Source of the DNA: Candidatus Contendibacter sp.
Lineage (GTDB): Bacteria > Pseudomonadota > Gammaproteobacteria > Competibacterales > Competibacteraceae
NCBI GenBank assembly: GCA_008933795.1
Contig: WBUJ01000006.1
Location: 1 to 61,569, forward strand
DNA length: 61,569 nucleotides
Reading direction: 5' to 3'
The number at the start of each line of letters is the position of its first letter. The first letter of the stretch is position 1. Under the pieces are notes generated by a model that was not told where the DNA came from, made no database searches, and saw only the letters and a list, made by a program, of their open reading frames with translations. Of this stretch, positions 1 to 61,569 are shown one piece after another. Made by a program: the position numbers and the translations under genes.

Positions 1-7
1 TTATGAA

Positions 8-994
8 TCAGGTCCGGTCGCCGGCGCCCTTGTGCCGATACTTGTCGAGCGCGACCGCGATGATGATGACCAGGCCCTTGATGACCAATTGCCAGAAGAA
101 CGACACGTTCATCAGGGTCAGGCCGTTGTTGAGGGTGGCGATGATCAGCGCGCCGAACAGGGTGCCGATCACGGTGCCGATGCCGCCGACGAAGCTGGTC
201 CCGCCGAGAATCACAGCGGCGATGGCGTCCAGCTCGTAGCCGGTGCCGAGCACGCCGTTGGCGCTGTACAGCCGGCTGGTGGTCATCACGCCGCCGAGGC
301 CGGCCAGCAGCCCGCTGAAGGCGTAGACGAACAGCATGACCTGTCCGACCTTGATGCCGGTCAGCCGCGCCGCCTGCGGATTGCCGCCGACGCCGTAGAT
401 GTAGATGCCAAGCACCGTATGCCGGAGCAGGAACCAGGTTGCCAGCAGGACCAGGAAAGCGATCACCACGATCCAGGGCAGCGGTCCCAGGTAGGCGTTG
501 CCGATCCAGGCGAAGTCGATCTTGCTGTTGATGATGGTGGTGCCGCCGGCCAGCAGGTAGGCCAGACCGCGCAAGGTGGTCATCGAACCCAGGGTGACGA
601 TGAACGGCGGCAGTCCGGCGTAGGCGACCAGCAGGCCGTTGAGCGCGCCCAGCACCAGGCCGATCAGCAGCGCGATGGGCACCGCCGCCCAGCCCAGTTC
701 GGGCATCAGCGACACCACCATCGCGGTGACCGCTGACACCGCCAGCACCGAGCCGACCGACAAGTCGATGCCGCCGGTGAGAATGACCACGGTCATGCCG
801 GTCGCCAGCACGATGTTGATGGACGCCTGCCGGACGATGTTCAGCAGGTTGTTCTCGGTCAGGAAGTTGGGCGCGATGAACGAGAAGATGACGGCGATCA
901 CGATCAATACCGGCAGGATGCCGGCCGTTTGAATCAGATTCGCCCAGAATTTCTTGTCGAGGGGTTTCGCTGGGGTGAGGACTTGTTCGGTCAT
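8..994 (-). CDS. Sugar ABC transporter permease, RbsC/XylH-like
   Basis: 328-aa multi-TM ORF with the BPD_transp_2 signature ([21 protein letters not shown]); overlaps the RbsA-like gene by 4 nt. Confidence 0.92.
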
Positions 995-2556
995 GATTGC
1001 ACCATTTCGGTCGTGCCCGTCGCCAGGGCCATGATGTTTTCCTGAGTCGCCGCCGCGCCGCTGGAACCGCCGACTTCGCCGACGATGGCGCCTTCCCGCA
1101 TCACCAGAATGCGGTCGCTGATGCCGATGACTTCCGGCAGTTCGCTGGAGATGACCAGCACCGCGACGCCCTTGGTGGCCAGTTCGCTGATGATTCGGTA
1201 AATTTCGGCCTTGGCGCCGATGTCAACGCCCTTGGTCGGTTCGTCGAGGATCAGCACCTTCGGGTTGATCGCGATCCAGCGGGCGATGAGCAGCTTTTGC
1301 TGGTTGCCGCCGGACAGCGCGCCCGCCGTGACGAAGGGGCCGGCCACCCGAACCCGCAAATCCTGGATCGAACCGGCGGTCAGCCGCGCCATGGCGGCCC
1401 GGTTGAGCAGGCCGCCGGCCAGCGCGTCGCGGCCCAGCACGCTGATGGTGATGTTCTCGCGCACGCTCATATCGAGAAACAGGCCCTGCGCCTTGCGGTC
1501 TTCGGTCAGGTAGGCGATGCCGGCATGGATCGCATCCAGCGGATTGCGGAGGGTCAGGCGTTTCCCTTCCAGCCAGACCTCGCCGCCAATGATGCGGTCG
1601 GCGCCGAAGATCAGCCGCGCCAGTTCGCTGCGGCCCGCGCCGACCAGGCCGGCCAGCCCCAGCACTTCGCCGGCGTGGAGCGTCAGGTTGGACGGTTTCA
1701 CCCGCCGGCCGCCATCGGTCAACTCCCTGACCTCCAGCACCACCCGGTCGGTGGCGTGGCTGTGCTTGTCGAACAGGTTGGAGAGCGGCCGCCCGACCAT
1801 CATTTGCACCAGCCGCTCGGCGGACAGTTCGGCGCGCTCCAGCGTGCCGACATAGGTTCCGTCCCGCAGCACGCTCACCCGGTCGGACAGCTCGTAAATC
1901 TCCGCCATCCGGTGGCTGATATAAATGATGGCGATGTCTTCGTCCCGCAGCCGCTTGATCAGCTCGAACAAGCGGTCGGTTTCGCGGGTGGACAGCGCGG
2001 TGGTCGGTTCGTCCATGATCAAAATGTGGCTGCGCTGGTGCAGCGCGCGGGCGATTTCCACCTGCTGCTGCTCGGCGATGGACAGGGTGTTGACGACGGT
2101 GTCGGGACCGAACTCCGCGCCGAGCCGTTCCAGCACTTTGGCCGTCTCCCGGCGCATGGTCGCCCGGTCCGCCAGCACGCCGAACTGCTTGGGTTCATTG
2201 CCGAGGTAGATGTTCTCGGCCACGGTCAGGTTGGGGGCGAGACTGAGTTCCTGATAGATGATGGCGATGCCCGCCGCGCGGGCCGCCTTCGGGCCGGTGA
2301 TGGGCATCAACTGGCCGTCGATGCGGATTTCGCCGCCCGGATCGGCGGTGTAAGCGCCCGACAGAATCTTCATCAGGGTGCTTTTACCGGCGCCGTTTTC
2401 GCCCATCAGCGAATGAATCTCGCCGGTCCAGGCTTGCAGTTGCACGTTGTCGAGCGCCTTGACGCCGGGGAACGTCTTGCTGATGCCGCGCATTTCCAAA
2501 GCGGGCGCGCGGGCGGGAGCGGAGGTTGCAGCGGGGGAAACGGGAGTAGTGGCCAT
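991..2556 (-). CDS. Sugar ABC transporter ATP-binding protein, RbsA/MglA-like (two ABC domains)
   Basis: Two ATPase halves; Walker [10 protein letters not shown], signature [15 protein letters not shown], second signature [14 protein letters not shown]. Confidence 0.93.
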
Positions 2557-2557
2557 G

Positions 2558-4033
2558 TCATTTCACCTCGCTGTCCAGGCCCATCGACGCCCGGTAAGCG
2601 GCCCGTTGTTTGTCGCGCCCGATGCGGTCGGTCAGGGCATTCCAGGCTTTGGCCACGTTGTTGAGGGCTTCCTGGGGCGAAATTTCAAAGTTCAGCGCCC
2701 GGGTCAACTGCACCTCCAGCGCCTGGGTGTAGGCGTAATGGCTGGGTATGCGCAGATCCAGGGCGACGTTCGGCGCGTTCACGCTGTTGAGTTGCGCGTC
2801 CAGGTACTGCTTGGCTTCTTCAGGGGTGAACAGCTTGAGCCAGCGTTCCCGCTGGAAATGGCTCTGGCGATAGGGATTGATGCCCGCTTGCGGGGTGATG
2901 ACCGCTTCGCCGCTGACGTCGGGACTGGACAGCCAGGCGATGAAATTCCAGGCCGCTTCGCTGTGGTCGCTGTTGGCGGGCACCGCCGCCTGCCAGCCGC
3001 CGAAGGCCAGAAATGGCGCGCGGCTGACTGCCGGGAAGCTGTCCCACTGCTGGGTCTTGTAGTTCCAGACCCGCTTCGAGCCGGGCAACAGGGCCGTGCC
3101 GACCTTGCCGGGGATCAGGCTGGTCTTGGGGTCGGCGGCGTTGACGCCGGTATCGCCCCAGTCAAAGTTCATCGCCACCGAACCGCCGGCGAAGATGTTG
3201 TGAATGTCCGCCGAAGTGAACCCCAGTGCGCCCGGTGGGGCGACGTTGAGGCCGTTAATATAGTCCTCCAGCGCCTTGACCCAGCCGGGATTGTTGATCT
3301 GGGCATCCATGGTGTCGGGGTCGAAGAACATCGAACCCGGCAGCTTCGGATGAAGGGTGTAGGCGGCGGCATGGGTGAAGAAGTACCAGAACTGCTCGCC
3401 GCCGCGCCGGTAAGCCTCCGCCGTACCCCACAGGTTCGCTGTGGGCCGGTTGAAGAATTCGGCGATTTGGTAGTACTGCTCCCAGGTCGCCGGTGGGGCC
3501 AGGTCGTAGCCATACTGCTCCTTGAACCGTTGTTGCTCCTTTGGATTGGCGAACAGATCCAGGCGGTAGTACAGGATGTGCTGGTCGCCGTCGATGGTTT
3601 GCGTGAGATAGCGACCATTCCACACCATCAGCCGGTCGCGGTAAACCGGCAGGATGTCGTTCCAGGCGTCAGTCCCGCGCATCATGGCTGGCATGTCCGC
3701 CAGATAGGGGGCGAAGTCCGGCGTATAGAACGGGCCAAAGGTGATGACGTCGAACTTGCCCTCGCCCGCGACCAGGGCGGTGAGATAGGTCTGATAGAGT
3801 TGATCGACCGGAAATTCCAGAATGTTGACCTTGCCGCAGGTCTGCTTTTCCCAGCCCTTGGCGGCTAGTTCGATGGCGCTGGCGATGAACGGACGGGTGC
3901 GGGTCCCCACATCCAGGGTGACGCCGCTGTAGTCCGGATTGCATTCGGCCGACGCCGTCGTCGCGCCAAGGGCCAGGCTAAGCAGGCCGGCCCGGATCAA
4001 GACAGAGGGTGCTATTTTCATCAGAGTTCGCAC
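2558..4033 (-). CDS. Extracellular solute-binding protein, family 1-like (MalE/SmoE type)
   Basis: Signal peptide ([14 protein letters not shown]) and SBP_bac_1-like sequence ([42 protein letters not shown]). Confidence 0.85.
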
Positions 4034-4050
4034 CTCGACGGAATAGGGTT

Positions 4051-4290
4051 TTAGGAGTAGCGGGGAAGAGGATTGTCACGCGCGCCAAGGCCGCGCATGG
4101 GGATGACGTCGCCGTGTTCCCTACAATGATAGGTGGCGATGGAGAAACCGTCGTTGGCGGTAAACCGATACTCGGTCAAACACTGCTGGCAGTGCGAGCA
4201 GACGTTGACGGAGATCAGGGTGTCGCCAGATTGCTTGAGGCCGAGAGCTGAATGCGCGTCATGCAGGTTCATGCCACGATACCCTTGCAA
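4051..4290 (-). CDS. Small putative zinc-ribbon protein of unknown function
   Basis: 79-aa ORF with CSHCQQC and YHCREH cysteine/histidine pairs, co-directional with the transporter genes. Confidence 0.45.
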   Translation of the reverse strand: MQGYRGMNLHDAHSALGLKQSGDTLISVNVCSHCQQCLTEYRFTANDGFSIATYHCREHGDVIPMRGLGARDNPLPRYS

Positions 4291-4376
4291 CGGAATGGCT
4301 AATGATGGATGCGGTATTCCCGGAGCGCGCGGGGGGCGATGCCCGTGCTCCGGACTTTCAAGCTGCGGCGCTCAAC

Positions 4377-5351
4377 TTAGAAGTAGTGCCGAGTGCCGAT
4401 GGAAATAACGTCCTGGTCGCCGTAGAGGGAAGCGTCGGCGTCGCGGCCGCTGTACTCGGCCCAAAGCAAGGTCCGTTTGCTGAAGTTGTACTGATAGCCA
4501 AGCCGCCAGTTATCGATGGTGTCCTCGCCGTCGATGCCGGTGTCGGTCTGACCATAGGCGGCCCGGACGGTGTTGTTGCCGAAGGCGTACTGGCCGGTAA
4601 GGTACCAGCTCTGGGCGTCGTCGCCGGTGGCGAGCGGTACGCCGCTCACCTTGATTTTGCGGTCGAAGTTCACGTCATTGAAATCACCCTCCTCGTAAAT
4701 CAGGCCGACCAGCCATTGATTGGCCTTATACCCCAGACCGAGGCCCCAGTTGGCCAGATCGAGATCGGCGGTCCGCCCGTCGCCAAGATCCACATTGCTG
4801 TCGCCTTCGAGCTGAATGTAGGTCAATCCGGCGAAGTACGGCCCCTGGTTGTACTTGACGTTCACGCTCCAGATGTCGACGCCGTCCGAGATGTTCGGAG
4901 TCCCCAGCACCGTGTCCGCCGCGCCGTCCAACACCAGCATCGCCTCGGCGCTGAAGCCGTTGAAGATCGGCGTCTGATAATCAATGTTGTTAGGCAAGGT
5001 TGACAGGGCGCCGTTCACGCCGGTTTCGCTGGTGACCGCGCCGCCCAAGTAGGTCGAGCCGTTGAGCACCTTGGAACTGTTCCAGACATCGATCACGTTG
5101 AGCACCTTCCAGTACGGCGAGTCCTGGGTGCCGAAGGTCAGGGTGCCGAAGCCGCCCTTGAGGCCGGCGAATTTCTGGTTGGTGCCGCCGAAATTGCCAC
5201 CCTCGGTCATGTCAACGCTGAATTCCCACTGATACAAGGCGCTCAGGCCACCCCCCAGATCCTCGGTGCCCTTGACGCCCAGTTTGGAGCCGTCATCGAC
5301 CACGTCCCAGTAGGAATCCTCGCCTTGGATATGGTTGTCGATGTAATCCAC
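4377..5351 (-). CDS. Gram-negative porin (16-strand type), N-terminus and signal peptide apparently missing
   Basis: Porin body (GSKLGVKGTEDLGGGLSALYQWEF; GTLTFGTQDSPYWKV; terminal TRHYF); starts at GTG with no signal peptide and an in-frame TGA just upstream. Confidence 0.78.
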   Translation of the reverse strand: MDYIDNHIQGEDSYWDVVDDGSKLGVKGTEDLGGGLSALYQWEFSVDMTEGGNFGGTNQKFAGLKGGFGTLTFGTQDSPYWKVLNVIDVWNSSKVLNGSTYLGGAVTSETGVNGALSTLPNNIDYQTPIFNGFSAEAMLVLDGAADTVLGTPNISDGVDIWSVNVKYNQGPYFAGLTYIQLEGDSNVDLGDGRTADLDLANWGLGLGYKANQWLVGLIYEEGDFNDVNFDRKIKVSGVPLATGDDAQSWYLTGQYAFGNNTVRAAYGQTDTGIDGEDTIDNWRLGYQYNFSKRTLLWAEYSGRDADASLYGDQDVISIGTRHYF

Positions 5352-5408
5352 AGGGTGGGTGTTGATCGGGAACTGCCTTTTTAAATCTCAAAAACTTAGT
5401 TTAGTTAG

Positions 5409-5530
5409 TATCTGACCGGAAACCCTGAAATCCAGTAGGTTAGGCTGAGCTTGCGAAGCCCAACATCCTGATCCTGTTGGGCAACGCTTCGCTTATGCCC
5501 AACCTACATCTCAGGTTTCCGTTCAGACAC
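5409..5530. repeat. Palindromic intergenic repeat / MITE-like element
   Basis: Arms TCTGACCGGAAACCCTGAAATCCAGTAGGTTAGGCTGAGCTTGCGAAGCCCAACA and the reverse complement of TGTTGGGCAACGCTTCGCTTATGCCCAACCTACATCTCAGGTTTCCGTTCAGA. Confidence 0.8.
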
Positions 5531-5627
5531 TGGTTAATACTTTGTCGCGCCGCTGGCCGGTTAGCTGGCCAGCAGAATTGCCTTGTGCGTTTGAATGTGG
5601 CAGGTGCGCCAGGTTGAGCGTCAGTAG

Positions 5628-5645
5628 CAGTAATCGTTTTCGCCA
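5628..5645. promoter_or_regulatory. Possible LacI-family operator (degenerate)
   Basis: AGTAATCGTTTTCGCC, matching the two better sites at 5685 and 5773 through TAATCGTTT. Confidence 0.4.
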
Positions 5646-5684
5646 ATCACTCACTTTTATTAATGGGAAAATCATGGATAATAT

Positions 5685-5700
5685 TTGTAATCGTTTACAA
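5685..5700. promoter_or_regulatory. LacI-family operator candidate
   Basis: TTGTAATCGTTTACAA, near-perfect palindrome with central CG, between the porin/ABC genes and the divergent LacI gene. Confidence 0.65.
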
Positions 5701-5772
5701 TTTATTTGTCAATAGCCCCCATGTAAAAATTTTTTATCGTGTACATGCCAATTGCTACCGTGTAATAATGAG

Positions 5773-5786
5773 AGTAATCGTTTACT
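5773..5786. promoter_or_regulatory. LacI-family operator candidate
   Basis: AGTAATCGTTTACT, near-palindrome 26 bp upstream of the regulator start codon. Confidence 0.65.
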
Positions 5787-5811
5787 TTTTACCCTGCGAG
5801 GAAAAGCAGTA

Positions 5812-6801
5812 ATGGCTCAGATTAAAGATGTCGCCAAGCAGGCAGGAGTCTCGGTGGCGTCGGTGTCGCGGGTGATGGCGGGCCACGCCGGGGTGAGCGA
5901 AGCCACCCGCCAGCGAGTGCTGGATGCGGTCCAGGCGCTGGATTACCGGCCCGACCTGGCGGCGCGGCGGTTGCGGTCGCGGCGCACCGACACCATCGGT
6001 CTGATCGTGTCGGATATTCGCAATCCGTTCTTTACCGAGATCAGCCGCGCGGTCGAGGACGTGGCCTATCAGCATCGGATGCGGGTGATTTTGTGCAACG
6101 CCGACGAAGACCCGGAGAAGGAGGCGTTGTATCTGGACCTGATGCGGGACGAAAACGTCAGCGGGGTGATCCTGTCGCCCACGCTGCCGACGCTGGTCCG
6201 GTTTCGCTCAAGCGATTACCCGTTTCCGGTGGTGCTGGTGGACCGCTGCGACCGCGATACCGCCGCCGACGCCGTGGTGCTGGACAACGTGGATTCGGCT
6301 TATCGCCTGACCGCGCATCTAATCGAACGGGGCTATCGGCGAATCGCGTTTATCTATGGCGTGACCAGCGCCACCGGTCGGCAGCGGCATGAAGGCTATG
6401 TCACGGCCATGGCCACCCACGGGTTGGAAACCCTGGCCAAGGGGGTGCCGGCGACGGTCGAAGCCGCTCGCGCCGCTGCTAGCGAACTGGCGCGTAGCCG
6501 GCCCTTGCCCGATGCGTTGGCGGCCAGCAACGGCCTCATCCTGCTCGGGCTGACCGAGGCTTTGCGGGAGGCGAAGCTGCGGTTTCCCCAACCGATCGCG
6601 CTGGCCGGCTTCGACGACTTGCCCTGGACCCGGCTGGTGGAACCGGGCATCACCGTGATCGCCCAGCCGACCTACGACCTCGGCCAAGCCGCCATCGACC
6701 TGCTGTTGCAGCGGATCGCCCACCCGGCCCAGTCGGTGCGCCGCGTGGTGATGCGCGGGGAGCTGATCGAGCGGGGATCGAGCGCCAAGCGGGGCGGGTG
6801 A
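5812..6801 (+). CDS. LacI-family transcriptional regulator
   Basis: N-terminal HTH MAQIKDVAKQAGVSVASVSRVMAGHAGVSEATRQRVLDAV and periplasmic-binding-like effector domain; ATG at 5812 preferred. Confidence 0.95.
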   Translation: MAQIKDVAKQAGVSVASVSRVMAGHAGVSEATRQRVLDAVQALDYRPDLAARRLRSRRTDTIGLIVSDIRNPFFTEISRAVEDVAYQHRMRVILCNADEDPEKEALYLDLMRDENVSGVILSPTLPTLVRFRSSDYPFPVVLVDRCDRDTAADAVVLDNVDSAYRLTAHLIERGYRRIAFIYGVTSATGRQRHEGYVTAMATHGLETLAKGVPATVEAARAAASELARSRPLPDALAASNGLILLGLTEALREAKLRFPQPIALAGFDDLPWTRLVEPGITVIAQPTYDLGQAAIDLLLQRIAHPAQSVRRVVMRGELIERGSSAKRGG

Positions 6802-6863
6802 CCGTTCCTGCCGCTCGCGCACGAACCGCCTGTTGCTGCCGCATCAATTCTGATGGGTCATAG

Positions 6864-6895
6864 CCTGGCTCCCGCGCTCCAGCGTGGGAACTCCG
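6864..6895. repeat. REP-like hairpin (CTGGCTCCCGCGCTCCAGCGTGGGAAC)
   Basis: Imperfect palindrome; a related copy lies at 13255-13286. Confidence 0.55.
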
Positions 6896-6903
6896 CCCCA
6901 CAT

Positions 6904-6934
6904 AAAAAAGCCCGGTTCGACGCCGGGCTTTTCG
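6904..6934. terminator. Bidirectional Rho-independent terminator
   Basis: AAAAAGCCCGG-TTCGACG-CCGGGCTTTT between the convergent lacI-type gene and cupin pseudogene. Confidence 0.85.
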
Positions 6935-6947
6935 TTCACCTGCTCGC

Positions 6948-7280
6948 TCAATCCGCTGGTGGTAGGTAATCCTCCCGCACCGGCGAGAACACCTCGACCG
7001 CTACGGCGTCGGCCAAAGCGAGCGCGCCGTGTTCGACGTTAGCCGGGATGCACCAGGCATCCCCGGCGCGGGCGTCGAACTCCCGGTCGCCGATCTGGAG
7101 CCGGAGTTGCCCCTAGACCAGGTAGCCGGTCTGTTCGTAGGGGTGTGCGTGAGCGGGCAGGACGCTGCCCCGGCCGAGCCGGAACTCCGCCAACAGCGTG
7201 TTCTTGCCGAAGACCCGCGTTTTTTGCCGGATGCCCAGCAGCAACTCCCGGTAGCCGCTCGCTTGCTGAGTGTCAAACAT
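6948..7280 (-). pseudogene. Small cupin-domain gene interrupted by an in-frame TAG
   Basis: MFDTQQ...[20 protein letters not shown]-[TAG 7113-7115]-GQLRLQIGDREFDARAGDAWCIPANVEHGALA...PPAD*; frame stays open past the stop and completes a cupin motif. Confidence 0.75.
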
Positions 7281-7299
7281 GATGGTTGTGTCCTGATCT

Positions 7300-7490
7300 G
7301 TGTTGCCGAATGTCACCCGTTCCGAATGGACGATGCCGCGCCCGGCCGCCATCAGATCGATCGCGCCCGGATCGACGCGCTGGATATGGCCCAAGCTATC
7401 GCGGTGAATCAGAGCGCCGGAGTACAGACAGGTCACGGTGGCCAGGCCGATGTGCGGAAGGCGCGGCTCCATCGGTTGAGAGGCAACGAT
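7300..7490 (-). pseudogene. Pirin fragment
   Basis: [48 protein letters not shown] matches the pirin core; the expected upstream and downstream parts are absent. Confidence 0.65.
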
Positions 7491-7689
7491 TGTAACGGGC
7501 CAGCCGATCCCCAAGCCACTGCATCCACCCACCGGAACCGAACCTCCTGGTGCAGTTGCCTGTCGGAACGCGCCGGCGGTCAGGGCTGCACTCGAAAACG
7601 GGGGATCGAAGCCTCGCGGTGCGGCGCGAACGGGCGCTGCGGTGTTGGATCTCCGTCGCACCTCGCTGCTCCGGATTTCTGCTACCTTC

Positions 7690-7804
7690 TATAGCGCTCC
7701 TATCTGAGTGGTGGAATCGCCACGGTCGAACCACCCTGGCGCTGCGCGCCACCCCTCCTTGGCCAAGGAGGGGAATTTCCACAACCTGCATTAGGAGTGC
7801 TATA
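7690..7804. mobile_element. MITE-like element, copy 1 (TATAGCGCTCCTA / TAGGAGTGCTATA termini)
   Basis: ~13-bp terminal inverted repeats with outer TA; inverted copy at 58445-58574 shares most of the internal sequence. Confidence 0.8.
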
Positions 7805-7845
7805 TCCCTGCACGAGCGATGAACAGCGATGCCTAAGGAGGCCCC

Positions 7846-9321
7846 ATGAGCGACGCGAACGGCGTGATGATGCAGTACTTCCATTGGTATTCGCCGGACG
7901 ATGGCCGCCTCTGGGACGAAGTGGGCCGCCAAGCCGACGCGCTCGCCCAGACCGGGTTTACCGCCCTGTGGCTGCCGCCCGCCTACAAGGGGATCGGCGG
8001 CAGCCATGAGGTCGGTTATGGAGTCTACGACCTGTACGATCTGGGTGAATTCGAGCAAAAAGGCTCCGTTCGCACCAAGTACGGGACCCGTCAACAGTAT
8101 CTCCAAGCTATCGCGGCGCTGCACGCCGCCGGCCTCCACGTCTACGCCGACGCCGTGCTCAACCATCGCATCGGCGGCGACGCCACCGAAACGACCCGCG
8201 CCACGCCGTTTCTCCAGGAGGACCGATTGCATCCCGTGGGCGAGTTACGGGAAGTTCAGGTCTACACCCATTTCACCTTTCCAGGGCGCCGGGGCCAATA
8301 CTCGCCGTTCGAATGGCATTGGCCGCATTTCGATGCTGTTGACTACGATGCCAAGACCCAGGAATCGAACCGGGTCTACTTGTTCGAGGGCAAGCAATTC
8401 GATGACCAGGTCGCCCTGGAAAAAGGTAATTTTGCCTACCTGATGGGGTGCGATCTGGATTTCCAGAATGAAGAGGTGCGAGCCGAACTCACCCGCTGGG
8501 GCCAGTGGTATCTCGACGCCACCGGCGTGGATGGCTTTCGGCTGGACGCGATCAAACACATCTCAGCGTGGTTTTTCCCGGCCTGGCTGGACGAGCTGGA
8601 GCGGTGCGCCGGCAAGGATTTGTTCGTCGTGGGCGAGTATTGGTCGTCCGATATCCACACCTTGCACGGGTACCTGGACCGCATGGGGGCGCGAATGTCG
8701 GTCTTCGACGTGCCGCTGCACTACAACTTCCATGCGGCCAGCCGTTCGGGCGGACAGTACGACATGCGGTGCATTCTGGACGGTACGCTCGTGCAGCAGC
8801 GGCCGGATCAGGCCGTGACCTTCGTGGAAAATCACGACTCACAACCTTTGCAGGCCCTGGAATCGGTGGTCGAACCCTGGTTCAAGCCCCTAGCCTACGC
8901 CCTGATCCTCCTGCGGCGGGAAGGCTATCCCTGCGTGTTCCACGCCGACTATTACGGCGCTGAGTACGAGGACCGAGGCCGGGACGGGCAACCCTATCGG
9001 ATCGTCATGCCCTCTCACCGCCCGCTGATCGACAAATTTCTGTATGCCCGCCGCCATTACGCCCACGGGCTCCAGTACGACTATTTTGACCACTGGAACC
9101 GGATTGGCTGGACCCGGCTGGGCGATGCCGAACACCCCAACGCCATGGCGGTGCTGCTCAGCGACGGGATCGGCGGTAGCCAGTGGATGGAAGTCGGCAA
9201 AGCCAACGCCAAATTTGTGGACCTGACCGAACACGTCAAGGAACCGGTGTACACGAACGACGCCGGCTGGGGCGAGTTCCACTGCCAGGGCGGTTCGGTC
9301 TCGGTGTGGATTCAGGACTAG
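7846..9321 (+). CDS. amyA: Cytoplasmic alpha-amylase (GH13)
   Basis: GVMMQYFHWYSPDDGRLWDEV; conserved GVDGFRLDAIKHI, VGEYW and FVENHDSQP motifs; MSDANG start after an AGGAGG-like RBS. Confidence 0.95.
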   Translation: MSDANGVMMQYFHWYSPDDGRLWDEVGRQADALAQTGFTALWLPPAYKGIGGSHEVGYGVYDLYDLGEFEQKGSVRTKYGTRQQYLQAIAALHAAGLHVYADAVLNHRIGGDATETTRATPFLQEDRLHPVGELREVQVYTHFTFPGRRGQYSPFEWHWPHFDAVDYDAKTQESNRVYLFEGKQFDDQVALEKGNFAYLMGCDLDFQNEEVRAELTRWGQWYLDATGVDGFRLDAIKHISAWFFPAWLDELERCAGKDLFVVGEYWSSDIHTLHGYLDRMGARMSVFDVPLHYNFHAASRSGGQYDMRCILDGTLVQQRPDQAVTFVENHDSQPLQALESVVEPWFKPLAYALILLRREGYPCVFHADYYGAEYEDRGRDGQPYRIVMPSHRPLIDKFLYARRHYAHGLQYDYFDHWNRIGWTRLGDAEHPNAMAVLLSDGIGGSQWMEVGKANAKFVDLTEHVKEPVYTNDAGWGEFHCQGGSVSVWIQD

Positions 9322-9545
9322 ACCGGGCTGCCCCGCCGCCGCATCCACCGCCATCAGGGGTTCGAAAAGCGGCCCACCGAGGCAAAAAACCGCCAGGGGC
9401 TGGCTCCAGGCTTCAAGCTCCATCGGGTGACCGATTCGCCTGGGTCAAAAAACACGTGGGCTGATGCAGCGAAGGACTCCACGGCAAGCGGTGGGGTATC
9501 CCGAACGCTGGTTCGGCTCGTAGACCGGCGCTCGGGTTCGTGACC

Positions 9546-10499
9546 TCATCGCGCGACGCTTCCCCAACCCAAGGGCGTTCCAGGGGCGGGTTGCCATCGG
9601 GGTGACAGATCGTCCGGCTGCGCTAGCCGGGCCGCCAGAAAGTCGATGAAGACCCGGACCCGATAAGGCAGATAGCGATTGCTGGGCAGCAGGACATGGA
9701 TGCCCAGCGGCGGTGGGGCGAACGACTCCAAAATGGCCTCGACCGTCCCCGCCGCCAGAAACGGCGCGACGATGAAATCCGGTTGCAGGGCGATCCCCAT
9801 CCCGGCCGCTACGGCTGCCATCAGCGCCTCGCCATTGTTGGCGCTGAGGCGGCTGCGCACTGCAACCGGCGCCGGGCGACCATCGACCTGGAGCAGCCAG
9901 GTCGAGTTGTTGGGAACGCTGGTGTAGTTCAGGCATTCATGGTGCTTCAACTCGGCGGGATGGGCGGGACGCCCGTGCCGCGCCAGGTACTCCGGGGATG
10001 CGACGACGCACAATCGGCAGGTCCCCAGCTTGCGCGCGATGTCGGTCGGTTCCAGATGATCGGTGATGCGAACGGACAGATCGAACCCTTCCTCGATCAG
10101 ATTCAGCCGCCGATCGGTGTAATCCATATCCAGGCTGATCTCTGGATAACGCTGGGCGAACTCCAGCAGTAAAGGCAACAGGCGCTTCAGGCCAAAGATG
10201 AGGGGCAGACCGAGGCGCAGATGCCCGCGCGGCGTCAGGCGGTGTTCGGCTACCCCGGTTTCGGCGGCTTCCACCAGATTCAGAATCACCCGGCATTGCT
10301 CCAGATAGGCAGCTCCGGCGACGGTCAGCGTCAGCCGGCGGGTGCTGCGCGCCATCAGCTTGACGCCGAGATGGGTTTCCAGCGCCGCGATCTGCCGCGT
10401 CACCACCGAGCGCGCCACGCCGATCTGCGCGGCCACGGCGGCAAAACTGCCCCGTTCTGCGACCCGCGCGAATAGATTCATCGCTTCCAATCGGTCCAT
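9546..10499 (-). CDS. LysR-family transcriptional regulator
   Basis: MDRLEAMNLFARVAERGSFAAVAAQIGVARSVVTRQIAALE HTH and LysR substrate domain; start set at 10499 within the longer ORF. Confidence 0.93.
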   Translation of the reverse strand: MDRLEAMNLFARVAERGSFAAVAAQIGVARSVVTRQIAALETHLGVKLMARSTRRLTLTVAGAAYLEQCRVILNLVEAAETGVAEHRLTPRGHLRLGLPLIFGLKRLLPLLLEFAQRYPEISLDMDYTDRRLNLIEEGFDLSVRITDHLEPTDIARKLGTCRLCVVASPEYLARHGRPAHPAELKHHECLNYTSVPNNSTWLLQVDGRPAPVAVRSRLSANNGEALMAAVAAGMGIALQPDFIVAPFLAAGTVEAILESFAPPPLGIHVLLPSNRYLPYRVRVFIDFLAARLAQPDDLSPRWQPAPGTPLGWGSVAR

Positions 10500-10595
10500 T
10501 GTTGCTATTTCCGCAATAAAGATTTGCCGATTGTCGGCTATTTCGTGCCAGTGGGGAAGGCTACACTGCGGCCATCCGATTTTGGAGAACGCACC

Positions 10596-11405
10596 ATGAC
10601 CGCAGCCCAACCGGCTCTGTTTGTTCCGCACGGCGCACCGACCGTCGCGCTGCGCCCCGGCGCCGCTGGCGTGGCGCTCGCCGCCACCGCCCGCACCCTG
10701 GCGCGACCCCGCGCCATCGTGATCGTCAGCGCGCACTGGGATACCGCGACGCCGACCGTGGGATTCGCCGACCGACCGGAAACCATCCACGACTTCTGGG
10801 GATTCCCGGAAGCGCTCTACGCGCTGCGCTATCCGGCCACCGGCTGCCGCGAGGCTGCCAATGAAGTCGTCGCAGCGCTGGAAGCGGCGGGTCTGCCCGT
10901 GCAACGGGACGAGCAGCGCGGTCTCGACCATGGCGCCTGGATTCCGTTGCGCCTGATGTTTCCCGACGCCGACGTCCCGGTGATTCCGCTGTCGATCCAG
11001 AGTCGGGGCGGGCCGCCAACCGCTTATCGGCTCGGCCTGGCCTTGGCGCCGCTGGCGGCCCGGGGCTTCCTGGTGATCGCGTCTGGCAACATTACGCATA
11101 ATCTGGGCGATTTTCAGCGGGTCGGGCGCAGCGGCGGCCAGACCCCGGCCTACGTGCGCGAATTCGCCGACTGGATGGCCGACCGCCTGGCGGCGCGCGA
11201 CCTGCCCGCGCTGCTGGATTACCGCCGGCAAGCACCGGGCGCCGTCCAGGCCCATCCGACCGACGAGCATCTGCTGCCGCTGTACGTGGCGCTCGGCGCG
11301 GGTGGCGAACCGGCCCGGATCGAACGCTTCCATGCCGGCATCGACGATTATGTGCTCGCCATGGACGCCTACGCTTTTCTCCCGGACGAACGAGGTGACT
11401 CATGA
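10596..11405 (+). CDS. DODA-type extradiol aromatic-ring-opening dioxygenase (YgiD-like)
   Basis: LFVPHGAPTVAL, VIVSAHWDT, DHGAWIPLRLMFPDADVPVIPLSIQ motifs; divergent from LysR. Confidence 0.92.
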   Translation: MTAAQPALFVPHGAPTVALRPGAAGVALAATARTLARPRAIVIVSAHWDTATPTVGFADRPETIHDFWGFPEALYALRYPATGCREAANEVVAALEAAGLPVQRDEQRGLDHGAWIPLRLMFPDADVPVIPLSIQSRGGPPTAYRLGLALAPLAARGFLVIASGNITHNLGDFQRVGRSGGQTPAYVREFADWMADRLAARDLPALLDYRRQAPGAVQAHPTDEHLLPLYVALGAGGEPARIERFHAGIDDYVLAMDAYAFLPDERGDS

Positions 11406-11944
11406 CACCGCACTACACCCCGGTGGCGAAAACGCTGCACTGGCTGATGGCCGTTCTGCTGTTCGGGTTACTGGCCCTGGGTTTCACCATGACCGACCTG
11501 CCGCTGTCGCCCCAGAAGTTGCAGCTTTACTCCTGGCACAAATGGGCGGGCGTGACCGTGTTCCTGCTTGTGCTGTTCAGGCTGGCCTGGCGCGCGACCC
11601 ATCGGCCGCCGCCACTGCCCGATCATCTGCCGAAGATGATGCGGTTCGCCGCCCATGCCGGCCACGCGCTGTTGTATCTGCTGATGCTCGCCATTCCGCT
11701 GTCGGGCTGGCTGATGAGTTCGGCCAAGGGCTTCCAGACCGTCTGGTTCGGCGTGCTGCCGATCCCCGACCTGCTGGATAAAGATAAGGAACTGGGCGAT
11801 CTGTTGCAGACCGTCCACCTGAGTCTCAACCTGCTGTTCGTCGCGGTGATCGTCGGCCACATCGGCGCCGCCCTGAAGCACCATTTCATCGACCGGGACG
11901 ACGTGCTGACCCGCATGTTGCCCACCCGGAATTTGGAGTCATGA
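11402..11944 (+). CDS. Cytochrome b561
   Basis: KTLHWLMAVLLFGLLALGF and YSWHKWAGV histidine/TM pattern; ATGA overlap with upstream gene. Confidence 0.93.
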   Translation: MTPHYTPVAKTLHWLMAVLLFGLLALGFTMTDLPLSPQKLQLYSWHKWAGVTVFLLVLFRLAWRATHRPPPLPDHLPKMMRFAAHAGHALLYLLMLAIPLSGWLMSSAKGFQTVWFGVLPIPDLLDKDKELGDLLQTVHLSLNLLFVAVIVGHIGAALKHHFIDRDDVLTRMLPTRNLES

Positions 11945-12507
11945 CCATGAAACCGACTTTTCTGGCCTTGACGCTGGCGGCGACCCTGCCGTGGAGCGCC
12001 TACGCTGCTGAATACCGGCAGATTCAGGCCGATCAGAGCGCCATCACGTTCGTTTATCAGCAGATGGGCGTCGCCATGGAGGGGAAGTTTCGGCGCTTCA
12101 CGGCCCAGTTGCAGTTCGATCCGGAGCGCCTGGAATCCGCCCAGGCGACCGTCGAGGTGGACCTGGCCAGCATCGACACCGGCTCCGCCGACGGCGATCA
12201 GGAAGTCGCTGGCAAGACCTGGTTCGATACCTCGGCGTTCCCGACGGCGCGTTTTGTAGCCAGTCGCGTCAAGGCGCTGGGCGACCACCGCTATGAAGCC
12301 ACGGGCCAGTTGACCATCAAGGGCAAGACCCAGGACATCGTCGTTCCAGCGACCTTTGCGGCGCAGGGCCAGAGCGGCGTCTTCGACGGTCGTTTTACCC
12401 TCCGCCGCGCCGACTTCGCGATCGGTCAGGGGCCGTGGGCGGCGTTCGATGTCGTCGCCAATGACGTGCAGATTCAGTTCCGCCTCACCGCCCGCACGGG
12501 CGAATAA
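11941..12507 (+). CDS. YceI-family protein
   Basis: YRQIQADQSAITFVYQQMGV...GKFRRFTAQLQFDP...TAQLTIKGKTQDIVVP-like YceI pattern; signal peptide. Confidence 0.9.
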   Translation: MTMKPTFLALTLAATLPWSAYAAEYRQIQADQSAITFVYQQMGVAMEGKFRRFTAQLQFDPERLESAQATVEVDLASIDTGSADGDQEVAGKTWFDTSAFPTARFVASRVKALGDHRYEATGQLTIKGKTQDIVVPATFAAQGQSGVFDGRFTLRRADFAIGQGPWAAFDVVANDVQIQFRLTARTGE

Positions 12508-12542
12508 CCTGTAACCGTTCCTACCCTCACCGGAGACTCACC

Positions 12543-13130
12543 ATGAAGAAACTGACCGCTCTCTCAGCCGCTCTCACCTTGACCGCGATGACGGCGCTTA
12601 CTACCGCTCCCGCCCTGGCCGCGCCGGAAACCTACGTGCTGGACGGGACCCACACATACCCCCGGTTCTCGTACAACCACCTCGGCTATTCGACGCAACT
12701 GAGCCGCTTCAACAAGACCACCGGCAAGATCGTGCTCGACCAGGCGGCGAAAACCGGCGAGGTCGATATCGTGATTGATACCCAGTCAGTGGACACTGGT
12801 TATGCAACCTTCGACGAGCACATCCAGGGCGAGGATTTCCTCGACACGGCCAAGTACCCGACCGCCACATTCAAATCCACCAAGGTCGTCTTTGAAGGCG
12901 ACAAACCGGTGAAGGTTGAGGGTAACCTGACCTTCAAGGGCGTGACGAAGCCGGTGACGCTGACCGTGACTTCGTTCCAGGCCATGCCGCATCCGATGTT
13001 CAAAAAAGATGCCATCGGCGCGAACGCCCATACCGTGGTCAAGCGCACCGAGTTCAACGCCGGCAAGTACGCACCGAACGTGAGCGACGAGGTGCGCATC
13101 GATATCGCTGTCGAAGCCATCAAGGAATAG
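12543..13130 (+). CDS. YceI-family protein (second paralog)
   Basis: TYVLDGTHTYPRFSYNHLGYSTQLSRFNKTTGKIVLD; VEGNLTFKGVTKPVTLTV; signal peptide. Confidence 0.92.
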   Translation: MKKLTALSAALTLTAMTALTTAPALAAPETYVLDGTHTYPRFSYNHLGYSTQLSRFNKTTGKIVLDQAAKTGEVDIVIDTQSVDTGYATFDEHIQGEDFLDTAKYPTATFKSTKVVFEGDKPVKVEGNLTFKGVTKPVTLTVTSFQAMPHPMFKKDAIGANAHTVVKRTEFNAGKYAPNVSDEVRIDIAVEAIKE

Positions 13131-13254
13131 GACGATACCTAGATCGGCGCTTCGACTTCGGCGTTGGGCGGTCGGTCGGGCTATTGTGGTCGACCGATCC
13201 TCCGGAGATAGGCGATGAGATCTTTAGGTAATTTCGCGAAATGAAGTCACCCGG

Positions 13255-13286
13255 TCTGGCTCCCACGTTCCAGCGTCGGAGCCAGA
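13255..13286. repeat. REP-like hairpin (TCTGGCTCCCACGTTCCAGCGTCGGAGCCAGA)
   Basis: Palindrome related to 6864-6895. Confidence 0.6.
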
Positions 13287-13324
13287 TTCGGGTAAGGTCT
13301 TTGCTGGAAATAGCCGCATTCTAC

Positions 13325-13385
13325 AATCATGGACTATCGAACACCGGCTGAGGTCTATGCCGACAGGTCATCGATCCTGTCACCC
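13325..13385 (+). pseudogene. Possible IS3-type transposase C-terminal relic
   Basis: FYNH in one frame followed by MDYRTPAEVYADR in the next, similar to the C-terminal ...YRTPAEVYA of IS3 OrfB proteins. Confidence 0.35.
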
Positions 13386-13479
13386 CCAGGCGCAGAGCCT
13401 CTACCTTAAATTCGACCAAAAGTTGTCTGGGCAACGCGGTCCACCTCCCCCACCGCAATGATTTTGTCGGCTGACGCCC

Positions 13480-13760
13480 ATGCTCCGCCACGATTATCCG
13501 TTCGATCCCACCCCTGGTTATGATCTGGACGCCCTGCTAGCCGTCGCCGCGCCGGAACCCCCAGCGAATTTCGCCCCGTTCTGACGCGATCTTCAGGCGC
13601 GCCCGGGCGGTGACGGTCGCGCCGACGCTGCGGGAATGGCCCAGCCCACAACCGTACATCTGGGCGTTCGAGATTGCCTTTACGTCCTCGGACGAGATGC
13701 GGATCGGCGGCTGGCTAACTCGACCACGGCGGCCTGGCCGCCGAGGAGGCGTGACTGCGG
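13480..13760 (+). pseudogene. Truncated acetylxylan-esterase-like gene with internal TGA
   Basis: MLRHDYPFDPTPGYDLDALLAVAAPEPPANFAPF-[TGA]-RDLQARARAVTVAPTLREWPSPQPYIWAFEIAFTSSDEMRIGGWLTRP; open frame continues past the stop, 3' part missing. Confidence 0.65.
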
Positions 13761-13870
13761 GATGCGCTGGCCTATTTCTTCAATCGGGACTGAATCGCCC
13801 ACTCTGTCATCACCCTGTCAACTTCGTGCGTTAAATTTCAGGCAATTCAATTGCTTGAAGTTTTACACCC

Positions 13871-14185
13871 ATGAACCGGGAATATCATCAGTGGTATAGC
13901 CCTCGGCTCGACCGGGAGATGGAACTGCTGGTATTCGGCCATGCCGGCGCCAAGGTCCCGGTGTTTCCGACCCGCTGCGGCCAATTCTACGAATACGAGG
14001 CCTCGATCCGTTGTGCCGGCTGGACATCGTGCTGGCCGTCGGCGATCGAGACCCGTTTCTGGACAATAACCGGCAGCTCAGCGAGGCGTTATGGGGCAAG
14101 GGGGTCTGGCGCGCTCTGCACATCTGGCAGGGCCAGGCGCACAGTCCGAAACATTGGCGCAAGTATGGTGGAATTGTACGTGTGA
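13871..14185 (+). pseudogene. Internally deleted and frameshifted paralog of the esterase-like gene at 51624-52358
   Basis: MNREYHQWYSPRLDREMELLVFGHAGAKVPVFPTRCGQFYEYE fused to CRLDIVLAVGDRDPFLDNNRQLSEALWGKGVWRALHIWQGQAHS; both halves match the ends of the intact copy. Confidence 0.85.
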
Positions 14186-14232
14186 AATCGCTTAACCCGA
14201 CCGAACCCAACTCTTCAGACGGGGGACGCCCG

Positions 14233-14718
14233 GTGAATTTTACCCTTCGACCGATGCAGGCCATGGACCTACCCGACGCCACCACCCTCACGGTGGAAAA
14301 CTTCACTATTGACGGAACTACGTTGGGTCAGTACGCCGCTACACGGGTGCGCGAACGTTTGGCGAGCAGTTTTCGCCACCACGAATATGCCCCCCGGTTC
14401 ATCGTGGCCGTCAAGGAGGATGGGGAACTCATTGGGGTGGCTGGGTGGGGGAAGTTGGAGTTCGCCTCTCGAACCTGGGGTCTGTTCCTGTCCAGCGTCA
14501 GTCGGGACTATCGTGGCCAGGGCGTGGGAACCGCACTGGTTCAGGAGCGCCTGCGCCGCATCAAGCAAGAAACCCAAAAAGGTCGGATTCTCGTATCCAC
14601 CAAGCACCGGAAACGGTTTGAAAAATTGGGATTTCGGTCAGTGGATTACGACGAAGAGCTATCGCTGCACCTCATGTTGAAAAATTTGGACGCCTTACGG
14701 TCGCACCGGGCGAGTTGA
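14233..14718 (+). CDS. GNAT-family N-acetyltransferase
   Basis: DYRGQGVGTALVQERLRRIKQE acetyl-CoA binding motif; GTG start at 14233 most plausible. Confidence 0.8.
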   Translation: MNFTLRPMQAMDLPDATTLTVENFTIDGTTLGQYAATRVRERLASSFRHHEYAPRFIVAVKEDGELIGVAGWGKLEFASRTWGLFLSSVSRDYRGQGVGTALVQERLRRIKQETQKGRILVSTKHRKRFEKLGFRSVDYDEELSLHLMLKNLDALRSHRAS

Positions 14719-14851
14719 ATAGGTAAGGCGCCAGGCAGGGGGCAGGTTGTGAAAGTGTTCGCCGTATCGTCATCCAGTTGAAACAAATGGAAAGCATAAT
14801 ATTTTTCAACTACTTATTTTGAAATAAAAATTCGCCCAACAGGAGTCAATC

Positions 14852-15895
14852 GTGAACACATTTTTACCAGCCGCGATCTTCGCGCTATCGGCCAGCCTCG
14901 CCTGCATCGCCCCCGCCTCAGCGGAAGACATGCGGTTGACCGGTTCCGGCGCCAGCTTTCCGTTCCCGCTGTACTCCTCCTGGTTCAAGGACTTCAGCAA
15001 GCAGTCGCAAGGGATCACCGTTGACTACCAGGCCAAGGGCAGCGGCGCCGGCATTCAGGACTTCATCAACAACACCGTCGATTTCGCCGCCAGCGACGCG
15101 GCCATGGATGACGCGGATATCGCCAAGGTCAAGCAGGGCGTCGTGCTGCTGCCGATGACCGCCGGCGAAATTGTACTGTCCTACAACCTTGCTGGCGTCA
15201 ATGAGTTGAAGCTACCGCGCGAGGTGTACGTGGCTATCTTCATGGGCGCGATTGCAAAGTGGAATGATCCGAAAATTGTCGCCGCCAACCCCGGCGTCAA
15301 GCTCCCCGACCAGAACATCACAGTCGTGGCCCGTTCCGACTCCAGCGGCACCACCTACGTGTTCACCGACCACCTGAGCGCGGTGAGTGCGGCGTTCAAG
15401 AGCACCGTCGGTCAGGGCACGACCGTGCAGTGGCCTAAAAATGTGGTGAAGGCGCCGAAGAACGACGGCGTCACCGCCACCATCAAACAGACCCCCGGCG
15501 CCATCGGCTACATCGAGTACGGCTACGCCATCGCCACCAAACAGCCGATGGCCATCCTGCAGAACAAGGCCGGCCAGTTCGTTGCGCCCAGCGATGAATC
15601 CGGCAAGGCGGCGCTGGCCAGCGCCGAATTCCCCACCAAAACCCTGCCGGGTTCCGATGCGCCTGACCTGCGCGTTTGGGTCTCCGACCCCGCCGGCGAA
15701 ATGGCCTACCCCATCGCCACCTTCACCTGGATGCTGTTCTACAAGGATCAGGACGACGCGAAAGCCAAGGTGCTGCGCGATATGGTCGAGTACAGCCTGA
15801 CCAAGGGTCAGACGATGGCGCCGAAGATGGGCTACATTCCCTTGCCCGATAGCGTTGTCGCCCGGGTCAGGAAAGCCGTCGCGCTGATCCAGTAA
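14852..15895 (+). CDS. pstS: Phosphate ABC transporter substrate-binding protein PstS (copy 1)
   Basis: LTGSGASFPFPLYSSWF, DFAASDAAMDDADI, VARSDSSGTTYVFTDHLS motifs; signal peptide. Confidence 0.97.
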   Translation: MNTFLPAAIFALSASLACIAPASAEDMRLTGSGASFPFPLYSSWFKDFSKQSQGITVDYQAKGSGAGIQDFINNTVDFAASDAAMDDADIAKVKQGVVLLPMTAGEIVLSYNLAGVNELKLPREVYVAIFMGAIAKWNDPKIVAANPGVKLPDQNITVVARSDSSGTTYVFTDHLSAVSAAFKSTVGQGTTVQWPKNVVKAPKNDGVTATIKQTPGAIGYIEYGYAIATKQPMAILQNKAGQFVAPSDESGKAALASAEFPTKTLPGSDAPDLRVWVSDPAGEMAYPIATFTWMLFYKDQDDAKAKVLRDMVEYSLTKGQTMAPKMGYIPLPDSVVARVRKAVALIQ

Positions 15896-15999
15896 ACCCG
15901 CCCGCCGCTCGAAGCGAACCGGATTCATCGGTTACAACACTGCCGAGGCCCCGCGTTCGCTTCATGCGTTGGCAACACCGAAATATTGATGGGTAAATT

Positions 16000-16977
16000 A
16001 TGGCATCGCATCACTTTGATCATGTTGATCGGTCTGGATCCGTATCCGGCCCGCCGTCCGCCGGCGATTATGTCTTCGACCGGGGATTTCGCGGCGTCGC
16101 CTGGCTCAGCGCCGTGTTCATTCTGGCGCTGGTGGTTTACATCGTCATCGAGATCGGTGGCAAAGCGCTGCCGGCGTTCTCTGAATACGGCTTCGGCTTC
16201 CTGACGTCGACGACCTGGAATGTTCAGACCGGGCAGTTCGGCATTCTCCCAGAGATTTGGGGCACTCTTTATAGTTCGCTGCTGGCCTTGATTATCGGCG
16301 GCGTCTTCGGTGTCGCCATCGCCATTTTCCTGACCCAGGATTTTCTGCATGGACACCTGGCTGCGGTCTTCCGCACCATCATCGAGTTGCTGGCCGCTAT
16401 TCCTTCGGTCGTTTACGGCCTCTGGGGCATCTACGTCCTGATCCCGTTGCTGCGCCCGGTGGCGAACTGGCTGCACGGGGAGTTTGGCTTTGTTCCTTTT
16501 TTCGGCACCTCGCTCAGCGGTCCGGGTCTCGGTCCCGCCGCGCTGGTGCTGGCCATCATGATCCTGCCGACTGTAGCGTCCATCTCGGTCGATGCGCTGC
16601 ATCAGGTTCCCTACAAGGTCAAGGAAGCGGCCTATGGCATGGGGACCACGCGCTGGGAGGCGATCCTCAAGGTGATGCTGCCGACCGCTGGTTCCGGCAT
16701 CCTCGCCGCCCTGGTGTTGGGATTTGGCCGCGCCCTCGGCGAAACCATGGCGCTCGCCATGTTGATCGGCAATTCCAATCAGATCAGCCTGTCGCTGTTC
16801 TCCCCCGCCAACACCCTGGCCGCGCTGCTGGCGTCGAGCTTCCCCGAGGCCGGTCCGGTTGAGGTCCGCGCCCTCATGTATGCCGCCTTGGTGCTGCTAG
16901 CCATCACCCTGATCGTCAACGCCATCGGCTTGGCGGTAATGAAATTCGCCACCCGGAAATTCGAGGCCGAACGATGA
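16000..16977 (+). CDS. pstC: Phosphate ABC transporter permease PstC
   Basis: PSVVYGLWGIYVLIPLLRP and EAAYGMGTTRWEAILKVMLPTAGSGI; position in pst operon. Confidence 0.96.
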   Translation: MASHHFDHVDRSGSVSGPPSAGDYVFDRGFRGVAWLSAVFILALVVYIVIEIGGKALPAFSEYGFGFLTSTTWNVQTGQFGILPEIWGTLYSSLLALIIGGVFGVAIAIFLTQDFLHGHLAAVFRTIIELLAAIPSVVYGLWGIYVLIPLLRPVANWLHGEFGFVPFFGTSLSGPGLGPAALVLAIMILPTVASISVDALHQVPYKVKEAAYGMGTTRWEAILKVMLPTAGSGILAALVLGFGRALGETMALAMLIGNSNQISLSLFSPANTLAALLASSFPEAGPVEVRALMYAALVLLAITLIVNAIGLAVMKFATRKFEAER

Positions 16978-17894
16978 GTGAGCCTAATCTGACCGCTACC
17001 GCTGCATTGATCGCCTTGGGCGCTTCAGAGGCTCCGCGCAGTCTGCCCAACCTCAATCGTGCGCCCTTCGAGATCCGGGCGCTTAAGAGCGGATTCCTGA
17101 CCGCGCTCACCTGGATCGCAGCCCTTCTCGCCAGTGTGCCGCTGTTCTCGGTCATCTACCGGTTGGCCATCGAGGGCGGCTCGCGCCTGGACTGGGAGGC
17201 GCTGACCGCACTTCCACCTTCCGCTTTTGAGCAGGGGGGCGGTTTCGGCAACGCCATTGTGGGCACGCTGGTTATGGTCGGCCTCGCCACGTTGATGAGT
17301 GTGCCGATTGGCATCTTCGCCGCTATCTATCTGGCGATTCTCGATCCCGACAGCCGATTGGCGCACAGCGTGCGCTTTTTGTCCAAAGCGTTGACAGGCT
17401 TTCCTTCCATCCTGGCTGGCGTGTTCGTCTACGCCGTCCTGGTGGTCACCATGAAAACCTACTCGGCGCTGGCCGGTGGGGTCGCGCTGGCGGTGCTGAT
17501 GTTGCCGACCGTGGTGCTGGCCGCAGAGCAGGCCATGATGATGGTGCCAAAGAAGATGAAGGACGCCGCCTTTGGCATGGGCTGCACCCGCGCGCAGGTG
17601 ATCTGGAAGGTGGTGCTGCCCACTGGCGCGCCGGGCATCCTGACCGGCGTGATGCTGGCGATTGCCGGCGCTGCCGGAAACTCCGCGCCGCTGTTATTCA
17701 CCGCGCTGTTCAGCGGCTACTACCTGACCAGCCTGACCGAGCCGACCGCCTCTTTAGCCATTCTGATCTTCAACTTTTCGGGTATGCCCTACGACAACCA
17801 GATCGAACTCGCCTGGGCGGCATCACTGGTGCTGGTGATGGTTGTCCTGGTGTTCAACATCCTCGCCCGCATCATCGGGCGCCAGAAACACTAA
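16974..17894 (+). CDS. pstA: Phosphate ABC transporter permease PstA
   Basis: [43 protein letters not shown]; overlaps pstC by 4 nt. Confidence 0.96.
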
Positions 17895-17916
17895 GGCTTT
17901 TTCGAGGCTATCAAAC

Positions 17917-18747
17917 ATGAATGCAACACCGGAAATGACGGCGGCTGGCGCCGCGTCCGCCAGCGCGCCCACCGGCGCCATTGTGATGAATTGCCAGATC
18001 GACAGGGTCTTTTACGGCGATTTTCTCGCCGTGCGCGCCAGCACGGTACCGATAGAGAAGAACAAGATCACCGGCTTCATCGGTCCCTCCGGCTGCGGCA
18101 AAAGCACGGTGCTGCGCAGCCTCAACCGCATGAACGACCTGATCCCGATCTTCCGTTTTGAGGGCAAGGTGACCTATCACGGTCAGGACATCTACGACCG
18201 GAAAGTCGATCCCGTGGTGGTGCGCCGCTATATCGGGATGGTGTTCCAGCAGCCCAACCCGTTTGCGATGAGCATCTATGACAACGTCGCCTTCGGTCTA
18301 CGCCTGAACGGCTTCAAGGGCAACCTGGACGAGCGGGTGGAGAAGGCTCTTAAAGGCGCGGCCTGCTGGAACGAGGTCAAGGACAAGCTGAAAAACAGCG
18401 GGTTGTCGCTGTCCGGCGGTCAGCAACAGCGGCTGTGCATCGCCCGCGCCATCGCCACCGAACCCGATGTGCTGCTGATGGACGAACCCTGTTCGGCGCT
18501 GGATCCGATTGCGACCCGACGGGTCGAGGAGCTGATGCTTGAACTCAAGGAAAAATACACCATCGCGCTGGTCACCCATAACATGCAGCAGGCTACGCGG
18601 GTTGCCGATACGACCGCGTTTTTTGGGGTGGATATCTCCCAGGGCAGTCGAACCGGCTATCTGGTGGAAATGGGACCGACCCGGCAGATTTTCGAGGATC
18701 CCCAGCAGAAATTGACCGGGGAATACGTCCGGGGCGAATTCAGTTGA
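17917..18747 (+). CDS. pstB: Phosphate ABC transporter ATP-binding protein PstB
   Basis: Walker [48 protein letters not shown]. Confidence 0.97.
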
Positions 18748-19832
18748 TGCCGAAAGGAAGGAAGATGGCTACTCGATTCTTACTGGCCGCCGCAATCGCC
18801 ACCCTCGGGTTCATCGGTCTGATTCCCGCAGTTCAGGCCCAGACCGCAGCGCCCACGGCCACCGTTGCCAGCGGCCCAGTCGCTTTGCGCGGCGCCGGAG
18901 CGACTTTCCCCGCCCCGCTCTACCAAAAATGGATTGATGTTTACACCAAAGCGAACCCAACCCTTGCCATTGAGTATAAGGTTGTCGGCAGCGGCGAAGG
19001 CGTCAAGCGGTTTCTGGAGAACTCGGTTGATTTTGGCGCCAGCGATGCGGCGCTCAGCGATGAGCAGATAGCCAAGGCGCCGGGGGGCGCCACCCTGGTT
19101 CCGGCTACGGCCGGCGCCATCGTTCTCGCCTATAACCTGCCGGACGTGAAAGGCGTGCTGAAACTGAGCCGGGAGGTTTATGCCGACATTTTCCTTGGCA
19201 AGATCCGCAACTGGAACGATCCGAAAATCCAGGTGCTCAACCCGGATATCAAACTGCCGAACCTGACCATTACCCTGGTGGCCCGCCAGGACAGCAGTGG
19301 CGCCACCTACGCGATGACCAACCATCTAAGCGCGATCAGCGCGGCATGGCGCAATCAAGGCCCGGGCGTGGGCAAGGTGATTGACTGGCCGGGTATTTCC
19401 ATGGTCGCTCCGGGCAACGAAGGCGTCGCCGGCCGCATCAAGCGGAGTTGGGGATCGATCGGCTACGTGGAATATGGCTTCGCCAAGCGACTCGGATTAC
19501 CGATGGCTCACTTGGAAAACAAAGCGGGTGTTTTCGTAGAACCCAACCTGAACAGCGGTCAGGCGACGCTGGCCGCCAATGTCAGCCAGATACCGGGCAA
19601 CCTGCGGGTTTTTCTGCCTGACCCCGATGGCGAAAACTCGTATCCGATAGTCACCTTCACCTGGCTGCTGTTGTATGACCGCTATCCGAATCCACAGAAA
19701 AGTGCGACGCTCAAGGGATTCGTGAACTGGGCGCTGAGCGATGGACAGGGTTACAGCATTGATCAGGGCTATATCCCCTTGCCTGAAAACGTGGCAACGC
19801 TCGCCCGCGCGGCGGTGAATCGTGTGCAGTAA
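18744..19832 (+). CDS. pstS: Second phosphate-binding protein PstS (copy 2)
   Basis: [58 protein letters not shown]; overlaps pstB stop. Confidence 0.96.
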
Positions 19833-19837
19833 CCCCC

Positions 19838-20635
19838 ATGGGGCTGCTGAATCTCCCGGCGATTGAGGCATCCCTGCGCAGAGTTCAACACGACTTTGAT
19901 TCCATCAACCAGCAACTGACCGGGCAGCGGGATCCGATGAGCGATAAGGTCGTCGAAAACCTGCTGGCCGGTTATGCCTACGTCGATATCCTGATTGAGT
20001 GGGATATCGACGTTTTCGCCAAGGGCAAACATAAATACCTGCTCGAATTGAATAATATCGTCCTGTGCGGTCCGGATCAGGATCTGCGCGCCGAATTCGC
20101 CCAGCATATCAAAGCCACTCACAGCCGCTTTTACGAAGAGCCGGGGGGTGGAATTGAGGATATGGTCGAGTGGCGCGCCAACCATCTGAGCGAGTCGGCT
20201 TGGAAGTTGGCGGCCGGTCTCTATGTGCGGGCGCTTAGCAGACCGCAACTGTTCATCGAAGGCAACCATCGCACCGGCGTCCTGCTGGCCAGCTATGTTC
20301 TGCTGCGTGCCGGGAAACCACCCTTCGTGCTCACCGTGGAAAACGCTGTGGCTTATTTTGAGCCATCAACAGTGCTCCGAAACACGAGCAAACTGGGGCC
20401 TATGGCGTTGTTCCGGCTGCCGGGGATCAAAAAGCGGTTCGCCCGGTTTCTGGAAGATCAGGTCGATCCTCGTTACCTGCTCGCCCTGGACGCGCGAACG
20501 GTTCCGGCGCCATCGCATTGTCCATTTCCCGATCATCGCGATCGTTCCAGCCCAGTCCTGAATCACCACAACGCGGTCGCTCCAGTGGGGACGCCGCTTC
20601 TCGAGGAAAATCCGTATGGCCGCCAAGACTCCTGA
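19838..20635 (+). CDS. Fic/DOC-like protein with degenerate Fic motif
   Basis: RPQLFIEGNHRTGVLLASYVLLRAGKPPFVLT resembles HPFxxGNxRxxR with the catalytic His replaced by Gln. Confidence 0.6.
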   Translation: MGLLNLPAIEASLRRVQHDFDSINQQLTGQRDPMSDKVVENLLAGYAYVDILIEWDIDVFAKGKHKYLLELNNIVLCGPDQDLRAEFAQHIKATHSRFYEEPGGGIEDMVEWRANHLSESAWKLAAGLYVRALSRPQLFIEGNHRTGVLLASYVLLRAGKPPFVLTVENAVAYFEPSTVLRNTSKLGPMALFRLPGIKKRFARFLEDQVDPRYLLALDARTVPAPSHCPFPDHRDRSSPVLNHHNAVAPVGTPLLEENPYGRQDS

Positions 20636-22814
20636 ATCCGGAACCAGCCTCGGCCGGACCCGCGCCAAGCCCAAACGCGGCCAGGGCCGGCCAGCCGCTG
20701 CCGTGGCCGAGCAAGCTTTGGCTCCCCGCGAAGGCCTGTTGGCCCACGCCTGGCGCGACCGCGATCTGGGTTGGCTCGACTTCAACCGGCGGGTGCTGCA
20801 CGAGGCGCTGGACGAACGCACGCCGCTGCTCGAACGGCTGAAGTTTCTGGCGATCTTCACCTCGAACCTGGACGAGTTCTACATGAAGCGCGTCGGGCTG
20901 TTGCGCGGCGTAGCGGCGGTCGAGAGCGAGGATGATCCGGCGGCGCGGGGCGGCGCCCGCGACCGGCTCGTCCAAATCCGCCAGACCGTGCTCGAACAGT
21001 TGGCGGAACAGGCGCGCTGCTACCGCGACCTGGTTCCCTTGCTGGCCGGCCACGGCATCATTCTGGCGGAATGGGAAATGCTGACGGCGGCGCAACGGGA
21101 GGAAGCCGCGCAGTTTTTCGACCGCAACGTCTCGCCGGCGCTGACGCCGCTCGGCATGGATCCGGCGCATCCGTTTCCCTTCGTGTCGAATCTGTCCACC
21201 AACTGGGGCTTCATTCTCCGCGACCCCGACACCGACGAATACGTCCCGGTTCGGGTCAAGATTCCGACCATGCTGCCGGCCTGGATTCCGCTCAAGGCCG
21301 ACCTCAATCCCGGCGAGCGCCGCTTCCTGCGGCTGGAGGAGTTGATTCGACACAGCACCGACAAGCTGTTTCCGGGGATGGAACTGGTGGATGCCTCGCA
21401 GTTTCGCATCCTGCGCAACGCGGAGATCGAACTGGACGAGGAGGAGGAAAGCCTGCGGGAGGCAGTGACCGAAGCGCTGCAGCAGCGCCGATTCCAGCCG
21501 GTGGTCCGCATGGATCTCGCGCCGGATGCCAACCCGGCGCTGCGCCAGGGGTTGATGGAGCGCTTCGAGTTGCGCGACGACGACGTTTACGAAGTTCCTG
21601 GCCTGCTCGACTACACCGGCCTGTTCCAGATCGCCGGCCTCGACGCGCCGGCCCTGCGCGACTCGCCGTGGACGCCGCTGCCTCCGCCCCGCCTGCCCAA
21701 CGAGGAACTGGATATCTACGCGGCGATCCGGGCCGGCGACCTGCTGCTCCATCATCCCTACGAAAGCTTCGACATGAGCGTCGAGGACTTCATCAGCGAT
21801 GCCGCCATCGACCCGCACACCGTGGCGATCAAGATGACGGTCTACCGCGTCGGCGACGACACGCCGTTCGTGCGCTCGCTGATCCGCGCCGCCGAGGCGG
21901 GCAAGCAGGTGGCCTGCGTGATCGAATTGAAAGCCCGCTTCGACGAGGCGCGCAACCTGCTCTGGGCCGAGGAACTGCAAAAGGTCGGCGCGCATGTCAC
22001 CTACGGCGTGATGGGCCTGAAGACGCACACCAAGGTGGCGCTGGTCGTGCGCAAGGAAGGCCACGATCTCCGTTGCTACGCCCATATCGGCACCGGTAAC
22101 TATCACGTCAAGACCGCGCGGCTTTATACCGACGTCGGCCTGCTGACCTGCGATCCGGTCATCACCGCCGACGTGGTGAACCTGTTTCACTACCTGACCG
22201 GCTGCTCGCGCGCTCCCCGATTCAACAAGCTGCTGATCGCCCCGTTGAATATGCGCCAGCGGTTTCTGGACTGCATCGAACGGGAAATCGCGCATCAGCG
22301 CGCCGGCCGGCCGGCCCGCATCGTCGCCAAGATGAACCAGGTCGAGGATCTGGACATGGCGCGGGCGTTGTCGGCGGCCTCCCAGGCGGGCGTGCCCGTC
22401 GAGCTGATCGTGCGCGGCTTCTGCTGTCTGGCGCCCGGCGTGCCCGGCTGGACCGAGAACGTGCGGGTGCGCTCGATCATCGGCCGCTTCCTGGAACACT
22501 CGCGGATTTTCTTTTTCGCCAACGGCCAGGACGATCCGCTGGCGGGCGAGTTTTTTATCGGCTCGGCCGACTGGATGCACCGCAATCTGTCGGGCCGGGT
22601 CGAGGCAGCGACGCCGGTGGAAGACCGGACGGCGCGCGAGCGGCTGTGGGAGATTCTGGACATCGGCCTGCAGGACCAGCGCCAAGCGTGGCGGATGCAG
22701 CCCGACGGGACCTATGTTCGGAGCCAGCCGGCGGAGGACGCGACCGGACCGGCCGTGCTGGGTACCCATGCCTGGTTCATGGACCTGGCGCGCCGCCGCG
22801 CGCCGACGGGTTGA
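20616..22814 (+). CDS. ppk1: Polyphosphate kinase 1
   Basis: DRDLGWLDFNRRVLHEA, KMTVYRVGDDTPFVRSLIRAAEAGKQVACVIELKARFDEARN, THTKVALVVRKEG, YAHIGTGNYHVKTARLYTDVGLLT. Confidence 0.97.
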   Translation: MAAKTPESGTSLGRTRAKPKRGQGRPAAAVAEQALAPREGLLAHAWRDRDLGWLDFNRRVLHEALDERTPLLERLKFLAIFTSNLDEFYMKRVGLLRGVAAVESEDDPAARGGARDRLVQIRQTVLEQLAEQARCYRDLVPLLAGHGIILAEWEMLTAAQREEAAQFFDRNVSPALTPLGMDPAHPFPFVSNLSTNWGFILRDPDTDEYVPVRVKIPTMLPAWIPLKADLNPGERRFLRLEELIRHSTDKLFPGMELVDASQFRILRNAEIELDEEEESLREAVTEALQQRRFQPVVRMDLAPDANPALRQGLMERFELRDDDVYEVPGLLDYTGLFQIAGLDAPALRDSPWTPLPPPRLPNEELDIYAAIRAGDLLLHHPYESFDMSVEDFISDAAIDPHTVAIKMTVYRVGDDTPFVRSLIRAAEAGKQVACVIELKARFDEARNLLWAEELQKVGAHVTYGVMGLKTHTKVALVVRKEGHDLRCYAHIGTGNYHVKTARLYTDVGLLTCDPVITADVVNLFHYLTGCSRAPRFNKLLIAPLNMRQRFLDCIEREIAHQRAGRPARIVAKMNQVEDLDMARALSAASQAGVPVELIVRGFCCLAPGVPGWTENVRVRSIIGRFLEHSRIFFFANGQDDPLAGEFFIGSADWMHRNLSGRVEAATPVEDRTARERLWEILDIGLQDQRQAWRMQPDGTYVRSQPAEDATGPAVLGTHAWFMDLARRRAPTG

Positions 22815-22875
22815 TGGGTGATTCGCGGTCGCCAGCCAGCAACCCGCCTGCCCAAACATTAAAGAGAGTGGCTGC

Positions 22876-23469
22876 GTGCGAATTTCCTTCGATATCGACG
22901 ATACCCTGATTTGTGACTCCTCCGTTCCCACCGAACAATACGTCTCGTGGTGGCGCCGCTGGCGGTACCCGGAACGGCTCCGCCGTGGCACCCGGTCGCT
23001 CATGGCTGCGCTGGCGCGGCGACACTGCAAGATTTGGATCTATACCTCATCCGGCCGTTGTCCGCGTTACCTGAAATCCTGGTTCGCCAGTTGCGGGATT
23101 TCCATCGAGGGGGTCGTCAACCAGGCTCGACACGAGAGCGCGGTCGGTTTGCGCGGGCCATCGAAATTTCCGCCGGCCTTCGGCATCGACCTGCATGTAG
23201 ACGATTCGTCCGGCGTCGCCATGGAAGGCGCGGACCACCGGTTCGCGGTGCTCGTGGTCACGCCGGAAGATCTGGATTGGGTGGAGCGGGTACTGCGCGA
23301 GGTGGACGCGCGGATCGGTTTGAACTCCCGCTGGAGTGCGAGGCTGCTCGCTCCAAGTCAGCCGTTCGATATTAAGCGGATTTTTCGGGATTGCCTGGCC
23401 CAAGTATCGCTATCGGACCACTCCATCCCTGCTTACCCGGTCGGCGACACCAAACCCGATCCCGCCTGA
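22876..23469 (+). CDS. HAD-family hydrolase-like protein
   Basis: MRISFDIDDTLICDSS (DxDxT), IYTSSGR, HVDDSSGV motifs; GTG start. Confidence 0.8.
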   Translation: MRISFDIDDTLICDSSVPTEQYVSWWRRWRYPERLRRGTRSLMAALARRHCKIWIYTSSGRCPRYLKSWFASCGISIEGVVNQARHESAVGLRGPSKFPPAFGIDLHVDDSSGVAMEGADHRFAVLVVTPEDLDWVERVLREVDARIGLNSRWSARLLAPSQPFDIKRIFRDCLAQVSLSDHSIPAYPVGDTKPDPA

Positions 23470-23477
23470 AGGAACCT

Positions 23478-23508
23478 CGCGCCAGCCAGGGTCGGGCTGG
23501 CGCGTTTT
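23478..23508. terminator. Rho-independent terminator
   Basis: CGCGCCAGCC-AGGGTCG-GGCTGGCGCG-TTTT, perfect 10-bp stem just after the HAD gene. Confidence 0.8.
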
Positions 23509-23535
23509 GATTCAGGCGCCCCTGGCAGGGGTTTG

Positions 23536-23973
23536 CTAATGCTCAGCGGCGAGAATGGGATTTCCAAGTTCGGGTTTGGCCGCGGATTTCGCCGACTTTT
23601 TTGGTTTCTCCGATTTCGCTGCTTTCTCCTTTTCCGGCTTCGCTGTTTTCTCCTTCTCCGGCTTCCCTGGCTTCGCTGCTTTCTCCTTCTCCGGTTTCGC
23701 TGCTTTCTCCCTCTCCGGTTTGGCCACGTTCTCCATCTCCGCCTTGGCCGCGCTCGCTGGCGCGATCTTTGAACTGCCAAAGCGTCGGGTCCAGAGCAGT
23801 TCGACCGCTTGGCCCAATACGTTGCTGACGTCGGTGCTGTCGATTTCGCTCAGTATCTCCAGCCTCCTGGCCGTGGTGGCGCTCGCCAGGATTTTTAGCT
23901 TGGTCAGGCCAGCGTTCTTGTGCTCCTTCCGCTGCTCGCGGTAGGCGCGTTGACGTTCTTTGGGCGATTTCAT
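23536..23973 (-). CDS. Basic low-complexity protein with KPEKEKAA repeats
   Basis: 145 aa; N-terminal ordered-looking segment (LTKLKILASATTARRLEILSEIDSTDVSNVLGQAVELLW) then Lys/Pro/Glu/Ala repeats. Confidence 0.65.
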   Translation of the reverse strand: MKSPKERQRAYREQRKEHKNAGLTKLKILASATTARRLEILSEIDSTDVSNVLGQAVELLWTRRFGSSKIAPASAAKAEMENVAKPEREKAAKPEKEKAAKPGKPEKEKTAKPEKEKAAKSEKPKKSAKSAAKPELGNPILAAEH

Positions 23974-24015
23974 CCGAGATGCTCCATAAAGTTAGATTGG
24001 GAGCACCCATGATAG

Positions 24016-24061
24016 CGTTACGTCTACCGTTATACAATCAGTGACGTTACGCATCACGTTA
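24016..24061. promoter_or_regulatory. Direct-repeat operator candidate
   Basis: CGTTACGTCTACCGTTA (24016-24032) and CGTTACGCATCACGTTA (24045-24061): same half-sites and spacing, 29 bp apart, upstream of the 23536-23973 gene. Confidence 0.45.
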
Positions 24062-24204
24062 ATTGATACCTACCGCCCAGGATCACTTGGCGAAAGAGTG
24101 CGCCAGGAATAGATAGCTCGTTCCTGCTACCTGATCGGTCCTGGTCAGGTTGGATCAACCGCGCGTTTAAATCCGTGGTCGATGGACAGCTAAACTGGTC
24201 GCGG

Positions 24205-25095
24205 CTACCACTGCCGGTACGGAATCTGGCAGTAACTTATTCCTTCTCGTGGCCTGATCCCTTTTTTGGATAAGTACAGCGTCAGTGAATTCATGGAAAG
24301 GATAATGTTTGGCGTTGGGCCAAGAAAAATATGCTCCATGACAATAGATTCATTTTGACCAAGCGTCAGCCTGAATTCAAAATAAGGCACGAGCATCGAG
24401 GCGCCTTCCCGAAATAGGACCGGAGATAATACATAATCGGTTATGACTGGCGACACAATCCGCCATTCTTCTTCTTCCTGGAAGGATGGGTGTTTTAAAA
24501 TCGCTGCGATACGGAGAAGATCGGTTTCTATTTTTTCGAATACGTCATAGTAGGGTTGCGCTGGTTTCCTTCTGGATTTATCGAGATCTTCCTCATGCTT
24601 TTCCGCTAAAATCTCAACGGCATCGACAATCTGTTTGATTAGATCCATTTGCTCCTCAGGTTCGTAGATGCACTTGCCGACCTGAAACAATTGGCTTTCC
24701 GCGCACTGTAAAATGTGGTTTGGATTAAAGCCAAGGCTGACGCCCTTGCCCAGCGAACTATAACTACGCCACTGACTTAATAAATTGCCATTTGATCGAA
24801 ATGAAGCACCAAACAACATGTGACCATTGGTCATTCGGTATGATACCCAATTCAGAAACTGATTGAGCAACTTTGGGTTATTGTGCCCGCTAGCCATTCG
24901 GCGGGTAATATCTGTTCGAATAAGATCAGCGGTATGCTTCATTTCAGCTGAGTCATTCATATACCGAACATCGCTCGCCCACAACGCTCCGCTATCCACG
25001 ATTCCAAGCAATCCTTTAAAGGATGTATAGTGGTATAAGGTTTCCTTTGGAATGTCGGAGTAAAGCTTCTGGGTAATGTTTTTAATCATGGCCAC
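24205..25095 (-). CDS. DUF2971-like protein
   Basis: ETLYHYTSFKGLLGIVDSGALWASDVRYMNDSAEMKH and LLSQWRSYSSLGKGVSLGF match the DUF2971 pattern. Confidence 0.75.
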   Translation of the reverse strand: MAMIKNITQKLYSDIPKETLYHYTSFKGLLGIVDSGALWASDVRYMNDSAEMKHTADLIRTDITRRMASGHNNPKLLNQFLNWVSYRMTNGHMLFGASFRSNGNLLSQWRSYSSLGKGVSLGFNPNHILQCAESQLFQVGKCIYEPEEQMDLIKQIVDAVEILAEKHEEDLDKSRRKPAQPYYDVFEKIETDLLRIAAILKHPSFQEEEEWRIVSPVITDYVLSPVLFREGASMLVPYFEFRLTLGQNESIVMEHIFLGPTPNIILSMNSLTLYLSKKGIRPREGISYCQIPYRQW

Positions 25096-25146
25096 TTAAC
25101 GGATAACGCTGCCTCATTGTTGAATAGATCAATGTCAACAGTGCGG

Positions 25147-25944
25147 CTATTTGATGAATTTATCGTACAGGCTAAGCAACAACTCCATCACGATTAAAAT
25201 CACGATATACCACTCCACCCGTAAACTGCGCCGCGCCTGCAACAGATCAAGCACGGTTTCGGCGGTGCGGCCGATCACCTCAAGCTTGCGTTCCAAGGCC
25301 CGTTGCCGTTCGTGCAACTCATACTCATCTTCCAGCCGGACATAGAGCACTTCCAGATCGGGCTTCTCCCAGAGAATTTCCGGCTTTTCTCCCACCTCGA
25401 CCCGGCCCACCATGCGGTGCTGCGTCAGCAGGATATGGCCGATATGCCGGGTCAACATCCGCACCTGGTAGGTCGCGGCGCCACCCTGCTCCAGGTTGAC
25501 GGCCAGGGGTTCCACCTGGTCGAACGTGGCGGAGATGCGTTTTTCGTCATCGGCCAGCGCCACGCTCTTGGCCAGCACGTCGGCGACCACGTGAAATCGT
25601 TCCAGGCTCAATTCGCGCACCACGAGCACGCCCTTTTCCAATCCCTCCTTGCTGTCGGTCCCCACCTGGATATCAAGCGCCTCGGTCTCGATGTCGGCGA
25701 CTGGCTCGATGACGAACGGCTGCAACTGCTTGAGAAAGGCTGCTTCCGCCAGTGGCGGCACGTCGAACAACACCACCGCGCCGTAGCGATACAGCACGGC
25801 GCAACCCTGCTCGGCAACCGGCACGGTCAGTGGTTGTGCGGCCAGTTGCTCCGTAGTCTTGAGGGTGCGCAAATCCAACCGATCCCCCACCAACAGGGCG
25901 CGGATACGTGCGTTACTTTTGTTGCCGAATAGTCGTTCGAACAT
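25147..25944 (-). CDS. RMD1/DUF155 family protein with C-terminal TM helix
   Basis: RIRALLVGDRLDLRTL...LYRYGAVVLFDV...LERKLEVIGRTAETVLDLLQARRSLRVEWYIVILIVMELLLSLYDKFI; start likely 25944. Confidence 0.8.
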   Translation of the reverse strand: MFERLFGNKSNARIRALLVGDRLDLRTLKTTEQLAAQPLTVPVAEQGCAVLYRYGAVVLFDVPPLAEAAFLKQLQPFVIEPVADIETEALDIQVGTDSKEGLEKGVLVVRELSLERFHVVADVLAKSVALADDEKRISATFDQVEPLAVNLEQGGAATYQVRMLTRHIGHILLTQHRMVGRVEVGEKPEILWEKPDLEVLYVRLEDEYELHERQRALERKLEVIGRTAETVLDLLQARRSLRVEWYIVILIVMELLLSLYDKFIK

Positions 25945-26341
25945 AGAGGAATTTCCGTGGGTGATGGATGTTGGATTGGATACGGGTTCAATTTTCATGT
26001 AGACGTCATTCATCTGGCATTCATAGTCATTTAATGTAGCTGATGCCAGCTCGCCTGAAAACGTTTCGAATACCTGGATGGAACAAAAAGCAAGTCGGCG
26101 AGTCAAATTTTTTTAAATCAATAAACTGCATTTGAAATGCGAAACGCGAACGCTTAATAATTCTTCATCTTTCGATCACGAAAATGTCATGACGAGAAGA
26201 TTAAATGCGCGGTTAATAAGATTTACTGATCGTACCACTACCAAAGAGAGTCAGGGCCGTCATGATCTTACGATGAGTGTTGGCGGCGAATAGAGGAGAA
26301 ACGGCGTTACTCGCCTTATCATCAAGACTAGGAGACATACC

Positions 26342-26778
26342 ATGTCTTATCGAACGCTGCGCAAGGTGGTCGAGCGTCAGAAAATGCTGACTGCCGCCCC
26401 GCCGAAAACCTCCGTCCGCGAAGCCGCCCGGTTGATGAAAAAACCCAGGTCGGCGCCCTTCTGGTGGTAGAACATGGCCATCTGGTGGGAATCTTCACCG
26501 AACGCGACGCCCTGATTCGGGTGCTGGCCGAGGGGCTTAACCCCGAGACCACCCTGCTGACCGAGGTGATGACCCTCAACCCGATCACCATCCATCCGGA
26601 TCAGCCCTTCGTGTCCGCCCTGCATCTGATGTACGAGAACGGCTTCCGCCATGTGCCGGTAGCCGAAAACGGCCGGCCACTGGGAATGGTCTCCGCCCGC
26701 GACGCCCTGGAACTGGAAGCTGCCGAATTCGAGGCGACCTTGCGCCAGCGCGAGCACTTGCGAGCGATCATGGCCTAA
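26342..26778 (+). pseudogene. CBS-domain-pair protein, frameshifted at an A6 run
   Basis: MSYRTLRKVVERQKMLTAAPPKTSVREAARLMKK then -1 frame TQVGALLVVEHGHLVGIFTERDALIRVLAEGL...; paralogous to 38511-38933. Confidence 0.75.
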
Positions 26779-26874
26779 TGGCACAAGCTGGGTTGGGTAG
26801 ACGGTAACCCGTCGCCCTGGCGGAGCGCGGTCGTTCCGTCGGGGCTTTTTGACCCATGTCAAGCGGCGCGCAAT

Positions 26875-26897
26875 GCCCGGCGCCGCAGGCGCCGGGC
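26875..26897. terminator. Perfect GC-rich hairpin between convergent genes (possible terminator)
   Basis: GCCCGGCGCC-GCA-GGCGCCGGGC; no clear U tract. Confidence 0.4.
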
Positions 26898-26939
26898 TCG
26901 AACGGGGGTAGCGAATTCCCGGAGAAGGCCGGGATGCGA

Positions 26940-27770
26940 TCAGCCGAGGATATGGTAACCGCCGTCGATGTACATCACATCGCCGGTGATCATCTTGGCG
27001 TAGTCGGTGGCGAGAAAGGCGGTGGCAACGCCCACGTCCTCGATGGTGCAGAGCGCCCGCTCAGGCGCCCGCTCGGCGGCCTTTTCCAACAACTCGTCGA
27101 ACCGGTTGATGCCCGAGGCTGCCCGGGTCTTGATCGGGCCGGGCGAGATCGGATGCACCCGGATGCCTTTCGGTCCCAGTTCGGCGGCCAAATAGATGGC
27201 CGCCGCCTGGAGCGCGGCCTTGACCGGACCCATCACGTTGTAGTGTTCGACCACCCGTTCGGCGCCGTAATAGGTCATAGCGAACAGGGTGCCGCCGTCG
27301 TGCATCAGCGGTTCCGCCAAATGAGCCATCTCGATGAAGGAATAACAGGACACGTCCATCGCGGTCAGGAATCCTTCCCGCGAGCAATCCACCACCCGCC
27401 CGTGTAAATCCTCGCGCGGGGCGAACGCGATGGAGTGCATGGCGATGTCCAGCCGGCCCCAATTCCGGCCGATGGCGGCAAAAACCGCTTCCATCTGCCC
27501 CTCGACCCGCACATCGCAGGGAAGATACAGTGCCGGGGGAACGTCGAGCGCCTCGGCCAAGGGCTGGGTGTACTGTTTGGTCTTTTCGCTGAGGTAGGTC
27601 ATCGCGATCTCGGCGCCCATCTTGCGCATGGCGCGGGCGCAACCAAAGGCGATGGATTGGTCGTTGGCGATGCCGAGGATGAGGGCTTTCTTGCCTGCAA
27701 GTCCCTGCGAGGTGATCTTTTCAATCGGATCGTCGTCGGGCGGCGCGTAGTGCTCTACGGGTGGTGACAT
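26940..27770 (-). CDS. fabI: Enoyl-[acyl-carrier-protein] reductase FabI-like (SDR)
   Basis: GKKALILGIANDQSIAFGCARAMRKMGAEIAMTYL; YNVMGPVKAALQA; RVHPISPGPIKTRAASGI. Confidence 0.92.
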   Translation of the reverse strand: MSPPVEHYAPPDDDPIEKITSQGLAGKKALILGIANDQSIAFGCARAMRKMGAEIAMTYLSEKTKQYTQPLAEALDVPPALYLPCDVRVEGQMEAVFAAIGRNWGRLDIAMHSIAFAPREDLHGRVVDCSREGFLTAMDVSCYSFIEMAHLAEPLMHDGGTLFAMTYYGAERVVEHYNVMGPVKAALQAAAIYLAAELGPKGIRVHPISPGPIKTRAASGINRFDELLEKAAERAPERALCTIEDVGVATAFLATDYAKMITGDVMYIDGGYHILG

Positions 27771-27806
27771 CGTGATCTTCTCCTGCTGGGAAATGGAAGA
27801 TGCTGG

Positions 27807-28991
27807 CTAAGCCGCCCGCAGTTCGTCACAAACGTGCAGAGCGATCATCAGTTCTTCGTTGGTCGGGATGACCCAAACCGAAACCGGACTGTTGAGGGTC
27901 GAAATGCGCGGACCGCCCCGACGGTTGGCTTCCTCGTCCAAGCGGACGCCGAGCCATTCCGCCCGCCGGCACACTCGCTCGCGCACGATCGCGGCGTTTT
28001 CACCGATGCCGGCGGTGAACACCAAGGCGTCAAACCCTTCCAGCGCGCTAGCTAGCGCGCCTAGATGCTTGCCCACGTGGTAAATGAAAAGCTCGACAGC
28101 CTCCTCGGCGCGGGGATCGTCGCTCTCCAGCAAGTCCCGCATGTCGTTGGAAACGCCCGATACGCCCAGCAACCCCGATTCCTTGTACAACAGCTTTTCG
28201 ATGGTTTTGGCGTCGTAGCCACGGTCCTGCAGCAGGTACAGCACCACGCCGGGGTCCATTCCTCCGGTGCGAGTCCCCATTGGCAAGCCATCCACGGCTG
28301 TGAATCCCATCGTGCTTTCGATGCTGCGGCCATCAAGGAGGGCGCACATGCTGGCGCCCGACCCCAAGTGCGCGACCACCACCTTGCGGGCTTCCGGCAC
28401 GGTATCGGGCAGGCGGCGGGCGATATATTCGTAGGACAGGCCGTGGAAGCCGTAGCGCCGCACGCCCGACTCGATCAGCGTCCTCGGCAGCGCGAACAGT
28501 TGCGCCACCCGGGGCTGGGTGCGGTGAAAAGCGGTGTCGAAGCAGGCGACCTGCGGCAATTCAGGAGCCACCTCGGCGAGCGCGCGGATGGCGGCCAGAT
28601 TGTGCGGTTGGTGCAGCGGGGCCAGCGGCATCAACTGTTCCAGATCGGCGATGACACCCTCGTTGATTCGAACTGCTCGGTCGTAGTCCAAACCACCATG
28701 TACGACCCGATGGCCGGCGGCCTCGATTTTGATGTCGCTGGCGCTTTCCTCCAGCCAGCCCAGGATGTAGCGCAGGGCGCCGGCGTGGCTCAGCGGCGAG
28801 CCACGCGGCCATTCATCCCGCTCGTCGATTTTCCGCCCGGTCGCATCCCTGACCTGAAAGCTCGGGTCGCTGCCCAAACCTTCCATCTGCCCCTTGAACA
28901 GCAAGCTTGGCTCCGGCCGGTCGCCGTCCGTGAAGACGGCGAACTTGAGGCTGGACGAACCGGCGTTGATCACCAGAATTCCTTGCTCCAT
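27807..28991 (-). CDS. ackA: Acetate/propionate kinase
   Basis: ILVINAGSSSLKFAVF, AAGHRVVHGG, VACFDTAFHRTQP, YGFHGLSYEYIA, FTAGIGENAAIVRERV; ATG at 28991. Confidence 0.96.
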   Translation of the reverse strand: MEQGILVINAGSSSLKFAVFTDGDRPEPSLLFKGQMEGLGSDPSFQVRDATGRKIDERDEWPRGSPLSHAGALRYILGWLEESASDIKIEAAGHRVVHGGLDYDRAVRINEGVIADLEQLMPLAPLHQPHNLAAIRALAEVAPELPQVACFDTAFHRTQPRVAQLFALPRTLIESGVRRYGFHGLSYEYIARRLPDTVPEARKVVVAHLGSGASMCALLDGRSIESTMGFTAVDGLPMGTRTGGMDPGVVLYLLQDRGYDAKTIEKLLYKESGLLGVSGVSNDMRDLLESDDPRAEEAVELFIYHVGKHLGALASALEGFDALVFTAGIGENAAIVRERVCRRAEWLGVRLDEEANRRGGPRISTLNSPVSVWVIPTNEELMIALHVCDELRAA

Positions 28992-28996
28992 AACGT

Positions 28997-30409
28997 TTAC
29001 CCCGCTGTCTTGTGAAGTACCACGTCCCGGCGCTGGGCTTCGGCAAACAACACGGCCACCGCGCAGGAGGCCAAGCGGGTCTGCGCGCTGTCGGCGCGAC
29101 TGGTCAACACGATGGGCGCGCGGGCGCCCAGCACGATGCCGGCCGCCTCGGCGCCGGCCATGAAGGTCAGTTGCTTGGCCAGCATGTTGCCGGCCTCCAG
29201 GTCGGGCGCCACCAGGATGTCGGCCTTGCCCGCCACCGGGGACTTGATGCCCTTGGTGCGCGCCGCCTGCTCGTCGATGGCGTTGTCGAAGGCCAGCGGC
29301 CCGTCCAGGATGCCACCGGTGATCTGGCCGCGATCCGCCATCTTGCACAGGGCGCCCGCTTCCAGGGTGGAGGGAATTTTGTTGGTGACCGTCTCCACCG
29401 CCGACAGAATCGCGACCCTGGGTTCCGTGATGCCGATGGCGTGGGCGAGATCGATGGCGTTCTGGATGATGTCGTGCTTGTCCTCCAGGGTTGGCGCGAT
29501 GTTGATGGCGGCGTCGGTAATGATAATCGGGCGCGGATAGGTGGGGACCGACAACAGGAAGCAATGGCTGATTCGCCGCTCGGTGCGCAGCCCCCCCACT
29601 TTCTTGACCACCTCGGCCAGCAGTTCGTCGGTGTGCAGGCTGCCCTTCATCAGGGTTTGGGCCGCGCCCGCAAGCACCATGGCGACCGCCAGTTCGGCGG
29701 AGTGGTGACTGTGATCCGACGACACCAGCCGGCAGCGCGAAATGTCGAGGTTTTCCTGCACAGCGATAGCCCTGATTTTCTCTTCCGGACCGATGAGGAT
29801 GGGCGTAATCAGGTCGTGCTCGGCCGCCTCAACCGCGCCGCGCAGCGAATCGGCGCTACACGGGTGGACGACCGCGCAACCCAGGGCGGGCGGGCCCTCG
29901 CAGGCTTTCAACAGTTCCAGATAGCGGTTGTCCCGGCGGAGCTGAACCTTCGGCAAGTCCAGCAGTTCGCGCCGCATTTTTTCCCTGGGCGCCAACACCT
30001 CGACGAAACCCTGCGCGACTTCCTCGCCCGTCGGATCGACTGCCCGGCATTCAAGAAACACGGTGCCGGTTTCCGGCCGTTTGGCCTTGACCGTCGCGGT
30101 TGCGGTCACTGGCACGCCGATGGCCACCGGCCGACGTAGACTAACGTCGATGTGCTGGGCCACCGAGCCCAAACCCGGGAGACGAGTGCCAGCCAGCGAG
30201 GCGAACAGCGCCGCCGACCAACTGGCCTGCCCGCCGCCTTGCCCATACATCGAGGTGTCCGCCGGTCCCGGGTCCAGATCAATCAAATTGAAGTTGCCGG
30301 TAATGATCGCCAGCGCCTCGACGCCCTCCTGATCCAGCGTCCGGGTCAGACTGGCTTGATCGCCGATCTGAATTTCATCGAAGGTCTTGTTTTCAATGAT
30401 GTCGTTCAT
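28997..30409 (-). CDS. MaoC-like hydratase / phosphate acetyl(butyryl)transferase fusion
   Basis: N-term MaoC (FDEIQIGDQASLTRTLDQEGVEALAIITGNFNLIDLD) and C-term PTA_PTB (RRISHCFLLSVPTYPRPIIITDAAINIAPTLEDKHDIIQNAIDLAH). Confidence 0.92.
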   Translation of the reverse strand: MNDIIENKTFDEIQIGDQASLTRTLDQEGVEALAIITGNFNLIDLDPGPADTSMYGQGGGQASWSAALFASLAGTRLPGLGSVAQHIDVSLRRPVAIGVPVTATATVKAKRPETGTVFLECRAVDPTGEEVAQGFVEVLAPREKMRRELLDLPKVQLRRDNRYLELLKACEGPPALGCAVVHPCSADSLRGAVEAAEHDLITPILIGPEEKIRAIAVQENLDISRCRLVSSDHSHHSAELAVAMVLAGAAQTLMKGSLHTDELLAEVVKKVGGLRTERRISHCFLLSVPTYPRPIIITDAAINIAPTLEDKHDIIQNAIDLAHAIGITEPRVAILSAVETVTNKIPSTLEAGALCKMADRGQITGGILDGPLAFDNAIDEQAARTKGIKSPVAGKADILVAPDLEAGNMLAKQLTFMAGAEAAGIVLGARAPIVLTSRADSAQTRLASCAVAVLFAEAQRRDVVLHKTAG

Positions 30410-30413
30410 GAGA

Positions 30414-32666
30414 TCAGGCCGCCGCCCTGAGCTCAAGCGCCTGGGACAGATGGTCGAGCACCACCTGCTGTTTCGCATCGATGACGCCATCGCCGATCGC
30501 GATGGCCTTGGCCATGTTCCAGGCTTCGCGGCGCTCTTCCAGGGTGGGCAGCAGGCTGGCGAGCGACTCGATCGCCCGATCCGGGTCCAGTTGCACCATG
30601 TAGGATTGTTCCTTCAACAGGCGCTTGCGTTCGTTGATCGACAGATGGGCGAGCTTGGGATGTTGTTCGCGCGCTTTCCGGCCGGCCTCGAGTTCGCGTT
30701 CGTTGATGCCACCCGCGCCCAGCATCAGGGTCGCGACGATTCGCGCCCAGCCCTCGGCGAAGCCGCCTTCCTCCATGCGTCCCTTCATCCGTTCGATGGC
30801 GGCGTCGAGTTCGGCCTGTTCGCGCTTGGAACGCACGATGGGCGCGAACTGGGCGATTTCCAGGTCTTCCTCGGTGTACAGGAAGGCGCCCAATGCCTTG
30901 GGTCCGTAGATCGCCTTGAACAGCATCTCCTGCATCCGGTCGCGAAGGTCGCGGTAATGGTCAAGCAGGGCGACCACGCCGTCGGAGGTGCGCTGCTCGG
31001 CGATCTTGAACGGGTTGTCGTCCGCCACCGGCCGCCGCTGCTCCGCCACCAGCGGCGCCAGCAGTCGCAACGGCCACAGGAAAGGATTTTCATCCGACAG
31101 CCACCGGTACTGCAGCCGCAACGGCTGTAACTCGCGCAGCGTGTTGGCCAGCGGTTCGGTGACCATCATCCGAACCCAGGGTCCGATGAACGCTTCGTAG
31201 AACCGGGTATTGAGTTCGGAGACCAGTTTGGACGCCGCAAAGAACTCGACTTCCTGCTGGCCATCGTCGAGTCGGCGAATATCGGCGATGGTTCGAGGTT
31301 CGAACCGGGAGAGATAGCGATCCTCGGAGCGGTCGCCGGCGCCCTCCGGCATTTTCTCGATCACCATCTCGTACAGGCCCGGCGGCAGGACATCGATGAA
31401 ATCGATGGCCTCGTTGATCTCATAATGCTCCTTCTGGGCCACCTTGCCCGATACGAAAATACCCAAATGACCGATGTCCTGGTGCAGGATGTAGACGATA
31501 GTCTGGCCGTGAATCTTGATTTCTTCCTCGCTGCCGTAGACATCGACGATCCAGTTCAACGCCTGCTGGGGCGGGGTGATGTTGTCGCCACCCGACGCGA
31601 ACACCACCACCGGCGCGGTGATGTCCTTGAGATCGAGCGCCGCGCCCCCGGTCAGGCGGATGCCGCCGCGTTGCAGCTTGTTGCCGACGAACAGATCGTT
31701 GACGATCTGAGTCATCTCCTCCTTAGTGAGCAGGAAGAACCCCGTCCACCAGCGCTCGAATTCGAGAAAGCGTTCGACCTCGGTATCGATGTGGGAATAC
31801 AGATTATAGGGCTTGGACCAGAGCGTATTCGCCGGATTGAGCCGTTCGAAATTGGCGACCAGATGAGCGCCGTCGAATTTGCCGCCGCCGAGATCGCACA
31901 GCAAGGAGGTGATCCAGGCGCCGCCCAGCAGACCGCCCAGGTAGCGCATCGGATTCTTGCCGTCGACCCCGGCCCAGTAGGACATCGGCGAGCCGCAGAC
32001 CACCACCGGCCCCATCAACCCCGGCTCCACCGCCGACAACGCCATTACCGCCCAGCCGGCTTGGCAGTTACCGATCACGCAGGGCTTGCCTTCGGATTCG
32101 GGATGCAGTTTGGTGACTTCCTCGACGAAGCGCGCTTCCGCTGCAGCGACATCGCCGAGGGTTTGATTCGGCATCGGCTCGGGGTAGAACATGACGAAAT
32201 AGGTGGGATGGCCGGCGCGCAACGACACTCCAACTTGGCTGTCCTCCTTCATCCCGCCCACGCCGGGGCCATGGCCGGCGCGGGGATCGACGATGATGAA
32301 CGGGCGCTTCCTCGGATCGACGGTCATGCCCGGCTTGGGCAGCACCCGCAGCAACGCATAATTGGCCGGGCGGCTGAAGGCGCGGGCGTCGAGCACGATT
32401 TGGTGGGCGAAGTCGAGAATCGGCGGTTCGCCCTGGGCGCGATGTTCGAGAAAGATGTTGCCGCGCTGGCGCATCGCATTCCAGAACAGGATCGAGCGCT
32501 GCGCTGTGTCGATCATATAGTCGAACCAGGCGTTCTGAATGTCGCCGAAGGGCAGGGACGGATCGACCGGGATGGGACCGACATCTTTCGTCGTCTCCGC
32601 AGCGCCCGTCGCGCCAATAAACCTGTTTTTGATGCTTTCAACCGTCATTTCACTCTCCCCATACAA
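30414..32666 (-). CDS. DUF3141 / PhaC-like alpha/beta-hydrolase protein with TerB-like C-terminus
   Basis: 750 aa; PhaC-like nucleophile elbow GNCQAGWAV; C-term EAWNMAKAIAIGDGVIDAKQQVVLDHLSQAL resembles TerB-like domains. Confidence 0.8.
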   Translation of the reverse strand: MYGESEMTVESIKNRFIGATGAAETTKDVGPIPVDPSLPFGDIQNAWFDYMIDTAQRSILFWNAMRQRGNIFLEHRAQGEPPILDFAHQIVLDARAFSRPANYALLRVLPKPGMTVDPRKRPFIIVDPRAGHGPGVGGMKEDSQVGVSLRAGHPTYFVMFYPEPMPNQTLGDVAAAEARFVEEVTKLHPESEGKPCVIGNCQAGWAVMALSAVEPGLMGPVVVCGSPMSYWAGVDGKNPMRYLGGLLGGAWITSLLCDLGGGKFDGAHLVANFERLNPANTLWSKPYNLYSHIDTEVERFLEFERWWTGFFLLTKEEMTQIVNDLFVGNKLQRGGIRLTGGAALDLKDITAPVVVFASGGDNITPPQQALNWIVDVYGSEEEIKIHGQTIVYILHQDIGHLGIFVSGKVAQKEHYEINEAIDFIDVLPPGLYEMVIEKMPEGAGDRSEDRYLSRFEPRTIADIRRLDDGQQEVEFFAASKLVSELNTRFYEAFIGPWVRMMVTEPLANTLRELQPLRLQYRWLSDENPFLWPLRLLAPLVAEQRRPVADDNPFKIAEQRTSDGVVALLDHYRDLRDRMQEMLFKAIYGPKALGAFLYTEEDLEIAQFAPIVRSKREQAELDAAIERMKGRMEEGGFAEGWARIVATLMLGAGGINERELEAGRKAREQHPKLAHLSINERKRLLKEQSYMVQLDPDRAIESLASLLPTLEERREAWNMAKAIAIGDGVIDAKQQVVLDHLSQALELRAAA

Positions 32667-32892
32667 CGCCTAGCCATCAGTCATGGCGAAATCAGGATAA
32701 GGAAAAACGACAATGAAATGATGGAGATTGTGTTGCAATTTGATGAAGGCTCTCGAAATTCCAAGGCACGAGGTCATCCGGCTATCCGATGCCGGGATGG
32801 GAAGATGCGGGTTCCGACCTGGCCCTTGATTCTGTTTGCAACAGACGGGGAGTAACTTCCAGCGATCCATCGTTCGAGCATCGCGAGGGGAC

Positions 32893-34923
32893 ATGGACAT
32901 GGATCCATCCGACAATCCATCAGAAACCAACTCAAACGATTCCAATCGGGTGCTGGTCTGCGGCCTGGGCAGTCTTGGCCAGTACAGCGTCGCCGCCCTG
33001 AAAGCGTTCGGCGTTTTGGTGAGCGCCATCGACCTGACCGAACCGGAGCTTTGGGAAATCCCCGAACTGCCCCAGTTGCTGGAACAGATCATCATTGCTG
33101 ACTGCCGGCAGGCCAGCGTTTTGGAACGAGCCGGCATCCACCGTTGCCGGGCGGTATTGCTGGTGACCAGCAACGAGCGGGCGAATCTCGAAGGCGCTTT
33201 CGCCGTGCGCGCGTTGAATCCGCAGGCGCGCCTGGTGGTGCGTTCGTCCAAACAGAATCTCAACTCGCTGTTAAACCAGCAGTTTGGCAATTTCGCCGCG
33301 TATGAAGCCACCGAGGTCACCGCTCCTGCCTTCGCCATCGCCGCGCTGGGGGGAGACGTGATCGGCTGGTTCAAGGTCGGCGATCAGCCCTTCCGCGCGA
33401 TCAAACACCCCGTTGCCGAGGGCGATGTCTGGTGCAACCGCAAGGTGGTCGAGGAACTGAACACCAGTTTCCGGCGGGTGTTGGCGCATTTGACGCCCGG
33501 CGGCTCCCCGCTCCCGTCGGACCTGTCGGCCTGGAAGCCAGATCAACCCATCCAACCGGGAGACGTCGTGTTCGCGCTGGAAGCTTCGGACTGGCGGGCG
33601 CTACCGCCGGGAATGGCCCCCTTTCCCAGCCGGACGGAATCCAAACCAGGTCGGTCGCCGTGGCGACTTTGGCAATGGCTTCGCGATCAGGTTGGTCGGA
33701 TTTGGAAAACCGGCGGACCACGCCGGGTAGTGGTAGTCGCGGGTCTCTTTGTCGCCGCGCTGTTATCGGTGGGCACGCTGCTGTTCTGGTTCGCGGTGCC
33801 CGACCAGGAGCCGCTGGACGGCTTCTTTACCACGATCATTCTCATCCTGGGCGGCTATGGCGACGTGCTGGGGGAACTGGACCCCGGCTCGCCCTTTCCC
33901 TGGTGGTTGCGACTGTTTGGTTTGCTCCTCACCCTCACCGGTATCGCCCTGGTCGGACTGATCTACGGCTTCATCACCGAACATCTGTTATCCATGCAGT
34001 TCCAGTTTCTGGCACGTCGCCCGCCCGTGCCCAGGCAAAACCATATCGTAATCGTGGGACTGGGAGGAGTAGGCCGACGGGTCGCGGGCATCCTGCATGA
34101 GTTGCACTGGCCGCTCGTCGCCCTCACCACCCAGGGGTCGGACCCCAACATTCCAGCGCAAATACCCGTCGTTCAGGGAAAAATCGCCGACGCTCTCACC
34201 AAAGTCAATCTGGCCGCCGCCAAGAGCGTCGTCATCGTAACCCGCGATGATCTGGACAATCTGGAAGTGGCGCTCATGGCCCGGCAAGTCAATCCCCGCG
34301 TCAACCTGGTCATTCGGACCTTCGATCCTGGTATGGATGCGCACATCGCCAAACTATTTCCCGCCACGCAGGTCTTGTGCACCAATGCCCTGGCGGCGGA
34401 AGTATTCGCGGGGGCCGCGTTTGGCGAACACATTCTGGGGCTGTTCCGCATGGACGAGCAAACCGTTCTGGTCACAGAGTATTTCATCGAGACCGGCGAC
34501 ACGCTGTGCGGGCGGCTGCTTGCGGAAATCGCCTACGGTTACGGGGTTACTCCCCTCATCCACCGGCCCCGCGACGATAGCCCGCCGGTTCTATTCCCTG
34601 TCAACGAGCTGCGTCTCGTCGCTGGTGATCGCTTGGTAGTGCTGGCCACGATTGACAGCTTGCAACGGATCGAACGCGGCGAAGTTCGGTTGCCCGATTG
34701 TCAAGTTCTAGTGGAAAAAGCCTCGAATGCCGATGCGGCGTTCGCCGGCGGCAACCTGATCGCGCAGATCGTGGGCTGCGAATTGAGCGAGGCACGGCAG
34801 GTGCTGGAACAATTGCCGACTTCCATCCCGGGCTTGCTGTACCGCCATCAGGCCCGGCATCTGATCCGGCAACTCAGCCGGGTACGGGTGTACAGCCGCC
34901 TGGTCGCACCGGAGTCCTGCTGA
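32893..34923 (+). CDS. RCK/TrkA-N - two-TM ion channel - RCK/TrkA-N protein (putative K+ channel)
   Basis: RVLVCGLGSLGQYSVAAL; TM-pore with FFTTIILILGGYGDVLG; HIVIVGLGGVGRRVAGIL; TrkA-C-like segments. Confidence 0.85.
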   Translation: MDMDPSDNPSETNSNDSNRVLVCGLGSLGQYSVAALKAFGVLVSAIDLTEPELWEIPELPQLLEQIIIADCRQASVLERAGIHRCRAVLLVTSNERANLEGAFAVRALNPQARLVVRSSKQNLNSLLNQQFGNFAAYEATEVTAPAFAIAALGGDVIGWFKVGDQPFRAIKHPVAEGDVWCNRKVVEELNTSFRRVLAHLTPGGSPLPSDLSAWKPDQPIQPGDVVFALEASDWRALPPGMAPFPSRTESKPGRSPWRLWQWLRDQVGRIWKTGGPRRVVVVAGLFVAALLSVGTLLFWFAVPDQEPLDGFFTTIILILGGYGDVLGELDPGSPFPWWLRLFGLLLTLTGIALVGLIYGFITEHLLSMQFQFLARRPPVPRQNHIVIVGLGGVGRRVAGILHELHWPLVALTTQGSDPNIPAQIPVVQGKIADALTKVNLAAAKSVVIVTRDDLDNLEVALMARQVNPRVNLVIRTFDPGMDAHIAKLFPATQVLCTNALAAEVFAGAAFGEHILGLFRMDEQTVLVTEYFIETGDTLCGRLLAEIAYGYGVTPLIHRPRDDSPPVLFPVNELRLVAGDRLVVLATIDSLQRIERGEVRLPDCQVLVEKASNADAAFAGGNLIAQIVGCELSEARQVLEQLPTSIPGLLYRHQARHLIRQLSRVRVYSRLVAPESC

Positions 34924-35058
34924 TCCAGAACCCTTCGAGACCCTGGAAAAATTCCCACCAAGATCAAAATCCTCCCTTTATTCCGCGCGATGACGGAATG
35001 AGGTAGCCCGCGAGATTCAAAAAATGTCGCCAAACCCGTCCGAGATTATGCCAATCTT

Positions 35059-36123
35059 GTGACAATCAATCGCCTTGGAATCGGATTGAAGCCTGCCGTG
35101 ACCCCTCCTGCCGAGTCTATTAACTCGACCCCGTATCACGCCGCCCTCTACGGCTTGATTTCCGGCTTTGCGATACTCCCTGACCAGCGGATTGAGCCTC
35201 TTGCTGGCAACGATTTGGACACCGCCCTCACTCGATCCAACACGGTGGTCTGGCTGCACTTCAATGCCCGCATCGGCGCCGCCCGCGACTGGATCGCGCG
35301 CTGCGAACCCCTGCCGGAGGCCGCGCGCCGGTTCCTGCTGGAAACCGACGACCGCAAGCGGCTCGAACGAACGGGTGACAGCTTGATGGGAGTCATCAGC
35401 GATATCCGTTACGACTTCAGTCTCGACTTCGATCCAGAACAGATCGCGACCTTGCGGTTTTATCTGGATCGAAGGTGCTTGATCAGCACGCGCCGGCAGC
35501 CCTCCTACATCGCCGGCCAGTTACGCACGGCGATCAACACCGGCCACCCCTTCGAGGGTACCGCCCCGCTCCTGATCCATCTGTTCAAAGCGCAGGTGTC
35601 CAAGATCAACGAAATCACAGTGCGGGCCCGCGACCGGCTCGATGACATTGAAGATCAGGCGCTGGCAGGGCAAATACGCGACCAACAGGCTCCACTGGGG
35701 GGTATCCGCCGACTGATGGTGCGCCTGCATCATCATTTTGCGCCCGAATATCGGCTGTTACAGCAGTTGTGCCGATGGTCGCTGGACGGGTTCGGCGAGG
35801 CCGATCACGCGGCTTTACAGGATGTGGCGGAAGAATTCCACGCACTGGTTGACGATCTGACCGAAACTCAGGAGCGCGCCAAGCTGTTGCAGGAAGAACT
35901 CGCCGCCCGGCTGGCGGAGCAAACCAACAAAAACCTCTATATTCTGTCCCTCTTCACCGCCCTGCTGCTGCCGCCCAGTCTGATTGCCGGCATTTTCGGC
36001 ATGAACGTTGTTGGGGTACCGGGGGTGCAGGATGGAGGCGAAATGGCGTTCTGGTGGGTAATGCTGGGCATGGCGGCGGTTTCACTGCTCGTGCTGCTGA
36101 TTCTCTATCTGCGGCGATTCTAG
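35059..36123 (+). CDS. CorA/ZntB-like divalent cation transporter
   Basis: C-terminal TM pair with GMNVVGVPG (GMN motif); ZntB-like N-terminal domain. Confidence 0.88.
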   Translation: MTINRLGIGLKPAVTPPAESINSTPYHAALYGLISGFAILPDQRIEPLAGNDLDTALTRSNTVVWLHFNARIGAARDWIARCEPLPEAARRFLLETDDRKRLERTGDSLMGVISDIRYDFSLDFDPEQIATLRFYLDRRCLISTRRQPSYIAGQLRTAINTGHPFEGTAPLLIHLFKAQVSKINEITVRARDRLDDIEDQALAGQIRDQQAPLGGIRRLMVRLHHHFAPEYRLLQQLCRWSLDGFGEADHAALQDVAEEFHALVDDLTETQERAKLLQEELAARLAEQTNKNLYILSLFTALLLPPSLIAGIFGMNVVGVPGVQDGGEMAFWWVMLGMAAVSLLVLLILYLRRF

Positions 36124-36191
36124 CGAGCTTCCTGACACGCTCTGGATAGGTTAGAATTTTTACCCTGAATCGTTTAAAAAAAGAGACGGTT

Positions 36192-36965
36192 ATGCAAATT
36201 TTAGGCATTGATGTGGGTGGAACAGGGGTCAAGGGTGCGATTATCGAAACGGCAACGGGGAAACTGACGAGCGAACGCCTCCGTATCGAGACGCCCAGCC
36301 CGGCGACGCCGGAGTCCATCGGCCTGACCGTCAAGGAACTGGTCGAACGCCATCACTGGTCCGGTCCCATCGGCATCGGCTTTCCCGCCGCCATCCAGCA
36401 CGGCGTCGCCCGCACCGCCGCCAACATCGATCCCTCTTTTATCGGCCTGCCGGTGGCCGACCATTTTTCCATGCAAACCAGTTGCCGGGTTTGGGTCGCC
36501 AACGACGCCGATGTCGCCGGGCTGGCCGAAATCCGGTTCGGGGCCGGCCAGGGCGTCGTCGGCGTGGTGCTCGTCGTCACCGTCGGCACCGGGCTGGGAA
36601 CGGCCCTGTTTAGCGACGGTCATCTGCTGCCTAATACCGAACTGGGCCATATTCTCCTCAATAACGGTCTGGAGGCCGAACGCTACGCTTCGGAAGCCGT
36701 TCGCGACGCCCAGAAGCTCAAATGGAAAGACTGGGGTGACCGTTTAAATCACTACCTGCTGACCCTGGAAAGCCTGTTCTGGCCTGATTTGATCGTGCTC
36801 GGCGGTGGCGCCAGCAAAAAGCTGTCCAAGTTCGCGCCACAAATCACGACGCGGACGCCGGTTGTTCCCGCCCGCTTTCTCAATCGAGCCGGCATAATCG
36901 GTGCAGCGCTGTTTGCCGAGGAACGGCTCAGCTTGTCACTGCCCCGGAGCGAATCGCGCGCTTAG
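36192..36965 (+). CDS. ppgK: Polyphosphate glucokinase-like ROK family protein
   Basis: [75 protein letters not shown]. Confidence 0.9.
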
Positions 36966-37037
36966 CCTGCCGCCAAAGGCTCTACGCCTCAACCTGGCGG
37001 GTTGATGGGCGGGTCAGGCGCATCAGCGTTATTCAGC

Positions 37038-38210
37038 TCAGGATGGCGCCCCCGAGCGCTCGTCCCGGAGGTCTTGATAAAACGCGAGTAAGGCCTGAGC
37101 CGGACCCCGCGCGGTCCACTGTCTGGCGTAAATCCGGCCCGCTTCGCCCAACCGCCGCCGCAATTGGGCATCGTCCAGCAACCGGCGCACCTGGGCGGCG
37201 AACTGCGGAATGTCCTCCTCGGCGATCAGCGCGCCCCGTTCCGCCGCCAGGATGTCGCGGGTGCCCATCACGGCGGTGGAGACCACGGGCACGCCGAGAC
37301 TCATCGCCTCCAACAGCACCAGCCCTTGCGTTTCGGTCCGCGAGGCGAAGACGAAGGCATCGCCAGCCTGATAGCAACTACTCAAATCGGCGCCACGCGC
37401 CAGGTAATTGACGAAACATAGATTTTTTTCCAGCCCCAGCTTGCTCCCCAGACGGCGCAGCCGGTTTTTGGCAGGCCCTTCGCCGGCGACGATCAACACG
37501 ATATTGGAGTGGGTCGTCCGCTGCAATTCGTGCGTCACGCGCAGGAGAAACTCAATGTTTTTCTCGAAGGCCACCCGGCCCACGAACACCAGCACCGGTT
37601 GATCGTGGCGGATGCCGTGCCGGGCGCGGAACGCGGCCCCATCTCCTTCCGGCAAAGCGTCTCCCGGAATGCCGGTCGGAATCACCCGCATCCGCGTCCG
37701 CACTCCATATTGGACTAATACCTCCTGCATCGCCCGCGAGGGCACCACTAATCCGTCCAACTGGTTGCATTGCCGGCGGGAGAGCTGGCGAGCCACCGCC
37801 CGCCAGGCGCTCTTCGGCAGGATCGGCAGGTAATGAAACAGGTATTCCTCGAAAAAGGTGTGATAGGTTTCGACGCAAGGGATGCCCGAGCGCCGCGCCA
37901 GCCGCAGACCGGCGTAATGAGCGACAAAAGGCGTCTGCACGTGAACCAGATCGAAATTCTGGTTCTGGAGAATCGCCAATCGTCGGGCCAGCCAGCGAGG
38001 ATGCATCATGCGATCCTCGGGGTCGAACAGGACCCGATAGGACCGAATCCGGTCGATGTCCGGCTCGTCGGTGGTCGGTTGGTCATACTTGGGCGCCACC
38101 ACCCAAACCTCGTGTCCCAATTCCCGTAATTCGCGCCGAAAGGTCTGAATAGACGTGGAAACGCCGTTCACGCGCGGAAAATAGACATCCGAAAGCATGA
38201 GGATTTTCAT
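37038..38210 (-). CDS. Glycosyltransferase family 4
   Basis: MKILMLSDVYFPRVNGVSTSIQTFRRELRELGHEVWVV; ETYHTFFEEYLFHY; RTETQGLVLLEAMSLGVPVVST. Confidence 0.9.
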   Translation of the reverse strand: MKILMLSDVYFPRVNGVSTSIQTFRRELRELGHEVWVVAPKYDQPTTDEPDIDRIRSYRVLFDPEDRMMHPRWLARRLAILQNQNFDLVHVQTPFVAHYAGLRLARRSGIPCVETYHTFFEEYLFHYLPILPKSAWRAVARQLSRRQCNQLDGLVVPSRAMQEVLVQYGVRTRMRVIPTGIPGDALPEGDGAAFRARHGIRHDQPVLVFVGRVAFEKNIEFLLRVTHELQRTTHSNIVLIVAGEGPAKNRLRRLGSKLGLEKNLCFVNYLARGADLSSCYQAGDAFVFASRTETQGLVLLEAMSLGVPVVSTAVMGTRDILAAERGALIAEEDIPQFAAQVRRLLDDAQLRRRLGEAGRIYARQWTARGPAQALLAFYQDLRDERSGAPS

Positions 38211-38261
38211 GGGTTCTTATTTTCGAGGGCGGATTGTTTCCCGGCGCCTGGCGGGGGCGAC

Positions 38262-38400
38262 ATGCAATTGCGAGTCGCCGGCGTGTCCATCATCCCGCGG
38301 GAGAACTTCACTTCTTTCGACGACGCTATCGCCTTCGTCAAGACCAATCCGACTCGCTACGTGATCAAGCCCAGCGGCGAGGCGCGGTGGGGAGACAGGG
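38262..38400 (+). pseudogene. ATP-grasp (GARS-like) fragment
   Basis: MQLRVAGVSIIPRENFTSFDDAIAFVKTNPTRYVIKPSGEA resembles the start of an ATP-grasp domain; nothing follows. Confidence 0.5.
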
Positions 38401-38510
38401 CTGAGGTGTGGGTGGAAGGAATCCCCCACTCGAATTCCCATGCTCATTATAACCAAATACGGCGGTCCGCCATGACCGAGGATCAGCGACATCCCGCCGA
38501 CCGGATTTGA

Positions 38511-38933
38511 CTAGTGCTCGACGCCTTGGCGCATTTCGATCCATTTTTCTCGCATGAACCGATACTTCGTAGGAATGTCGCGCATGGAGAGCATGGCGAT
38601 CAGTTGTTCTCCATCCACGACCGGCAGATGGCGAAAACCATGGGCATGCATCAGATCCAAGGCATCACAGGGGGTCCGGTCGGAGGCAATGGTTATGGGT
38701 TTCTCCGTCATTGCCCGCGTCACCGGGGTAAGCTCCGGATCAAGTCGGGGTGCAACCACGCGGCTAACCAGATCGCGCTCGGTAAAAATACCGATCAATT
38801 CAGTTCCCCGCATGACCGCTAAAGCCCCGACACGATGCGTCGTCATCAGGACAGCCGCCTCATGAACGCTGGCTTCCGGGGCGATGCCAAAGACAGTTTG
38901 GTTTTCGACCATTTCACGGATCGAGGGATTCAT
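38511..38933 (-). CDS. CBS-domain-pair protein
   Basis: IREMVENQTVFGIAPEASVHEAAVLMTTHRVGALAVMRGTELIGIFTERDLVSRVV...AHGFRHLPVVDGEQLIAMLSMRDI. Confidence 0.92.
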   Translation of the reverse strand: MNPSIREMVENQTVFGIAPEASVHEAAVLMTTHRVGALAVMRGTELIGIFTERDLVSRVVAPRLDPELTPVTRAMTEKPITIASDRTPCDALDLMHAHGFRHLPVVDGEQLIAMLSMRDIPTKYRFMREKWIEMRQGVEH

Positions 38934-39352
38934 GGCATTTCCTTGTTATGGGCATGAAAAATGAGCAAGGTATTATCAACGAGTCATATAGTTGTAGTAA
39001 AACGGTAAAGAATTTTCCAGCGGGGCCTTGGCCTGAAGCCTAAATCGCTGGCCACACCGGTCTCGACGCGCTCTGACTCGATTTGGCTGCGCCGGGGATG
39101 GATAATGGGCTTAAAGCAACCAAGAGTTTGACTTAAAAAGAATAATAATCAGAGGTTACGTTATTGCCATCGGATGGCGACCGCCCCTGGTCCAGACTGA
39201 TCCGCTGGCCGAGCCAGAACGTCAAGGGCAGGAATTCCTTCGTCACCCGGACCCCGGGCGTAACGCTGACCACCATCAAACAGTCATGGCAATGACATCA
39301 TTTTGTTATCACCGGATTCCATACTTCCTCGCCAGTTGTTTCCTCAACCCTG

Positions 39353-40540
39353 GTGCAAGGCGGCATGGTCAAGCAACTCGGCGCCCGACTCGGCAATCAC
39401 GCCCACGATCTGTTGTTCAAGACGATTCACCAGCGCTACCTGATCTACAACATGTGCTGGGAAGACCCGCGCATCGACCGGCAACTGCTGGGGCTGGATC
39501 GGGATAGCCAAGTGGTGGTGTTGACCAGCGCTGGCTGCAATGCCCTCGACTATCTGCTGGACGCGCCGGCGGAAATTCACGCGGTGGACGTCAATCCCCG
39601 CCAGAACGCCCTGTTGCAACTCAAGCTCGCGCTGATCGAACGGGGCGATTTCGGTGACTTGGAGCACATGTTCCGACGGGGAACCCATCCCCGCTTCCGG
39701 GAACTGTATCAGGCGTTGCGCCCGCGCCTGCCGCCCTACGCGGCGGCGTTCTGGGATCAAAAAATCGCTTATTTTGACCCGGCCAACCGCAAGCGCTCGT
39801 TCTACTACCATGGCACCTGCGGGGCAGTGGCTTGGCTGGTCAGCCGCCAGTTGCTCAAGTCGGGGCGCAAGCTGCGCGTTTATCTGTTCGACCTGCTGGA
39901 CGCTCAAACCCTGGCCGAGCAACGCGCCCTGTACGAAAAAATCGAGCCCGCCCTGTGGGGCCGGTTCAGCACTTGGCTGCTGCGGCAACCGACCGCACTG
40001 GCCATGCTCGGCGTGCCGCGCCCGCAAATCCGCCTGATCCAAGAGCAGTATCCCGGCGGCATCATCGGCTACGTCAGCGACAAGCTGCGCCATGTGCTGA
40101 CCGAGGTGCTGATCCACGACAACTATTTCTGGCGGGCCTATCTGACCGGCTCCTACACCGAACGGTGCTGCCCCAACTATCTTCGGGAAGAAAATTTCCC
40201 CCGACTGCGCGCCCATCGTGACCGAGTGCATTCCCACGACGCCACGGTCAGCGAGTTCCTGCGCACCCACCCTGGCGCGTACAGCCATTTCGTGTTGCTC
40301 GATCATCAGGACTGGCTGGCTTGGCACCAGCCCCAAGCCTTGGAGGAAGAATGGCGGCTGATTCTCGCCAACAGCCGTCCCGGCAGCCGAATCCTGCTGC
40401 GTTCCGCAGGCGGCGATGTCCGCTTTCTACCGGCTTGGACCCGTCGGGCGCTACGCTTCTTCCCAGCCCTGACCGAACCGTTGCACCGTCATGATCGGGT
40501 CGGCACTTACGGCAGCCTGCACTTCGCGGAGGTGGCATGA
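39353..40540 (+). CDS. btaA: BtaA-like S-adenosylmethionine:diacylglycerol 3-amino-3-carboxypropyltransferase (DUF3419)
   Basis: YLIYNMCWEDPRIDRQLLGLDRDSQVVVLTSAGCNALDYLLDAPAEIHAVDVNPRQNALLQLKLA. Confidence 0.9.
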   Translation: MQGGMVKQLGARLGNHAHDLLFKTIHQRYLIYNMCWEDPRIDRQLLGLDRDSQVVVLTSAGCNALDYLLDAPAEIHAVDVNPRQNALLQLKLALIERGDFGDLEHMFRRGTHPRFRELYQALRPRLPPYAAAFWDQKIAYFDPANRKRSFYYHGTCGAVAWLVSRQLLKSGRKLRVYLFDLLDAQTLAEQRALYEKIEPALWGRFSTWLLRQPTALAMLGVPRPQIRLIQEQYPGGIIGYVSDKLRHVLTEVLIHDNYFWRAYLTGSYTERCCPNYLREENFPRLRAHRDRVHSHDATVSEFLRTHPGAYSHFVLLDHQDWLAWHQPQALEEEWRLILANSRPGSRILLRSAGGDVRFLPAWTRRALRFFPALTEPLHRHDRVGTYGSLHFAEVA

Positions 40541-41193
40541 GCCAGTCCAAGTCGCTGTTGTGGGCAACGCCGGTGGAACACACCGCCGTTCTCAGCCGTT
40601 ACTACCGCTGGCACGCCCGGCTGTACGACGCCACCCGCTGGAGTTTCCTGTTCGGGCGGGCGGCGCTGATCCAGTCCATCGCCCGCCTCTCCCCTCCTCC
40701 GCGCCGCATCCTGGAAATCGGCTGCGGCACGGGCAGCAACCTGCTTCATCTCCGCCGCCAGTTCCCCGATGCCGCGCTCGTCGGCCTGGACCTGTCGTCC
40801 GACATGCTGGCGCGGGCGCGGCGCAAGCTGGCGGCCCATCCGGCGCGCATCACCCTGCTTCAGTGGCGCTACGACCAGCCTTTGTACTTGGAACCGACTT
40901 TCGATTTGATCGTATTTTCCTATTGCCTGTCGATGATCAATCCCGGTTGGGAACGGGCGATGGACGCGGCCCTGCGGGATTTGCGACCGAACGGCCTGCT
41001 GGCGGCGGTGGATTTCCACGACACCCGATTTGCCGGTTTCCAGCGCTGGATGGGCGTCAACCACGTGCGGATGGACGGCCATCTGCTGCCGCGTCTGAAC
41101 GCGCTCTGCCCGCCGGTCGCACAGACTCTCCGCGCCGCTTACGGCGGCGGTTGGCGCTACTTCCGTTTTATCGGGCAAAAACCAGGAGGGTAA
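40537..41193 (+). CDS. btaB: BtaB-like SAM-dependent methyltransferase
   Basis: RILEIGCGTGSNLLHLRRQFPDAALVGLDLSSDMLARARRKL; overlaps the btaA-like gene by 4 nt. Confidence 0.85.
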   Translation: MSQSKSLLWATPVEHTAVLSRYYRWHARLYDATRWSFLFGRAALIQSIARLSPPPRRILEIGCGTGSNLLHLRRQFPDAALVGLDLSSDMLARARRKLAAHPARITLLQWRYDQPLYLEPTFDLIVFSYCLSMINPGWERAMDAALRDLRPNGLLAAVDFHDTRFAGFQRWMGVNHVRMDGHLLPRLNALCPPVAQTLRAAYGGGWRYFRFIGQKPGG

Positions 41194-41197
41194 AACC

Positions 41198-42019
41198 ATG
41201 GGGTCTCCAAGATTCCGTTCCCTGTGGATCTCCGACGTTCATCTCGGCTTCAAGGAATGCAAGGCCGAGTATCTGCTCGATTTTCTGCGCCAGAGCGACT
41301 GCGAGCGGCTGTATCTGGTGGGCGATCTGATCGACTTTTGGAGCCTGCGCAAGGGTGGGCGCTGGCCGGCGGCGCATGGCGAGGTATTGAAGCTCATTTT
41401 GGCCAAGGCACGGGCTGGGACCCGGGTGGTTTACATCCCCGGCAACCACGACGAAGTGGCGCGCGATTATCTCGGTCTGCGGGTGGGCGACATCGAAATC
41501 GCTTCGGAGGCGATTCACGTCACCGCCGACGGTCGCCGCTTCCTGGTCACCCACGGCGACGAGTGCGACAGCGCGGTCCGCTGCGGCGGGCCGCTGCTCA
41601 ACTGGCTGGGCGACGGGGCCTACGAACTGCTGCTGTTCCTCGACCGTTGGTACAACGGCTGGCGGCGGCGCTGGAACCATCCCTACTGGTCGCTGGCCAG
41701 TTTCCTCAAGCAGCGCATCGGCCGGGCCACCGCCTACATCGCCCGCTTCGAGGCGGCGGCGGCTCACGAGGCGGCGCGGCGCGGATTGGGCGGTGTGATC
41801 TGTGGCCATATCCATCACGCCGCACTGCGCGATCTCAATGGGGTGTTGTACTGCAACGACGGCGATTGGGTGGAGAGCTGCACCGCGCTGGCGGAACACG
41901 CCGACGGGGCGCTGGAAATCCTGCGCTGGACCCATCAGCAGGCAGCGGTAGTGGCGATTCGGGAGCCGCGCCGCTTGCTGGAAACGCCGCCGGTTCCGGG
42001 ATGGGCAACCGGTTTGTAA
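41198..42019 (+). CDS. PlcP-/LpxH-like metallophosphoesterase
   Basis: RSLWISDVHLGFKECKAEYLLDFLRQSDCERLYLVGDLIDFW, YIPGNHDEVARD, VTHGDECD, GHIHHA. Confidence 0.88.
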   Translation: MGSPRFRSLWISDVHLGFKECKAEYLLDFLRQSDCERLYLVGDLIDFWSLRKGGRWPAAHGEVLKLILAKARAGTRVVYIPGNHDEVARDYLGLRVGDIEIASEAIHVTADGRRFLVTHGDECDSAVRCGGPLLNWLGDGAYELLLFLDRWYNGWRRRWNHPYWSLASFLKQRIGRATAYIARFEAAAAHEAARRGLGGVICGHIHHAALRDLNGVLYCNDGDWVESCTALAEHADGALEILRWTHQQAAVVAIREPRRLLETPPVPGWATGL

Positions 42020-42058
42020 TACCAGTTCCCGCTGGCTTTCGGAATTTTCAAGGAAATT

Positions 42059-42120
42059 GTAGGGCGAGTTAGCGCAGCGTAACCCGCCGAACCCGCAGCA
42101 GCAATCGGCGGGTTACGGGC
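42059..42120. repeat. Palindromic intergenic repeat (GTAGGGCGAGTTAGCGCAGCGTAACCCGCC type)
   Basis: Stem GTAACCCGCCGA/TCGGCGGGTTAC with 14-nt loop. Confidence 0.75.
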
Positions 42121-42173
42121 TGGCGCCACCATCCAGAATCATAAAATCTATCCAGAAACAGTATAAGTTTTTA

Positions 42174-42326
42174 GGTTCTTCGTCGGTTCTTGTGGAGCCA
42201 GCCATGCCGGAAGCCAGACTTGAAGTCAACTAATTGATTATAAATGGTTTTTAACCAATCTCCAGCCAGCTTAACAGGCCGAAACCCGCCCTGCGGGGCC
42301 AACTCCACAAGAACAGTCGAAGAACC
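42174..42326. mobile_element. Non-autonomous MITE, ISL3-like termini, flanked by 8-bp TSD AGTTTTTA
   Basis: 30-bp terminal inverted repeats GGTTCTTCGTCGGTTCTTGTGGAGCCAGCC / GGTTCTTCGACTGTTCTTGTGGAGTTGGCC (25/30 identical); AGTTTTTA at 42166-42173 and 42327-42334. Confidence 0.9.
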
Positions 42327-42364
42327 AGTTTTTAAAAAGCGGCCGCCGGGAAGACGAGCCGGTT

Positions 42365-44065
42365 TCAACAACCCCGCCACGCCTGGGTGCGCCGGTGCAG
42401 CCAGCGGCTCGATCCGGCGTGTAGCAGCCGCACCGCGCCGGCGGTGAACACGATCAGCATCGCCATCGCCGCCGCCGGGGCGGTATCGCCCGCATCGTCC
42501 ATGTTCAGCACCGCCACTGAAGCCAGCGTGGTGGCCGGCGAATAGAGGAAAACCACCGCCGACACCGTGGTCATGGCGTTGACGAAGAAATAGATGGCGA
42601 TGTCGAGAATCGCTGGCAGGCACATCGGCGCCGTCACCCGCCACGCAGTGCGATAGAACGGGGTCTTGAGCGAGGCCGACACCGACTCGAACTCCGGATC
42701 GAGTTGCTTGAGCGCGGTCAGCGCGGTGAGGTGGCTTACGGTATAGAAATGGGCGATGGTGGCCAGCACCAGGATCGCCATGCTGCCATACAGAAAATTC
42801 AACGGATTACCGGGCGCATTGAAAAAGAAGATATAGGCCAGCCCCAGCACCATCCCCGGCACCGCCATCGGGATCAGCGCCAGCAGATGCGTCGCCGTCC
42901 GCAGCGGCTTCGCGATTCGGGTTTTCTCCACCAGATAGGCGCCGCTGAAGACCACCAGACTGCCTAACACGGCGGTGTAAAACGCCATCTCAATCGAGTT
43001 GCCGTAAGCCGTCCAACTGCCGCCATCGGCGGTGTTGAAGTCGTAATGGCGCAGGGTCAGGCTGAGATCGTAGGGCCACAGCTTGGCCAGCGAGGCGAAA
43101 GCGGCCATGCCCAGGATGCCCAGAATCACCAGCGCCACCAGACTCACCAAGCCGAGCAGCGCCAGATCGCGAACCGGACGCGGCTTGGGGTGATAGGGGA
43201 CCGCGCGGCTAGACACGGCGGAACTCTGCCGGCTTTGCGCCCAGCGCTCGACGAAGAAGGCGACGACGGCGGGCAACAACAAAATCAACGATACCACCGC
43301 GCCCATCTGGAAGTTCTGCTGCCCCACCACCTGTTTGTAGATATCGGTGGCCAGCATGTTGAATTGACCGCCGATCACCTTGGGGACACCGAAGTCGGTG
43401 ATCACTAGGGTAAAGACCACGAAGATGGCGCTGATCAGACCGTAGCGCGCGCCCGGTAGAGTGACCGTGGCGAATGTGCGCCAGCGGCTGGCCCCCAGGG
43501 ACTCCGAGGCTTCATATAACCGCGCATCGGCGGTGGACAGAGCGGTGATCAGAATGATCAGGGCATGCGGGAAGGTCCAGAACACCGAACCCAAGACGAT
43601 GCCGATCGGGCCGTAGATGCTCTCGCCGAACAACCAACCCTTCAGCGCGCCCTGGTTCCCGAACAGGTAGATCAATGCGATAGCCGATAGCAGCGATGGC
43701 GCCAGCAACGGGGCCATCGCCACCAACCGGAAGAATCCCTTGAAGGGAATGCAACCACGGGTCAGGGCGTAGGCGTAACCAAACGCCAGCGCGATCACGA
43801 TCAGCGTGGCCAGCGCTGATACCCACAAGCTGTGGCCGATCGCGCCGGTCAGGGCGGGATTAGTGAAGTATTTGATAAAATTGGCCAAGCTGACAAAGAC
43901 GCCATCGCGATCCTGCATGCTTTTCGCCAGCATGATGACTAGCGGAACGAGCAAGGTGATGGCTAGATACAGCGCCAGCACGCATAACCCGCCCCCCATC
44001 AGCCATTCATCGCGGCTCAAGCGCGGGCGGATGCGCGGCGGCGCCAGCACCGCCGCTTCAGCCAT
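42365..44065 (-). CDS. Putative 2-aminoethylphosphonate ABC transporter permease (two BPD_transp_1 domains)
   Basis: Two permease modules (SLGASRWRTFATVTLPGARYG; SASLKTPFYRTAWRVTAPMCLPAI); AEP assignment from phnW/phnX context. Confidence 0.82.
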   Translation of the reverse strand: MAEAAVLAPPRIRPRLSRDEWLMGGGLCVLALYLAITLLVPLVIMLAKSMQDRDGVFVSLANFIKYFTNPALTGAIGHSLWVSALATLIVIALAFGYAYALTRGCIPFKGFFRLVAMAPLLAPSLLSAIALIYLFGNQGALKGWLFGESIYGPIGIVLGSVFWTFPHALIILITALSTADARLYEASESLGASRWRTFATVTLPGARYGLISAIFVVFTLVITDFGVPKVIGGQFNMLATDIYKQVVGQQNFQMGAVVSLILLLPAVVAFFVERWAQSRQSSAVSSRAVPYHPKPRPVRDLALLGLVSLVALVILGILGMAAFASLAKLWPYDLSLTLRHYDFNTADGGSWTAYGNSIEMAFYTAVLGSLVVFSGAYLVEKTRIAKPLRTATHLLALIPMAVPGMVLGLAYIFFFNAPGNPLNFLYGSMAILVLATIAHFYTVSHLTALTALKQLDPEFESVSASLKTPFYRTAWRVTAPMCLPAILDIAIYFFVNAMTTVSAVVFLYSPATTLASVAVLNMDDAGDTAPAAAMAMLIVFTAGAVRLLHAGSSRWLHRRTQAWRGC

Positions 44066-45143
44066 GGGAGTACCCCTCGGGGAACAAGCGGATGTGTTCG
44101 GCGGGAATGTGCAAGTGCGTGGAATCGCGCGGGCGCAAGTCCAGTTCCCGCGCCCGCTGACTGGGCAACTGCGCTCGCAGCCGATGCTCGCCTAATTCTC
44201 CACCGCTCAGGCTCAACCAGAAAAACGGCCCCATGAATTCGAGATCCCGTACTTCGGCACGAAAGCTGTTGGCGTGGCCGTTGGTTCGCCCCGTACAGAC
44301 CACATCTTCGGGACGCACGGCTGCCTGCACCGCCGTGCCTGGCGCAAACCCATTCACCGTGCAGGCCAGCCGCGTTTGGCCCAGTTGAATTTCGCCCTGT
44401 TGTACCAGCAGGGCGGGTAAGAGGTTCATGGCGCCGATGAACTCGGCCACGAACAGGGAAGCCGGTTGGTGATAAATCTCCAGGGGCGTGCCGATCTGCT
44501 CGATTTTGCCGGCGCGCATGACCACGATGCGGTCGGCCATGCTGATGGCCTCTTCCTGATCGTGCGTGATCATGATGGTGGTGATGCCCAAGCGCCGTCG
44601 CAGCGCCTTGATCTCATCGCGCAGATAAACCCGCACCTTGGCGTCCAGCGCCGATAGCGGTTCGTCGAGCAACAGCAGACCCGGGGACACGGCCAGCGCC
44701 CGGGCCAGCGCCACCCGCTGTTGCTGGCCACCGGACAGTTGCGAAGGATACTTGTTCCCGCTGTCGGGCAAACCGATCAGCTCCAGCAACTCCTGGACTC
44801 GTCGCCGAATCGCCTCCTTGGGTTGCTTGCGATTCTCCAAACCGTAAGCGATGTTCCGGGCAACGGTGAGATTCTGGAACAACGCATAGGATTGAAACAC
44901 GATGCCGAAATCGCGCTTCGCCGGCGGCAGGGCGGAAATATCGTGGCCGTTCTGCTCCACCGTGCCATGAGTTTGAATATCCAGCCCGGAAATGGCCCGC
45001 AGCAGGGTGGTTTTGCCGCAGCCGGAGGGGCCAAGAAAACAGACGAACTCACCTTGGTAAAGGTCAATACTGACATCGTCCAGCGCGGTGAAATCGCCAA
45101 AGCGTTTGGTGAGATTGCGGACACGGAGATAGGGGGTGGTCAT
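44058..45143 (-). CDS. Putative 2-aminoethylphosphonate ABC transporter ATP-binding protein
   Basis: [50 protein letters not shown]-terminal TOBE-like segment. Confidence 0.88.
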   Translation of the reverse strand: MTTPYLRVRNLTKRFGDFTALDDVSIDLYQGEFVCFLGPSGCGKTTLLRAISGLDIQTHGTVEQNGHDISALPPAKRDFGIVFQSYALFQNLTVARNIAYGLENRKQPKEAIRRRVQELLELIGLPDSGNKYPSQLSGGQQQRVALARALAVSPGLLLLDEPLSALDAKVRVYLRDEIKALRRRLGITTIMITHDQEEAISMADRIVVMRAGKIEQIGTPLEIYHQPASLFVAEFIGAMNLLPALLVQQGEIQLGQTRLACTVNGFAPGTAVQAAVRPEDVVCTGRTNGHANSFRAEVRDLEFMGPFFWLSLSGGELGEHRLRAQLPSQRARELDLRPRDSTHLHIPAEHIRLFPEGYSHG

Positions 45144-45221
45144 GACTGGCTCAACTTGGCGAGTGGATTTTCCTCTCCCGTCAGGAGAGTACGGCTATAA
45201 GTTCCCCTCAGAATCCCCTCC

Positions 45222-45338
45222 CCTCTTGTGGGGGAGGGCCGGGGTGGAGGGTAAAAAAACGCGACTCAAGCCGTGATTTCAGTCTGAAGGCTTTGCTACC
45301 CCCATCCCCACCTTCCCCCGCAAGAGGGGAAGGAGTTC
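45222..45338. repeat. Inverted-repeat intergenic element (CCCCTCTTG[T/C]GGGGGA termini)
   Basis: Arms CCCCTCCCCTCTTGTGGGGGAGGGCCGGGGTGGAGGGTA and reverse complement of CTACCCCCATCCCCACCTTCCCCCGCAAGAGGGGAAGGAG. Confidence 0.7.
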
Positions 45339-45341
45339 GAA

Positions 45342-46358
45342 TTACTTCTTCGGCTCCGACTTGCCGTCGTAGCGCTTGGCCCATTCGGCCAGGATCGCCT
45401 CGCGGTGCTTGGCGGCCCACTCGAAATCGTTCTTGATCATCTTGCTGGAGATGCCTTCGGGATAGTGAGGCACCGGTTTGGCGACGCCGGGCATGGCGAC
45501 CACCGCATAACCTTCGCTGTACATCTCATTGGCCTTGCGGGTCACCGACCAGTCGGCCAACTGCTTGGCGGCTTCCAGCTTCTTGGTATTCTTGACGATG
45601 GCGAAGGACTCCAAATCCCAGCCCACGCCTTCTTTCGGCGCGATCACTTCGATGGGAGCGCCCTTGCTCTTTTCCTGCGCGCCGCGATAGGCGAAGGAGA
45701 TGCCGACCGGAATTTCGCCGGCGGCGGCCATCTTGCAGGGCTTGGAGCCGGAGTGGGTGTATTGGGCGATGTTGTCGTGTAGGGCGTCCATGTATTTCCA
45801 GGCTTTTTCCTCGCCCCACATCTGAATCCAAGCCGACACGTCAAGGAAGCCGGTGCCAGACGAGCTGGGATTGGGCATGACCACCTTGCCATTGAATTCC
45901 GGCTTGGTCAGGTCTTGCCAGGAAGCCGGCGTGGGCAGCTTGTTTTTTTCGGCTTCGACGGTGTTGAAGCAGAGCGAGGCGACCCAGACACGCTGGCCGA
46001 CCCACTGCGATGGTTTGGCGCTATCCACATACTTTTGATCCAACGCTTCCACGCCCTTGGGGGCGTAGGGCTGGAAATAACCCTGATCGGCCAACAGCTT
46101 GAGGCTGGTCACCGCCAGGCCCCACACGACGTCGGCTTGCGGGTTGGCTTTTTCGGCCAGCAGCTTGGCGGTGATGATGCCGGTAGAATCGCGCACCCAC
46201 TGGATGTCCAGGTCGGGGTAGTCGGCCTCGATGGCCGTTTTGAACTTGGCGAGTTCGTCGGCCTCGACCGCGGTGTAGACCAGCAATTCGGTTTTGGCGT
46301 GCAGGGAAAAAGCGGCGCCGGCCAGGACCAGCGCACCGAACACGGTGACGAACTTCAT
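45342..46358 (-). CDS. Putative 2-aminoethylphosphonate ABC transporter substrate-binding protein
   Basis: Signal peptide; ELLVYTAVEADELAKFKTAIEADYPDLDIQWVRDSTGIITAKLLAEKANPQADVVWGL (Fe/phosphonate SBP type). Confidence 0.85.
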   Translation of the reverse strand: MKFVTVFGALVLAGAAFSLHAKTELLVYTAVEADELAKFKTAIEADYPDLDIQWVRDSTGIITAKLLAEKANPQADVVWGLAVTSLKLLADQGYFQPYAPKGVEALDQKYVDSAKPSQWVGQRVWVASLCFNTVEAEKNKLPTPASWQDLTKPEFNGKVVMPNPSSSGTGFLDVSAWIQMWGEEKAWKYMDALHDNIAQYTHSGSKPCKMAAAGEIPVGISFAYRGAQEKSKGAPIEVIAPKEGVGWDLESFAIVKNTKKLEAAKQLADWSVTRKANEMYSEGYAVVAMPGVAKPVPHYPEGISSKMIKNDFEWAAKHREAILAEWAKRYDGKSEPKK

Positions 46359-46477
46359 CGGGAATCCTCGCGTGGGGCGGAAAGACGAGCGACGTCGTTT
46401 CGAAGAAACGATCCAGCGCTCGATGGCAAAAATGGATTGTGCGACGACTCTATTGCGGACCTATTGCGGAATTGTGA

Positions 46478-46858
46478 TCAGCCCGAGACTTTGCCCGAGC
46501 GTGTCCGTTCGCAGCGTTGACGGAATTCCGGGCCGAACGGACCGATGACGCCAATCAGCGGCTGCCGTTCGCGCATCTCCCACAACCGCTGCAACGTCCG
46601 TTCCCTCTGGCGGCGGGCGTTCTCCACCAGTCCCTCGTCCTCGATGATATCCAGCGTAGTCAGGGCAGCCCGGCAAGTGACCGGGTTCTTTTCATGGGTG
46701 TAGTGACCGAAAGCCCAGGCGCCGCCGACATCGAGATCGGCGCGGGCCAGCACCGCCGCAATAGGCAACACGCCGCCGCCCAGCGCCTTGCCAGGCTTGG
46801 CGCCGCGCTGAGAAATTGACCTCGCTTTCTCCGCGCATGGAACGTCCCGGGGTTTCAC
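46478..46858 (-). pseudogene. Truncated class-III aminotransferase-type PLP enzyme, possibly PbfA-like
   Basis: GKALGGGVLPIAAVLARADLDVGGAWAFGHYTHEKNPVTCRAALTTLDIIEDEGLVENARRQ; N-terminal two thirds and C-terminal end missing. Confidence 0.7.
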
Positions 46859-47689
46859 TCAAGGCCGTTCCCCGCGCGCCAGCCGCCGTTCAATCAGCTC
46901 GATGTAGGGCAGCAGGTCGGCGATGGTATCGATGACGTAGTGTGCCCCGCTGGCCCGCAGCCGGGTATAGGCGGCGACGCGGCGGCGCTGTTGCTCCGCC
47001 GGGGTCAGCGCCTCCCAGTCGTCCAGCGCCAAGCCGACCTCGTTGCCGGACACCGCCACTGCAATCGTCCACATCCCGGCATTCAAGCCTTCCTCGATGC
47101 CCGGCGCAGTGTCGTCCACCTTGACGCAGGCATGGAGGGTTTCCACTTCCAGCTCGATAGCGTTTTTCAGGCTCATGTGCGGGAACGGCCGCCCGCGCGG
47201 AACCTCGGTGGCGCATGCGCTGCTGTCGGGGCGATAGCCCTGGTCGGCGGCGGCTTGCGCCAGCGTCTCCAGCATTTCCCGGCTGTAGCCGGTATTGGCG
47301 CCGATGCGAATGCCGCGCCCGCGCAGGGCGGCCACCACTTCCCGGCAACGCGGAATCAGTTGCGCCGAGTCGCGGATAGCGGTCACTTGCAGGGGCACGA
47401 ATTCCCGGTACAGCCGGTCGATGGTGGCCTCGTCCGGGGATTCGCCGTACCGATTGCGCCAAGCAGCGGCAATGCGGGGCAAGGCGCACAACTGGCGGAT
47501 ATGCTCGCGCTTCTCGGCGCCCATCGGCCCTCGGGCTTCATCCAGGCCGAGGTCGATTCCCTGCGCGGCGAACAGGCGAGTGAAGGCCGCCACCGGAGCC
47601 AGCGAGCCGAAGTCCACGGTGGTGCCGGCCCAGTCGAAAATCACCGCCTGAACCGGACCGCGATAGCTGCGCTGATAGTGGAAGTTCAT
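46859..47689 (-). CDS. phnX: Phosphonoacetaldehyde hydrolase
   Basis: VQAVIFDWAGTTVDFGSLAPVAAFTRLFAAQGI, MGAEKREHIRQL, VKVDDTAPGIEEGLNAGMWTIAV. Confidence 0.96.
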   Translation of the reverse strand: MNFHYQRSYRGPVQAVIFDWAGTTVDFGSLAPVAAFTRLFAAQGIDLGLDEARGPMGAEKREHIRQLCALPRIAAAWRNRYGESPDEATIDRLYREFVPLQVTAIRDSAQLIPRCREVVAALRGRGIRIGANTGYSREMLETLAQAAADQGYRPDSSACATEVPRGRPFPHMSLKNAIELEVETLHACVKVDDTAPGIEEGLNAGMWTIAVAVSGNEVGLALDDWEALTPAEQQRRRVAAYTRLRASGAHYVIDTIADLLPYIELIERRLARGERP

Positions 47690-47701
47690 GGGCAGGGCTC
47701 C

Positions 47702-48850
47702 TCAAAATTCGACCGGGTTGAGATCCTCGGGGCGCGGCGCTCCATCGGCGATGCCCATGGCATCCAACGCCGTCCGCACCGCCGCCAGCACCCCCCGCAT
47801 CTGTTCGGCGAACAACTGCCCGATGCAGCCGATTCGGAAGCTCTCCACCGCGGTGAGCTTGCCGGGATAGATGATGAAACCCTGGTCCTTGATCAGCCGG
47901 TAGAAGGTCGAGAAGTCGAAGCGGGAATCACTGGGGGAATGAAAGGTGACGATGATCGGCGACAACCAACGATCCGCCAGCAGGGTGTGGAATCCCATCG
48001 CCCGCATTCCCGCCACCAGTAAGTCGCGGTTGGCGGTGTAGCGGGCCAGTCGTCCGGCCACGCCGCCCTCCGCCTCATGCTCCGTCAGCGCCTGGGCGAA
48101 GGCGGCGACTACATGGGTCGGCGGGGTGAAGCGCCACTGCCCGGTGCGGGCCATGTAGGTCCACTGGTCGTACAGATCCAGACTGAGGGAATGGGCGTTG
48201 CCGGCGCACCGTTCCAACACCTCCCGGCGGATCAGGGCAAAACCGAATCCGGGGACGCCCTCGAAACACTTGTTGGCGGAGGCGACGACGGCGTCGCACG
48301 GCAATCCGCGGGCGTCGCACGGCAAGGCCCCGAAGGCGCTCATGGCGTCGATGAGCAAGCGCCGTCCGCGCCGCGCCACCACCTCAGCGATTTCCTCGAC
48401 GGGATTGAGAATTCCGGAGGAGGTTTCGCAATGCACCACCGCAACGTGGGTGATGGCGGAATCGCCGGCGAGGATTTCATCCACCCGGTTCGGCGGTGGC
48501 GGCAGGTAATCGCCCATGTCCAGTGTGACGCAGGGGCGGCCCAGATAGTGGAGGATTTTGGCCATCCGCTGGCCGTAGGCGCCGTTCATCAGCACCAGCG
48601 CCTTCCCGGCGCGGGGGATCAGCGTCGCCAGCGTGGCTTCGACCGCGTAGGTGCCGCTGCCTTGTAGGGGAACGCAGACGCAGTGGTCCTCCGCGTGCGC
48701 CGCCTGGAGCAGACGCTGGCAAATATCGGAGGTCAGGTCGTTGAAATCGCTGTCCCAAGAACCCCAGTCGCGCAGCATCGCCTGCTTGGTGGTGAGTGAG
48801 GTGGTCAGAGGACCAGGGGTAAGTAGATAGGGCTCGCGAGATTTGTTCAT
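47702..48850 (-). CDS. phnW: 2-aminoethylphosphonate--pyruvate transaminase
   Basis: [70 protein letters not shown]. Confidence 0.97.
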
Positions 48851-49391
48851 GACGGCGGGGCTTGATGACGTTATTCGATATTGGAAATCGTATCATCCCG
48901 CCGGTCTGTTATGGTTTGATGAAAATCTGGAGATAGGTTCTGGCTGGATTGTAGGGATAACCTCACTTCAAGGCAGGATTCCAATTTTTTCGCCGCGTCC
49001 TGCGAAATCGTTTCGCGCGCTGGTTGCCAGAACGCGCGCGCTACGTCGGTGCTCCACGAATAGGCTGTTACCACTTCGCAACTTGGCTTGGTGCTTGGCT
49101 TCGGTGGCCAGTGCCGCAACCTCGTGAATCTTGGGTAGACCCGCACACGCTTGGAGGGCTGGATGAAGGAATAGACAGTTGAAACTGCAGGGTACCAAAG
49201 AAGGTTCATTACTGTAGATAAAAATTAATGGCCCACCAAATTTGTGGCGAAAAAACCATCAATTCCTTGGATAGTCTGGATATTCGATACAAGTCGTTCC
49301 ATCTCTTCATTAAAGTGTCATCAACAACAGGTTAATATGATTCATCCTAAAAACAATATCTAAACCTTGTGGTTTTTTTATTCCAAGAGGC

Positions 49392-50675
49392 TTGAATCAC
49401 ATGTACTTGCCAAGATATCTATTCAACACAAATTTTATAGAGAAGAGATGGCCCAGTATATTACTTAGCCTAATTATGATTTTTCATACGATCACACCTG
49501 GGAGCATCGTGTTGGCAGAAATTGATCCAGGCAAGAAAGATATGAGTATTCTTATAGGATCGATAATGCAATTAACCAACGACAGCTTATATTATGATCT
49601 TAACAATTACAGTGTTAATATGAAAAAAGGTATTGAAACCGCTTTACAAAGCCAACCTATCAATGATCGAAAAAAAATAGAGTTCGATGTAATGAATGAT
49701 TCCAATGACCCGATTACAACCGTTCAGACTGCCAGAGAAATGATAGACAAGGGTATTCTTCTCATGTTGGGCAACGTCGGATCGGTCTCGACCCTCAAGT
49801 TGATGAAGGTCTTACAGGCTAATCAGGTACCTGCCATGGGTTTCTACACAATGGGCGACATCGATGCTGAAAACATGCTCGGCTATCGTCCAAATACTGC
49901 TCGGGAAGTAATTGCGCTCATCGATAATTATGTAACAAAAAACAACGCTAGAGCAACCCAGGTTTGTATTTTTGCTCAGAATGATGTCTTTGGTTTGGCG
50001 GGTATTAATGGTCTCAAAGCGGCTTTGGAAAAACTGTCAGACACACAGGCTACAATTAATAAACTAGACCACATTCTTGACATGATGATGGGTGGCATTA
50101 ATCCAGCACTCAACAGTATTGGGCCAGTTGGGCTTTATCAGTACGAAACCGTATTCATTAGAGAAGCGTATTTATCATTAAAAAATTGGGAACGGGAAAG
50201 TGGAAATCAATGTAGGTTTGTTATCCTGGTGGCCATACCAAAGGTTGCTGCTGATTTCATCGCCTACACACACTACAGGAATGAATCATGGTCCTTTGGC
50301 GCGGTGTCCATCACGGCCGCTGGCCATGCACTCAGCCGCTACATAAGGAATTACGGAATCGAAAAAAATATAGTTATTACCCAAGTAGTTCCAGAGCTGA
50401 ACTCATCCCTTCCGATTGTAGTGGATGCTAGAAATGCCTTGGGAAGCGATTTGAATCATATCAGCCTGGAAGGCTATATTGTTGGACGCATGTTTTTAAC
50501 TATCCTGAACTCGATGAAAGATCCCGTGACGCGAGCCAATTTTATTAAGGCGGCTCGCCAAAATACATTTGACATGGGAGGATTGAAGATCGATTTTACC
50601 AGGGGGAACACAGGCTCAACACTGATTATCTTGAATCATGTCAATCTGGGTTCATACAACCTAGCCAAACAATAG
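49392..50675 (+). CDS. Orphan type-1 periplasmic-binding-fold protein (LivK-like)
   Basis: Hydrophobic N-terminus; LIGSIMQLTNDSLYYDLNNYSVNMKKGIETAL, LMLGNVGSVSTLKLMKVLQANQVPAMGFY, VCIFAQNDVFGLAGINGLKAAL; locally AT-rich. Confidence 0.75.
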   Translation: MNHMYLPRYLFNTNFIEKRWPSILLSLIMIFHTITPGSIVLAEIDPGKKDMSILIGSIMQLTNDSLYYDLNNYSVNMKKGIETALQSQPINDRKKIEFDVMNDSNDPITTVQTAREMIDKGILLMLGNVGSVSTLKLMKVLQANQVPAMGFYTMGDIDAENMLGYRPNTAREVIALIDNYVTKNNARATQVCIFAQNDVFGLAGINGLKAALEKLSDTQATINKLDHILDMMMGGINPALNSIGPVGLYQYETVFIREAYLSLKNWERESGNQCRFVILVAIPKVAADFIAYTHYRNESWSFGAVSITAAGHALSRYIRNYGIEKNIVITQVVPELNSSLPIVVDARNALGSDLNHISLEGYIVGRMFLTILNSMKDPVTRANFIKAARQNTFDMGGLKIDFTRGNTGSTLIILNHVNLGSYNLAKQ

Positions 50676-50742
50676 ACTCCTTGGCACCGCTGTTAATCAG
50701 ATCTCCGCGCCTAACATCAGATGGTAACCGTTCACTCCCCTC

Positions 50743-51564
50743 TCAGGTCCACAGCGCGCGAACGCCGAAATAGGCGATATCCTTAAAGCGGCGCAGCGCG
50801 CCCTTGAGAAGCGAGGTTTGTGGCCGGGTACAGAAGGTCATGCTGAGCATGATCCGCAACTCGTTTTCCGCCAACCGCGTGACCTTGTGAAAGACCCGCG
50901 CGCCTTCGAATACGATCAGCGTGTTGGGCGGGGTGGGTATCGTCACCTCGCGGTCGTCTTGGCGGACCACCAGTTGCGCCGAGGACAGGCGATCTTCCTG
51001 AAAATGACGGTTGACCAGGGGCAGCAGCACGGTAAAGTGGCGCCCGTTATAGAAGTTGTAATCGTAATGCCAACCGATGTGATCGCGGGGTCGGTTGTAG
51101 AGCAGCAGCGAACAAGAGCTTTGATCGTTGATCGGCGTGGGCAATACCGGCTCGCCGATCACCGCCGAGCACAGCCGGTGTAGATAATCGGATTGATAGA
51201 AGGCGACGATTTCGGGGGCAATCCGGTGCAGATCCTCGTAGGCGATGGTCCCGCCCTGCTTGTGGGCCGGGAAATAGCTGCGCTCGGTCTGTTCGCGGCG
51301 CAGCGCGGCTGTGCGCAGCCGGTCAAAAGCCGATTTCGGCAACGGCTCGGGCACCACGGCGAGGCGTTGCCGAAAATTGGGCAGCGCCGACGGTAGGTAG
51401 TCGGGCAGGCTCAGCGCGGCGCCATACCGAATGACGAAATCGCGCTGGCGAGCCAGTAACTGACGATACTGGCGTTGCTTGCGCAACTTGAGGCCGGTGA
51501 AGGCCAGCACGCCAGCGGCTGGGATCAACAGAATTTCCGGTCGCATGAGCGGTTTCGATGGCAA
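50743..51564 (-). CDS. 2-oxoglutarate/Fe(II)-dependent oxygenase-like protein
   Basis: IGWHYDYNFYNGRHFTVLLPLVN (HxD) and FEGARVFHKVTRLAENELRIMLSM (distal His/Arg). Confidence 0.75.
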   Translation of the reverse strand: MPSKPLMRPEILLIPAAGVLAFTGLKLRKQRQYRQLLARQRDFVIRYGAALSLPDYLPSALPNFRQRLAVVPEPLPKSAFDRLRTAALRREQTERSYFPAHKQGGTIAYEDLHRIAPEIVAFYQSDYLHRLCSAVIGEPVLPTPINDQSSCSLLLYNRPRDHIGWHYDYNFYNGRHFTVLLPLVNRHFQEDRLSSAQLVVRQDDREVTIPTPPNTLIVFEGARVFHKVTRLAENELRIMLSMTFCTRPQTSLLKGALRRFKDIAYFGVRALWT

Positions 51565-51623
51565 TCAAAGGGAAAAAAGTCGCTCCAGCCGAAGAACCAT
51601 TCGACCAGAGCCGGCAAGGGTGT

Positions 51624-52358
51624 TCAAACGTACAGCCCGACCATGTTGCGCCAAGCGGAGGCGCTGTGGGCGCGACCCTGCCAGAGATGCAAGGCGTGCC
51701 AGATGCCCTTGTTCCACAAGGTGTCGCTGAACTGCCGGTTGTTGTCCAGGAAAGGGTCGGCGTCACCAATGGTCAGCACGATGTCCAGCCGTCGTAATTG
51801 ATGAAGCAGTCCTTGATCGTGAATATTGGGTAAAAAATGGCTGGGGTTGTTGTAGTAGATCAGCTCATCGTAATGACCGTCGAACAGACCCCGGAAATCC
51901 TCGACTGGCTGGGTTAGATCATAGCGGCCGCTGAAGGCGGCCACCTTGCTGAAACAATGCGGGTGACGGAAGGCGAAATTGACCGCGTGGAACGCTCCGA
52001 AACTGCACCCATGCGAGATCACGCAGGGATGGCGGTTTTTGGTCCACATCAGGGGTAATACTTCGTGAAGCAGGTAGGCTTCGTATTGCAGATGCCGTTG
52101 AATCCGGTCCTGGGGATGATTCCAGAAACAATAGAAGCTTTCCTGGTCGATGCTGTCCACGCAATATAACTGCAAGCGACCATGCTCGATCTTGTCGCCC
52201 AGCGCCGCCGCCAGTCCAAGATCCTCGTACTCATGAAACCGTGCGCAGCGGGTGGGGAACACCAGCACCTTGGCCCCGGCGTGACCGAACACCAGCAGTT
52301 CCATGTCGCGATGGATTCGATGGCTATACCACTTGTGATATTCCCGGTTCATCTTCAA
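51624..52358 (-). CDS. Esterase-like alpha/beta-hydrolase (COG4947-like)
   Basis: MNREYHKWYSHRIHRDMELLVFGHAGAKVLVFPTRCARFHEYED; nucleophile-elbow-like SHGCSFGAFHA; DADPFLDNNRQ. Confidence 0.8.
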   Translation of the reverse strand: MKMNREYHKWYSHRIHRDMELLVFGHAGAKVLVFPTRCARFHEYEDLGLAAALGDKIEHGRLQLYCVDSIDQESFYCFWNHPQDRIQRHLQYEAYLLHEVLPLMWTKNRHPCVISHGCSFGAFHAVNFAFRHPHCFSKVAAFSGRYDLTQPVEDFRGLFDGHYDELIYYNNPSHFLPNIHDQGLLHQLRRLDIVLTIGDADPFLDNNRQFSDTLWNKGIWHALHLWQGRAHSASAWRNMVGLYV

Positions 52359-52547
52359 CGACCATAAAACCCTTATTTATCAATTAAAAAGGGACTTTAT
52401 CGTTGAAACGCTGCAAGCGTATGACAATGGGAAGACGGTTTTTGGTCATGCGCGGCGTGATCGACAGCCGGTGGTAGCAACCCGGAAACCGTCGCTTGCC
52501 GAAGAAGCTGGCGGTTCCGCGGGATGGGCGATGGATTGAACTAACCG

Positions 52548-54602
52548 TTAACCACCGGGCGCCGATTCGAACCGCAACGGCTCGACCAGCAGCGGCACGT
52601 ACTCCGGAAAATAGGTTCCACCGGCTTCGAAGGGTTTGTCGGGATCGATGAGCGTTTTCGCGTTGCCCACGCCATAGGTGATCGAAGCGGGATTTTCTAG
52701 ATCTACCGGCCGGTCGGCGACCACCTCGCCGATCTGGTAGGGCTGGCCATCCTGATGATCGAACCCTTCCTCGCCTTCCCGGAAATAGCGGAAGGTTACC
52801 GGCGTGGCTGGGAAGACGTCCTTGCCCTGGACGTAGCGTTGGGTGACGACCACCTGCCGATAACGGCGAGCAGCGGCCAAGGCCTCGCTTTGGGGCGGAT
52901 ACAGCCACTCGCCGCGAATCATACCCTCGGCGGTCAGATAGCCGCCCCGCGCGGTCAGCTCGCGCAGCAGCGTTTGCCGCAAGGTCTGACTCCGCTGGAA
53001 GCCGGCCGCGCTCGCGGTATCCAGCGCCGGCCAGGCGGCGGAATAACCGTGGGCGGGCTGGATCGCGCGGGCTAGAAAGCGTTCGATGGCGGCGGGCATG
53101 TCGCCATACAGGCTCGCGCCGACCACGTTGTCGAGAAAATGGCGGAACTCCCCCTTCGCCAGTTCCCGGTTCACCGGATCGCCCAGTTGCGCCTGGCCGG
53201 GAGTGGCGTCGGGCGGGGCGTCGGGGTGGGCGAGATAGCGCAGGGTGTCCATTTCCCGCCAGTCCAACTCACCCGGAAACTTGCGCGGCAGCGACCAGGT
53301 GGAATCCACCGTATTGCCGACTCCGGAGGTGAACTGGGGGAATTCGGTGCTGGCGACGCCGCTGTGGCAGCCGATGCACTGGGCCAGTTCCTCGCGGTTC
53401 TGTGGCCGTAATGCTCCGCTGGCATCTTCGATGTAGCCGGCCAGAGTCCAGCCCACCCCGTTGTCCACCCAGCCTTGCGCGTCGTTGCCGTACACCGGCG
53501 CGCCCTCTTCCTTGGTTCCAGGCCGGAACTGGCTCGGATAAAACGATTTCCACTTGTACATGTAGCGGATTTCCTTGACCCGGCGGGCGCGCGTGCCGGG
53601 ATAGGGACTCACCGCCAGATCGTTCCCATCCGCCGCCACGTCCACGTAGTGCAGGGGATGGGCGAATTCCGTCCCAACCGGATACAGGCCGCGTTCGAGG
53701 GCCACCGTCCGGGCCGCGCCCTGATAGAACGCGCCATCTTCAGGACGCAAGCGATCCTGAATCGCCCGCTCCAGCAGGTCGAGATTCCGGGCATAAACCG
53801 TCCGGTCAAAACTGCCGTCCTCGCGTTGCATGAACGGCTTCGGCAGACGGAGGTAGATGCCGGATACCGAGCCGGTCATCGGGGTGAAAATGCCGTAGGG
53901 CATGAAATTCACCGCCCGCCAGCCGGTGATCCAGCGCCCGGCGCCGTCCTGGAACCAGCCGTTGCGCGGCATGCTGGAACGGACAAAGCCATCGCTGTCG
54001 GCGGGCAAATCCGCCGGGTCCAGCCCCGGAAACAGCCGGAACGGCGCATCGCCGTCTCCACCGTCCCAGGCGCGCGGGTCGCCGGGACGCTGCTGGAAAG
54101 CGGCCCGCCAGTTGTCTTCGCGAATGTAGGTCTCCATGTCCCACATTTGCGGATCGACCCCCAGCACGGCGACGGCTTCGCGCAACTTCTCCGGCGTCAG
54201 GGTGTTTTCCCAGGGATTGCGGCTCGGGGATGCAGTGAACGGGCTAATGGGCGTAAACGAATATTCGAGTTGCAGGTTGCCGAGTCGCGGCTCCGCGCCC
54301 GCCTGCGGGAAGTTGTTGCCCAGCCCCAGGCGATAGACGCCGTTGGTGTGGCAGAACAGGCAGGCGTTTTGCGTGCCCCGCGAGGTCTCGATATGGCACT
54401 GGGCGGGAATGTGGGCGTAGGGATTGGTAAAGGTCAGCGGGCTGCGGAAATCGCCCTGCGGAAAGCGGGGAGCGGCGGACGGGAGTTTTGCGTGGGCCGG
54501 CTGTTCATCCACCCGACCCTGGCTGTCGCTGCAACCCGCCAGCGCCACGCCCAACAGGAGGGCCGCCGTGACCCCATTTAAACTTTGCTGGCGACGATTC
54601 AT
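52548..54602 (-). CDS. Diheme c-type cytochrome lipoprotein
   Basis: Lipobox LAGC; two CxxCH sites CLFCH and CIGCH; start at 54602 (MNRRQQS). Confidence 0.82.
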   Translation of the reverse strand: MNRRQQSLNGVTAALLLGVALAGCSDSQGRVDEQPAHAKLPSAAPRFPQGDFRSPLTFTNPYAHIPAQCHIETSRGTQNACLFCHTNGVYRLGLGNNFPQAGAEPRLGNLQLEYSFTPISPFTASPSRNPWENTLTPEKLREAVAVLGVDPQMWDMETYIREDNWRAAFQQRPGDPRAWDGGDGDAPFRLFPGLDPADLPADSDGFVRSSMPRNGWFQDGAGRWITGWRAVNFMPYGIFTPMTGSVSGIYLRLPKPFMQREDGSFDRTVYARNLDLLERAIQDRLRPEDGAFYQGAARTVALERGLYPVGTEFAHPLHYVDVAADGNDLAVSPYPGTRARRVKEIRYMYKWKSFYPSQFRPGTKEEGAPVYGNDAQGWVDNGVGWTLAGYIEDASGALRPQNREELAQCIGCHSGVASTEFPQFTSGVGNTVDSTWSLPRKFPGELDWREMDTLRYLAHPDAPPDATPGQAQLGDPVNRELAKGEFRHFLDNVVGASLYGDMPAAIERFLARAIQPAHGYSAAWPALDTASAAGFQRSQTLRQTLLRELTARGGYLTAEGMIRGEWLYPPQSEALAAARRYRQVVVTQRYVQGKDVFPATPVTFRYFREGEEGFDHQDGQPYQIGEVVADRPVDLENPASITYGVGNAKTLIDPDKPFEAGGTYFPEYVPLLVEPLRFESAPGG

Positions 54603-54672
54603 CCGATGCTCCTCAAACGGAAAAAGCGGGCGGCTGGCAGACGCCCGCTGGTCCATTCTCACGGCAAACCGA

Positions 54673-56532
54673 TCAAAGGCCCGGAATACCCCCGATATAA
54701 CCCACCGGCGCGTCGAACTTGTCGATCAGCGGCGTCAGTTGCTTTTTAAGATCGGCGTTGATCGTGCTCGGAAAATCGCCGTGGTGCTGGGCGTTGCTCA
54801 TGATGTAGGCGTGGCCGTTCAGGTTTTCCACCACCTGCAAACCGGTGGACTCGGCGCCGGCGGTCAGGCTCAGGATGCGAGTCAACCGCTGGGTGTCCAC
54901 GTTGTAGGCCCACACGAAGTTGTTGACGTGCATCCCCGAATCCTCGCCGATGAACAGGGTGCGCATCTTTTCGGAGAAGAACAGGTTGTCGGTGTTGGCG
55001 ATGGCGTTCACATCGGCGGTATTGCCGAACGCGTCGGCGGCGATCGGCTTGCCGAGCAGTTTCGGCTCCACGGACATGCTCGTCGCCACCCAATCGGAAT
55101 TGATGGCGTTGCTCTGGGTATCCTTGATGCCGGCCTTCAATTCCAGGGTATAGGTGGCGCCCGCTTTGTTCTCCGGCAACCGGATGTGGTCGGCGGGTTC
55201 GGTAGGATCCGAGCGCATGCTGGTCTCGATCCGCGACATGGCCATGTACAACTTCTTGTCCTTGGCATTGATCGCCATGCCTTCCATCTTGGTCCATTCG
55301 GTGGTGCCACCGAGCAGGGCAGTGTAGCGGCGGGTTTCCAGGAAGGCGGCGGCTTTCTCCATGCCGGGTTTGAGCGCCAGACATTCATCGGTAGCAGAAC
55401 CGGCGCGCACCCGCTGGTAACCGGTCGGACACTGGCCGTCGCTTGGCGCCACTGCATTGAAAATGTCGTTGAAAGTCAGGCTGTTGGCCAGCGCCCCGAT
55501 CTCGGCGTCGGTGCCGTGACCCAGGCGAATCCAGGTCAGATCGGCGCGGCCGCCGCCCTGATCGCCGGTTTGGTTCCATTTCGCGGTGTAGAGCGTGCCG
55601 GCGGACAGATCGCCGTATTGGTCGGCCACGAACAGCGTCATCTGCACGTAAGCCCCGTCGTCGCCCAGGTAGGCGGTGCGGCCGTCCGGCATGACCAGGG
55701 CCTGTTCCCAGGTGCCCCGCCCCATGGCGTAATGCTTGACCACGCTGGTGGAGCCGTCGGCCTTGACCGTCACTTCGGGAATGATGCCGTAATGATAGGG
55801 GTTCGCCTCGCGCTCGCTCTTGAAATACAACTCGCGCATCGCTTTGAGACCGGCGGTGGTCGTGCCGTAGTTCTTGGAATCGAGCGGGTTGTAGATTAGA
55901 TCGTAGTCTTCCTCGGAACCCAGGTGAGTGTTCCAAGGCGTTTGCGAACCAAAGCAGGGAATCCAGATGCCGTTGACGCCGGAGAAATCAATCGGCCTGA
56001 CCTTGGTAGCGGTCAGCTTGCCGTCGCCGGCCTGGGCGATCTCGCTCAGGGTCATGGACATCGGCATGCGGGTGTACCAGCCCGGCGTGGTAAAGGCCAC
56101 CGCACCGTCGCTCAAAATCCAGTCGTACTCGTAATGCGTCACCAGGAACAGCTTGTTGTCTATCTTCAACAGGCTGTTGGCGTCCGGCGTCTCGGCCACC
56201 ACCGGGTTGCCCATCGGATCGAGCAGCGGTTCCATCCGGTAGTTGTAGAGTTGACCGGCGGGGTATTTTTGGCCTTTGACCTCGGCCACCGGGTCCTTGA
56301 CGCTGAACAGCACGTTGTAGGTCAGGGGCTGCTCTTCCACACGACCGTTGTCGTAGGTCACCTTGGCGACCGATTTCGAGTAGGTCCTGGCTAGTTCGTC
56401 GGTCGTGGCGGGCGCGGGCGTCTCGGTAAATTCCACCGAGCGCACCGCAGCAATCGGATCGTCATCGTCATTACCGCAACCGGCCAGCCCCAGCGCGGAC
56501 AAAAACGCAACCGTCAGCAACCTCGCGTTCAT
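54673..56532 (-). CDS. phoX: PhoX-family (DUF839) phosphatase-like lipoprotein
   Basis: Lipobox LAGC; TPWNTHLGSEED, AYLGDDGAYVQMTLFVADQYGDLSAGTLYTAKW, LFIGEDSGMHVNNFVWAYNVDT. Confidence 0.78.
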   Translation of the reverse strand: MNARLLTVAFLSALGLAGCGNDDDDPIAAVRSVEFTETPAPATTDELARTYSKSVAKVTYDNGRVEEQPLTYNVLFSVKDPVAEVKGQKYPAGQLYNYRMEPLLDPMGNPVVAETPDANSLLKIDNKLFLVTHYEYDWILSDGAVAFTTPGWYTRMPMSMTLSEIAQAGDGKLTATKVRPIDFSGVNGIWIPCFGSQTPWNTHLGSEEDYDLIYNPLDSKNYGTTTAGLKAMRELYFKSEREANPYHYGIIPEVTVKADGSTSVVKHYAMGRGTWEQALVMPDGRTAYLGDDGAYVQMTLFVADQYGDLSAGTLYTAKWNQTGDQGGGRADLTWIRLGHGTDAEIGALANSLTFNDIFNAVAPSDGQCPTGYQRVRAGSATDECLALKPGMEKAAAFLETRRYTALLGGTTEWTKMEGMAINAKDKKLYMAMSRIETSMRSDPTEPADHIRLPENKAGATYTLELKAGIKDTQSNAINSDWVATSMSVEPKLLGKPIAADAFGNTADVNAIANTDNLFFSEKMRTLFIGEDSGMHVNNFVWAYNVDTQRLTRILSLTAGAESTGLQVVENLNGHAYIMSNAQHHGDFPSTINADLKKQLTPLIDKFDAPVGYIGGIPGL

Positions 56533-57199
56533 GGAAAAACTCCCCTAGCGGCGGATTTATTTCAAGCAGTTATCTTGGCGCGCCGCGGTTTCTAAACAAT
56601 GACGGTTAGATGACACTCGTGTTACGGCAGTTAGGGCGTATCGCCACGACCCGAAAAATTCTTCCACCTCCGCATCCAAATCCGAACGCCTCGCGTAGCA
56701 TTCGTGTTGGCCAGGTCATTTCGAACCGGATCGCCTCTCCAACCCAATCGCCATCGCTAGAGGAGTTTTCGTCACGACCGAGACCCCCTTCGACCAGTTT
56801 GCGCTCGCCGCCGCCAGCGCCCGGAGTCGAAAAGGCGCATCCGCCCGATGGCGGGCTGCTGGAAATGGTGGGCTCGAGTCGGAGCGAAGCCGTACTGGTC
56901 TGGCAACGGGCTGGCGCCGTTCGCCAGCGACTGCTCACTTCGGGCAAGCTCGCGCCGTTCGCCGCATTCGTGGCGGAACAACCGCTGGCCGAAGCGACCA
57001 AAACCACCGTGGAACGGGATTTCGCCTTTGAGTTGGCGACCGCGCTGGCCATCCCGTTGACCGATGGCGCGCTCGAACCGCTTATACGGCTTATAATGGA
57101 TCAAACCCGCGAACCCGCAGCGCAAGCCGTGAACGGAGCTTTTACGTTGCCGCTCCTCTACGCTGCGGGTCGAGCTTATGGACTCAGCCAAAACTCGTT

Positions 57200-57754
57200 A
57201 TGGCATCCCGTGATTCGCTGGCCGATCTGCTGGCTCGTTGCGCGCTGCACGACCGACGCGCCTTCGAGATGCTCTACCAACAGGCAGCGCCGACCCTGTA
57301 CGGCTTGCTGCTCAAGCTGACGCGCGACCGCGAACTGGCGGCCGACCTGTTGCAGGAAGGCTTCGCGCGGGTCTGGCAACGGGCCGGCGACTACCGCCCG
57401 CAACTCGGCCAACCGCTCGCTTGGCTGGGTAGCATCGTCCGCCATCTGGCCATCGACCGGCTGCGGCGCGGCGAGCAGCGCCAGCGCACGGAACTGGATG
57501 ATTCTGGGTGGGCGCTGGTGGCCGACGACGGTCCGGGCCCCGAGGATCGGCTGCACGCCGAGCATGGCGACGCGGCGCTCGCCCGTTGTCTGGAAATGCT
57601 GGACCCGGAACCGCGCCGCGCCGTGTTCCTGGCCTACTACGAAGGCTTGACCCACGACTTGATCGCCCGACGGCTGGACCGACCCTTGGGAACGGTCAAG
57701 GCCTGGGTCCGGCGCAGCCTGCAACGCTTGAAAACCTGTCTGGGGGAAACATGA
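57200..57754 (+). CDS. ECF RNA polymerase sigma factor (SigK-like)
   Basis: RDRELAADLLQEGFARVWQRAGDYRPQLGQPLAWLGSIVRHLAIDRLRR; region 4 AVFLAYYEGLTHDLIARRLDRPLGTVKAWVRRSLQRLK. Confidence 0.93.
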   Translation: MASRDSLADLLARCALHDRRAFEMLYQQAAPTLYGLLLKLTRDRELAADLLQEGFARVWQRAGDYRPQLGQPLAWLGSIVRHLAIDRLRRGEQRQRTELDDSGWALVADDGPGPEDRLHAEHGDAALARCLEMLDPEPRRAVFLAYYEGLTHDLIARRLDRPLGTVKAWVRRSLQRLKTCLGET

Positions 57755-58422
57755 ATATTCACCAATCCCCCCTGCGCGATCATTTAGCCGCCGAATACGT
57801 GCTCGGCACGTTGCGCGGCGGCGCTCGTCGCCGCTTTGAGCAGTTACTGCCCGCTCATCCCAGCCTGCGGCAAACCGTGACCGATTGGGAGCGACGCATC
57901 AACCGGCTGGCCACCGCCAGCCCTTCCGCGCCGCCGCCGGCAATCTGGCGCGAACTTGAACGACGACTGTTTCCGGCCCCACCCCGCCGGTCGTGGTGGG
58001 ACAGCCTGGCCCTCTGGCGCGGTCTGGCGATCACCAGCGTCCTGGTCGCGGCGATCGCCCTGACGCCGCAACTGGCGACATCGCCACCCGAGGCGAATTT
58101 GCCCTTCGCCACGATTCGTGGCAAACAACGGGAAGTATTATGGATGGTGACGCTGGCCGATGATGGCCGATTGCACGTCAGCAACCCGCGGGCGATGGCG
58201 ATGCCGCCCGAGCAGCGCTGTCTGCTGTGGCTGAAAACCGGCGATACCCCACCCGTCATGCTGGGCGTGCTGCCCGACGACGGCGGCGTGCGCACTCTGG
58301 CGATGCCCGCCGGCATGGGGCAACCGGCGCGGGGCGAGTTGTGGGTAACCATGCAACCCATGGTTCCAAACCCGCAACCTCCCACCCAACCCCTGTACCA
58401 GACGCGCTGGCAAACCCTTTAG
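57751..58422 (+). CDS. Anti-sigma factor (RskA-like, single TM)
   Basis: HLAAEYVLGTLRGGARRRFEQLL; one TM; RskA-like C-terminal domain; 4-nt overlap with sigma gene. Confidence 0.9.
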   Translation: MNIHQSPLRDHLAAEYVLGTLRGGARRRFEQLLPAHPSLRQTVTDWERRINRLATASPSAPPPAIWRELERRLFPAPPRRSWWDSLALWRGLAITSVLVAAIALTPQLATSPPEANLPFATIRGKQREVLWMVTLADDGRLHVSNPRAMAMPPEQRCLLWLKTGDTPPVMLGVLPDDGGVRTLAMPAGMGQPARGELWVTMQPMVPNPQPPTQPLYQTRWQTL

Positions 58423-58444
58423 TAACTAGGGTCACTAGCGACTG

Positions 58445-58574
58445 TATAGCACTCCTAATACAGGTTGTGGAATTTCCCCTCCTCGGATAAGGGGGGGTGG
58501 CGCGCGGCGCCGGGGTAGTTTGAAAATAGCGCCTCCACAAGTCAGACAGGAGCGCTATAGACAGGAGCGCTATA
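58445..58574. mobile_element. MITE-like element, copy 2, with a 15-bp terminal tandem duplication
   Basis: TATAGCACTCCTAATACAGGTTGTGGAA...GACAGGAGCGCTATA-GACAGGAGCGCTATA; inverted relative to 7690-7804. Confidence 0.8.
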
Positions 58575-58734
58575 TTGAACAGCCTATCGAAAAATAGCAT
58601 CATCCAATTAGGAATCGGACGAAAAACACATCTTCCCCCATGGCAAGCAGGCCCGCGCTTCAACCTCCAAGCGTCCTCCGCCTCGCCCTTCGCTGGCGGC
58701 GGCCAAGGCTAACCATCACGACCGGGAAAAACCA

Positions 58735-60252
58735 ATGCCAAAACCCATCCCCTCAGCCCTGATCGCGCTAGCTCTCGCCTCCATCCTGGGAGCCTGCGCC
58801 TGGCTACCGCCCATGGGCGCCGATGACGCGGCCGACTCCCAAAAAACGGCTGACGCCGCCTACGTGGACTACTGGCAAACCCGCGATCCGTCCGAATATC
58901 GCCAACGAGCGGCCAGCGTCGCAAGCCCGCAACCCGTAGTTCCATCCCCCGATGTCGTGGTGGCGCGGCGACCGGCCCCTCCCGCAAAGACCGAAAGCAA
59001 ACCCGAGACCCGGATCGTGGCGATCATCCCAGTGCAGGAGAGGCCAACCACCCAATCCACCGAGTCCAGAAGGGGAGGAAAAATCTCGACGGTCGCCGCC
59101 CCGACGATCCGCTCCTCCACGCCGCCGACTCAAGCCCAGCGAACCGCCGCCTCGGGTCGGGCCAAGAGCAAGGGCAAATCATCTCCGCTCGCCAGCAAGG
59201 ACCTTTGGGGTCGAATGCGGGGGCGGCTGGCGTTGGCCGACGTGGAGCACCCCCGGATCACCGAGCGGATCGACTACCTGAAACGCAATCCCGGTTATCT
59301 GAACCTGTTCGTCCAGCGCGCCCAGCCGTATCTGTACTACATCGTGGAACACATCGACCGGGGCAGACTGCCGATGGATCTGGCCCTGGTGCCGATGGTG
59401 GAAAGCGCGTTCGAACCCACCGCCGTGTCCCCCAAGGACGCCGCCGGGCTCTGGCAGATCATCCCGACCACCGGGCAGGAATGGGGGCTGATGTTGGCCG
59501 AGGGCTACGACGGCCGCTTCGACATTCACACCTCGACCGACGTCGCCCTGCGCTATCTGCGCTACCTGAACAAGCTGTTCAATGGCGACTGGCTGCTGGC
59601 GCTGGCGGCGTACAACGCCGGGCCGCGCGCCGTGCGGGAGGCGATCGCGGCCCATGCCGCCGAACCGCCCCCAGCGACCGCCGTGGAAACGCACCCCGCC
59701 GTGGTTCTCGCCCTGGCGCTTGCGGCCTCCGCCCGCCCGGTTGCTGCTCCCGAAACGACGCCGCAATCGCTGTTTTGGAGCCTGAAGCTGCCCAAGGAAA
59801 CCCAGGATTACGTGCCCCGGATCGTGGCCCTGGCGCACATCATCGCCGACCCCGGCGCGCAGGGTCTGCAACTCCAGGCCATCGCCAATCAACCCTATCT
59901 GTACCGGGTCGACCTGACACCCGAGACCAAGGTGTTCGACAGCGTCGTGGCCGCCGGCATCCCCATCGAGGAATTTTCCCGCTTCAACCCCGGTTTCAAA
60001 CCCGGCGTCGAACCGCCGGCCCATGCCTACAAGCTGTTGCTACCCCGCGAGCAGGCCCAAAACTTGGTGGCCAGCGCGCCCGGCGCCCGCCTGCTGGCTC
60101 CCAGCAGGCACACGGTCCAAAAGGGCGAAACCCTGGACATCATCGCCAAGCGCCACGGCGTTCCTTCCCAGCAACTGGCGCAGTGGAATGGGCTGGACGG
60201 CAAGGGCCGCCTGAAAGCCGGCCAGCAGTTGATCGTCTATCCTTCCTCGTAA
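58735..60252 (+). CDS. mltD: Membrane-bound lytic murein transglycosylase D-like, with LysM
   Basis: Lipobox GACA; LVPMVESAFEPTAVSPKDAAGLWQIIPTTGQEWGL, ALAAYNAGPRAVREAI; C-terminal LysM HTVQKGETLDIIAKRHGVP. Confidence 0.93.
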   Translation: MPKPIPSALIALALASILGACAWLPPMGADDAADSQKTADAAYVDYWQTRDPSEYRQRAASVASPQPVVPSPDVVVARRPAPPAKTESKPETRIVAIIPVQERPTTQSTESRRGGKISTVAAPTIRSSTPPTQAQRTAASGRAKSKGKSSPLASKDLWGRMRGRLALADVEHPRITERIDYLKRNPGYLNLFVQRAQPYLYYIVEHIDRGRLPMDLALVPMVESAFEPTAVSPKDAAGLWQIIPTTGQEWGLMLAEGYDGRFDIHTSTDVALRYLRYLNKLFNGDWLLALAAYNAGPRAVREAIAAHAAEPPPATAVETHPAVVLALALAASARPVAAPETTPQSLFWSLKLPKETQDYVPRIVALAHIIADPGAQGLQLQAIANQPYLYRVDLTPETKVFDSVVAAGIPIEEFSRFNPGFKPGVEPPAHAYKLLLPREQAQNLVASAPGARLLAPSRHTVQKGETLDIIAKRHGVPSQQLAQWNGLDGKGRLKAGQQLIVYPSS

Positions 60253-60279
60253 GCGGGATGGCGGGCGGGGATCGGCGGC

Positions 60280-60816
60280 TCAGTTGTTCCCGCCGTGCGG
60301 GGCGCCGGGATCGGGAGCGGGCAGTGGCGGAACGCGAAACGGATGCGCGGCCTTGAACTCCTTGACCCGCCGTTCCGCCTCCTCGACCTGGGCTGGGGCC
60401 ATCTTTTTGGCGACGTCCTGTTTGGCTTGGGGCGCTTGGCTGTCGCCCTGAGTATCGGCCAGCGCGTACCAGAAGTAGGCCTGCGCGTAATCCGGCGGCA
60501 CGCCCTGCCCCTCCTCGTACATGATGGCCAGATTGACCTGCGCCTGTGGCAAACCCTGCTCCGCCGCCTTCCGATACCACTGTATCGCTAAGGCGTTGTC
60601 CTGGGGCACCCCCTTGCCTTGGTCGTACAGCACGCCCAGATTGAACTGGGCGAAGGGAACACCCTTTTCGGCCAGCGGCCGGACGATGGCGACCTCGGCG
60701 GCGTAATCGCCGCGCTCGTGGGCGGTCCTGGCCCGATCCCAGTCGCCATCGGCTGCCCAAGCCGGAGCGGTCGTCAACAGGCTGCCCGCCAACAGCAGGA
60801 AAAACGGTTTGTTCAT
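60280..60816 (-). CDS. Sel1-like repeat protein
   Basis: PLAEKGVPFAQFNLGVLYDQGKGVPQDNALAIQWYRKAAEQGLPQAQVNLAIMYEEGQGVPPDYAQAYFWYALA; signal peptide. Confidence 0.92.
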   Translation of the reverse strand: MNKPFFLLLAGSLLTTAPAWAADGDWDRARTAHERGDYAAEVAIVRPLAEKGVPFAQFNLGVLYDQGKGVPQDNALAIQWYRKAAEQGLPQAQVNLAIMYEEGQGVPPDYAQAYFWYALADTQGDSQAPQAKQDVAKKMAPAQVEEAERRVKEFKAAHPFRVPPLPAPDPGAPHGGNN

Positions 60817-61005
60817 GGTCTGGTTACTCGATTGCGGTAATTGCTCGGTTGCGAACCCGCCCAGTTTAGCATTTCGCCGCCGGATGCATTCGCCATCGGG
60901 TTGGCGGGAATTTTTAGTTGGGCGCGCGCTCCATTGTGCTTTAATGGCGTGCGGGTTTTACCCGTACACTCGACAACATCCGCCCATTGCCCGGGTGGCG
61001 CCGCC

Positions 61006-61569
61006 GTGGTCCCACTGCCTTTCAAACCCCGCGACATCCCCAATCTGATCACCGGTCTGCGCATCCTGCTGGTGGCGCCCTTTCTGTGGCTGCTGCTGGA
61101 GGAGCGCTACGGGGCGGCGCTGGCGCTGTTCGTGATCGCTGGCGTCTCCGACGCGCTGGATGGCTTTCTGGCCAAATACTACGGCTGGGCCAGCGAACTG
61201 GGCGGCCTGCTCGATCCCATCGCCGACAAACTGCTGCTCATGGGAGCGATTCTGGCGCTGGGCTGGTTGAACGAACTGCCGGGCTGGCTGGTGGCGCTGG
61301 TGATCGCGCGGGATTTGGTCATCGTCGGTGGCGCGGTCGCCTATCACCTGCGGATCGAACGCTTCCACGCCACGCCGCTGACGATCAGCAAACTGAACAC
61401 GCTCACGCAACTCCTGCTGGTCGGCGCGGTGATCGTCCATTACGGCCTGACTCCGCTGCCGGCGTGGCTGCTGACCGGCGGGATTTATCTGACCGCGCTG
61501 ACTACCTTCTGGAGCGGTGCGGCCTATGTCTGGCGCTGGGGGCGTCTGGCTCGGCGCAAGATCCAACAC
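61006..61569 (+). CDS. CDP-alcohol phosphatidyltransferase (PgsA-like), partial at window edge
   Basis: RDIPNLITGLRILLVAPFLWLLLEERYGAALALFVIAGVSDALDGFLAKYYGWASELGGLLDPIADKLLL; absent from the ORF track because it runs off the end. Confidence 0.88.
   Translation, partial: MVPLPFKPRDIPNLITGLRILLVAPFLWLLLEERYGAALALFVIAGVSDALDGFLAKYYGWASELGGLLDPIADKLLLMGAILALGWLNELPGWLVALVIARDLVIVGGAVAYHLRIERFHATPLTISKLNTLTQLLLVGAVIVHYGLTPLPAWLLTGGIYLTALTTFWSGAAYVWRWGRLARRKIQH

Follow-up and report, generated by a model that had tools for sequence, protein, structure and literature searches.

Sec-exported PhoX-like lipoprotein and its dihaem cytochrome partner in a putative phosphate-starvation operon of Candidatus Contendibacter

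Among the enzymes with which bacteria scavenge phosphate, PhoX is a major one, and because it needs iron it links the phosphorus and iron cycles. The enzyme contains two Fe(III) and three Ca(II) ions, with a Cys thiolate among the Fe(III) ligands, and is exported through the Tat pathway; that its iron is inserted in the cytoplasm has been put forward as a speculation (PMC4223295). In the open-access literature, no description of PhoX paired with a cytochrome was found. The locus presented here, from Candidatus Contendibacter sp., encodes a PhoX-like protein next to a dihaem cytochrome, and its analysis suggests that, while the PhoX fold and residues are known, a Sec-exported branch with this usual cytochrome partner is new. 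The pair raises the question of whether phosphate acquisition may be coupled to electron transfer.

Gene pair and phosphate-starvation context

The window, that is, the whole stretch of 61,569 nucleotides of contig WBUJ01000006.1 that was analysed, contains the following features.

13804-13821: best Pho box in the window, 1 mismatch, with the pst operon
14852..19832, plus strand: pst operon (pstS, pstC, pstA, pstB, second binding protein)
37038-38210, minus strand: GT4 glycosyltransferase, lipid remodelling
39353-40540, plus strand: BtaA-like DUF3419, lipid remodelling
41105-41941, plus strand: PlcP-like metallophosphoesterase, lipid remodelling
42365..48850, minus strand: 2-aminoethylphosphonate transporter (permease, ATPase, binding protein), phnX and phnW, downstream of the pair
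52358-51624, minus strand: putative esterase, next co-directional gene after the cytochrome
52421..52438, minus strand: weaker Pho-box-like site, 3 mismatches, between the cytochrome and putative esterase genes
52548..54602, minus strand: predicted dihaem c-type cytochrome lipoprotein, 684 aa, second gene of the pair, ATG at 54602
54673..56532, minus strand: predicted PhoX-like phosphatase lipoprotein, 619 aa, first gene of the pair
56599..56616, minus strand: Pho-box-like direct repeat GTGTCAT-CTAA-CCGTCAT, beginning 84 nt before the start codon of the PhoX-like gene

Both genes of the pair were found as the preliminary description had reported them, adjacent and co-directional on the minus strand, with 70 nt between the PhoX-like stop and the cytochrome start, and each start is preceded by a purine-rich Shine-Dalgarno sequence. 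The direct repeat upstream of the PhoX-like gene fits the Pho-box consensus at 12 of 14 positions (two mismatches, window scan), and by this match the operon is an apparent member of the Pho regulon. No sigma70 promoter was found upstream, which is uninformative for a PhoB-type promoter. The site behind the cytochrome gene has three mismatches, a threshold at which chance alone would give about three Pho-box-like sites over the window. Among the relatives, sites matching at least 10/14 positions stand upstream of 52% of PhoX-like genes, compared with 10% each for other ORFs and for cytochrome genes.

The surrounding genes point in the same direction. The 2-aminoethylphosphonate genes (NCBIfam TIGR03262, TIGR03265, TIGR03261, TIGR01422 and NF010006) all scored above cut-off, as did the pst genes (TIGR00975, TIGR02138, TIGR00974 and TIGR00972), and the second binding protein was assigned to PF12849. 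With these genes for phosphate transport, 2-aminoethylphosphonate use and lipid remodelling, the window has the content of a phosphate-starvation island. In relatives, the PhoX-like/cytochrome loci adjoin phoD, pst, olsAB and btaA-type genes; the single-linkage neighbour clusters PstB and RR contain unrelated ABC ATPases and response regulators, and therefore specific phosphorus genes alone were counted.

Fold and active site of the PhoX-like protein

The PhoX-like protein was matched by the Pfam PhoX family PF05787 with 57.8 bits (cut-off 24), over profile positions 153-450 of 515 only, and by PhoX 3zwu/4amf in the PDB profile search (E 7e-9). Its AlphaFold model (pLDDT 91.5) was most similar in Foldseek to the solved PhoX structure 4a9v (E 4.8e-17, TM-score 0.59/0.63, 17% identity), and other propellers lay far below (4.2e-6). 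Moreover, HHalign of the PhoX-like family against canonical Tat-exported PhoX, represented by the 23 of 30 rows kept by motif, gave a probability of 99.4%, and in the tree the family forms a clade separate from canonical PhoX. In an alignment confined to the region beyond the N-terminal third, which is not alignable, the PhoX positions Cys179, Glu194, Glu273, Asp292 and Glu387 are conserved in the PhoX-like proteins; Cys179, Glu273, Asp292 and Glu387 are invariant, and the metal-site set as a whole is invariant or nearly so across the superfamily. The predicted metal-site residues of the protein studied here are Cys193, Glu207/Glu208, Glu276, Asp292 and Glu417. The comparison was made with what we take to be the exact list of PhoX metal ligands. 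Where the preliminary description had left these ligands to be checked, the active-site residues are present and PhoX is the top solved-structure match.

Two positions depart from PhoX: Arg385 is replaced by Lys415, and Lys171 by Gly185, a position occupied by Gly or Ser across the family. Both are presumably substrate-binding residues in PhoX, and because of these replacements the substrate or the chemistry may differ. A rival reading of the pair is that the PhoX-like protein is an oxidoreductase for phosphite, hypophosphite or a phosphonate, which would oxidise phosphorus to phosphate at its metal site and pass the electrons to the dihaem cytochrome. Such an activity would account for the dedicated cytochrome and the Pho-regulated setting, the 2-aminoethylphosphonate genes lie only a few kb from the pair, and the Arg385 to Lys replacement together with the loss of Lys171 suggests altered substrate handling. 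However, the core PhoX hydrolase residues are conserved, also in members without the cytochrome, the nearby phosphonate genes form a complete hydrolytic pathway by themselves, and we know of no cytochrome-linked phosphite oxidation by a PhoX fold; the oxidoreductase reading is distinctly unlikely.

It is also conceivable, albeit with very little probability, that the PhoX-fold protein is a phosphate- or metal-binding propeller serving the cytochrome, which would then be the real enzyme. The low identity to PhoX, the partial Pfam match and the changed Arg385 and Lys171 positions could be understood in this way, but the invariance of the active-site residues extends to members that lack the cytochrome, and the structural match to PhoX is far above that to any other propeller. 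As these solo members retain an identical active site, catalysis itself seems to need the cytochrome only as an accessory; a residue comparison of the cytochrome-paired and solo groups gave no convincing residues separating them. Sequence and context give good support to the identification of the PhoX-like protein as a phosphatase. The preliminary description is supported in part (a PhoX fold with its active-site residues, a conserved dedicated dihaem cytochrome, lipoprotein anchoring and no Tat signal), whereas its suggestion that the protein may be no phosphatase has lost likelihood, given the retained active site and the phosphate-starvation setting.

The cytochrome, its pairing and export

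The cytochrome carries the two haem sites ascribed to it earlier, C81LFCH85 and C409IGCH413, and both motifs are invariant in all 17 cytochrome rows compared, distant ones included. Cys69, His315, Arg341, Lys343, Glu344, Arg346 and Lys350 are also invariant in the family. No family above cut-off was obtained in Pfam or NCBIfam, and the PDB profile and fold searches were likewise without a significant match. The only Pfam lead was cytochrome P460, at 19.8 bits below the cut-off of 27, with a P460-like patch at residues 365-420, and weak P460 matches were found in 33 of 40 family members. HHalign against P460 gave 92% and covers the region of the second CxxCH, not the strand with Lys343 and Lys350. 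For the AlphaFold model (pLDDT 83.8), the best solved fold was cytochrome c' beta at a non-significant E of 0.3. Assignment of the cytochrome to a known family was rejected, since these searches yielded the weak P460 patch alone. The idea that the cytochrome takes up electrons specifically from sulfur oxidation was rejected as well: SoxB is only weakly associated (about 9/13 cytochrome-bearing genomes versus 77/191) and is below cut-off in this genome. The cytochrome matches the enzyme in size and its conservation is deep, which may point to a function of its own.

Of 80 related loci, 70 have the PhoX-like gene directly upstream of the cytochrome gene, as here, so the pairing is more than chance. 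The other ten comprise five contig ends (L022, L039, L054, L063, L071), one ambiguous case (L074) and four loci without a PhoX-like neighbour (L023, L026, L027, L028), which leaves about 75 testable loci. The pair occurs across Gamma- and Betaproteobacteria and Campylobacterota, and its order is kept in diverged relatives at only 200-440 bits; the neighbourhood conservation on which the earlier reading depended was therefore found. Moreover, the distances of the two proteins are correlated (Mantel r 0.845, null maximum 0.184). The tree suggests that the association with the cytochrome is old and was followed by several losses. Since several Sec-exported PhoX-like proteins have no adjoining cytochrome, the idea that Sec export strictly requires the cytochrome was rejected.

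The LAGC lipobox claimed for both proteins is present at both N-termini, at Cys19 in the PhoX-like protein and at Cys24 in the cytochrome. The former lies within a Sec signal, a possible RR occurs in only 1 of 41 PhoX-like relatives, and canonical PhoX rows carry RR signals (judged by motif); a lipoprotein PhoX outside the Tat pathway, as proposed at the outset, thus agrees with these data. Lipoprotein or soluble status was concordant within 29 of 37 pairs by automatic count, and re-reading the eight discordant N-termini by eye raised this to about 35.

A link to type II secretion (T2SS) was observed in a minority of loci: the Thiothrix cytochrome is fused to a GspC-like domain, and gspC, gspD and gspE adjoin the cytochrome gene in other relatives. 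The cytochrome might accordingly be an export, assembly or protective partner (a folding scaffold, T2SS adaptor or peroxidase) whose haems exchange no electrons with the PhoX metal site. This is quite unlikely, although the fusion and neighbours fit it, an open haem site could lie in the P460-like patch, and Caulobacter has a phosphatase-linked phosphate-starvation lipoprotein, encoded next to a T2SS locus, whose release depends on the T2SS (PMC2996285); the small share of such loci and the invariance of both haem motifs speak against it. The same T2SS links, and the lipoprotein nature of both proteins, could also serve a cytochrome that reduces Fe(III) minerals or ferric-phosphate complexes at the cell surface and so frees adsorbed phosphate, while the PhoX-like protein hydrolyses released organic phosphorus. 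In Pseudovibrio, phosphate limitation triggers iron dissolution, but that study attributes it to chelators that are secreted, and a cytochrome is not mentioned (PMC5348524). The 684 residues hold just two haems, and next to the gene no porin-cytochrome conduit was noticed; surface reduction is very unlikely. The Pho-regulon setting, the deep conservation, the lineages with a solo PhoX-like gene and the type II secretion links are absent from the preliminary description.

Proposed mechanism and comparison with known systems

The role of the cytochrome toward the PhoX-like protein is best guessed to be the handling of metal redox state, as the preliminary description had suggested. We tentatively propose, with a confidence somewhat short of probable, a phosphate-starvation operon in which an envelope-anchored PhoX-type phosphatase is served by a dedicated dihaem cytochrome that would mature its Fe-Ca cofactor, or keep it ferric, outside the cytoplasm. 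A redox protein in the service of a phosphatase is suggested because the pair is kept across very distant bacteria and is apparently under phosphate-starvation control. Canonical PhoX would acquire its Fe-Ca cofactor in the cytoplasm and leave folded through Tat. The PhoX-like branch would be exported unfolded through Sec, and therefore its two irons would enter as Fe(II) outside the cytoplasm, to be oxidised to catalytic Fe(III); alternatively, re-oxidation may be needed once sulfide or another reductant has reduced the iron. The cytochrome would accept electrons from these irons in place of O2, which would suit the microoxic and sulfidic habitats that the names of many hosts suggest. Once mature, the phosphatase would free phosphate from organic monoesters for uptake by Pst. 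Against a redox role of the cytochrome counts the description of PhoX iron as redox-inactive (PMC4223295). A broader reading, in which the pair is a phosphate-starvation redox enzyme that couples phosphorus chemistry to electron transfer outside the cytoplasm and either oxidises reduced phosphorus to phosphate or works as a redox-switched Fe-Ca phosphatase, is unlikely.

If the cofactor-maturation proposal is true, this Tat-free, envelope-anchored, cytochrome-paired branch, which has kept its partner over deep evolutionary distance, would show how an iron phosphatase can be assembled, or its activity maintained, beyond the cytoplasm where oxygen is scarce. The pair also gives a function lead for a cytochrome family of about 680 residues that matches no solved fold and occurs in many bacteria named as sulfur oxidisers.

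Among described systems, the Hxc type II secretion system of Pseudomonas aeruginosa is a phosphate-starvation system carrying the alkaline phosphatase LapA. To our knowledge, LapA is not of PhoX type and has no cytochrome, and the T2SS link of the present pair is one of gene position and fusion only. Cytochrome P460 and cytochrome c' beta (PF16694) share with the cytochrome the W-NG-GW ... CxxCH patch around the second haem, but the match is sub-threshold over about 50 of 684 residues, an additional haem motif is present here, and there is no overall fold match. ElpS of Caulobacter crescentus, likened here by description only, is also a phosphatase-associated phosphate-starvation lipoprotein encoded next to T2SS genes; it is located at the surface, is reportedly unlikely to be a phosphatase in its own right, and differs in that no cytochrome partner was seen described (PMC2996285). 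The PhoX alkaline phosphatase (PF05787; Pseudomonas fluorescens PhoX, PDB 3zwu/4a9v/4alf/4amf) has in common with the PhoX-like family the propeller fold, the core residues Cys179, Glu193/194, Glu273, Asp292 and Glu387, and further motifs of the C-terminal half. However, PhoX is a Tat substrate, whereas the family described here is a separate clade of predicted Sec lipoproteins with Lys for Arg385 and Gly/Ser for Lys171, most members of which have an adjoining dihaem cytochrome and some of which have links to type II secretion.

The gene pair in the window and in related genomes

The preliminary description had placed the genes of a PhoX-like phosphatase lipoprotein and a dihaem c-type cytochrome lipoprotein side by side, and both were found where it had put them, on the same strand and 70 nt apart:

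56532-54673, minus strand: PhoX-like ORF with Shine-Dalgarno sequence and LAGC lipobox
54602-52548, minus strand: cytochrome ORF with Shine-Dalgarno sequence, LAGC lipobox and the haem motifs CLFCH and CIGCH

The PhoX-like protein matches the Pfam PhoX family with 57.8 bits (cut-off 24), and no Pfam family match above cut-off was obtained for the cytochrome. A scan of genome contigs seeded with the cytochrome yielded 80 loci, many of them in MAGs and nearly all in Gamma- and Betaproteobacteria and Campylobacterota; a few MAGs carry odd labels (e.g., Phycisphaerales, Desulfosporosinus, Synechococcaceae), which may reflect binning errors. The proposed pairing is conserved in these relatives, as the PhoX-like gene lies directly upstream of the cytochrome, on the same strand, in 70 of the 80 loci, a figure that gives the rate of PhoX-like neighbours per cytochrome and not the reverse. 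The remaining loci are cut by a contig end (five), ambiguous (L074) or devoid of a PhoX-like neighbour (L023, L026, L027 and L028). Among 204 genomes drawn evenly from the class, 13 match the cytochrome profile and 21 the PhoX-like profile. Distant versions of both genes are still adjacent in many cases (L106, L108, L111, L112, L114, L115 and also L173), the PhoX-like gene coming first without exception and each cytochrome carrying two CxxCH motifs. Some Campylobacterota have a second, divergent cytochrome copy (about 100 bits) after the first (L044:10174-11910, L060:9986-11779).

A 46-row tree places canonical PhoX in a clade of its own. On the PhoX-like branch the earliest divergences involve cytochrome-bearing lineages, and among its rows cytochrome presence or absence needs four state changes. 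Before this count, L118 was relabelled from solo (no adjacent cytochrome) to cytochrome-bearing, a judgement made because its PhoX-like gene and the cytochrome gene of the same genome both run into a contig edge, arranged as expected for the pair. The simplest reading is an old association followed by several losses, with certainty limited by root position and sampling. Distances among the PhoX-like proteins correlate with those among the cytochromes (Mantel r 0.845); co-inheritance of the two genes would predict this, but so would shared species history alone.

The predicted phosphatase and its phosphorus-related context

A PDB search with the PhoX-like family profile returned PhoX as the only match (E 7e-9), and HHalign aligned the family with canonical PhoX at 99.4% probability over 336 columns. 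The AlphaFold model (pLDDT 91.5) matches PhoX 4a9v with E 4.8e-17, against 4.2e-6 for the next-best match. The metal-site residues Cys179, Glu193/194, Glu273, Asp292 and Glu387 of canonical PhoX correspond to Cys193, Glu207/208, Glu276, Asp292 and Glu417 of the window protein, invariant in 28 of 28 diverse members, solo ones included. The putative metal-site residues sought in the preliminary description are therefore present at the positions compared, in an alignment that covers the protein after its N-terminal third. Fold, residues and gene context together point to a predicted phosphatase.

The PhoX-like start codon is preceded, 84 nt upstream, by a Pho-box-like repeat. Allowing up to three mismatches, the window has seven such sites (3 expected; seven reached in 3 of 100 shuffles), the two best of which precede pst and the PhoX-like gene:

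13804-13821: best Pho box of the window, upstream of pst

Upstream regions of relatives were first scored against first-order Markov shuffles and then, more strictly, against the remaining ORFs at the relatives' own loci. Sites that agree at 10 or more of 14 positions precede 33/64 PhoX-like genes, 46/480 other ORFs and 8/76 cytochrome genes (Fisher p 2e-14, which overstates independence since the loci are related); the signal is weaker in Campylobacterota. The window also carries pst, 2-aminoethylphosphonate uptake and degradation genes, a btaA-like gene, a PlcP-like phosphoesterase and a GT4 glycosyltransferase. Neighbours of the phoD, 5'-nucleotidase, pst, ols, btaA or plcP type were found at about 20 of 80 relative loci, a count from our own reading of single-linkage clusters in which representatives alone were checked against families and mixed ABC-ATPase and response-regulator clusters were left out.

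Directly after the cytochrome lies a putative esterase (PF00756; 51624-52358, minus strand), preceded by a weak Pho-box-like site (52421-52438) and also found beside the cytochrome in Contendobacter L002 (90% identity). The start of ORF 14011-14718 resembles the C-terminus of this esterase and is followed by a GNAT acetyltransferase match, possibly a fused or decayed copy. A HalD-like 2-oxoglutarate oxygenase (PF23169, 32 bits; 50743-51564, minus strand) separates the esterase from the phosphonate genes. Divergent from the PhoX-like gene is an ECF sigma factor (57200-57754, plus strand), behind which there appears to be an anti-sigma-like ORF; nothing corresponding was seen in L002.

The cytochrome and occasional type II secretion neighbours

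The cytochrome model (pLDDT 83.8) gave no significant Foldseek match to a solved fold, and a likeness to cytochrome P460 is seen around the second haem. Among the residues invariant even in distant members are Cys69, both CxxCH motifs, His315, Arg341, Lys343, Glu344, Arg346 and Lys350. Cys69, a lone cysteine 12 residues before the first CxxCH (17 of 17 rows), has no obvious disulfide partner; by inference, it and His315 are candidate axial haem ligands.

In Thiothrix lacustris, a GspC-like segment follows the cytochrome in the same ORF (TIGR01713, 86 bits, below the 101.6 cut-off); in L027 and L028 the cytochrome precedes gspC, gspD and gspE, and a T2SS cluster adjoins L037 and L057. This minority pattern, chosen after browsing neighbours, is suggestive only. 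In Caulobacter, a phosphate-starvation lipoprotein adjoins a T2SS locus (PMC2996285). C-terminally extended cytochromes occur at L016:7914-10523, where the extension matches T2SS GspC, L075:7959-10658 and L010:7851-10511, where a second PhoX-like gene overlaps the end of the extended ORF.

Cofactor, export and comparison with canonical PhoX

In PhoX, Fe(III) is bound by a Cys thiolate within a cofactor of two Fe(III) and three Ca(II), and Tat export was speculated to reflect cytoplasmic iron insertion (PMC4223295). The favoured role of the cytochrome is that it would build or maintain this ferric cofactor of the PhoX-like protein outside the cytoplasm; reasons for this are the equal number of haems and irons (two each), export by Sec, and habitats possibly poor in O2. 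However, Sec-type solo members exist and PhoX iron is stated to be redox-inactive (PMC4223295). An electron-coupled phosphorus enzyme, reduction of iron minerals, and an export or protective function of the cytochrome are less likely alternatives. A comparison with SoxB, which tested a sulfur link, gave a weak association.

Most PhoX-like members have a lipobox. Among 37 pairs, the automatic lipobox test gave 24 with both lipoproteins, 5 with neither and 8 discordant; six of the latter become concordant by eye (LLSAC, LLHGC, MMSC, NAGC, LVGC, SVAC), which raises concordance to about 35/37, the eight N-termini having been re-read manually with the automatic result known. Tat-like signals in two solo proteins (L169:6460-8493, L170:6257-8338) would, as only two cases, fit a swap between Tat export and the cytochrome. 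The canonical PhoX rows collected carry N-terminal RR motifs, and a possible one was found in only 1 of 41 PhoX-like members. The two families also differ at canonical Arg385, which is Lys415 in the window protein, and at Lys171, replaced by Gly185 or Ser in the PhoX-like family.
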